IMG/VR virus record: IMGVR_UViG_3300045974_000900
Span: 1 to 35,231 of that record
Strand: one strand, 5' to 3'
DNA: 35,231 bases
Source: a virus
Shown here: piece after piece, positions 1 to 35,231 of the stretch
Layout of the letters: each line of letters starts with the position of its first letter
How positions within the stretch are numbered: the first letter of the stretch is position 1
Program-made: the position numbers and the translations under genes
The notes under the pieces: model-generated
Seen by the model: the letters and a program-made list of their open reading frames with translations, nothing else
Databases searched by the model: none
What the model was told of the DNA's origin: nothing

Positions 1-593
1 AGCGCGGACAGGGAGCTAAAAGGAAGATTGGCCGCATGCCGAATGGGATCGGAGTAGCTGGCCCGCTTGTACGCAGATGCCTGTGCGGCAATGAGCGGGT
101 CCCTATTGGCGGCCACCTGCTCGGTGTGGAAGATCAAGAGCGCACGCAGCTCGGTGGAAGTGAGGAGCTCGATGTTCCAGTAGAAGAACCGGTACCGCTC
201 AAGCGCGGCCAGAGAGCACTGCGCCTTGAGGTACTTCGGTAGCGCATCCTGAATGGCGGCGAGCGGGGCACATGCTGTGAGCATGCTCTCCACGAACTCT
301 TTGGCCCGCGGTGTAGCAAGAATGCGTTGGGCCTCTTGGAGCGCTGGACTTGGAAAGTAGAGCTCGAAGAGGCCCGTCTCAATAAGCCATTTCTGGGAGG
401 GCGCATGTCGCTTGTCATAGGGCTTGAAGATGCGCGGCGGGCGCGCTGTATCGCGCAGGCCATTGATGTACCAATCGCCAAGGCCGTCGAGCTGCTCCCG
501 CATCAAGCGCTCAAAAATCTGCACGTTGGTCAGCCCTTGCGGCAGGCTGACCAAGTACAGGATGTAGTTGTGGGCGGGCGACTTCCGTATCAC
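1..593 (-). CDS. Hypothetical protein, partial (C-terminus outside window)
   Basis: An open frame runs on the minus strand from just after the TAA of the 748-residue protein gene (615-617) to the left edge, giving 197 codons without a stop. It is in the same frame as that upstream gene, so its start must lie after position 615. I chose GTG at 593, which gives a plausible N-terminus beginning MIRKSPAHNYILYLVSLPQG; a weak AGGCAGG lies about 11 nt upstream. ATG at 503 is the next alternative. The visible part is mixed helical, with several aromatic residues and no signal peptide, membrane segment or motif I recognise. As the last visible gene of the operon that carries the spike and RNA polymerase, it is probably a virion or baseplate component, but that is inference from position only. 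Confidence 0.75.
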   Translation of the reverse strand, partial: MIRKSPAHNYILYLVSLPQGLTNVQIFERLMREQLDGLGDWYINGLRDTARPPRIFKPYDKRHAPSQKWLIETGLFELYFPSPALQEAQRILATPRAKEFVESMLTACAPLAAIQDALPKYLKAQCSLAALERYRFFYWNIELLTSTELRALLIFHTEQVAANRDPLIAAQASAYKRASYSDPIRHAANLPFSSLSA

Positions 594-614
594 GGAAGTA
601 TCAGCCTGCCTCGA

Positions 615-2861
615 TTACTGGCCGAAAGCCAGCGTCTTCAGACCCTCGATTACATCTTCTGTCGCGCGGATGCTCTTCTCGAGTGACCCTTGGGAGAGTG
701 TCTCGAGTGAGCCAATGCGGGCGGCGAGAAGAAGCTCGCACATGTTCTTCTGTGCGGCATCGATGGCCGGGAGATGTGAGACGAACGTCGAGAGGTTCTC
801 AGGGTTGATGAAGCCAAGGGAGAGAACCGCGTCCACCGTATTGGGGTCGGGGATGGAGGCTGCTTCCTTGAACAGGTCGCGCTTGAGGTTGGGGAGCTTG
901 GCCAAACGCTCCGACGCCGACTTGACCGTCTCACGGTACGAGTCCGCAGCGGTCTTGATGAAGTGCTTCACCCGGATGGGCACCGGTGCATACCCCGTCG
1001 AAGCGGCTGCCAGCTTCACGCCCGCGTACCTCGGTGATGCACCGAGAGCCGAGAGGAGGAACATGGCGTCGTCGACGTTGAGGAAGTGGCGGTCCTGAGA
1101 GGCGAGCTTCGAGACCGCAAGCCCGTCGATGCTGAAGCAGTTCGTGCCGCTGCCGCGAATCTCCACCGTGAACAACGGCAGGGAGGCCTGAGCCTCCTTG
1201 GTGTACTCGGCCGAGTTCGAGGCAAGGGCCACCGCGTCACTCGAGCCCAGCGAGAGCCAGGTGAAGTCGGTGGGGATGAGGCACTTGTCATCGAGCATCG
1301 TGGGCTTCTCGAGCCCGGGCGACATCTCGATTTGGAACTTGGCCCCGGTGATTGGGTCGGTGGCCATGTAGCAGACGTTGCCCTCCATCGAGATGGGCAT
1401 GTCGACCTGCATCGGCATCATCGCGACGGGGCCTTCTTCGCCCGCCTTGTAGAAGGTACCGAACCCATCTGGGTGGCCGCCTTCCATCAGATGCACGTCC
1501 TCCTGCATCTCATCCTCGATGAGCTTGCCGGCAATCTCGCCCTGAAGAGCTGAGGAGGTGCCGTTGGTGAAGAGCATCTGTGGCTTGAGGTCGCCGTTGC
1601 GGTCGAGGAGTTGCGGGAAGACGTAGCCCGCAATCTCACCGCCCTCGAGGTTCTTGCAGCGGTACATACCGAACTCGCTGATGACTGAGGAGGGCTCCTT
1701 CTGCTCGATGTCCATGGCCTCGTCGGGGAGAGTGTCCTCGGCGATGGTGGCAGAGCCCGTCGTGTCGGCCGCGAGAACAATCTTGGGGCCGAAGACTTCG
1801 ACTGCCTCACCGCGATCGAGGTGCTCGACGCGCTTGCGCCAGGTCTGGGAGTGGGCGCTCTTGACGAGGTAGCCGTCGGCCACGCGGCAGAGCTGCACCA
1901 CGCTGGGAACGATGGCGTTGAGCATGCCTGCGGAGGCGGTCTTGACTGAGCCGGGTTCGAACTGTGCGAGCGTGCGAACCGCGTTCTGTGCGGCGGGGTT
2001 GTGGAGCACCGCAGCTCGGACCTCGGGGTCGGAGTAGGCCGAGGCGAACTTCGCGAAGTCGGCATCGTTGAGGGTGGGGAGGATGGCAGCGAGCAAGGAG
2101 CCCTTCTTCTCTTCCTCCTCTTCGCGCCGGCGGTTCTGTCGCTCGGACAATGGCGTGAGTCGGGCACCTCGAACAGCGTGCGCAGCTTCCATGCTGCCGG
2201 CGGTCTTGGTGCGCTCACCATACTCACGTGTGGCCCACTGCCCGCCTTTGCCTGACCAGCCGCCGAGCGCAAGGAGCTCGTCCATCGAGTACTGCGTCTG
2301 CTTCCACTCGGCAGTCTTCTCAGTCGCTTCGGCGCTCTTGCCCATGCCACCTGCGCCAGTAGTCGCGCCCGCGCCGCCCATGCCGAAGTTCTGGCGGTAG
2401 GGCGGGTAGAGCTGGCCGATCATCGACATGTCGCCGGGGGAACGGGAGGTGACGTCGAACGCCTCGGGACGGAAGAGGGCGGCGCGCAACCGTCCTTCGG
2501 TGAGGGGGACGATGGTGGGCTTCTCACCTGGGGGGATGAGGAGGTCGAGCGGCTTGAGCTTGCGGTTGGCGACGACGATGGGGATGCGCGCCATCTTCAC
2601 GTCGACCGCTGCCTGGTTCTCCGGAGAGGGGGCAGAGAGCTCGGTCTTGTTGGAGACTTCGATGTGACCGAGGGCGTAGCCGCGCTCACCGTCCACCTTC
2701 GTCATCTCGATGCGGGGCTGGAACTCGGAGATGAACGGGACCTGCTTGTACACCTCCTGAAGAAGCTCCTTGGGCCACTGGTTTGGATCTTCGGGAAGGT
2801 TCACCTCACCCGCGGTTTTCTCGTGGCCCACATCCTTGGGGCGTAGAAACAGGCTCGTCAT
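615..2861 (-). CDS. Virion-type protein of unknown function (748 aa)
   Basis: A 748-residue protein with no enzyme motif that I recognise. Residues 1-160 form a compact-looking domain. A Gly/Ala-rich linker follows (GMGGAGATTGAGGMG), then a charged segment with a run of five glutamates, and then a long mixed alpha/beta C-terminal half. The tripeptide KTA occurs five times, in EKTAG, EKTAE, TKTAG, VKTAS and IKTAA, and KSA three more times. The same tripeptide recurs in the 312- and 202-residue proteins of the portal operon. The ATG start overlaps the stop of the preceding gene by four bases (ATGA), so translation is probably coupled. Its place directly downstream of the spike and hydrophobic protein genes suggests a tail or baseplate structural protein. 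That role is inferred, not shown by a domain. Confidence 0.8.
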   Translation of the reverse strand: MTSLFLRPKDVGHEKTAGEVNLPEDPNQWPKELLQEVYKQVPFISEFQPRIEMTKVDGERGYALGHIEVSNKTELSAPSPENQAAVDVKMARIPIVVANRKLKPLDLLIPPGEKPTIVPLTEGRLRAALFRPEAFDVTSRSPGDMSMIGQLYPPYRQNFGMGGAGATTGAGGMGKSAEATEKTAEWKQTQYSMDELLALGGWSGKGGQWATREYGERTKTAGSMEAAHAVRGARLTPLSERQNRRREEEEEKKGSLLAAILPTLNDADFAKFASAYSDPEVRAAVLHNPAAQNAVRTLAQFEPGSVKTASAGMLNAIVPSVVQLCRVADGYLVKSAHSQTWRKRVEHLDRGEAVEVFGPKIVLAADTTGSATIAEDTLPDEAMDIEQKEPSSVISEFGMYRCKNLEGGEIAGYVFPQLLDRNGDLKPQMLFTNGTSSALQGEIAGKLIEDEMQEDVHLMEGGHPDGFGTFYKAGEEGPVAMMPMQVDMPISMEGNVCYMATDPITGAKFQIEMSPGLEKPTMLDDKCLIPTDFTWLSLGSSDAVALASNSAEYTKEAQASLPLFTVEIRGSGTNCFSIDGLAVSKLASQDRHFLNVDDAMFLLSALGASPRYAGVKLAAASTGYAPVPIRVKHFIKTAADSYRETVKSASERLAKLPNLKRDLFKEAASIPDPNTVDAVLSLGFINPENLSTFVSHLPAIDAAQKNMCELLLAARIGSLETLSQGSLEKSIRATEDVIEGLKTLAFGQ

Positions 2862-3532
2862 GGTGCCTCGATTGTAAAGTGTTCAGGGGGTAAAGGGGGT
2901 GTGCCGAAGAGAATGTCCAGCCCGACCTTGGCGGCCGGTGCCTTCGTCAGAAGAAGAACACCCCACACAGTATCGGTAGGGGCAATGGGGGCAGGCAACG
3001 GCGGATCGCCAATGCCGGACTGCATGAGGGACTTGAGCTCTCCAGCCACCGTGCTGCACTCCCCGGTCATGTACCACGCGCCAAAGGGACCTGCGTCGAG
3101 CGCTGCCTGGAGCTGGCCCATGAGGGCGATCAAGGGGATCTTGAGCTTGAGTGAGAGCGCGATAGCAGCCTTGATGCCGCCGAGCTGGAACTGCAGCGAG
3201 GCAATCAGCGAGAGTGAGGCCGTGAGATTCGCGCTCAACGAGATGGACGGGAGCGCAAGCGCAGCCGAGAGACTGGCCTGTATCTGGTAGGCCGCTTGGA
3301 TGGCCAGCAATAGCGGAGCGCGGGGGTCGCTGATTTGCAGTGACAGGTTGAGCTGGGCCGCGAGCGCGGCTGAGTACTGTGCCTGGAGGCCCGCAAGCAG
3401 GGAGCCCAGACCGAACGCGCCGAACAGATTCGCGTCGAACTGCGCGAGCATCGGGTTGAGCAGCGGCAGCATCGCAGCCAGCCCGACGTTGATGTTCCCG
3501 AGCGTGCCGGTCTGTAGAACAGTGACGGTCAC
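2858..3532 (-). CDS. Hydrophobic Ala/Leu-rich structural-type protein (224 aa)
   Basis: A 224-residue protein dominated by Ala, Leu, Ser and Gln, with repeated amphipathic helical stretches (for example residues 30-160). It lacks a clear signal peptide, and its hydrophobic runs are broken by Gln, Ser and Asn, which fits bundled helices better than true membrane spans. The start is GTG at 3530-3532, overlapping the stop of the spike gene as GTGA. The end overlaps the next gene's ATG. The last 50 residues are Pro-rich and less helical. I do not recognise a family. Placement between the spike and the 748-residue protein suggests a baseplate or tail accessory protein, which is inference from order. 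Confidence 0.75.
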   Translation of the reverse strand: MTVTVLQTGTLGNINVGLAAMLPLLNPMLAQFDANLFGAFGLGSLLAGLQAQYSAALAAQLNLSLQISDPRAPLLLAIQAAYQIQASLSAALALPSISLSANLTASLSLIASLQFQLGGIKAAIALSLKLKIPLIALMGQLQAALDAGPFGAWYMTGECSTVAGELKSLMQSGIGDPPLPAPIAPTDTVWGVLLLTKAPAAKVGLDILFGTPPLPPEHFTIEAP

Positions 3533-4815
3533 GCGAGCACCGCCCCATTACCTGAGAGCACAATCCCGTTGGCGGGCATGGTGAGCTGCGCTACGCCGAT
3601 GAACGGCTGCCCGTTGAGCGTGCCCGAGATAGGGCAAACCGGAAGAGTGATTTGCACGATGGACCCCTGGGTCGCAACGGGGGAGTTACCCTTGCCGAGA
3701 CGCACAACCCCGCCCTTGATGTGGGTGTAGTTCCCGCCGTCCATGTCGATGCCCTGCGCCGCCTTCAGATTGATGAGGCCCTCGCGGGATTCGATATCGA
3801 TGTCCTCCTTGGCGCGCAAGTAGAAGCGCTTCTTGAACGACATGAGCCCGGCTGCTTCACTCCGGAGGAAGTAGCCACCTTGGCGATCGAAGAAGTGGCG
3901 GAAGGTGACCAGGTTCTTGGTGTCGGTACTTGCCGCGTCCCCGCTTGCCCCGTCGAAGCCATTGGGTGCGACTACCACCTCGTGCACGATGTACCCCTCG
4001 TTCGCATCAGTGCCGATGCCGAGCTGATTGAGGAGGGAGTCCTCGCCTGCATCTCCTACTGGCTCGCGGATGGGCAAGTGCACCTTGCCTGTGGTGACGC
4101 GGATGTCCGCGAACTTGTCGTTGGCGAAGATGCGGAACACCTGCATGTGCTCCGTCGGACTCTCCGTAGGATCAGGTCCTTCTTGGATGCCCCAGCGTAT
4201 CGTACCGCCCATCGAGTGGTGCGTGTACTGCTCTGAGACATCCATGAGATGATTGATGAGCGGGATGTACATCCGCTGACAGAGCGGGCCCGTGCCGATT
4301 TGCAGTACGCCGCCTCGGTGGAGGATGACGTAGTTGCCATCCCGCCCCGTCCATAGCTGGTCTCCTGGTTTGGGCACCGGGCGTCCTCCCGCAAAGCTCG
4401 CGTCTCGGGAGTTCGACGTGGGGGTGGACCTACCTCGAGTACCATCAGGCGCGTCTGCATCTGCGGTGTCGATGTTCTCCATCGGCATCACGAAGCTCAG
4501 TACGAACGGCGGGCTGCTATCGCTGGGCAGGCACACCATGCAGTTCGCGCCCACCTCCGGCATGGCGTGGAAGCCTTCGCCTTGAGAGAAGTGGGAGTAG
4601 GGGGAGCCGACCTGGATGTCGGGCAGGCGGATGCGATCGTACTTCGCGTAGAAGTCGATGGTCCAGTTGCGTGGATTGACCCCCACAACCGTGCCTTGGA
4701 AGATACGCGCGGGGATGTGCCCGGCCTGTTGTGTGAAGCCGCCACGGAACCTCGTGTTGTCGAAGAGGTTGAGGTTCTGCAGCGTCTGCGGACGTAGGTC
4801 TCGAGGCTGGGTCAT
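3529..4815 (-). CDS. Putative baseplate/tail spike protein with OB-fold domain (gp5/VgrG-like)
   Basis: A 428-residue protein. Residues about 33-115 look like the OB-fold domain of gp5/VgrG/gpV spike proteins: ARIFQGTVVGVNPRNWTID, then a beta-rich stretch with PYSHFSQGEG and a V-G-A-N-C-M-V segment ending in a SFVMP strand. The middle (about 150-330) is mixed. Residues about 325-378 show short alternating strands typical of spike beta-helix or beta-prism repeats (YLRAKEDIDIESREGLINLK, then a G-I-D-M-D-G-G turn and HIKGGVVRLG). Such proteins sit at the tip of the tail and pierce the cell envelope. No lysozyme domain is visible. The gene starts with an ATG that overlaps the RNA polymerase stop (TGATG). 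The assignment rests on fold-like patterns rather than on a catalytic motif. Confidence 0.6.
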   Translation of the reverse strand: MTQPRDLRPQTLQNLNLFDNTRFRGGFTQQAGHIPARIFQGTVVGVNPRNWTIDFYAKYDRIRLPDIQVGSPYSHFSQGEGFHAMPEVGANCMVCLPSDSSPPFVLSFVMPMENIDTADADAPDGTRGRSTPTSNSRDASFAGGRPVPKPGDQLWTGRDGNYVILHRGGVLQIGTGPLCQRMYIPLINHLMDVSEQYTHHSMGGTIRWGIQEGPDPTESPTEHMQVFRIFANDKFADIRVTTGKVHLPIREPVGDAGEDSLLNQLGIGTDANEGYIVHEVVVAPNGFDGASGDAASTDTKNLVTFRHFFDRQGGYFLRSEAAGLMSFKKRFYLRAKEDIDIESREGLINLKAAQGIDMDGGNYTHIKGGVVRLGKGNSPVATQGSIVQITLPVCPISGTLNGQPFIGVAQLTMPANGIVLSGNGAVLA

Positions 4816-7800
4816 CAGTGCAGATGTCCTGGCACATTCTTGAGGTGCGAGAAGGACGGATTGAGGGAGTCCTTGCTCGTGCGCCCGAACTCTGCGCCGT
4901 AGGCAAGACCGGCCAGTGGGTTCACGCCGTGGATGTCGGAGCTGGCTCGAGTCGCTGCAGCATCAGCGAGTGTGGCGCGCAGGTGCTTGTGCTGGAGCTT
5001 CGCCATCCAGTCGTCGTGCATGATGAGCGGGAGCTCGGCGACGCCCTTCAGGACGGGGGAGTGATCGATGGGCTTCTGCCCCTTGGCAACGAGCTCGCGG
5101 TTGACCGCATCGAGCTGGGTGGTGGGGTGGAACTCCCCGCGCAGATAGGTGGGGTGCCCGCCCGAGTCTTGGACCTTCGAGACGCCGCCCATGGCCCGCA
5201 CAAGCAGCTCGATGTGTCGGCGGTCCACGCCTTCGCTCTTGTAGATATCGTGCATCTCGCGAACGAGCTCGTTCTGCACCGTGGCCATGGAGCCTGTTGC
5301 CTTGTACAAGTCGTGCGGGTTGAGGACGGTACGACCTGGGTCAGACAAGAACTGGCCGGGCTTCACAACGGTGCCGACAGTAGGCGGTGCCCACGCGGAG
5401 TTAGTCTCTCCCGGAAGATGCGTGGCGAGAGAGTTACCGGCTGAGTCTCGGCCGACGTGGTGCACTTTGCCCGCGATGATGACCTTGGTACCGGTGGCAT
5501 CGTTGGTGACCTTCTCAATGGCGCCGCCGTGCATGGCGAGTGTCGCAGAGTTCTTGATGGTCTGCGGGAGCTGGGTGAGCTGCTGGAAGCGAACGAAAGC
5601 GTTGGTTGCTTTGCTCGAGCCTGTTGCGCTTCCTCCAGTATGGAACTCCTTGAGCGTGAGCTGGACAGCGCGTTCACCGATGGATTGCGACGCTTGAATA
5701 CCAACGTTGGCGCCCATCTGTACAAGCCCGCCGGCCTGTAGGCCCATGCACTTCTGGCATACGCCCTTGTCGTGCGAGCATTTCAACGGTGACCGCACAA
5801 TGAGCTGAGCGTCCTTGTCTGCTGCGCGAATCTTCCCGACCACCTCGGGGGTGAGAACGGTGCCGGCGGCGAACTGCATGGAACCCGCCGAGAATGGCTT
5901 GGCCAGGTGCCGGTCGTGTACAGCGCTGTCGCTTGCCGACATCGTAATGCCTGCGTGCGTACCGCAGTCGTGTGCAGTCACAACCTGATTCATGGTTGTA
6001 TTGACCAGCAGCTTGCTGAGGTAACCAGGCTCTTGTACCTCCTGCACCTTCATGACCGCGCCTCGCCGCGCGCCGTGCATGCCGGTCCAGTACGAGCCGA
6101 GGTCGAGACCCTCTGAGTAGGACTTGGTGATAGGACTCGGGATGGTCTCGTTCTTCGAGTTCTTCATCAGCATGGGGGCCAGTACAATCTGCTGGTACTG
6201 CGCGCGCCCCGGCTTGATGCCTGCCATGTTGAGCTGCATCAAGTGGTTCGGGTCCTTGCTGGCCTTCGCGGTGTGCATCTTGTACATCTCGTCATCCGCC
6301 TTGGCGTAGATGGCGATAGCGCGGCGGTCCTTCTCGCCTTGCGTCAGGCCCGGCAGGAGATGAATGGCATCCACTTCCTTCTTGGCCTGCGCGAGGATGG
6401 GGTCGCGCGTTGCGTGGTCCACCTCGAGATCTGCCAGCGTCAGCGTGTGCGCGGGCAGATGGAACTTCATGATGGGGCCCGCCCCAGCAGCCTTGAGCGG
6501 GGAGGTGATGGGGGCTTCGATATAACCAGTGGACGCGCCCGAGCCGAGGTCTTTGAGGCGGTTGGCGTATGCGCCGAAGAGCTCTGGGTGCTTCTTGCCA
6601 ATGTCGCTGAGGAGGGCTTCTGTTCCCTTCTTATCCAGGCGCGACTCGAGGTTGTGCATCATCTTGTCCTGCATCGAGTCGGGGACGCCGGTTGCAAGCA
6701 GGATACGGCCGGGTGTGGTGTCTTTGCCGCCGAGGCTCACCACATCGTTGTGCTTGATCTTCCCGTCCTGGAATGCTGCGAGGATGTCGGCTGGGTGCGC
6801 GTACTTGTGGTCGGTCTTCTTGCCCACGTCCGACAGCTTGTACATACCCATCGCGTATTCGAGCGTGGGCGTGTACGCGAGCTTGCCTGTAGCCTTCGCG
6901 AACAGGTTCTTGGAGGGCACCATCTTGTGTGCCTCATCGACTGCTTCTTTGCTGAGGGGCACGTAGATGGACGCGGTGTCCCAGACTACCGCGCCATCGG
7001 CCGTGCAGAACGTCCAAGCTTCCGGCACGGTCAAGTCGTACATGGTCTTTACCTCTCCGGACACAGAGGCTTCGGTAACCAAGTCCCACCCGACATTCGG
7101 GTTAGAGACGACATTCAGCCAGCGCTGCAGGTACGCACTAACGTCCGCCTTCTCAAGTAGGGTAAGCAGTGGTGTAAGAGAGGTGCGAGTGAATGTGTCG
7201 GTCTTACGGCTCTGCAATACCACGTAGCTGGCACGCGCCGCATCGAGGTGGTGATTGTCTATCCGCCTGCGCTTCCCTGCGCCTAGCGTGAGCAGCACGG
7301 CCACCAGCTCTTGCTTGGCGCGCGGCGGCAGCGGCACGATATCGGCGCGACCAAACTCGATCTTACCTTGTCCGCGAAGCCGCTCAAGATTCTTGGCCTT
7401 GCCTTCGTGGCAAAGTTCCATCCAGACGGCATCTTGAATGCTACGCGCTGAGAAAGACAGGGAGAAGACTGGCTTATCCCGCCTGGTGTACACAGTGCGC
7501 GTACTAACGATGCCCAGAGACAGCGCTAGCAGCTGCATCCCATCAGCTAGCGGCGCGCTGACCGTGGTGAAGGAGCATTGGAACTGCGGCTTATTCTTCG
7601 CGGCAGCCTTTACCCAGTTCACGGTGCCGTCGGTGTCGATCAGTCCGCAAAACAGTCCGCGACGAAACGCATCTGGGTAGCACAGAAAGTGCGGAGGGAG
7701 GTGCTTGTTGTGCGCGCCCGTACCCATCATTCCTTCCAGCCACAACCCCAAGGAAGTAACGGAAGCATTGACGCGGCCAGACTGTGCAGCGTGCCCTTCG

Positions 7801-10800
7801 AAAACATGCTCCTCCAGCATGTGCGAGACCGGATTGGCCCCCGGCGCCAGGCGCTTGATCTCATCCAACCAGAAAGCGGCAACCTCCTCACCGCCTTTGC
7901 CAAAGGCTAGATTGACGGTGCGCGCCTGTGCGGTGGACTCCTCCTTGTGCCGTGTGTTTTTGTTGTAGGTCTTCGTGACCCATCCATCCCCCGTACTGGC
8001 ACCTACAAACCAACCCGTGCTGAAGTCGAGAGTTACTGGGTCCTGCATTGCCAGGGCGTGTGCATTGGCGGGGACCACGCCGGGTACCTGTGTGTAGACC
8101 GCGTCGTCCGTAAGCCCGCGCAGGGTAGGCAAGCAGAGCCCTTGGGCGTCCGCCGGCCTCCTCTTCACCACCTCGAGCGTGTCGGGGTCGAGGAGAGCAA
8201 GACTGTGGTCCTCGGAGCAATGAAGCTCTCGCCCGCGCTCTGTGCGTACAACCCATTCTTCGCACGCCGGGTGCACGGAGTAGCGCGTCACGGGCATCAT
8301 CTGCACGCGTCCTTGATGGAAGGCAGGTACGTAGGTGCCCGACGGGACGGAGTACTCGGTTGCCCCGCCTGGGAGCAGCACCGCCGTCTCGTTCAACCGA
8401 GGGAAGTCCTCAAGATTCAGCACATGAATGGCGGCGACGTTTCCGGTGTGGGGCAAGGTGAATCCTCCGCCCTCCACGATAGCGCCGCCTGCCGTCTCTG
8501 CAAGTACGAGGACTTCACCTAGAATAGAGTCGCCATCGAAGTCGGCGTTGAAGCCGCCGCACACCATGGGGTGCATTTCGATGGCTTTGCTGGAGGCAAT
8601 GCGAGGGTGGAAGCCTTGGACCGAGTACGCATGGAGTGCGGGGTCGCGCTTCATCAGCACGGGGCGCTCTGCCATGACCTTCTCGAGGGCGATGTTGATG
8701 GACTTGTCCGTGTTCTTCGCGAGCATCGTCTGCGCCGCGAGAGAGGTGGGAGCCGCACCCATCTCCGTCAGCTTCTTCACGAGGAAGGGCTCGAAGAGCT
8801 TCTTGGCGTACTCCCTTGGCAGTCCGACCTCATCGAGGCCGAGGTGCGGGCCGGGGATGATAACGGACCGCATAGAGAGGTCCTGCCGGGGCGCCATCAG
8901 AGTGCCCTGGTAAAATCCGCTCTTGGGCTGACCGCCGGAGATCTGGTGGAGGAGGCCCTTGAGTTTCTGGTCCTTGTAGGGGACGCCGACACCGATGATG
9001 GCGGCGATGGACTCGTGGTACGCCTGGCGGTGAGCCGCTTTGCGTTCCTCGGTCCAGTTCGCCTGGAGCGTCTTGTCTTGCAGCGTGGCGTTGGTCTGCC
9101 CGAGCTGATTGTACAGCCCGTTGATGTCGGCGAACTTCACGTCGCCGCTCGGGAGCGCGGAGACTGGGCGCATCACCGGGGGGATGACGGGGAGGTGGTG
9201 AAGGATGTACGCGTCGCTCGGGGACATCTTCAGCTCCGACAAGGCAGCCAGGTACTTCACCTTCTTGAGCTGCTTGTCGACGTCCTTGGGCTTGGCACTG
9301 TCGAGCGCCTTGCGCGCCTTCGGTAGCTCCTTGCTCACGTCAACCTTGTCGAGCAGTGCCTGGATTGCCGCGCCGCTGGTGAGGCCCACGTTCGGGGGAA
9401 CGAGCGTACCTCCGGGCCCGACGCCCTTACGGCCGTACAGAACGTCCTCGTACTCCTTGCCCGAGAGGCCGGTGAGCGCGCGGATGGGTGCGAGGAAGAG
9501 CGGGTTCGGCGTCGGCTCTGCGAGCTTGATGTGCGACCAGAGCGTTCCACCGTGGCCGCCTGTGAGCTTCTCATCGAAGAGTCCGCCCGGCTTCGGCTTG
9601 AGTTCGTCCGTGCCCTTGACGCTCTTGCCGTACACCATCTCGGCGGGCTTCGAGATCTCCCGCCCGTTCGAGAGCGCAAGTATCTGCTTGTCGGTCAGTG
9701 GCGACGTGATGATTTCGTGGCCCTTCTTCTCCACGTTGATGCCCGCCCCCTTGAGCATGCCCACGAACTTCTCGTAGGCGAACGTCGGCTTCGGGTTCGG
9801 GATAGGAGTGCCCTGCTGGATTGCCGTCCAGGTAGCGCGGTGGCTCGAGGGGTCGTTGTGCTTCCACCGCTTGGCGGGGTCCGTCTGTGGATCTTCGCCT
9901 TCCGCCTTCAACGTCATGATTTCACGGAGGTTCGCACTCGCCCCATGCGCGAGCAGCGCGTACGTGCCGAGCGCGCCCATCGACTGGCCGCCCGAGTGAC
10001 TGCCTGACGTGGGTTGCAGGTTGATGTCGTAGCTCTCGCCGCCGACCTCGCCCGGCAGCGTCATGCCTGAGCGCGCACTCTCCTTCTTGTCGATCTGATG
10101 CACCAGCTTGAACATGTGCTGCTCGCCCGTGAGGATGTGCCCGAGCGAATGCCCACTGTGCGGATCGAACACTTCCTCGGTATCCGACAAGCCGTGCGCC
10201 TTGAGCTCGCCCTGCAGCTTCTTCAGGTTGTCGACACCCGGCGTGAAGTTCTCGACGATGTACGGCTTGCCCGTCTTACGGGCGACCTTCGATGCTGCGA
10301 CTTCGTACATCTGCGAGAGGTTGATGCGGCCACCGACGCCGGTGTAGTTCAGCATCACCTGCAGCGGCTTGCCGCTCTTGTCCTTCGGCATCTCGTGGTC
10401 GGGAAGGATGGCCGCCACAACACCCTTGTTGGCGTTGCGCGAGGACATCTTGTCCCCGACCTTCATCTCCTCCTGCGTCTTGACGTGGACCTGGATGCCG
10501 TCCGCAGTGTGGTGCACCGCCGTGACAGTACCTTCGAAGCCGCTGTCCCAACGCAACGAGCTGTCGGTGTGCGTGCCCACCTTGCTCTTCTGGAACGCGC
10601 CCAACCCAACACGGTCCTTGAGCTCGAACGGCTTCATCGCTGCGATGAGCGGGTCGCCTGCGCGTACCTTCTGCCCCACGCGCACCACGCCCTTGTCGTC
10701 GAGCTTGCCGAGCTGCTCCTGCGTGTACGTCAGAGGCAGGTGCACCTGGAAGCGCTTCTTGTCGAGCACGTGCGTGTCCTGCAGCTGCAGGGCGGGCTTC

Positions 10801-13800
10801 GACATGTGCTCGCTGGTCAGCTTCTCCGCAGCGCTCTTGCTGATGACGATGCCGTCCTCGTAGTTGATGCCCTTCCAGGACATGTACCCGACCCGCAGAT
10901 TCGTCCCCAGCGCGAGCTGCCCATTCTTCGAGTAGTTCGTGTCGGCAATCACCTGCCGCTCACGGACTGTATCACCCACCTTCACCAGCGGGGACGAAGT
11001 CAACGAGCTCTTCGCGTCGTTGAGCGGGAAGTTGTTGTAGAGCTGGACCTCGTGCTTCTTGCCTGCCGCATCTTGGATGTGGATGCCGTCCGCCTTGACG
11101 GCGATCACCTTGCCCGCAACGGGCGCTTGGTGCGCGGCATACTCACCCATCACGTGCTCGAACGTATTGAGCCCCGCCCTATCGATGCCCGTACCGGACT
11201 GCACGAGGGGGGCCTCGCGGTCGCGCAGTGAGATGGCCTGCTCGATGTGTCGAGTCGCCATACCAATACGGCCAGCTGACGTGCTGTTCATGAACGGCAC
11301 AAGGTTCGAGGTCAGGTTGAACAGCTGGCTCGGGTGATAGAACGTGTGCGTCGCCTCATGCACGGGAATCTCCCGCACCTGATTACCCTCGGTCGCCGCC
11401 TTGATGACCTTGCCTCGGGCTACGGGCTTGCCGTTCTTCCAATCGAACTGGTCGGAGAACGCGACGTTCGCTTGATTGACCTGCAGCGGGCTGAGCAGCT
11501 CGCTCTTGCCCGTCTTCAGATTGTAGAGCTCGACCTTCGCCTCGTGCCCAACCTTCTTCACGCCGATGGGCAGACGCAGCGTCACACCGGTGCGTGAGTT
11601 ACCCGACCAATGCCCGACAGAGTCGCTGCGCCGGATGTACATCAGGCCGCCTGGTACCTCGGCGCAGTAGACCATGCCCGCATACTGCTCGATGGAGTAC
11701 GCACGCTTCGCCTGCGGGCGCTGCACGTGACGTTCGGGGCGAAGGTACTGCCGCACCTCATAAACGTCGTGGTACCGCTCCTCGCGCGGGTCTTCATATG
11801 AGCGTACACGCGCAGCAAAGCCCAACGAAATCATCAGACGCTCAACGCCCAGGGCTAGCGCACGACTCGTCGTGGTGTAGGTCCCGCTCGCCCACTCCTT
11901 GCCGCTCGCACGTCGCTGCCCTTGGCGCCCATCACCGCGCATCAAGGCGTCGAGAAGCGCAGTGCGTGCCGCAATCGACCAAGTGAATGCCTCCTCGGGG
12001 ATGTACTTCTCGTAACTCAAGCCGAACTGCGCGAAGTAGAACGCCAACTGCTTCGTTGATAGCGTGTAGATGTTCCGGTTGTTTTCCCGCTGCGTGACAC
12101 TCCAGGTGAACGGCAATCGGTTGAGTAGTGCTTCAATGCGCGCGCACTCGTTGGGGCCCGGTAGGTCGCTCTGGCAGATGTGCACCTTGTAGTCGCTGGT
12201 CTCTGTATCCAGCCGTACGTGCCCCTCGGATAGTACCCAACCCACCAGCGCGGCCCAATCCACAAGGTCAACCTCGCGTACGTTTTTGCTCGAGTTGTTG
12301 CCCGCTACGTATGGCAGCTCGTACATCGTTTGCTCGTCGCCGCGCAGGGCGCCATGCCCCACCTGAAACACCCGGGGCTTGCCGTGCATCTCATCGGCGC
12401 GCGCGAATCGGTACTGAAGGCCGTCATCTACAGGGCGCGCCCAGATGCGGTGATTGGGTGTGACGAAGTAGTCGATGGGCTTGTTGGCTCGGATACCGTC
12501 GGTGCGCAGCCGGTGCATGGAGCCGGTGTACGGCGCCACAACCAGAGCAAGGGGGCGGTGAAACTCCATGTGCCCATCAACGAGGCAAGCCAGCTCCGTC
12601 TCTCGTGTGACTTGCGGCCAAGGCAGCCACCCGCCGGAGGTGAACACCTCGGTGAGTGAGTCGTGACAGCCTTCCGGCGTATTGATGGGATCGAGGAAAC
12701 CGATGTGGGAGTCATCGATCATCTTGGCGTCTTGCGTGATGCTGCGGTCCGATTGAATACCGCCTGCACCCATGATGGTCGTCTGCTGCGCAGAGGACAC
12801 CATTTCCACCGGGTTGATCTGACTCGCCACACGAGCGCACGAGTTCTTCAGGAACGCCTGTGACAGCGGTGTGGAGAACATGTCCGGCTTGAGGACTTCG
12901 CGGAAGTCCTTGGCCGTATTGATGTTGCGCATCGCCTTCTGCTTGATGGTCTTCGAGGCGCCCGCAATCTTGTCGTAGGCGAAGTCGCCCACCGAGCGCA
13001 GGTCCTTGAAGAGCAGGGAGTCGCGGTCGTCTTCGGGATGCCCGGCCTGCACCTTCAGCAACTTCTGCGTCGCCAGGTGGAGCACCTCCCCGTCGACATG
13101 TTCGAACGACTTGCCCAGCGTGAGCTTCGTTGAATCGGGGCGCAGCTTCGAGTCCTCGAAGACCTTCCGTACGTGCGCCTCCATCTCCTCCTGGGAGCCC
13201 GCGTCCTTGAAGGAGGTGAGCTTGTGGAGGCGAGCAACGGTACCGGCAGCTCCATGCGCCGCCTTGTTCGCCTCGAGAACTTCCTTGCCCCACGTGCTCT
13301 CGAGCTGAGCGTCCGACACGCCCATGGTCTTCATGATTGGGTAGAGCGGGAGCTTCGACTTGCCGTACTCGAGGACGAACTTCTTGGTGTCGTCGCTGAA
13401 CGTCACGTCGAACGGCGACTTGCCCGCCACGTTGAACCGGCTCTCGAGCTCCCCGTTCTGTCGACGACGCGCGTACACACCCGGCCGTAGCTGCCACTGG
13501 TTGTCGACCTGGTACTCCTGCCCGTCGAGGATGTACGAGAACCGCTGCGTGGTCTTCGGTATCTCGGCGATCTTCATTCGACCGCTGCTGACCACCTTGC
13601 CCGTCGTGTTGTCCGTGAGCTGCACGTGCGCGTACACCGGCGCGGCCCAAGTACCCCCCTCGACCTTCGCCTTGTGCTGCGCCCGGATGTCGTTCGGATT
13701 CAATACATCCGGCACCTCAATCTTCGAGAGATGAAGTGACTGCACCTGACCCTTGATAGGGAAGTGCTCCTGCACCGCAGTCGTGACCCGCTCCTTGAAG

Positions 13801-13835
13801 TGGTCGAAACTGTCTTTCGGGTCGAGATGAGCCAT
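4815..13835 (-). CDS. rpoBC: Fused RNA polymerase beta-beta' single-chain subunit with two inteins
   Basis: DNA-directed RNA polymerase with both large subunits in one 3006-residue chain (about 2132 after splicing). The beta part (to about 1313) has the Rif region (SQINP then GAGGIQSDRS), DPINTPEG, NLVPFMN, NYEDGIVISK and VGDKMSSRNANKGVV. The beta' part has ISKPAEMVYG and GGLFDEKLTGG, the RSVIIPGP lid region, the catalytic NADFDGD (Asp1765, 1767, 1769), a trigger-loop region (GMHGARRGA) and the second zinc site (Cys2624, 2686, 2693, 2696) followed by QSIGERAVQLTLKEFHTGG. The beta' N-terminal zinc ribbon is absent: KPGGLFDEKL runs almost directly into WSHIKLAEP. Inteins occupy 390-746 and 1770-2286. 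ATG at 13835 is preferred because AAGGTAGG lies five bases upstream; a GTG two codons earlier (13841) overlaps that site. The gene heads a structural operon. Confidence 0.96.
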   Translation of the reverse strand: MAHLDPKDSFDHFKERVTTAVQEHFPIKGQVQSLHLSKIEVPDVLNPNDIRAQHKAKVEGGTWAAPVYAHVQLTDNTTGKVVSSGRMKIAEIPKTTQRFSYILDGQEYQVDNQWQLRPGVYARRRQNGELESRFNVAGKSPFDVTFSDDTKKFVLEYGKSKLPLYPIMKTMGVSDAQLESTWGKEVLEANKAAHGAAGTVARLHKLTSFKDAGSQEEMEAHVRKVFEDSKLRPDSTKLTLGKSFEHVDGEVLHLATQKLLKVQAGHPEDDRDSLLFKDLRSVGDFAYDKIAGASKTIKQKAMRNINTAKDFREVLKPDMFSTPLSQAFLKNSCARVASQINPVEMVSSAQQTTIMGAGGIQSDRSITQDAKMIDDSHIGFLDPINTPEGCHDSLTEVFTSGGWLPWPQVTRETELACLVDGHMEFHRPLALVVAPYTGSMHRLRTDGIRANKPIDYFVTPNHRIWARPVDDGLQYRFARADEMHGKPRVFQVGHGALRGDEQTMYELPYVAGNNSSKNVREVDLVDWAALVGWVLSEGHVRLDTETSDYKVHICQSDLPGPNECARIEALLNRLPFTWSVTQRENNRNIYTLSTKQLAFYFAQFGLSYEKYIPEEAFTWSIAARTALLDALMRGDGRQGQRRASGKEWASGTYTTTSRALALGVERLMISLGFAARVRSYEDPREERYHDVYEVRQYLRPERHVQRPQAKRAYSIEQYAGMVYCAEVPGGLMYIRRSDSVGHWSGNSRTGVTLRLPIGVKKVGHEAKVELYNLKTGKSELLSPLQVNQANVAFSDQFDWKNGKPVARGKVIKAATEGNQVREIPVHEATHTFYHPSQLFNLTSNLVPFMNSTSAGRIGMATRHIEQAISLRDREAPLVQSGTGIDRAGLNTFEHVMGEYAAHQAPVAGKVIAVKADGIHIQDAAGKKHEVQLYNNFPLNDAKSSLTSSPLVKVGDTVRERQVIADTNYSKNGQLALGTNLRVGYMSWKGINYEDGIVISKSAAEKLTSEHMSKPALQLQDTHVLDKKRFQVHLPLTYTQEQLGKLDDKGVVRVGQKVRAGDPLIAAMKPFELKDRVGLGAFQKSKVGTHTDSSLRWDSGFEGTVTAVHHTADGIQVHVKTQEEMKVGDKMSSRNANKGVVAAILPDHEMPKDKSGKPLQVMLNYTGVGGRINLSQMYEVAASKVARKTGKPYIVENFTPGVDNLKKLQGELKAHGLSDTEEVFDPHSGHSLGHILTGEQHMFKLVHQIDKKESARSGMTLPGEVGGESYDINLQPTSGSHSGGQSMGALGTYALLAHGASANLREIMTLKAEGEDPQTDPAKRWKHNDPSSHRATWTAIQQGTPIPNPKPTFAYEKFVGMLKGAGINVEKKGHEIITSPLTDKQILALSNGREISKPAEMVYGKSVKGTDELKPKPGGLFDEKLTGGHGGTLWSHIKLAEPTPNPLFLAPIRALTGLSGKEYEDVLYGRKGVGPGGTLVPPNVGLTSGAAIQALLDKVDVSKELPKARKALDSAKPKDVDKQLKKVKYLAALSELKMSPSDAYILHHLPVIPPVMRPVSALPSGDVKFADINGLYNQLGQTNATLQDKTLQANWTEERKAAHRQAYHESIAAIIGVGVPYKDQKLKGLLHQISGGQPKSGFYQGTLMAPRQDLSMRSVIIPGPHLGLDEVGLPREYAKKLFEPFLVKKLTEMGAAPTSLAAQTMLAKNTDKSINIALEKVMAERPVLMKRDPALHAYSVQGFHPRIASSKAIEMHPMVCGGFNADFDGDSILGEVLVLAETAGGAIVEGGGFTLPHTGNVAAIHVLNLEDFPRLNETAVLLPGGATEYSVPSGTYVPAFHQGRVQMMPVTRYSVHPACEEWVVRTERGRELHCSEDHSLALLDPDTLEVVKRRPADAQGLCLPTLRGLTDDAVYTQVPGVVPANAHALAMQDPVTLDFSTGWFVGASTGDGWVTKTYNKNTRHKEESTAQARTVNLAFGKGGEEVAAFWLDEIKRLAPGANPVSHMLEEHVFEGHAAQSGRVNASVTSLGLWLEGMMGTGAHNKHLPPHFLCYPDAFRRGLFCGLIDTDGTVNWVKAAAKNKPQFQCSFTTVSAPLADGMQLLALSLGIVSTRTVYTRRDKPVFSLSFSARSIQDAVWMELCHEGKAKNLERLRGQGKIEFGRADIVPLPPRAKQELVAVLLTLGAGKRRRIDNHHLDAARASYVVLQSRKTDTFTRTSLTPLLTLLEKADVSAYLQRWLNVVSNPNVGWDLVTEASVSGEVKTMYDLTVPEAWTFCTADGAVVWDTASIYVPLSKEAVDEAHKMVPSKNLFAKATGKLAYTPTLEYAMGMYKLSDVGKKTDHKYAHPADILAAFQDGKIKHNDVVSLGGKDTTPGRILLATGVPDSMQDKMMHNLESRLDKKGTEALLSDIGKKHPELFGAYANRLKDLGSGASTGYIEAPITSPLKAAGAGPIMKFHLPAHTLTLADLEVDHATRDPILAQAKKEVDAIHLLPGLTQGEKDRRAIAIYAKADDEMYKMHTAKASKDPNHLMQLNMAGIKPGRAQYQQIVLAPMLMKNSKNETIPSPITKSYSEGLDLGSYWTGMHGARRGAVMKVQEVQEPGYLSKLLVNTTMNQVVTAHDCGTHAGITMSASDSAVHDRHLAKPFSAGSMQFAAGTVLTPEVVGKIRAADKDAQLIVRSPLKCSHDKGVCQKCMGLQAGGLVQMGANVGIQASQSIGERAVQLTLKEFHTGGSATGSSKATNAFVRFQQLTQLPQTIKNSATLAMHGGAIEKVTNDATGTKVIIAGKVHHVGRDSAGNSLATHLPGETNSAWAPPTVGTVVKPGQFLSDPGRTVLNPHDLYKATGSMATVQNELVREMHDIYKSEGVDRRHIELLVRAMGGVSKVQDSGGHPTYLRGEFHPTTQLDAVNRELVAKGQKPIDHSPVLKGVAELPLIMHDDWMAKLQHKHLRATLADAAATRASSDIHGVNPLAGLAYGAEFGRTSKDSLNPSFSHLKNVPGHLH
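6978..8528 (-). mobile_element. Intein 2 in RNA polymerase beta', directly after the catalytic NADFDGD
   Basis: A 517-residue intein, residues 1770-2286. It begins with Ser1770 (SILGEVLVLAETAGG) immediately after the last catalytic Asp. It ends VVWD, followed by the +1 Thr of TASIYVPLS. Excision joins NADFDGD to TASIYVPLS, matching the bacterial NADFDGD-QMAVHVPLS. The B block is CSEDHSLALL. LAGLIDADG-type motifs are GWFVGASTGDGWV and GLFCGLIDTDGTV. The splice chemistry residues are unusual: Ser at position 1, Trp in place of the penultimate His, Asp in place of the terminal Asn, and Trp in place of the F-block His (VPEAWTF). Unspliced enzyme should be inactive because the Mg-binding loop is split. 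Confidence 0.94.
11598..12668 (-). mobile_element. Intein 1 in RNA polymerase beta (after TPEG)
   Basis: A 357-residue intein, residues 390-746 of the precursor. Cys390 follows INTPEG and Asn746 precedes the +1 Ser of SRTGV. Removing it restores INTPEG-SRTGV, the counterpart of bacterial IETPEG-PNIGL. The B block is intact (VTPNHRIWA, Thr-x-x-His). Two LAGLIDADG-type motifs, LVGWVLSEGHV and LLDALMRGDG, indicate a homing endonuclease domain. The C-terminal end is atypical: the penultimate residue is Gly (WSGN) rather than His, and the usual F-block His in the segment after VYCAEVP is Leu. The Asn and the +1 Ser are normal. The insertion lies next to the Rif region, close to the active centre. 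Confidence 0.95.
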
Positions 13836-13840
13836 GGCCA

Positions 13841-13848
13841 CCTACCTT
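13841..13848 (-). promoter_or_regulatory. Ribosome binding site that decides the RNA polymerase start
   Basis: On the minus strand AAGGTAGG is followed by TGGCC and then ATG at 13835, a good five-base spacing. The in-frame GTG at 13841 overlaps this site and cannot be served by it, so the ATG is the likelier start. Confidence 0.6.
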
Positions 13849-13900
13849 ACCGAACTAGGTCCCCAGGGTCTAGCGAGGCCCGTACATCGCCCGCGCCTTC

Positions 13901-13910
13901 TGGGGATAAG
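13901..13910 (+). promoter_or_regulatory. Shared 10-mer TGGGGATAAG before plus-strand block 2
   Basis: TGGGGATAAG lies in the divergent spacer between the RNA polymerase gene and the 35-residue peptide gene, 43 bases upstream of that ATG. An identical 10-mer occurs at 22268-22277, in the other divergent spacer, 38 bases before its plus-strand ATG. The shared position and strand suggest a promoter or operator element. No convincing sigma70 -35/-10 pair was seen here. The rest of the 13849-13952 spacer shows nothing further that I can support. Confidence 0.35.
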
Positions 13911-13952
13911 GATGTTGATGTCAAACGTCACTCTACCTGAAGGAACCCCACA

Positions 13953-14060
13953 ATGATTTACGCACTCGTTCTCGGATTCGCTTACGGCTTCATCGCCGGG
14001 TTTATGTTCTGGATGCAGGACAGGATGTACGAGGCGTACAGTGCTCGTACACCCACTTGA
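13953..14060 (+). CDS. Small membrane peptide (35 aa)
   Basis: A 35-codon ORF starting at ATG 13953, preceded by GAAGGA about eight bases upstream. The peptide is a single hydrophobic segment (about residues 2-21, rich in Gly, Phe, Leu and Ala) followed by a short charged tail, MQDRMYEAYSARTPT. This is the shape of a one-pass membrane peptide. The next gene's GTG start overlaps its end by 20 bases, so the two are probably translated together. Phages use such peptides in lysis (holin-like), exclusion or membrane modulation. Nothing here tells which, and no endolysin neighbours it. It is the first gene of the plus-strand island, 43 bases after the shared 10-mer. Confidence 0.6.
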   Translation: MIYALVLGFAYGFIAGFMFWMQDRMYEAYSARTPT

Positions 14061-14658
14061 GGAGCGCGGTCGGCTCGCCACCTACGAACCGACCCGACTG
14101 CTGCAAGACGGACTCGGCATCCTCGGATGCGAGTTCCACGACCCGCTCGACAAGGGACGTCGCTGGTGCGTACACCAAGTCTTCGCCCCGCTGGAGAGCC
14201 GGATGATTGGAGGCGTCCGCGCAAAGGTCGTCGACGCGCGTGGCTTCATTTCGTTCGTCAACCAGCGCGACCTCGAGGTACTACTCGGCCTCGGAGAGCC
14301 CGGTGACCTCTGTCCCTGGCTCGGCTCTTCCTACGTCGAGCCCGGTGACCCAGAATGGTTTGGCCTGTGCGTCGATGACGACGACCTTGCCGATGACCTA
14401 CTACTGCGCGAGCTCGAGCTACGCGCCGTTCATCACGTTCTGAATGGCTGCTCCTACAAGCCCGTTGAGGGGCAGCCCGAGCAACTCATCTCGCGGAGGA
14501 TCCACATGGATTTCAATCGCGATGTTGAGGAGCTGTTGCTGCTCCGCTGGGACTACGACCCGGACACCAAGCAGTGCCCGGACACGAAGCTCGAAACCGT
14601 GAACAACCGCTGGACGCGGGCAGAAAGGAAGGCAGTACGGTGGCAACAACTACGCTAG
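14041..14658 (+). CDS. Hypothetical protein (205 aa)
   Basis: A 205-residue acidic protein that I do not recognise. It starts at GTG 14041 inside the end of the membrane peptide gene and ends 19 bases into the next gene. It has six Cys spread singly (in ILGCEF, RWCVHQ, DLCPWL, GLCVDD, NGCSYK and KQCPDT), an acidic run with DDDDLADDLLLRELEL, and a basic C-terminus (RAERKAVRWQQLR). The tail overlapping the next gene could be longer than functionally needed. There is no signal peptide or membrane segment. It belongs to a small plus-strand island wedged between two minus-strand structural operons, a typical place for host-interaction genes; this is inference. Confidence 0.65.
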   Translation: MLVHPLEERGRLATYEPTRLLQDGLGILGCEFHDPLDKGRRWCVHQVFAPLESRMIGGVRAKVVDARGFISFVNQRDLEVLLGLGEPGDLCPWLGSSYVEPGDPEWFGLCVDDDDLADDLLLRELELRAVHHVLNGCSYKPVEGQPEQLISRRIHMDFNRDVEELLLLRWDYDPDTKQCPDTKLETVNNRWTRAERKAVRWQQLR

Positions 14659-15407
14659 TACTGCGTGCCGACAATCCAGCCGCGCGCAAGCGCGGCAACA
14701 TGTTGTTCGACGAGGATGGCCAGCTTGAACGGTACGACTTCGATGAGCTCGCCGACCACACCGGATTGTCGGCTCGGCTCGTCCAGCGCGCCGAGGAAGA
14801 AGACCTGCGCGTATGGTGCGACGAGCTCGATGAGGAGCGACGAGAGAACTTCGTCGGCTTCTGCGCACGTTGCGACGACGACATTGTTCTCGGTGAAGAG
14901 TTCTGCCGTGGAACAATACGTGTCGCCAACGACCTCCCCGGCGGCGGCGTGTCCTTCGACTTCCTGCGGGATGCCGACGGCACCATCAGCGTAGGCTCCA
15001 TGTTCCTGTGTGAGTCGTGCTGGGGCGTAATACGTGGCGAGCTCAAGGACCTGCACCAAGACCTCCCTCCCGTGCACGACATACCCGGCACAGCACTCCG
15101 CTGCGAAGGTTGTCGCGGCGGTATCTGCTGCGGGGAACCGCACGCACAGCTGTGGCTCACCGAGGCGTCTGCTACCGACCCTCCCCTCACTCCCGTAGTC
15201 GGCGGTATCATCAGCCCGCCCATTCGTGAGTTCGAACTGCGGGGCAAGCGACCCGACATGCTCTGCGCGCACTGCGTCGCGGTCATGCACGCCGACCTCA
15301 GCATCGAGTGGGAAGGTGACTTCTCTCGCGAGAACGAGTGCGTCGACTGCACAAAGAGCATGTGCTGGCGCGACGAAGAAGAGTGCGACTGCGACTGCCA
15401 TAAATGA
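14640..15407 (+). CDS. Cysteine-rich putative zinc-binding protein (255 aa)
   Basis: A 255-residue acidic protein starting at GTG 14640, with AGGAAGG seven bases upstream. The frame is open about 66 bases further upstream, but that part overlaps the previous gene and has a less convincing start. It carries a series of Cys pairs: CARC, CESC, CEGC with GGICC just after, CAHC, CVDC and a C-terminal CDCDCHK. Several of these could form zinc ribbons or knuckles. The N-terminus has a helix-turn-helix-like stretch (FDELADHTGLSARLVQRAEE). It could be a nucleic-acid-binding regulator or an inhibitor of a host machine; neither is proven. A convergent terminator follows its stop directly. Confidence 0.7.
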   Translation: MATTTLVLRADNPAARKRGNMLFDEDGQLERYDFDELADHTGLSARLVQRAEEEDLRVWCDELDEERRENFVGFCARCDDDIVLGEEFCRGTIRVANDLPGGGVSFDFLRDADGTISVGSMFLCESCWGVIRGELKDLHQDLPPVHDIPGTALRCEGCRGGICCGEPHAQLWLTEASATDPPLTPVVGGIISPPIREFELRGKRPDMLCAHCVAVMHADLSIEWEGDFSRENECVDCTKSMCWRDEEECDCDCHK

Positions 15408-15434
15408 GAAAGGCCCCGTGAAGGGGCTCTTTCT
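15407..15434. terminator. Bidirectional terminator between convergent genes
   Basis: The sequence GAGAAAGGCCCC-GTGA-AGGGGCTCTTTCTT forms a GC-rich hairpin (GCCCC/GGGGC, extended by GAAAG/CTTTC across a bulge). T-rich flanks lie on one side and A-rich on the other, so it can act in both directions. It sits exactly between the stop of the Cys-rich gene and the stop of the portal gene. Confidence 0.8.
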
Positions 15435-15439
15435 TAGCT

Positions 15440-18400
15440 CTATGTCTGTCGGCGTGGTGGCAGCTTCTCTGGCATCGGGCGCATGTCCACACCGGCTGAG
15501 GCTCCAGGAGGACCACCTGCCGCCTGTGGCTGCTGCCCTTGCGCCATCAACTGCTTCACCATGTCGGCGAGCTCGGGGCTCTGCACACGAAGGCTGGTCA
15601 GCGCGGCCTGTTGCTGGTCTGGCGGCAACGCCGAGATGCGCGCCGCTTCCGACTGCGCATAGTACTGGAGCGACGTGTTCTGCACCGCACCTGGGGGTGG
15701 AGCGCCGCCAGCCAGCAGATCGCCGCGGTTCATGTTCTGCCCCGCGCCCAGCTGGCTCTGTGCCTGCTGTGGAATACCGCTCTGGTCCGCTTGCACAGTC
15801 TCCCCGCCGGGCCCCTTCACCTGGAGCTCGGGCGGGAGTTCTTGTGGCGCCTGCTCGTCCGCACCAGGCGCACTGCCCACGCCGCCCTGCTCCATACCGC
15901 CCGGCTCTCCGGGGGCCGGGGGCGCTTGCTGCGCCTGAGCCATGGCCTGCTGCGCCTTGGCTTGCTGCTTCATCTGCAGGAGCTGCATCTCTCCCTGCAG
16001 CATAGCTTGGCCCATCTGCGACTTGCGGGTGGCCTCGAGTGCCTTGGCTGACTCGCCGTCGATGAGCTCGAGCTCGTCGTCGAGGCTGAAGTCGCTGTCG
16101 CCCGCGAGCGTCGTCTTCGAGATGATGTTCGCCTGCTGCAGCTGGAAGTTGAACGCCTTGCGCTGCAGGTCGTCCACCATCTTGAAGGGGCGGAACCGGA
16201 CATTGACTTCCGGCCAAGACATGAACGCCGCGATGTCCCGCACAACCTTTCGCAGCAGGCTGCGCTGCCCCTGGATGTAACCGAGGAACGCGTTCTCCAC
16301 CATGCGCATCGAGACCTGCGTCCCGGACCACTGCGCACCACCGAAGATGAACTCCTTGGGGACACCAAGCCCGTTGATGATGACCTCCATCAACGACTGC
16401 ATCTCTCCTGTGAGAAGAAGTGCTTTGCCGTCGCCACCGATGGTTTGGTTGCCAATCGGCAGCGGTACGATGGGGATGTAGTTCGGGTCCCGGCGCCACT
16501 GGGCAATCTCACCCGCAACCGCGTCTCGCCAATCTATCAACGACGTACTTACGTAAGGGTCTGAGCTCCCTGAGCCTGCCTGCGGGTACAGTATACGCAG
16601 CGGGACGATGGATTCTAGTAGGATCGAGTTGTGGGTAGCCATCCCCGGTAGGCAGAAGGTGTGCTCCTCCTCTACTTCAAAGCTAATGACTTCTTCGCAC
16701 GGCACCTCTTCGATTGAGTTGATGCGCGCGGCGAAGTAGTCACCGAGGAAGAAGCCGCTCTTGCCGCTCTCGATAGGCGCAGAATCTTCCCCCGCCATCA
16801 GCGCGACGAGCCGGCGGGCAGATGCGGTCTTCAGCGTTAGATGGAACGTAGGGCGCCCCGCCTCGAGATGTGTCTGTCGCCCGTTCTTATCGGTGATGGT
16901 GGCGGCGTAGCTCTCGCGCTCCGACACCGTCGCGATGCAGCGTAGGCTGAGGAGTAGCTGATACAACTGGTAGACCAGCCCGCCGTTCGCGCAGCACACT
17001 GCAACAGTTTTACCGTCCTTTGCCGTGTAGCCGTCCGCCTCGAGGTATCCGCGAAGGAAGGCCAAGACGATGGCGTCCGGTGCCTCCATGATTTCCTTGG
17101 GCACGCGCTTGGTCTTGGCGTGCCCGGAAATCCATGTATGCATGAGGCCGGAGAAGAGGGTCTCGCTGGCAGTCAGCCCCCAGCCGCGGGAGTTCGGAGA
17201 CGGGTGCCGCGTACACACGCACCCAAACACGCGCTCAATCGCCTGCTCTAGTTCAACGCCGTCGTCATCCGGCCCCATGGAGAACTCTACGCGGCCCTTG
17301 CCGATACTACCGTCGCCCAAGTACCAGCCGGCGATATACGCAAGGTCCTCGTCTAGCTCTAGCACGCGCTCAATGCGCTTGTGCACACGCCCTTGTCGAA
17401 GCGCGCGCTTCGCGGCCCGCCCCGCGTTGTCGTGCGCAACGTGTGCCCCAGCCTCTAGCTGCTCGAACGCCTGTGCGGTCGCAAGACTGGTACCGCTGTA
17501 CACGAACTTGTCCGTCACGGCGAAGTCCGTGATGTGCGCGCCGAGATCTACGCTCGTGCATTCGCGTACACGCGTTGTAGGGTACCCCACGTATTGCCCA
17601 ACCTCGAGCTCATCGGCATCGACGAACTTGAACTCGTACAGGCTTGGGTTACGCAGCACCACACTCGAGCGGCGGTGCTCCTTGGTGTCGATGCGCCGGC
17701 TTACATCGTTACGACGAAGCACGTACATCGGGTGGTTATTAGACACCACACTCGGCAGCTGACGAAGACCGCTCACCGAAATCTTCAGCGCGTGATCCCC
17801 GCGCTCCGGCACCATCGGACGCACTTGCTTGGCGGTAATGTGGCGCATCACCCCCGTGTGACTACGCACCAGGTCCCCGGCCTCGAGGTCGGCCGCGCGG
17901 CGAAGGCCAAGGGGCGTCTCGAGTAGCGTCTCTGGGGCGACGCACTCCTGCGCCTTCTTCATCACCTGCAGGTAGAACGCGTCCTTCAGAACGCACATCA
18001 TCGGCGGGATGCCCCAGCCGCGGTCCTGGTTGGCAAGCGTTGGTCGACGAAGGTGGTGCAGTCGGTCGTTGTTCAGAATGACGGACTTCTGCTCACGCAG
18101 CGCCTGAACGAAGATCTTCGGGATTGAATCTACAATCTCCTTGCGCCCCATCGTGATGTCGCTTCGAAGGGTCGCGGGCATGTTGTAGAAGTACAGCTCT
18201 TCGCCCGTCAGCGGGTTGTAGCTGATGTTCACATCTTCCACATTCCAGCGGAGCAGCCGAATCGCACTCGCATTGCGCGGGTAGATGTCGCTCACCGCAG
18301 CATCGCCCGTGTGCCCACACTTCGGGCAGCTCAACCGGTAGTTCAAGCTGGTGAACGTCCAGTGCTGCCGGATGTTGCGCGCTTGCTCCTCCCAGTTGCA

Positions 18401-18817
18401 CGCCTGGCACTTCAGGAACTTGACGAGCGGGTAGCTCAACGTGGTGAGGCTATTGCCGTAGACGTGGTAGTCGAGCCCCGACTCGATCTGGAACGCGCGG
18501 TACCTCAGCGTCTCCTGAAGCAGCTCGGTCCAGCGGTCCTTCACCGCCTTGTCGGGATGGTCGACGCTGATGTCGGTGACCGGATACTCCGACATCTTGA
18601 ACGCCACCGCGTTCATGAGCGGGTTCGTCAAGAAGTAGTAGCGGCACCACCGGAACAGAGCGGTGAAGGTCGCGGGGAAGTAAGTGTGCGCGACGTCGAA
18701 GAACGGAGAGGGGTACGACATCCCCTGCATCATTCCGCCCTGGATGCGACCGCGGTTCATCCCCGCGCGCATACTGTTGGGCCCGACAGGCCCGCCACCA
18801 AAACCTACGTTGCTCAC
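15440..18817 (-). CDS. Portal protein precursor with intein
   Basis: Portal vertex protein, the ring through which DNA is packaged and ejected. The precursor is 1125 residues, about 686 after intein removal. The start is GTG at 18817: AGGTGG lies just upstream and the codon overlaps the previous stop (GTGA). The frame is open about 160 codons further upstream, but that Arg/Ser-rich translation lies inside the 391-residue gene and is a shadow. Portal-like features are WCRYYFLTNPLMNAVAFKMS near the N-terminus, LDYHVYGNSLTT, then SILLESIVPLRILYPQAGSG and the MVENAFLGYIQGQ helix. A zinc-ribbon-like insert has Cys137, 140, 164 and 167. The C-terminal 200 residues are Gln/Ala/Pro-rich. The intein occupies residues 292-730. 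Confidence 0.88.
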   Translation of the reverse strand: MSNVGFGGGPVGPNSMRAGMNRGRIQGGMMQGMSYPSPFFDVAHTYFPATFTALFRWCRYYFLTNPLMNAVAFKMSEYPVTDISVDHPDKAVKDRWTELLQETLRYRAFQIESGLDYHVYGNSLTTLSYPLVKFLKCQACNWEEQARNIRQHWTFTSLNYRLSCPKCGHTGDAAVSDIYPRNASAIRLLRWNVEDVNISYNPLTGEELYFYNMPATLRSDITMGRKEIVDSIPKIFVQALREQKSVILNNDRLHHLRRPTLANQDRGWGIPPMMCVLKDAFYLQVMKKAQECVAPETLLETPLGLRRAADLEAGDLVRSHTGVMRHITAKQVRPMVPERGDHALKISVSGLRQLPSVVSNNHPMYVLRRNDVSRRIDTKEHRRSSVVLRNPSLYEFKFVDADELEVGQYVGYPTTRVRECTSVDLGAHITDFAVTDKFVYSGTSLATAQAFEQLEAGAHVAHDNAGRAAKRALRQGRVHKRIERVLELDEDLAYIAGWYLGDGSIGKGRVEFSMGPDDDGVELEQAIERVFGCVCTRHPSPNSRGWGLTASETLFSGLMHTWISGHAKTKRVPKEIMEAPDAIVLAFLRGYLEADGYTAKDGKTVAVCCANGGLVYQLYQLLLSLRCIATVSERESYAATITDKNGRQTHLEAGRPTFHLTLKTASARRLVALMAGEDSAPIESGKSGFFLGDYFAARINSIEEVPCEEVISFEVEEEHTFCLPGMATHNSILLESIVPLRILYPQAGSGSSDPYVSTSLIDWRDAVAGEIAQWRRDPNYIPIVPLPIGNQTIGGDGKALLLTGEMQSLMEVIINGLGVPKEFIFGGAQWSGTQVSMRMVENAFLGYIQGQRSLLRKVVRDIAAFMSWPEVNVRFRPFKMVDDLQRKAFNFQLQQANIISKTTLAGDSDFSLDDELELIDGESAKALEATRKSQMGQAMLQGEMQLLQMKQQAKAQQAMAQAQQAPPAPGEPGGMEQGGVGSAPGADEQAPQELPPELQVKGPGGETVQADQSGIPQQAQSQLGAGQNMNRGDLLAGGAPPPGAVQNTSLQYYAQSEAARISALPPDQQQAALTSLRVQSPELADMVKQLMAQGQQPQAAGGPPGASAGVDMRPMPEKLPPRRQT
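16628..17944 (-). mobile_element. Intein in the portal protein
   Basis: A 439-residue intein, portal residues 292-730. It starts at Cys292 (CVAPETLLETPLG) after KKAQE and ends MATHN before the +1 Ser of SILLES. Excision joins VMKKAQE to SILLESIVPLRILYPQ. Splice residues are standard: Cys1, block B SNNH, F-block EEEHTF with His, penultimate His, terminal Asn and +1 Ser. Two LAGLIDADG-type motifs, YIAGWYLGDGSIG and FLRGYLEADGYT, mark a homing endonuclease domain. Unlike the two RNA polymerase inteins, it has no missing key residue that I can see. Confidence 0.94.
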
Positions 18818-19989
18818 TGGCCACCTGCGTAAGTCGGAGGAGCTACATTCGCGTACTGCGGGAGTTGCTGCTGGGGCGGCGGTGCTACCTGCGCGCCTCG
18901 TAGCTTGTTGACGCCCTGCATGCCGAGGTCGACTGCCTTGCCCGCCATGCGCCCGCCTGCCGCGAGGGTATGGCCGAGCGCCATCTGCCCGACGAAAGGA
19001 ACGCTGCTGCCGAGCACGCCGCCGAGAACGTTGCCACCTGCTCGACCGAGGCGCTCGGCGCGGCTCATATTCGCATCTGGGTGGCCCTCGGGAAGCTCCT
19101 CGTTGCGGAGCGCGGACACACCTTCCATGCCGCCCATTGCAAGACCCGAAGCAACGCCGACACGCCCGAGTACACCCGGGGAACCGTGCCACGTTTCCCC
19201 GATGCCCTTCTGAAGCGTGTCGATGGGTCGCGTTGCCAGCCCCTTGAGGTAGCCGGGCACACTTGTAAGGCCCGCCTTGTCTGCTTCCATAGACGCGTTC
19301 GCCCACCGCTTCATGTGCTCAAGATGCTTGGCCGCGTCCGCCTTCTGAATGATACTGAGTGCTTCGTCGGGCGTGCCTTGTCCCACCAAGCGACGAGCAG
19401 TCTCGCCCCAGCCCATCTCGATGTGGCCTGCGTTAGCCCTGGCGAGAGAGGCCTTCGCAGCGCGGTGCGCGCCGATGGCGTCGGCGGCACCGCCCCCAAT
19501 AGCTCGTACGGCGCTCACACCGCTCTTACCGGCCACCTCAGGCGCAGCCCCCGTAAGGCCGTGAATCTGACGCTGCCCGAAGTGGGTGAGCGTGTCGAAG
19601 GCTTTCGGGACGGCAGCTGAGACACCGGGGGCGAGATGCCCTACGGCCGTGCCTGCCGCGAGACCGCCGACTGTGCCGACGGCCATACCCTTGGCAGCTC
19701 CAAAGGCACCAGCCCCCAGCGCTTGTCGCGCCGCGTCCGTCTCCGAGGCTCCTTGGTTGCGTGCGTCTTGGTACGCCTGATGGCCCTTGTAGAGGCCACC
19801 AACAGCGCCACCTGCTAGAGCACCGCCGGACATACCGAACCCCGCGGCACGCGAGCCCAGGGCCTTGCCAAGCGCAGCGGTACCTCCGGTGATGCCCTGC
19901 CGAATCTCTTGAAGTGAAACAGCGCGCTTCTCGAGCTCGTCGACGAAGCCCGCAAGGTGCGCGTACGTGAGGGGAGCGTAATCCAGCAT
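18814..19989 (-). CDS. Gly/Ala-rich virion-type protein (391 aa)
   Basis: A 391-residue protein with several long Gly/Ala stretches that form glycine-zipper-like hydrophobic segments, for example around residues 50-68 (GFGMSGGALAGGAVGGLYKG) and 94-116. Such segments can insert in membranes, as in some phage ejection or internal virion proteins, but no family is recognised. The N-terminus contains FVDELEKRAVSL, and the C-terminus is Pro/Gln-rich. It precedes the portal gene, with which it overlaps by four bases (GTGA). Possible roles are an internal head protein, an ejection protein or a portal-associated factor. All of these are inferred from composition and position. Confidence 0.7.
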   Translation of the reverse strand: MLDYAPLTYAHLAGFVDELEKRAVSLQEIRQGITGGTAALGKALGSRAAGFGMSGGALAGGAVGGLYKGHQAYQDARNQGASETDAARQALGAGAFGAAKGMAVGTVGGLAAGTAVGHLAPGVSAAVPKAFDTLTHFGQRQIHGLTGAAPEVAGKSGVSAVRAIGGGAADAIGAHRAAKASLARANAGHIEMGWGETARRLVGQGTPDEALSIIQKADAAKHLEHMKRWANASMEADKAGLTSVPGYLKGLATRPIDTLQKGIGETWHGSPGVLGRVGVASGLAMGGMEGVSALRNEELPEGHPDANMSRAERLGRAGGNVLGGVLGSSVPFVGQMALGHTLAAGGRMAGKAVDLGMQGVNKLRGAQVAPPPQQQLPQYANVAPPTYAGGQ

Positions 19990-20005
19990 GGCGGTTCATC
20001 CTACC

Positions 20006-20740
20006 TCAGAGATCTCTGAGAAGCGGCGTTTGTACACGAAGACGGCGCTCGAACTCTTTCACGTACGAGTCGATTTCCGCCATGTGCCTCACCTGTACCG
20101 CCTCCACCGTCTCCTCCGTCGGGACGTGGTGGCTGATTTGGTAGGCAGCCCAAGCACGACGAATCGCAGTGTCGTTCACATCGTACTCGGTGATGTCGTG
20201 GTGCACCCACTCGAGCGGGGTAGGCGGACACACCACGTGGTCGTGCTCACACACAACTCGGATGCCGAGCTTGACCTCGTCCGCAAACTCAATGTCATCC
20301 CGCACGAGCTGGCTGATGGCCACAGCTACGGCCACCTGCGGCACCGTCGGCTTCTGCATGATCTCGAAGTCCGCCGGAATACCGTTCAGCGCCATCGCAC
20401 ACCACACGAACACTTCCCAGCGCGTCCAGAAGGCATCGTTCGCGTGCATCGTACGCATCGCATCAATCTTCTCGACGTTCACCTTGCTCACCGACGGCGC
20501 CCCGAACAACCCAGGGAGCGCGCGAGCAAACGTCTCGCTCTCCCAGATGAGCCACTCCGCTCCCAGCTTGTCGAGCAGCGCCATGTCGAGAATGGCCGGG
20601 TGCGTGTCCGGGTGCATCAAGAAGTTCGAAGCCACAACGCGCGGTCGCTCAGAAGCAGCCGCGTGCCCGTGCGTCTCATCAGGTCCCGCTGGCTCATCAG
20701 AAATCTCAACCAGCTCCGTTGGGTCTTCTCGCGTGGTCAT
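20006..20740 (-). CDS. Hypothetical virion-operon protein (244 aa)
   Basis: A 244-residue, mostly helical acidic protein with no recognised domain. Its N-terminal 35 residues are low-complexity and acidic (EDPTELVEISDEPAGPDETH). The core contains aromatic-rich helices (WLIWESETFARALPGLFG, FWTRWEVFVWCAMALNG). The basic C-terminal helix ends RRLRVQTPLLRDL. The ATG overlaps the preceding stop by one base (TGATG), and 16 bases separate it from the 391-residue gene. It lies in the portal operon, so a head or connector assembly role is plausible, but no function should be assigned. Confidence 0.7.
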   Translation of the reverse strand: MTTREDPTELVEISDEPAGPDETHGHAAASERPRVVASNFLMHPDTHPAILDMALLDKLGAEWLIWESETFARALPGLFGAPSVSKVNVEKIDAMRTMHANDAFWTRWEVFVWCAMALNGIPADFEIMQKPTVPQVAVAVAISQLVRDDIEFADEVKLGIRVVCEHDHVVCPPTPLEWVHHDITEYDVNDTAIRRAWAAYQISHHVPTEETVEAVQVRHMAEIDSYVKEFERRLRVQTPLLRDL

Positions 20741-21678
20741 CAGTTGGGGGTACCACCGTTTGTCAGCTGCGCCGCCATCCGAATCATCAAAGTCTTCTGC
20801 GGCGTAGGCAGCGTGTCGTAGATGTGCCGCGGGTCCTTCGCGAACTCATCCGCAAACTCCTCGCCCCACAACGACATCACCTGCGTTCGCCCGCGCATCG
20901 ACAACTCGCGCAAGTCCCCGACGGTAATCATGTCGTTGCCGACAATGATGTGCTCCTTGTCCTTCTCCTCTGCCGTCTTGTACATCGAGGGCTGTGCGCG
21001 CCAACCGTACGTGGAGAGGTACGCGTCAGGTACCCCGCCGTCGTAGTAGTTGTTCACCCCCGCGCATTTGTCGAACTCCTCAAGGACCGGGCAGAACGCC
21101 TCCGGCTCGAGCTCGGCCGTCTTCTCGATGAGAAGGTTGAGAAGGTCGTGGTAGCGGTTGTCGAGGATGACGTTGCGGCGCAAGTCCATCGCCAGCTTGA
21201 ACTCATGTTCCGGTGCGTAGCCCGGGCCCGCATACTTCAGCGTCGTCTCGGGTACTGGGAGATGGAGCTCGATCATCCTCCCCGCCAACTTCACCGCAAA
21301 CTCCCGACGCTCTGCTGGTGCGAACTGTCGGAGGTAGGTGGCGAAGTACTCCGAAGCTGTCTTGACGTGCTCGAGGGAGTCGAGCGGGTACCGCCCATCG
21401 AGTGCGTACCTGGACGCCTTCTTCTCGATCATCGGAATGGGAGGCCGCTTGTTGCTCACATCCACATGAGGAGAAGGCGCCTTCGCTTGCGGAAGATGCT
21501 CGGGCATCGAACTGTCCGGCAGCTTGTCGTTCTTGGGCAGAGCTCCTGCGGGGAACTCTTTCGCGACTGCGACCTTGGTGCGCTTGACCGCACTTGCTGG
21601 AAAGCTGGGTGCCGAGTTGGGTTGTAGGTTGGTGCCAGATACTTCGGCGCGCTTCTGCATCAGCTGTGCGAGTTTCAT
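20740..21678 (-). CDS. Virion-type protein with KTA repeats (312 aa)
   Basis: A 312-residue protein. The first 90 residues are Pro/Lys/Ala-rich and look disordered (FPAGALPKNDKLPDSSMPEH). The remainder is a helical domain from about residue 95. The tripeptide KTA occurs three times (VKTAS, EKTAE, YKTAE), and QKRAE lies near the N-terminus. This links it to the 748- and 202-residue proteins, which share KTA. No enzymatic motif is visible. It belongs to the portal operon, with a 1-base overlap to the next gene and a 10-base gap to the previous one. A scaffold or head-assembly role would fit a disordered, charged N-terminal half, but that is speculation. Confidence 0.7.
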   Translation of the reverse strand: MKLAQLMQKRAEVSGTNLQPNSAPSFPASAVKRTKVAVAKEFPAGALPKNDKLPDSSMPEHLPQAKAPSPHVDVSNKRPPIPMIEKKASRYALDGRYPLDSLEHVKTASEYFATYLRQFAPAERREFAVKLAGRMIELHLPVPETTLKYAGPGYAPEHEFKLAMDLRRNVILDNRYHDLLNLLIEKTAELEPEAFCPVLEEFDKCAGVNNYYDGGVPDAYLSTYGWRAQPSMYKTAEEKDKEHIIVGNDMITVGDLRELSMRGRTQVMSLWGEEFADEFAKDPRHIYDTLPTPQKTLMIRMAAQLTNGGTPN

Positions 21679-21688
21679 GTGGGGCTCC

Positions 21689-22216
21689 TCAGTGCATCAC
21701 GTTGCCGCCGTGCGCGGACGCTTCGGCGAGGTTCTGTTTCACCTGGTTGCGCGTCCCCTGAACCATCCCGGGCAGCGCCATCATCTGCAGCGGGCCCATC
21801 TTCCCCGCCACATTCAACGCCCCGTTTGCCGTAGCCCCCGCCACGCTGCTCATCACCCCCGCCGTCTTCTGCAACTCCTCTGGCTCGTCGAGCTTGAAGG
21901 TGCGGCACGCATCCAAAAGACGAAGCGCGGCCACCTTCTGCGCCTCCTCGGGAAGGAGATGGGCGGTCTTCAGGAAGTAGAGGACGTGCATCGCGGTATT
22001 GCCGTCATCGACACACGCAAACTTGCGCAGCTTCTCCCCGTTGTTGATGAGCACGAGGCCGTAGGCATCATCAGGAAGCGCCTCGCGCTCGTCGTGGGAG
22101 AGCTGGTGGGCATTCTTGATGAACTCGGGGACCTCCCGCGTCGACGAGAAGATGGAACGGAGGACGTCGCCTGGTGCGTCGTCGTATACGTCGAGGACAA
22201 GGCCGCTGGTGTGCAT
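21689..22216 (-). CDS. Hypothetical virion-operon protein (175 aa)
   Basis: The frame is open from a GTG at 22297, but I prefer ATG 22216 (MHTSGLVLDVYDD). The 27 upstream codons are Arg/Ser/Tyr-rich and lie across the divergent spacer that holds the shared 10-mer. Neither start has a strong ribosome binding site, so the start is uncertain. The 175-residue product has an alpha/beta N-terminal part with LVLDVYDDAPGDVLRSIF and AYGLVLINNGEKLRKFA, and a helical C-terminal part with two KTA tripeptides (LKTAH, QKTAG). No family is recognised. It is the first gene of the portal operon. Confidence 0.65.
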   Translation of the reverse strand: MHTSGLVLDVYDDAPGDVLRSIFSSTREVPEFIKNAHQLSHDEREALPDDAYGLVLINNGEKLRKFACVDDGNTAMHVLYFLKTAHLLPEEAQKVAALRLLDACRTFKLDEPEELQKTAGVMSSVAGATANGALNVAGKMGPLQMMALPGMVQGTRNQVKQNLAEASAHGGNVMH

Positions 22217-22267
22217 GGCGCTGAGGGTAGCAGTCTGGTGTGAGGCTGCGCAATAACGCCGCCGATA

Positions 22268-22277
22268 TGGGGATAAG
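22268..22277 (+). promoter_or_regulatory. Shared 10-mer TGGGGATAAG before the replication block
   Basis: The same TGGGGATAAG as at 13901-13910, on the same strand and at a similar distance (38 bases) from the first ATG of a plus-strand block. It is a candidate early promoter or operator element. GGAAAGG at 22302-22308 is the likely ribosome binding site for the gene that follows. Confidence 0.35.
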
Positions 22278-22314
22278 CGCCGTGAGGGGACACACACCCT
22301 CGGAAAGGTAATGC

Positions 22315-23058
22315 ATGACGCAGAGTGCCCCCCGGATTGAGGAGGTGCCGGAATGCTACTCCAAGAGTTGGAAGGCCAGTGCCATTGTTTGTAACGGAGG
22401 CGAGGACCCTGACTACTTCGACCCCGTACTGAACGACTTCAGGAGGCGGCCGTGTCGGTTCGTCGAGAACTGCTCCAGGCTCGTCAAGAACGCGGCCCCG
22501 CAAATCATCCCCATCAGTAACCTTCGCTCCTCAGCCCCGGCTGTTTCTACTCCCCAGCCGCCACCCGCTTTCACACCGCCCCGTCCGGCACAGCAGCAAG
22601 CGCCGCCCCCCGGACTCGGAGCCGCCGTCCGGCAGTACCAAGGACCCTTTACAGCCACCGCGCAGCCACAACAAGCGGTGGTCATGCCCCCTGTGGGGCC
22701 GCCAGACGCCGCCGAGATGCTCCGGCAACAGCTGCGAGCACAAGAGCTACGGCACGCACAGGAGCTGGGGGCCTTGCGTGCACATCAAGCGCAAGTACAA
22801 GCAGTAGCCGCGGCGCCACAACAACAGGCACCCCAACAACCGCACTACCCATACCCGCCTCATCCGCCGCCCTACGCAGGGCCGCAGTTCCAAGCGGTGA
22901 ACTTCGACACCCCCTACTACCTCAGCCAGCCCGAGCCGTACCGCCCGGGCAGCTTCTGGTCACGCTTCATGACGGAGCTCGGACGAGCCTCGGTGAAGGG
23001 CCTCGGGCAACAGCTCGCCGCCTTCGTCGACAAGAACAACTTCTGGGACGGCAAGTAA
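22315..23058 (+). CDS. Hypothetical protein with N-terminal Cys motif and Pro/Gln-rich middle (247 aa)
   Basis: A 247-residue protein, first gene of the replication block. Residues 12-53 hold four Cys (14, 26, 47, 53) in the pattern PECYSKSW, VCNGG, PCRFVENC, which may bind zinc. Residues about 70-200 are low-complexity, rich in Pro, Gln and Ala, with a coiled-coil-like piece (MLRQQLRAQELRHAQELGAL). The last 40 residues are an amphipathic tail, FWSRFMTELGRASVKGLGQQ and onward. The start at 22315 is served by AAGG seven bases upstream. I do not recognise the family. Its position first in the early-type block suggests an early regulator, and a rho-independent terminator separates it from the next gene. 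Confidence 0.7.
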   Translation: MTQSAPRIEEVPECYSKSWKASAIVCNGGEDPDYFDPVLNDFRRRPCRFVENCSRLVKNAAPQIIPISNLRSSAPAVSTPQPPPAFTPPRPAQQQAPPPGLGAAVRQYQGPFTATAQPQQAVVMPPVGPPDAAEMLRQQLRAQELRHAQELGALRAHQAQVQAVAAAPQQQAPQQPHYPYPPHPPPYAGPQFQAVNFDTPYYLSQPEPYRPGSFWSRFMTELGRASVKGLGQQLAAFVDKNNFWDGK

Positions 23059-23061
23059 TCC

Positions 23062-23090
23062 GGGCAGGGCCCTTCGGGGCCCGCCTTTTA
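23062..23090 (+). terminator. Rho-independent terminator after the 247-aa gene
   Basis: GGCAGGGCCC-TTCG-GGGCCCGCC forms a strong GC stem with a UUCG tetraloop, followed by TTTTAT. It ends the first transcription unit of the block just before the dNMP kinase gene. Confidence 0.9.
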
Positions 23091-23104
23091 TCTCAAGGAC
23101 GATC

Positions 23105-23773
23105 ATGAAAATCATCGGTGTCGCAGGCAAAGCAGGTTGCGGTAAGTCCACTGTCGGTGACCTCCTCGTCAAGGAGTTTGGTTGGGTAGCCGTCGCCTTC
23201 GCCGACCCGCTCAAGCAGTGGGCCAAGAGCGTGTTCGACTTCAGCGACAAGCAATTGTGGGGAAGCAGTGAATGGCGCAACGAGCCCGATGGGCGCTACC
23301 CACGAACGGACGAGCACGGAGCGGTGACGTTCTGCACCCCGCGTGAGGTGCTGCAGCGGCTGGGCACGGAGGTGGGGCGCGCTTGCTACCCACCCATCTG
23401 GGCAGAGCGCGGGCTGAAGGTGGCGCACGCACTTCTCGCAGAGCCGCACCTGCACGACGGTAAGCCCTACCTCTGGCGCTACGAGCAGAGCGTTGGGCTG
23501 TACCGCGTTGCTGCCCTTCGTGACCTTCGCCCCGTCAACGGCGTGGTCTTCACCGACGCGCGCTTCGCCACAGAGGTGGGCGTCATTCGCGCAGCGGGCG
23601 GCTCCATCGTACAGGTGGACCGCGAGGTGGAGGCACTGCCCGGCGCGCTCGCGACGCACGCATCAGAGGCGGGCCTCACCCCCGAGCAAGTCGACGTGGT
23701 GCTCTACAACCGCGGTACGCTCGAGGAGTTCAAAGGTAGCATCCGCACATTCGCACAATCGCTGAGGAAGTGA
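23105..23773 (+). CDS. Deoxynucleoside monophosphate kinase (P-loop)
   Basis: A 222-residue P-loop kinase resembling phage dNMP kinases (T4 gp1-type), which phosphorylate dNMPs to dNDPs with ATP for phage DNA synthesis in the cytoplasm. The Walker A motif is GKAGCGKST at residues 8-16. The region VVFTDARFATEVGVIRAAGG followed by IVQVDR and later THASEAG matches the conserved second half of the family, where a D-x-R-F step precedes the lid and a HASE-type segment closes the nucleotide site. AAGGACGATC precedes the ATG. It is the first of the nucleotide and DNA metabolism genes. Length fits the family. The precise nucleotide preference cannot be read from sequence. Confidence 0.85.
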   Translation: MKIIGVAGKAGCGKSTVGDLLVKEFGWVAVAFADPLKQWAKSVFDFSDKQLWGSSEWRNEPDGRYPRTDEHGAVTFCTPREVLQRLGTEVGRACYPPIWAERGLKVAHALLAEPHLHDGKPYLWRYEQSVGLYRVAALRDLRPVNGVVFTDARFATEVGVIRAAGGSIVQVDREVEALPGALATHASEAGLTPEQVDVVLYNRGTLEEFKGSIRTFAQSLRK

Positions 23774-23776
23774 AGC

Positions 23777-25498
23777 ATGACGACCTTCGTACGGAGGCTG
23801 CCGACAAAGGGGTACTTGGACGCGAACCTGTGGGTTCCGAAGACCTACGTGAATGTGGAGGGGACCAAGAAAGCGCTCACCATCACTTCGGCGGACCAGC
23901 ACTCGGCGGAGGTGCTGCAGCTGTTCAAGGAGACGGACGACCACTTGATTGTACCGCGCAACTACTTCGCGCTCAACAGCCTGCCGTTCGAGATTGTGGA
24001 TTGTCGCCCGACACACTACGCGGTCGCGAACATCATCAGTCGCATCACACTAGACGCGCAGCGACCTGAGAATAGAATACAGCGTGAGTCCCAGGTAGCG
24101 CTACTCGCCTCAAATGGCGGCATACTCCAGCTCAGGTGCGGAGCGGGAAAGACGATCGTAGCCCTCGATACGGCGGCGGTACTACGCGTGCCGACCTTGA
24201 TTGTAGTGCCCGACACATCGCTGATGAAGCAGTGGCAGGCAGCGATCGAAGAGCACCTGACCGTGCCCGACGGTATCGGCATCATGGGCACAGGCAAGTT
24301 CGTCTGGCAGAAGCCGCTTGTACTCGCGACGTACCACACGCTCGCAAGTCGTGCGGCCATCATGCCGGAGGAGGTGAGGCGTTGGTTTGGGCTCGTCTTC
24401 TTCGACGAGGGGCATCATGTGCCCGCGCCTACGTGGGCAGCCGCAGCATCGCTGACGTACGGGCGCCGCTACGTGCTAAGCGCGACACCTGAGCGAGAGG
24501 ACGGGATGCATGTAGTGAACGACATGCACGTCGGCCCCATCCTCTACAAGAACATGAAGCAGGAGCTCACACCACGGATTGAGTTCCGGCGTACGGGCTT
24601 CCGACTCGACATGACTGACTCGCGTACGCGCGCAGATGTGAACGACGTTACCGGGGAGCTGCACCTCGGCAAGCTCGCGGGCTTTCTCGGGCGCTGCCCG
24701 GGGCGCCTCGAGTACGTTCTGAAGACGGTTGAGGAGCTGCGTGATGAAGGGCGCAGGGTGCTGGTGCTCTCCAACTCCGTCGAGGAGCTGGTGAACTTGG
24801 CATCACTACGATCGAAAGCCCGCACGCTGCAGGACTACCCTGAGATTACCCCCGCCGTCGTGGGGTTTGCCGGGGTTTTGCCTGTGAAGCTCGACACCGC
24901 AACCCGGAATAAGGTTGCTGCTGACCTCAAACGCACCAAGGACGAACTCGAGATAACCATCGAGAAGCTGCAGGGCACGCTGACGCAACACAAGGGGGAG
25001 CTCGCGGAGCGTAAGCGGCAGGCGCTCACAGCAGAGCGCGCACGTCTGGCCAAGCGTCTCGACGAGCACAACTGCGCACGCGCTATCGAGAAGGCCGAAG
25101 ACAAGCGACTGGCCGACCACCTCAAGTACCTGAAGGAGCTCGGGTCGACCTCCGGGCTTCTGGTCAGCAAGGTCAAAGCCGCCGAGCGCTTCCGCATGCT
25201 GCGCGAGTGCGAGGTGGTGTTCGCCATCGCGAAGTACGGCAAAGAGGGACTCGACGAGAAGCGCCTCGATACCGTGCTTGTACTGGAGCCCATGTCGTCT
25301 GCGGGCATCCTGACGCAGGTACTGGGACGCATCTTGCGCATCACCGCCACGCTGAAGCAATCAGCGCTGGCCATCTTTCTGGAAGACAACATCTCGGCGC
25401 ACATCGCCATGTGCATGAAGCTGCGCCGCCACCTCAACTCGTGGCCCGTCGATGAAGGCGGGCCCCTGAAGTTCTTCGATGTAGGGAGCAACACATGA
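23777..25498 (+). CDS. SF2 DNA helicase (UvsW/XPB-like) with coiled-coil insertion
   Basis: A 573-residue superfamily 2 helicase. After a short N-terminal domain, Walker A is CGAGKT (Lys125, Thr126), motif Ia/Ib are LIVVPDTSLMKQW and LATYHTL, motif II is DEGH (210-213), motif III SATPER, and motif VI lies in QVLGRILR. Between the motif IV region (VLVLSNSVEEL) and motif V (VVFAIAKYGKEGLDEKRLDT) is a long charged helical insertion of about 110 residues, with a coiled-coil look (KRTKDELEITIEKLQGTLTQ). Such enzymes unwind or remodel branched DNA in recombination-dependent replication. The gene starts four bases after the kinase stop, and its end overlaps the next ATG. UvsW-like remodelling is the most likely role, but restriction-like helicases look similar. 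Confidence 0.85.
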   Translation: MTTFVRRLPTKGYLDANLWVPKTYVNVEGTKKALTITSADQHSAEVLQLFKETDDHLIVPRNYFALNSLPFEIVDCRPTHYAVANIISRITLDAQRPENRIQRESQVALLASNGGILQLRCGAGKTIVALDTAAVLRVPTLIVVPDTSLMKQWQAAIEEHLTVPDGIGIMGTGKFVWQKPLVLATYHTLASRAAIMPEEVRRWFGLVFFDEGHHVPAPTWAAAASLTYGRRYVLSATPEREDGMHVVNDMHVGPILYKNMKQELTPRIEFRRTGFRLDMTDSRTRADVNDVTGELHLGKLAGFLGRCPGRLEYVLKTVEELRDEGRRVLVLSNSVEELVNLASLRSKARTLQDYPEITPAVVGFAGVLPVKLDTATRNKVAADLKRTKDELEITIEKLQGTLTQHKGELAERKRQALTAERARLAKRLDEHNCARAIEKAEDKRLADHLKYLKELGSTSGLLVSKVKAAERFRMLRECEVVFAIAKYGKEGLDEKRLDTVLVLEPMSSAGILTQVLGRILRITATLKQSALAIFLEDNISAHIAMCMKLRRHLNSWPVDEGGPLKFFDVGSNT

Positions 25499-25899
25499 AC
25501 AACGTTCTCTGGGCAATCATCTACACGGTCGCCGGCAAGTACATCGCATACTACGACCTCAACGCCTCGGGGCTAAATCCCAACGACCCGCGGCCCAGGT
25601 GCGGCGAGCCGTTCAAGGCCATGAAACTGTTTCAGCTACTGGCAGAGCCGCTGCTCCAACAGGGGCCACAAGGGCTCGCACTCGCCATACCGTTCAACAT
25701 CATGCCGATGCCCGGCACCACCGAGCATGTGGAAGCGGAGCTAGTGCCCGTCATGGTCATTCTTTCGGACCAGCTGAGCGGTGGCGACCGGCGCTTCTAC
25801 GAGGATGCCATCGGCCAAGCGGAGGGGATGATGCTGCACGAACGAGCTCGTCGGGCGAACATCGTCGAGGCCAACAGCCCGCTCATCATGAGGGGCTGA
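25495..25899 (+). CDS. Hypothetical protein (134 aa)
   Basis: A 134-residue protein translated from an ATGA overlap with the helicase gene and ending in a TGATG overlap with the glycosylase gene. The N-terminal 20 residues are hydrophobic (NVLWAIIYTVAGKYIAYYD) but not a clear signal peptide. The rest is mixed, with Pro-rich LAIPFNIMPMPGT and a helical C-terminus. No family or catalytic motif is recognised. The neighbours, a helicase and a uracil-DNA glycosylase, place it in DNA metabolism, which is context only. Confidence 0.7.
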   Translation: MNNVLWAIIYTVAGKYIAYYDLNASGLNPNDPRPRCGEPFKAMKLFQLLAEPLLQQGPQGLALAIPFNIMPMPGTTEHVEAELVPVMVILSDQLSGGDRRFYEDAIGQAEGMMLHERARRANIVEANSPLIMRG

Positions 25900-26771
25900 T
25901 GCCGCACTCGCTACGGAGGTCGCTAGACGTGTTGCACGCTGAGTCCGTAGCGTGCCGCGCTTGTGCGTTGGGTGAGCTGCGCGAGACACTGCGCAGCGAG
26001 CCGCTACTCGGCTCGGGCAATCCCGGGCGCATCATGTTCGTCGTCGAGGCCCCGAGTCAGCAAGACGCGAACACGGGCACTCCACTTGCCGACGAGTCGG
26101 GGCGCCTACTTCGCGAGACACTCGAGGCGCTCAAGTTCACGGAGGTGGACTACTACGTCACCTACGCTGTCACGTGCCGTGCGTGCGAGAAGGCGATTGA
26201 CGGGGAGGGGCGGGAGCTGGTCCGCAAGGACTACAAGACGAAGAAGGAGGGGCCGGTGTGGCGGGACTCCGCGCCTCTGCCCGTCCATCTGGCCGCGTGC
26301 CGCCCCCGCCTCCTCGAGGAAGTCTACCTCGTGGACCCGCTGCTGATTGTGACGCTGGGCGCGCTCGCAACCGAGGCTGTGATGGGGAGTCCGCGCGGCA
26401 TCACGGAGTCCCGCGGCAAGCTCCTGACCATGGAGGTGGAAGGCGCCTCCTCGGTCGCGCTCGTCACAGAGAAGCGCCAGCTGTGGGCACGCAAGGTCGG
26501 CGGGGTTCTTGTCCGTCCGACGGCCCCCTACAAGGTGAAGTACAGCGTACTGCCCACGTTCCATCCGGCGTACGTGCTGAGGAAGATTGTCGACAGGGGC
26601 TCGAACTCCCCGATGCAGTTGTTCCTGCGCGACCTGAAGCTGGTCGCGAGCATGTACGAAATGTTCCTACTGGAGGTTTTCGGTGTTACCTCTGCAGGTC
26701 GTGGGCAGGTCGAATCGACGTACGCCGAAGCCCTTGCCTGCGACCAGATAGCCGGAGAGGAATACACATGA
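25899..26771 (+). CDS. Uracil-DNA glycosylase superfamily protein (family 4-like, Fe-S)
   Basis: A 290-residue UDG-superfamily protein. The frame is open 300 bases further upstream, but ATG 25899 is chosen because GAGGGG lies a few bases before it and it couples to the previous stop. CRACALGE (Cys19, Cys22), TCRAC (Cys93, Cys96) and CRPRL (Cys134) fit the cysteines that hold the 4Fe-4S cluster of family 4 enzymes. Motif A is degenerate, VEAPSQQ in place of the usual GEAPG, and the second motif is TFHPAY (His222). An insertion of about 40 Lys/Glu-rich residues follows Cys96. The enzyme would remove uracil from DNA, or act as the related phage replication-linked version. The changed motif A leaves catalytic activity uncertain. 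Confidence 0.8.
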   Translation: MPHSLRRSLDVLHAESVACRACALGELRETLRSEPLLGSGNPGRIMFVVEAPSQQDANTGTPLADESGRLLRETLEALKFTEVDYYVTYAVTCRACEKAIDGEGRELVRKDYKTKKEGPVWRDSAPLPVHLAACRPRLLEEVYLVDPLLIVTLGALATEAVMGSPRGITESRGKLLTMEVEGASSVALVTEKRQLWARKVGGVLVRPTAPYKVKYSVLPTFHPAYVLRKIVDRGSNSPMQLFLRDLKLVASMYEMFLLEVFGVTSAGRGQVESTYAEALACDQIAGEEYT

Positions 26772-27172
26772 CGAAGGAGCACCCATCCCTCGAGCGCTAC
26801 CGCAATGCGGTCGACGCCTACGAGGCATTCGTGAGGCACAACCCCGCCTATGCGGAGTTCGTCGAGCTGTCTGAGGAGCTCAACGCCGCAACCGCCGCAC
26901 TCGAGATGATGGTGCGGGCAAAGGCATTGGCGCACCCGGACTTCGCACCCAAGCGCACCGCTCTCTACTTCAACGCCGACGCGTTGGCAGAACTGATGGG
27001 GGCGGACACCGCACAAGAGCTCGGCTTCCTGAAACCAGACACGTCGCTGGAGATAGACCGAGACGCAGTAGAGCAGGCCATCACCGATGGCTTTTTTACT
27101 CCCGCAGAGCTCGAGAAGTTCTGCAAGGAGACCATCTCCTACAAAGTACCAACGAAGGTTCAGATACGATGA
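26768..27172 (+). CDS. Hypothetical protein (134 aa)
   Basis: Starts at ATG 26768, overlapping the glycosylase stop as ATGA. The frame is open about 500 bases upstream, but that part is a shadow of the glycosylase gene. The 134-residue product is acidic and helical. It begins MTKEHPSLERYRNAVDAYEA and carries no Cys cluster or catalytic motif that I know. The segment FNADALAELMGADTAQELGF resembles nothing diagnostic. It overlaps the next gene by four bases. The role is unknown; its position is in the DNA metabolism operon. Confidence 0.7.
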   Translation: MTKEHPSLERYRNAVDAYEAFVRHNPAYAEFVELSEELNAATAALEMMVRAKALAHPDFAPKRTALYFNADALAELMGADTAQELGFLKPDTSLEIDRDAVEQAITDGFFTPAELEKFCKETISYKVPTKVQIR

Positions 27173-27486
27173 TCAAGGGCACAATCAAGTTCGATGGGCT
27201 CGCACTTGGTGAGCTCAACATCACGTTCCTAGAAGGGTTGCGCATCAGCGCAACAGCGGCGTTCGTCAACAGTAAGACAGGCGCCACGCACGGTTCGACG
27301 AAGAAGGGCGGGCAGTGGAGCGCAGCAACGATTGCCGCGGTCAAGGAACTGCAAGCAGCCATCGAGCAGGACATCGCGAAGACACACCTCGATGATGTCG
27401 ACGGGCCCGCCCCCAAAGGCGACCCGCTCTTCGATGACGCAAGCAGTTTCTTCGATGCGGACGCACTCAACGACGCGCTCGGTTGA
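27169..27486 (+). CDS. Hypothetical protein (105 aa)
   Basis: A 105-residue protein starting in an ATGA overlap. The N-terminal half has beta-strand character (GTIKFDGLALGELNITFLEG). The C-terminal half is helical and ends in a strongly acidic tail with DDVDGPAPKGDPLFDDASSF. Small proteins with acidic tails in this setting can interact with replication proteins, but there is no recognisable family. It is the last gene of its transcription unit, followed by a terminator hairpin. Confidence 0.7.
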   Translation: MIKGTIKFDGLALGELNITFLEGLRISATAAFVNSKTGATHGSTKKGGQWSAATIAAVKELQAAIEQDIAKTHLDDVDGPAPKGDPLFDDASSFFDADALNDALG

Positions 27487-27527
27487 CGGCACCGACGCGT
27501 TCCGGCAGGGTGTTACGCCCGTCTCGG

Positions 27528-27555
27528 AGCCTGCGCATTTCGCGCGGGCTTTTCT
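27528..27555 (+). terminator. Rho-independent terminator before the DnaB gene
   Basis: AGCCTGCGC-ATTTC-GCGCGGGCT forms a nine-pair stem (one G-U) with a five-base loop and is followed by TTTTCTC. It separates the small-gene unit from the helicase-primase-polymerase unit. Confidence 0.88.
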
Positions 27556-27563
27556 CGTTCTGT

Positions 27564-27570
27564 GGAGGAG
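27564..27570 (+). promoter_or_regulatory. Ribosome binding site deciding the DnaB start
   Basis: GGAGGAG is followed by AGC and TTG at 27574. The in-frame GTG at 27562 would lie within or before this site and directly after the terminator T-run, without a site of its own. TTG 27574 is therefore the likelier start, although the spacing is short. Confidence 0.5.
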
Positions 27571-27573
27571 AGC

Positions 27574-30204
27574 TTGGCTACGGTTGAAGACCAGCTGCTG
27601 TCGAAAATCATCCGTACGGGAAAGCTGAAGGAGGTACTGGACTACGGCATCACACTTGATGACCTACTCAGCACACGTAACAAGACCATGCTCGACCAAA
27701 TCATCGAGCGACACCGAATCTCGTACGGGTCGGTAGTAGGTCCTGAGCTGGCGACGCAGTTGTTCCCGATGTTCGTTGTATGCGACGACCCCTTCACCAG
27801 CATCGAAGAGCTGTGCAAGGAGACGCGCAAGATACGGATGTCGCACGAGCTGAAGGTCGCGGGCGAGAAGATGGTTCAGCTCGCCGACATCGACCCCATC
27901 AGCGCATCGCTGGTTATGCAGGAAGTCATCCAGCGTCACCAGACACTCAACGCCGGGAAGAACGGCCATCTCTCCATCTCTCGCGGGATGGACTTGCTGA
28001 TGGACCGCTACGTCAAGGCAGAGAACGGTCTCCTCACCGGCCGATGGGCTTGGCCTTGGATGGCACTCCAAGACCCAACCGGCGGATTGCAGGAAGACGA
28101 TTTCGTTGTTCTGTATGGGCGCCCAAAGTGCGTCCCACTCAATGAGCCGGTGCTGAGCGCAGACGGTTCGTTCAAGTCAATCCGAGACCTACGCAAAGTC
28201 GTAGCGTTCTCGCGTGCAACGCAGAAGCTAGTGCCGGGGCGCGTCAGCGCGCACCTCGATGTTGTCGATAAGGAAGTACTCGAACTCACCACCACGACTG
28301 GCTACCAAGTACGCGTGGGTAATACCCACCCCGTACTTCGACCAGACATGACGTACACCGCCGCGGCTGAACTGCGCGTTGGTGACTTCGTCGGTGTGGC
28401 CCGCAGCCTCCCGGAGTTTCCGGTGGGGAAGGACGCGCTCACCGTACGACAAGCCGAGATGCTGGGCATCATCATCGGTGACGGCAATACCACGCACAAC
28501 GCGATTCAATACACGTCGCAGGATGCGTCGCTCGTGGCCCGCCTGAACGACCTTGTGTCGGACTTCTACTGCGAGGTCAAGGCACGCAACCGCGCAATGG
28601 CGTACGCCGTTGTTCGCAAGGAAGGGCAAAAGCATAACGAGCTCATGCACTGGCTACGAGGGCTAGGCATGTGGGGGAAGAAGTCCGTCGACAAGACGCT
28701 CCCCGCCGAGTTGTTCCGCTCAGGTACTGAAGCCGTCCTCGCTGTACTAGGAGGACTGCTATCTACCGACGGGCACATCTCGAAGAACACCGTCATGTGG
28801 TCGACGTCGAGCATTGTACTGGCCCGACAGATAAAGCATCTGCTCCTACGCATCGGAGTAGTGGGCTGCCTGCGCACCGTGGCAACCACACGCCACGACG
28901 CGTACAGCGTGCATGTCTTCGCGGCCGAGCAGCACGCGCTGCTTCTGCCCCTCCTGCCCTACGTAGCGGTCGACTACAAGGCGGAAGGCATACGGCGGCT
29001 GGGTACCAGCACCGTCCACCGCAAGCGGCACAATGACGGCATCCCTTGGTCCAAGGAACTCGAGGATGCCATTCATCGCGCTCGTCCCCCGGCCACCAAC
29101 GGCAATCCACGCGGGGCATGGCCGGACATGTGGGAAGGCTTCTCCTCTGACAAGCTGTTCCGACGAACAGGCATCATCTCTCGGCACCTTCTCCGACAGC
29201 TCGCAAAGTCGTTGAAGGCGCCAGAGCTACTGACGTGGGCCGATGCCGACGTCAGGTGGGAGCGCATCACCAGCATCAACTCCCAAGGCGTACAGCCGTG
29301 CAGCGATGTGACGGTGGACGAGCACCACAACTTCGTGGTCGGCGACTTCATCACGCACAACTCGATGAAGTCGTTCGTGCTCACGTACTTGATTGCCGAG
29401 GCGTACATGCAAGGCAAGAAGGTGCTTGTTTACACGAAGGAAATGACTGCCGAGAACATGCTCATGCGCATCTCGGCATTCATGAGCGAGCTGCCTTACC
29501 AAGACCTGCGCGGGGGCCGTTTGAGTCCCGCACATCGGCAGAGTTACTTCTCACTCAAGCAGTACGTCGACGACCAGCTCGTCATCACCAACGGTGCGAA
29601 TGACCTTCGCATCCTCTGTGGCAAAGACGCACCGGGAGGGAACGACAACATCCAGTGGTTCGGGGCAATGGTAGAGGAGTTCCAACCAGACGCCGCCTTC
29701 ATCGACGGGCTGTACCTGATGAGTGACGGTACGGGCAAGAAGACACAGGCCATGCACGAGAAGGTGCTCAACACATCTCGAGCTGCCCGCCAGCTGCAGC
29801 TTGCCTCCAAGGTCCCGCTCATCTGCACGATGCAGGCGAACCGCGCAGCCGCGAAGCACAACAACGCGGAGTTCGACGAGATTGCATACTCGGATGCGAT
29901 TGGGCAGGACGTAACTTGCGCCATCCGCGTCATCAACGAGAAGACTGGGCCCACGATTGCTCTGCTGCTTGCAGGCTCACGTGAGTTCCGCCTTCATGGA
30001 CTTCGTATCGCTGGGGAGCCGTGCCTGCCTTTCACGCAGCTATGCGAGCTCACCGAACGCGACATTGACAAGGCAAGGAACAATGACTCAAGCGCGGAGG
30101 AAGCTGAGGACATGAAGAACGTTGCAAAGAAGCGGACGAAGGCGTCGTCACCGCCGACGAAGGACCCGATACAAGAAGCACTGAAATACAACCTGGAAAG
30201 GTAA
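27574..30204 (+). CDS. dnaB: DnaB-like replicative helicase precursor with intein
   Basis: RecA-fold hexameric helicase that unwinds DNA at the fork. The precursor is 876 residues from TTG 27574, or 465 after splicing. An N-terminal helical domain (about 1-150) starts MATVEDQLLSKIIRTGKLKE. The P-loop GRPK-SMKS is split by the intein (residues 186-596). After it come LVYTKEMTAENMLMRISAFM, a Walker B-like FIDGLYLM and CTMQANRAAAKHNN as the H4-like element. The C-terminus is Lys-rich and probably flexible. The P-loop carries Met where most family members have the second Gly. The gene is followed five bases on by the primase, so helicase and primase are made together. A shorter spelling of the start, GTG 27562, is possible. 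Confidence 0.9.
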   Translation: MATVEDQLLSKIIRTGKLKEVLDYGITLDDLLSTRNKTMLDQIIERHRISYGSVVGPELATQLFPMFVVCDDPFTSIEELCKETRKIRMSHELKVAGEKMVQLADIDPISASLVMQEVIQRHQTLNAGKNGHLSISRGMDLLMDRYVKAENGLLTGRWAWPWMALQDPTGGLQEDDFVVLYGRPKCVPLNEPVLSADGSFKSIRDLRKVVAFSRATQKLVPGRVSAHLDVVDKEVLELTTTTGYQVRVGNTHPVLRPDMTYTAAAELRVGDFVGVARSLPEFPVGKDALTVRQAEMLGIIIGDGNTTHNAIQYTSQDASLVARLNDLVSDFYCEVKARNRAMAYAVVRKEGQKHNELMHWLRGLGMWGKKSVDKTLPAELFRSGTEAVLAVLGGLLSTDGHISKNTVMWSTSSIVLARQIKHLLLRIGVVGCLRTVATTRHDAYSVHVFAAEQHALLLPLLPYVAVDYKAEGIRRLGTSTVHRKRHNDGIPWSKELEDAIHRARPPATNGNPRGAWPDMWEGFSSDKLFRRTGIISRHLLRQLAKSLKAPELLTWADADVRWERITSINSQGVQPCSDVTVDEHHNFVVGDFITHNSMKSFVLTYLIAEAYMQGKKVLVYTKEMTAENMLMRISAFMSELPYQDLRGGRLSPAHRQSYFSLKQYVDDQLVITNGANDLRILCGKDAPGGNDNIQWFGAMVEEFQPDAAFIDGLYLMSDGTGKKTQAMHEKVLNTSRAARQLQLASKVPLICTMQANRAAAKHNNAEFDEIAYSDAIGQDVTCAIRVINEKTGPTIALLLAGSREFRLHGLRIAGEPCLPFTQLCELTERDIDKARNNDSSAEEAEDMKNVAKKRTKASSPPTKDPIQEALKYNLER
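28129..29361 (+). mobile_element. Intein in the DnaB P-loop
   Basis: A 411-residue intein, residues 186-596. It begins with Cys (CVPLNEPVLSADG) after YGRPK and ends FITHN before the +1 Ser of SMKSF. Splicing restores the ATP-binding loop GRPKSMKS. Splice residues at the C-terminus are standard (F-block DEHHNF, penultimate His, Asn, +1 Ser). Block B is GNTHPVL, with Gly in place of the usual Thr/Ser. LAGLIDADG-type motifs are MLGIIIGDGNTT and VLGGLLSTDGHI. The P-loop is a well-known intein insertion site in DnaB proteins. Confidence 0.94.
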
Positions 30205-30208
30205 CAAC

Positions 30209-31222
30209 ATGCAGGACGAAGTCCTAGAGATTGCCCGTACCTTCCTTCGGCAAGTGAAGCGTACCGGTAACGACAACATCATGGCCGCCTGTCCGTTTCA
30301 TGTGTGGGCAGGCCCGGGGCACAACCCGGCACCGCTGACGATGTCACTTTCGACAGGACTGTACCTGTGCTTCTCGTGTGGGTCGCGCGGCAACATGCGC
30401 TCCTTCCTGCGCGAGATGGGTCTCGGCTGGGATGTTATCCAGAACCAGTACAAGTTCCTGCTGGAGTCGCTCGTCTCGAGTGAGCCGGAGCTTCGTAACC
30501 CGTTGCGGCCAAGGCATGTGCTGTACGACGCGTCACCGCTGCCGTACTCGCTGCTCGGGCTGTTTGACTTCTGCCCGCTGCGCCTCATCGAAGAGGGCTT
30601 CACAGAAGAGACCCTTCGCCTGTTTGACGTGGGGTTCGACAAGACGCACGGGCGAATCACCTTCCCGATGTGGGACCTACTGGGCAATCTCGTGGGTATC
30701 AGCGGGCGCGCGCAGAGCGACTCCGACTGGCCCAAGTACAAGGTCTACGACCGGGAGTACGAAGTTTGGCAGCTCCCTCGCCACCACACGGAGAAGCGTG
30801 CGGTGTTGTGGAACGCCAACCGCATCTTCCCGAACCTGCGGCTACGCACAGCCCCGCCCCTCATCGTCGTCGAGGGATTCAAGGCTGCAATGTGGCTGCA
30901 TCAGCAAGGCTACCCTGACGTGGTAGCGCTGCTCGGTAAGAGAATGTCCGAGGAGCAACAATGGTTGCTTGAGCTGTTGGGCGCCGAGGTGTACCTATTC
31001 CTCGACAACGACCAGCCCGGACAAGACGGACAAGCTGATGCCGGCCGTAAGCTGGCTCAAACACTCCCCGTGGTACGCATGTGCTCGTACGAAGGCATCG
31101 ACAAGGGGCAGCCCAGCGACCTCACCGCAGAAGAGGTCGCATACGTTCTTGAAGGGGCAGCGGAATACTTCCTCTGGTCCATCCAAAACAAGCAGAAGAA
31201 ACAAGAGCACGCACACACATGA
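30209..31222 (+). CDS. dnaG: DnaG-type primase with zinc finger and Toprim domain
   Basis: A 337-residue primase that would make RNA primers for the phage fork. The N-terminal CHCC zinc-binding site is Cys28, His31, Cys54, Cys57 (CPFH and CFSCG). The Toprim domain has LIVVEGFKAAMW with Glu222 and LFLDNDQPGQDG with Asp266 and Asp268, the metal-binding acids. The middle segment (GRITFPMWDLLGNLVGISGR) is the usual RNA polymerase-like N-terminal part of DnaG. It is shorter than bacterial DnaG and lacks the helicase-interaction domain, having only a short Lys/Gln-rich tail (NKQKKQEHAHT). GGAAAGG precedes the ATG, and the stop overlaps the next gene as ATGA. Confidence 0.92.
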   Translation: MQDEVLEIARTFLRQVKRTGNDNIMAACPFHVWAGPGHNPAPLTMSLSTGLYLCFSCGSRGNMRSFLREMGLGWDVIQNQYKFLLESLVSSEPELRNPLRPRHVLYDASPLPYSLLGLFDFCPLRLIEEGFTEETLRLFDVGFDKTHGRITFPMWDLLGNLVGISGRAQSDSDWPKYKVYDREYEVWQLPRHHTEKRAVLWNANRIFPNLRLRTAPPLIVVEGFKAAMWLHQQGYPDVVALLGKRMSEEQQWLLELLGAEVYLFLDNDQPGQDGQADAGRKLAQTLPVVRMCSYEGIDKGQPSDLTAEEVAYVLEGAAEYFLWSIQNKQKKQEHAHT

Positions 31223-32505
31223 GTGAAGACAAGTTGTTCGGTAAGAGCACGGCGCACCTCGCCAACGTTCCTTCCTTCCGCGCGCAGGCTGCGGGCTACC
31301 AGCCGAATGCACCGCGACGTGCAGGCGGTAGTGGCGGTGGGGGTGTTCCCCACTTCATCGGCGAGTTCAAGCCGAGCAAGGATGAGGCGGACAAGGTTCG
31401 CCTCATCGCAGGGGCATACGACGTGTTGATGGTCGACCCGAACACGGAGGAGGTGAAGACCGTCACACTCCCGTACTGGCCGACGGTGGAGCATCGGTCG
31501 CAGAAGACCAACCGCACTGCGTTCTGCGCGGCGGGGCCGTGGCGCGGGAGGAAGGGCAAGTCGGAGCCTTGCCTGGGCTGCGATGTGTTTTGGGGGGAGT
31601 ACAACGACTTCGGGAAGGGGGACCAAGGCAAGACTGTCAACGCTCGTGCGCTGAACGTCTTCACCCTCATCGACTACGGGTTGTACTTCGAAATCGACAG
31701 CCTGGACGGCTCTGGCCGTCCGCGCATGAATCAGCAGACCAACCAGCCCTGGACGCAGTGGGTGAAGAGCACGGGACGGGGCGACCCCAACGAGCGCATT
31801 GCGCGCAACCGCAAGAACGGCCACGTCGTCCACTGGGCTCTTGGCAAGACTCACCTAGAGCAGTTGCTTGCCTACGAGGCAGAGACGAACAAGAGCTGCA
31901 AGAACTGCGGTGGGCAGGACACCATCCAGGTGCTCGCGTACCTCTGCCCCCATTGTTCAGAAACCGTCGTCGATATGGGGAACACCCGTATGGCGAAACA
32001 GGACATCGACGCGATGACTCTGCAGGCGACTGCATGCCCGCACTGCAAGAACATCGGGTACATGCAGCCGTACCTGGAGTGCACCGAGTGCACGGACGCC
32101 AAGCAGGCATCGCTGTTCGATGTCGACTTGAAGATTCGCCGCGTCATGACCGTCGGCGATGGCGGCAGGGAGAAGAGCACGTTGACCATGATGGGGATGA
32201 GCAAACCGCGCCCCATCGATGCCAGCCTGCTCGACATCGCCAAGCCCAAGCCCGTGGACAAGATTTACGGACCCACCCCGTTCGCCAAGCAGCAAGAGCT
32301 GCTCGGGATGAAGGCATACGTCCCGCAGGCAGAGCGCGCTACCGCAGCACAGGGGCCCGCAGCTCGACAGTGGGGAGACGGTGGACGTGTTCTCGCGCCT
32401 CCAGCCCGCCAAGCACCTCCCGCGGATGACTTCCCCGCGGATGGCACGTTCGACGACGACGAAATCCCGTTCTTATCGTCGCTGCGGTACGCCCTGCTGA
32501 TGTAG
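31219..32505 (+). CDS. Putative zinc-containing single-stranded DNA-binding protein
   Basis: A 428-residue protein between primase and DNA polymerase. It has Cys at 103, 118 and 121 (FCAAGPW, PCLGCDVFW), then Cys227/230 with Cys243/246 (CKNC, CPHC) and Cys273/276 with Cys288/291 (CPHC, CTEC), which look like zinc knuckles. The C-terminal part is Pro/Ala-rich and reaches an SSB-type acidic tip, FDDDEIPF (411-418). Instead of stopping there, the frame reads TTA and continues ten residues to TAG. Position, acidic tip and zinc sites support a single-stranded DNA-binding role comparable to gp32, but no OB-fold motif is certain. Starts from an ATGA overlap with the primase gene. Confidence 0.6.
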   Translation: MSEDKLFGKSTAHLANVPSFRAQAAGYQPNAPRRAGGSGGGGVPHFIGEFKPSKDEADKVRLIAGAYDVLMVDPNTEEVKTVTLPYWPTVEHRSQKTNRTAFCAAGPWRGRKGKSEPCLGCDVFWGEYNDFGKGDQGKTVNARALNVFTLIDYGLYFEIDSLDGSGRPRMNQQTNQPWTQWVKSTGRGDPNERIARNRKNGHVVHWALGKTHLEQLLAYEAETNKSCKNCGGQDTIQVLAYLCPHCSETVVDMGNTRMAKQDIDAMTLQATACPHCKNIGYMQPYLECTECTDAKQASLFDVDLKIRRVMTVGDGGREKSTLTMMGMSKPRPIDASLLDIAKPKPVDKIYGPTPFAKQQELLGMKAYVPQAERATAAQGPAARQWGDGGRVLAPPARQAPPADDFPADGTFDDDEIPFLSSLRYALLM

Positions 32506-32515
32506 AGGCAGGGCG
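32490..32515 (+). terminator. GC-rich hairpin at the end of the SSB-like gene
   Basis: CGCCCTGC (32490-32497) pairs perfectly with GCAGGGCG (32508-32515) around a ten-base loop that contains the present stop codon. A competing hairpin, GGCAGG (32507-32512) with CCTGCC (32516-32521), overlaps it. There is no T-run after it, so this may be an mRNA processing or attenuating structure rather than a classic terminator. Confidence 0.4.
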
Positions 32516-32535
32516 CCTGCCATCCAGGAGCTTCT

Positions 32536-34008
32536 ATGTGGGAAACAGATCTCCCGCCCGCCGAGTGCTTTCTACCAGACTCGCGCGGGCTTCAGGCGCT
32601 GGTAAACGAAATCTACTGCACGGAGGAGGTGGCGCTCGACACGGAGACCACCGGACTGAGTCTGTGGAAAGCAGTACCGCTGTTCTGGTCGCTGTCGTGG
32701 CGAAGCCCCAGCGGAGCCATCCGACGAGTCTTCATGCCCGCCTCAACGATGGTCCATTTCAGCGATTGTTTTGCTGACCCGGACAAGAGGTGGATCTTCG
32801 CCAACGCCAAGTTCGACACGCACATGCTTGCGAACATCGGCATCAACATCGCCGGGCATCTCATCGACACGCAGGTGATGCACGCGCTTCTGTACGAGGA
32901 AGAACGTCACGGCCTCAAGCAGATGCACCAAGCCCTGTTCGGCTGGGTATGGAAGGACTTCGAGAAGTCTTTCGGCAAGATCAACAAGAAGGTCGACGGC
33001 GCGGTTGGTGACCTACTTCTGCAGCACTGGGAGACCAACCGCGACAACCTCATCGAGTACGCGGCCAACGATGCCTACGGCACCTTCCGCATCTACGAGA
33101 AACTGCGCGACGAGCTCATAGCCGCCGGCACATGGTCTGCCTTCCCTGAGGTGTACCCCACGCTCTGGGAGCTGTTCGACAAGACCGAAGTCCCCTTCAC
33201 CAAGGTGCTCTGGCACTGCGAGCGAAACGGGCAGCTCATCGACGTCGAGTTCCTCAAGACACTCGAGGTGCCCATCGAGCAGAAAATCAAAGAGCTCGAG
33301 AAGCAGATGGTTGCGCTGCGCGGGCAGATGTTCAACCCGCAATCAGGACCGCAGCGCAAGCAGTGGCTCGTCGACGAGCGCGGACTTCAGCCATTCAAGA
33401 AGACCAAGGGAGGCAAGTCAGGAGTACGACAAGACAGCATCGACAAGTCCTTCTACGAGAAGTACGAGGACGACGAAGCGGTGCAGCTGCTGAGCGAGCA
33501 CGCCAAGCTCAGCAAGATGCTCGGCACGTACGTCACAAAGCTGCCGGCTAACTTGGACCCGTTCGGTAGGGCACATCCTCGGTTCAATCAGACGGGTGCC
33601 AGAACTGGACGGTTGTCTTCCAGCGGGGATTACAACGCCCAGAACGTGCCCTCTCCAGAGAAGGATAAGTTCAAAGTACGGCACTCCTTCATCGCAGGCC
33701 CAGGCAAGAAGCTTATCGTAGGTGACTACGAGCAGCTCGAGATGCGGCTACTGGCCATCTCCGCCAATGAGCCCGATATGATTGATGTCTTCAATCGCGG
33801 TTGGGACATCCACATGGGCAACGCTGCTCTTGTGTTCGCGCCCAGCTACAAACGCAAACACAATATCGACCTGACCTACGAGAAGATTGAGTACGCGAAG
33901 AAGGTCGACAAGAAAATCAAGAACAAGGAGCTACCTCCAGATGCAATGACGGAGGAGCTGCGCCTCTGTCTCTCCGCTCGTCAGGCTGCGAAGACGATCG
34001 GGTTCGGT
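32536..34008 (+). CDS. polA: DNA polymerase family A, exon 1 (3'-5' exonuclease and palm start)
   Basis: First exon of the replicative DNA polymerase, 491 residues. ATG 32536 is served by AGGAG six bases before it. The proofreading domain has Exo I VALDTETTGL (Asp35, Glu37), Exo II NAKFDTHML (Asp94) and Exo III YAANDAYGTF (Asp179). The polymerase part starts near residue 220. TGARTGRLSS lies before motif A, GDYEQLEMRLLA (Asp397). The exon ends inside motif B at RQAAKTIGFG (482-491). There is no 5'-nuclease domain. Reading through gives an intron-encoded TGA at 34009-34011, so an unspliced transcript would yield an inactive truncated protein. With exon 2 the full enzyme has 674 residues, a normal size for a phage family A polymerase. 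Confidence 0.95.
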
Positions 34009-34246
34009 TGACCAAGTGTTTAGGCCGAACAGAAACCCACTCAAAACGGTGAACCCTAAAGGCACGACGCCCAAGGCAATACCGTGCTGCGCTCTCATGC
34101 GTAGTGTATCGACTCGAGGAGCTGTCTCCTCCCAACGAGAGGCCCAAGCGGAGGCTAGTCATGTCCATGCTCTCGTTGACACGGTGGGCGTACGTCGATG
34201 CGTACGAAGGTATAGTCAGTGCCCGCTGAAAGGCGGGAAGCACACG
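34009..34246 (+). ncRNA. Group I self-splicing intron (group IA-like, no ORF) in the polymerase gene
   Basis: A 238-nt intron. P1: exon GTTCGGT (34002-34008) pairs with GCCGAAC (34024-34030), with the U-G pair at the splice site. P10: exon 2 TTGAAC (34247-34252) pairs with GTTTAG (34018-34023). P3: CCCACT (34036-34041) with GGTGGG (34183-34188). P4: ACGGT (34046-34050) with ACCGT (34081-34085). P6: 34087-34092 with 34099-34104. P7: GACT (34111-34114) with AGTC (34214-34217). P7.1: GAGGAG/CTCCTC. P7.2: CAACGAGAG/CTCTCGTTG. P8: CGTACG (34189-34194) with CGTACG (34201-34206). P9: 34219-34226 with 34233-34243. The last base is G. P7.1/P7.2 and the td-like core AAACGGTGAACC with CAATACCGTGCT point to subgroup IA. 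Confidence 0.93.
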
Positions 34247-34798
34247 TTGAACTACGGGATGAAGGCCAAGAAGATGGCCAACGGCATTGGTTGTACCGAA
34301 GGCGAAGCACAAGAGCTTCTCGACGAGTACATGAAGCGGTACCCGGCCGTGAAACACTTCTTCGATCAAGCCATTGAGGTGACGCGCAAGACGGGCTTCT
34401 CCTTCACGTACATGGGCCGCCGCCGCTTCCTCCCAGAGATTCACTCCCGCAATAGCTTCTTCCGTTTTCAGGCCGAAAGGCAGGCGGCCAACACCCAAAT
34501 TCAGGGGGGCGCAGCAGAAATCGCGAAGATGGCGATGATCAAATGCTTCAATGAAAAAGTGTACGAGCGCTTCGGTGCGCGCATGCTGATGCAGGTACAC
34601 GACGAGATTATGCACGACTGTCCAGACGAGACAGCGGCTGAAGCAATGGGCGTCATCAAGCACTGCATGGAGCACCCGCTGCCGCACGACTTCTCGGTAG
34701 CGCTGGATGTCTCCATCGGGATGGGCGATGCATGGGACGAAGCCAAGTTACAACGAAGATGGAGCTGGACCGGCGCGTGGCTTCGTCGCTGGGTGTAG
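34247..34798 (+). CDS. polA: DNA polymerase family A, exon 2 (fingers and motif C)
   Basis: Second exon, 183 residues, beginning with TTG (Leu492) directly after the intron's terminal G. It continues motif B as LNYGMKAKKMANG, so the spliced O-helix reads RQAAKTIGFG-LNYGM. Motif C is MLMQVHDEIMHD, with His609 and catalytic Asp610 in the joined protein. Fingers segments are FSFTYMGRRRFLPEI and QAANTQIQGGAAEIAKMAM. The family normally ends near VSIGMGDAWDEAK; here a short extra tail (LQRRWSWTGAWLRRWV) overlaps the next gene. An ORF finder starts this piece within the intron at 34016, but those upstream codons are intron sequence and not protein. The exon is in frame with exon 1 once 34009-34246 is removed. 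Confidence 0.94.
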   Translation: MNYGMKAKKMANGIGCTEGEAQELLDEYMKRYPAVKHFFDQAIEVTRKTGFSFTYMGRRRFLPEIHSRNSFFRFQAERQAANTQIQGGAAEIAKMAMIKCFNEKVYERFGARMLMQVHDEIMHDCPDETAAEAMGVIKHCMEHPLPHDFSVALDVSIGMGDAWDEAKLQRRWSWTGAWLRRWV

Positions 34799-35028
34799 GG
34801 GTGATGCAAGTAGCCCGCATCACCCGCGAGTTCCTCTTCCAGCTGGGGCAAGCTCCGGCTGATGGAGAGGATGTACAGCTGCACGGGTTCGGGTTGTTCG
34901 CCGTGACGAAGTACAGCGTGCGCACCGCGAGGGGCATGCCCAAGCGCTGGCGCTACGCGCTACGCTTCAGACCCGCAAGGACGCTGCGTGAGAGAGTTCG
35001 CGCAGCAATGAGAGGAGAAGACCGATGA
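34732..35028 (+). CDS. HU/IHF-like DNA-binding protein
   Basis: A 98-residue protein resembling the HU/IHF family of DNA-bending dimers. Seen features are an N-terminal helix pair (MELDRRVASSLGV, then MQVARITREFLFQLGQAPAD), the beta-saddle start VQLHGFGLFAVTKY (family: VQLPGFGTF), a shortened arm region around RTARGMPKRWRYALRF, and a C-terminal FRPARTLRERVRAAM helix matching F-x-P-x-x-x-L-x-x-x-V. The start could be ATG 34732 or ATG 34759; the second begins at the usual HU N-terminus. Both lie inside the 3' end of the polymerase gene. It may organise phage DNA or assist replication. The arm is shorter than in HU, so DNA bending may differ. Confidence 0.75.
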   Translation: MGRSQVTTKMELDRRVASSLGVGVMQVARITREFLFQLGQAPADGEDVQLHGFGLFAVTKYSVRTARGMPKRWRYALRFRPARTLRERVRAAMRGEDR

Positions 35029-35192
35029 GCATGGACAAATACGCGGTGGACGAGGGCTCTGATGAGGAGCTCGAGAAGCGAGCGGCTGGTGGGTGCCCGA
35101 AGTGCGGGGCATCACCTGACTCTCTGACTCGTGACGGGGCAGTGGTTCGATGCCCGCGTTGTGGGGCAGAGCCGTTCCAGTCAAAGAAGTAA
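35025..35192 (+). CDS. Small zinc-ribbon protein (55 aa)
   Basis: A 55-residue protein whose ATG 35025 overlaps the HU-like stop as ATGA, with AGGAGAAG about six bases before it. The N-terminal 20 residues are acidic (DEGSDEELEKRA). Two Cys pairs, GGCPKCGAS (Cys24, Cys27) and VRCPRCGAE (Cys43, Cys46), form a CxxC-x15-CxxC zinc ribbon. Such tiny ribbons occur in phage replication regions as adaptor or transcription-factor-like proteins; no specific role can be read. It is too short to be picked up by many ORF finders, but the two Cys pairs and the overlap make it convincing. Confidence 0.75.
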   Translation: MSMDKYAVDEGSDEELEKRAAGGCPKCGASPDSLTRDGAVVRCPRCGAEPFQSKK

Positions 35193-35209
35193 GCGGTGTT
35201 GTTGAAGGC

Positions 35210-35231
35210 GGGCTGTGTAGTAGGGCAGCCC
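35210..35231 (+). other. Hairpin at the right window edge
   Basis: GGGCTG (35210-35215) pairs with CAGCCC (35226-35231) around a ten-base loop, 18 bases after the zinc-ribbon stop. It may be a terminator stem, but what follows lies outside the window. Confidence 0.35.

Follow-up and report, generated by a model that had tools for sequence, protein, structure and literature searches.

A fused beta-beta' RNA polymerase gene carrying two inteins in a phage lineage with a co-occurring sigma-70-family gene

Results and discussion

A single open frame for beta and beta'

The DNA analysed here (the window) is a complete IMG/VR record of 35,231 bases and is part of a larger virus genome. Its minus strand carries a fused beta-beta' RNA polymerase (RNAP) gene at 4815..13841, a single open frame of 3,008 codons, which is identified by its Pfam domains and by the same open reading frame (ORF) in relatives, and which ends with a stop codon at 4817..4815. 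Taken mechanically, the frame starts at GTG 13841, but the ATG at 13835, with a purine-rich stretch just before it, is the likelier start; the latter equals the gene end given in an earlier, sequence-only reading of this DNA. Rpb2 domain 6 (E = 1.2e-51), Rpb1 domain 5 (3.8e-25), Rpb1 domain 2 (1.7e-21) and Rpb2 domain 3 (1.4e-5) score above their Pfam cut-offs in this frame, with Rpb1 domain 1 (5e-5) under its own, and the beta domains come first along the frame, with the beta' domains after them.

The beta N-part (12669..13841, minus strand; residues 1-391, with INTPEG as its last letters) aligns at 61% with residues 2-396 of an intein-free relative, L004. After a first insert, residues 749-1771 (8529..11597, minus strand) comprise the beta C-part, the junction and the beta' N-part up to NADFDGD, and align without interruption with L004 386-1409, at 56%. 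The beta/beta' junction is short (about residues 1380-1400; window 9704-9642, minus strand); in residue numbers counted from GTG 13841, NLREIMTLKAEG is at 1304 and ISKPAEMVYG at 1396. The catalytic NADFDGD (8529..8549, minus strand; residues 1765-1771) is followed by a second insert, after which the beta' C-part (4818..6977, minus strand; residues 2289-3008), with the trigger loop, the second Zn site and the C-terminal region, aligns at 50% with L004 1407-2141. The open frame and the Pfam order bear out the sequence-only reading, which had the landmarks of beta and beta' in order in one frame with no stop between them: neither a stop nor a frameshift separates the halves, which lie in the same frame here and in relatives. 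With both inserts removed, the chain from the ATG has 3,006 - 874 = 2,132 residues, in agreement with the near-complete fused chain of about 2132 residues that had been proposed.

Directly downstream, a coupled gene of 428 aa (3529..4815, minus strand) begins with the final base of the RNAP stop codon; its product is baseplate/spike-like, according to weak Pfam matches, and 113 loci have a homologue on the downstream side of RNAP, in many cases at a distance of 4 bases. A portal protein gene with an intein-like insert (15440..19306, minus strand) lies upstream of RNAP in the window, and a portal homologue does so in 101 loci.

Catalytic motifs and fold

A profile search of the PDB returned 205 distinct chains at E ≤ 1e-3. 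The best 60 are all large subunits of bacterial-type or plastid RNAPs, and the best E-values among these 60 are 1.5e-92 for beta and from 1.8e-75 for beta'. For the motif comparison, the window was aligned with 11 fused relatives, Salmonella phage Arash, Vibrio phage D69 and three bacteria. The catalytic GDK...NKG lysines of beta and ADxDGD are common to every row; A-D-x-D-G-D is invariant in 13 aligned rows, and A-D-F-D-G-D across 28 intein-free relatives. NADFDGD is the Mg-binding triad of beta' (residue roles as in E. coli). The trigger-loop and FHTGG stretches are found in the window and in nearly all fused rows; Arash and D69 have altered versions of them. Every phage row (14/14) lacks the first zinc finger of beta'. 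The window itself reads GDKMSSRNANKG in the beta motif (within residues 749-1771), as against GDKx.GR[HY]GNKG in bacteria and almost every other row; the window-specific RNANKG, against the usual RHGNKG, lies beside a catalytic lysine.

The fused middle of L004 (residues 480-1620) was modelled by AlphaFold with a pLDDT of 84.6 and a pTM of 0.72. VIA-align matched the beta part of the L004 model to bacterial-type beta with Z of about 30-37 and an rmsd of about 3, over some 310-500 aligned residues that all fall within model residues up to about 590; these structural matches concern the beta part, and the beta' part was compared by sequence alone. Among viral models, Foldseek placed two unnamed proteins at the top, followed by giant-virus RNAPs. 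The window gene thus combines homology to beta and beta', the catalytic ADxDGD and the beta lysines, the features by which we recognise a two-barrel RNAP, and it is classed as such an enzyme, with predicted RNA synthesis.

Two inteins in conserved motifs

Intein 1 (357 aa; 11598..12668, minus strand; residues 392-748) lies in beta after INTPEG, begins with C and ends SGN|S. Intein 2 (517 aa; 6978..8528, minus strand; residues 1772-2288) follows directly after NADFDGD within beta' and runs from S1 to VVWD|T, ending in Asp with no penultimate His; it carries two LAGLIDADG motifs (Pfam LAGLIDADG_3, E = 7.8e-13). Both inserts have an N-terminal nucleophile, splicing blocks, a C-terminal Asn or Asp followed by S, T or C, and a conserved extein site, and both match the intein parts of NCBIfam models for intein-containing proteins. 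Intein 1 resembles inserts of mycobacteriophage DNA methylase genes, and phmmer of the intein sequences against the PDB gave no match at 0.01. The flanks of both sites are contiguous in the intein-free L004, and an empty site is also present in L037. By their anatomy these two in-frame inserts are taken as inteins that are predicted to splice, which upholds the earlier proposal that they have to be spliced out.

Allelic inteins of intein 2 were found in relatives, among which inserts occupy at least five sites, each in a conserved motif: NTPE(G), VGDKM, one some ten residues further, NADFDGD and LTMKAFH. L002 and L037, whose exteins are 97.5% and 96.4% identical, differ by a 509-aa NADFDGD intein, which, to judge from these sequences, was gained or lost recently. 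Intein 2 sits right behind the Mg-binding NADFDGD of beta', whereas the inteins covered in the available text of Goodwin 2006 (PMC1635734), from RNAPs of eukaryotes and eukaryotic viruses, are in second-largest subunits, where they occupy the most conserved sites, facing the active site, and their removal precedes function. No paper on an intein at NADFDGD was found in the open-licence literature.

Some relatives depart from the usual anatomy at this site. L021, L138, L152 and L153 read ADFDGN|C...VWD|T, and ordinary splice points would turn the third catalytic Asp into Asn, while a shift of both splice points by one residue would give DGD back. The NADFDGD-site inteins of L062, L182 and L022 start with Ala or Gln in place of the usual N-terminal nucleophile, and those of L062 and L182 also lack the block B His; these inteins possibly use class 2 or 3 mechanisms.

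The fusion is the norm in its lineage

Scanning viral contigs yielded 64 loci, and in 56 of them RNAP is a single ORF no shorter than 1,900 codons. Among the remaining eight, six are truncated at the border of the stretch; L044 is truncated as well and has a stop in beta besides. In L063 (9863-29664) many large inserts break RNAP up into at least three long ORFs. A wider profile scan found at least 528 relatives in at least 598 stretches, the best 80 of which were kept and gave 76 new loci; 67 of these 76 are fused and the other nine run off the end of the stretch. The two sets of loci have contigs in common, and de-duplication left 78 distinct full-length chains with no insert, all of them fused and from many metagenomes, together with 16 distinct chains with inserts, four of which are near-copies.

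The nearest isolates are Salmonella phage Arash (OQ632216) and Vibrio phages D69, D181 and D148. In Arash and D69, beta is joined to the N-half of beta' as in the window lineage, but in Arash and D69/D181/D148 the C-half of beta' is a separate gene (606/609 aa), unlike the single chain of the window. D181 also has a homing-endonuclease gene within beta, which is split into two ORFs (L106). Arash and the window lineage are distant kin, at about 34-38% in the shared region. Our comparison shows Gp206 of Arash to be beta plus the N-half of beta'; it is labelled simply beta in the available text of the Arash paper (PMC10585845). An Arash-like profile scan gave 30 loci; in 23 of them beta and the N-half of beta' are joined, and in 18 the C-half of beta' is a separate ORF; L318 and L319 have everything in one ORF, L314 is fully separated, and the remainder are partial. 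The constant element is thus the beta-beta' junction; farther downstream, past the catalytic motif, beta' can be split again. The sequence-only reading had called the fusion unusual, but in its own lineage fusion is the norm, and the contrast with split enzymes is softened by members that are re-split inside beta'.

The kinship of the window with Arash goes beyond the polymerase, as the portal genes indicate. By hhalign, the portal family of the window pairs with gp204, the Arash portal (E = 7e-64), and in Arash this homologous portal adjoins RNAP, so that the portal-RNAP order is common to both.

Relation to cellular polymerases

A tree was built from 56 rows and 685 columns under LG+C20+F+G4, with phage and bacterial rows and no archaea or eukaryotes; the bacterial row L206 (partial beta) was dropped and L290 left out. 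It separates 27 fused phage rows, Arash and D69 from 27 bacterial rows with 100/100 support and a long branch. L291 is sister to the window, and by path length L010, L005 and L004 are the nearest rows. The fused state requires two changes on the best tree and one change in 56% of the bootstrap trees; the fusion may be ancestral and have been split later in Arash-like phages, or the order may have been the opposite. A profile scan of bacterial-genome contigs yielded at least 593 relatives; the best 80 of these, titled as bacterial genomes, show at most 40% identity in the best segment.

The rpoBC fusion of Helicobacter had been named as a cellular parallel. It is likewise one frame (in H. anseris, beta and beta' share a 2,901-codon frame), but it is cellular and both of its halves are bacterial. 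In the tree it nests in Campylobacterota, among the bacteria and 100/100 away from the phages, so the Helicobacter fusion arose independently; the parallel holds as an analogy and fails as kinship, and the tree rules out a Helicobacter-like transfer.

Comparison with known phage polymerases

The mReC group of metagenomic tailed phages (Weinheimer and Aylward 2020) is reported to have a beta/beta' clade outside the cellular enzymes and an NADxDGD motif (PMC7481178). The window lineage shares with it readable beta and beta', NADxDGD and an RNAP near hallmark genes (PMC7481178), and its RNAP clade too stands apart from cellular enzymes (29 phage against 27 bacterial rows, 100/100, in a tree of phages and bacteria, with no archaea or eukaryotes). 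The available mReC text speaks of beta and beta' subunits, names fusion for crAssphage only, and mentions neither inteins nor sigma (PMC7481178). It also reports the major capsid protein PF07068 in the eight mReC contigs with a detected capsid protein (PMC7481178). This family was found in 0/20 and 0/29 of our relatives (0/49) and in neither Arash nor D69, with T4 as control at 1.6e-122, which rules out mReC membership by capsid family, though the contig sets may overlap. Terminase PF03237 was over its cut-off in T4, Arash and 1/20 relatives, and weak in ten more relatives and D69.

RNAPs of the phiKZ/AR9 type are two-barrel enzymes with no alpha or omega, one set of which is packaged in the virion (PMC7598289, PMC13282480). 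As far as the available text of these reviews goes, they consist of four or more polypeptides and have no sigma-70 homologue, whereas the window lineage has one chain, with a sigma-70 gene in most large relatives; these two features rule out phiKZ-type membership, and no such RNAPs are among the listed matches of the PDB-profile and isolate sequence searches. Reviews describe RNAP-encoding jumbo phages in general as lacking sigma homologues and as having beta and beta' divided among at least four chains, in the text available (PMC7598289, PMC7824862, PMC13282480). The crAss-like gp66, P23-45 gp64/gp96 and YonO-type enzymes have both barrels in one chain, and some are packaged or tail-fused (PMC10770324). 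They are strongly reduced and divergent, whereas the window enzyme is a nearly full-length bacterial-type beta plus beta'; its Pfam RpoB/RpoC domains above cut-off rule out membership of this reduced type. The open-licence literature yielded no report of a fused full-length beta-beta' phage RNAP, nor of inteins in such RNAPs. By their sequences, the contigs form a large, little-known phage group with a near-complete, bacterial-style, one-chain RNAP. The finding is not ordinary, yet a phage-encoded two-barrel RNAP is a known kind of enzyme.

A candidate sigma partner

Profile searches agree with the sequence-only reading, which saw no gene for alpha, omega or sigma on the 35-kb fragment. In 22 genomes, alpha and omega each gave 0/22 matches over cut-off, with positive controls in 13 of 14 and 14 of 14, respectively. 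For sigma, weak and strong PF04542 matches in 10/20 large relatives led to a family of about 255 aa. Its profile, A1, matched 24/46 records, 23/25 of those above 118 kb and 1/21 of the smaller ones; six of the 24 had built the profile, leaving 17/19 large records when these are set aside, and several records are near-copies. A1 had no match on the window, which is a fragment. The enlarged profile, A3, matched 25/29 further virus records, two of the 25 having gone into the profile, as well as Arash and D69, and gave no match in T4 or in two further added records. G003 (170,766 b), G009 (133,510 b), G056, G059, G064 and G080 had no sigma match with these profiles. In the reverse direction, sigma picked out 18 contigs, and 15 of these carry an RNAP of the window's type as well, the three misses being 65-111-kb pieces. 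The sigma gene is not next to the RNAP gene in the relatives' genomes.

Sigma regions 2-4 can be recognised in this family by profile. Six of these proteins match SigBFG (NCBIfam) at E = 1e-5 to 1e-10, all under the curated cut-offs. In the PDB profile search the best match is SigA (5.9e-16), and the top Foldseek matches are mostly sigma factors. The structural model has a pTM of only 0.44 and low global TM-scores to sigma chains, 0.2-0.35, as would be expected if the placement of the domains is unsure. On this profile evidence the protein is assigned to the sigma-70 family as a divergent member, with predicted binding to core and promoter. Searching 50,697 phage records with the sigma of L070 gave its four best E-values in Arash, D69, D181 and D148, which also hold the nearest RNAPs among isolates, and hhalign of A3 against Arash Gp10 gave E = 4e-28 over 204 columns, by which Gp10 is assigned as the orthologue of the relatives' divergent sigma. 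The sequence-only reading had left open how the polymerase finds promoters. The window indeed has no sigma, but the co-occurring sigma-70-family protein of its relatives is a strong candidate and likely answers promoter recognition by the fused RNAP; the window's own phage would also have this gene. A second, more canonical sigma-70 (PF04542 over cut-off) occurs in 5/20 relatives (G006, G009, G011, G013 and G014), and Arash has a second annotated sigma, the RpoS-like gp196.

RNAP proteins and the sigma orthologue have been detected in particles of Arash, the distant relative. Gp206 tops the published particle proteome, above the major capsid protein, with 3,516 spectra (128 unique peptides); Gp216, the second RNAP protein, has 1,210 spectra and 40 peptides, and Gp10 has 467 and 24 (PMC10585845). 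The particle table lists 116 proteins, and gp196 is missing from it (PMC10585845).

A possible mode of action and its alternatives

In the mechanism that we propose, one chain would provide the full two-barrel core, beta plus beta', and formation of the active site would have to wait until the two inteins have excised themselves. The alpha dimer has an assembly role in RNAP. Here the core would fold and work with neither alpha nor omega, the covalent beta-beta' link standing in for that role, and the phage-encoded divergent sigma-70-family protein would bind the core and direct it to phage promoters. Core and sigma would ride in the virion, be injected and transcribe early genes upon entry. 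A virion-carried, sigma-dependent single-chain RNAP is the best reading of the data, and we consider it probable. A fuller version is put forward only tentatively, as something that may well prove too strong: a self-contained virion holoenzyme of a one-chain core and its own sigma, which would transcribe early genes with no need of host polymerase, in which fusion would replace alpha-driven assembly, and in which the inteins in the triad would act as a toll gate that keeps the polymerase off until spliced, possibly in response to conditions. That splicing is regulated is speculation.

It is possible, if unlikely, that the window enzyme is instead a late, non-virion polymerase, made after infection and not packaged. 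The particle detection comes from the distant Arash only, and its authors allow that carry-over of cell-abundant proteins may explain detection in virions (PMC10585845); the place of RNAP within a run of structural genes could merely reflect late expression. Packaging is favoured by the fused RNAP polypeptide being the most-detected protein of Arash particles, above the major capsid protein, and by RNAP lying between the portal and the coupled structural-type gene in most relatives.

We likewise think it rather improbable that the fused RNAP is active with promoter choice that is intrinsic or due to an unrelated factor, while the sigma-like protein steers the host polymerase. The phiKZ/AR9 non-virion RNAP and the crAss-like RNAP are precedents for such promoter choice; in the available review text, phiKZ-type phages have no sigma homologues and use gp68/gp226, and sigma-bearing jumbo phages usually lack an RNAP and use the host core (PMC7598289, PMC13282480). 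The second, more canonical sigma of some relatives (PF04542, 5/20) fits the same scheme. Against it, the divergent sigma tracks RNAP in both directions and is absent from T4, its four best phage E-values are exactly those of Arash, D69, D181 and D148, and in the published proteome it is Gp10, and not the RpoS-like gp196, that is found with RNAP in Arash virions.

That the gene is decaying, rendered non-functional by inteins in its active site, seems very unlikely. RNANKG in place of RHGNKG beside a catalytic lysine, the terminal Asp of intein 2 and the DGN before the same intein site in some relatives might be read as signs of decay, but the frame is open over 9 kb, both lysines and the whole of NADFDGD are kept, and the intein anatomy is intact. 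Moreover, splicing by the usual path is described for inteins that end in Asp (PMC4031507), and the exteins of L002 and L037, 96-97.5% identical in spite of differing by an intein, argue that carriage is recent and tolerated. As for an assembly or frame artefact, which the window, as a single metagenomic record, might invite, the same fusion in 56/64 and 67/76 loci and in 78 distinct intein-free chains, far beyond chance, excludes it.

If the virion-carried, sigma-dependent reading is true, a phage enzyme has been recruited together with bacterial initiation logic, in very few chains. The lineage runs opposite to the splitting seen in jumbo phages, having beta and beta' welded and a sigma-70-family gene besides, and it would be a natural experiment on the roles of alpha and omega. 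What this analysis adds of importance is the sigma partner, which accompanies RNAP in Arash particles; since most larger genomes encode this sigma, the virus may carry a complete transcription apparatus of its own. Arash grows on a laboratory Salmonella strain and its virion proteome is public, which opens the claim to direct testing. A second tractable question is posed by the inteins at the Mg-binding triad.

Other inserts in the window

Further intein-like inserts are present in the portal gene (15440-19306, minus strand) and in a DnaB-like helicase gene (27562-30204, plus strand). A 238-base insert (34009-34246, plus strand) breaks DNA polymerase A in motif B, KTIGFG|LNYGM. Its flanks rejoin in frame; it begins after T, ends in G and has AAGGTATAGTC at 34207, which is like the S element of group I introns. 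Rfam gave no match over the whole window or over this insert, whose fold is unremarkable (z -1.3). The 35 kb thus hold four inteins and one intron-like insert.
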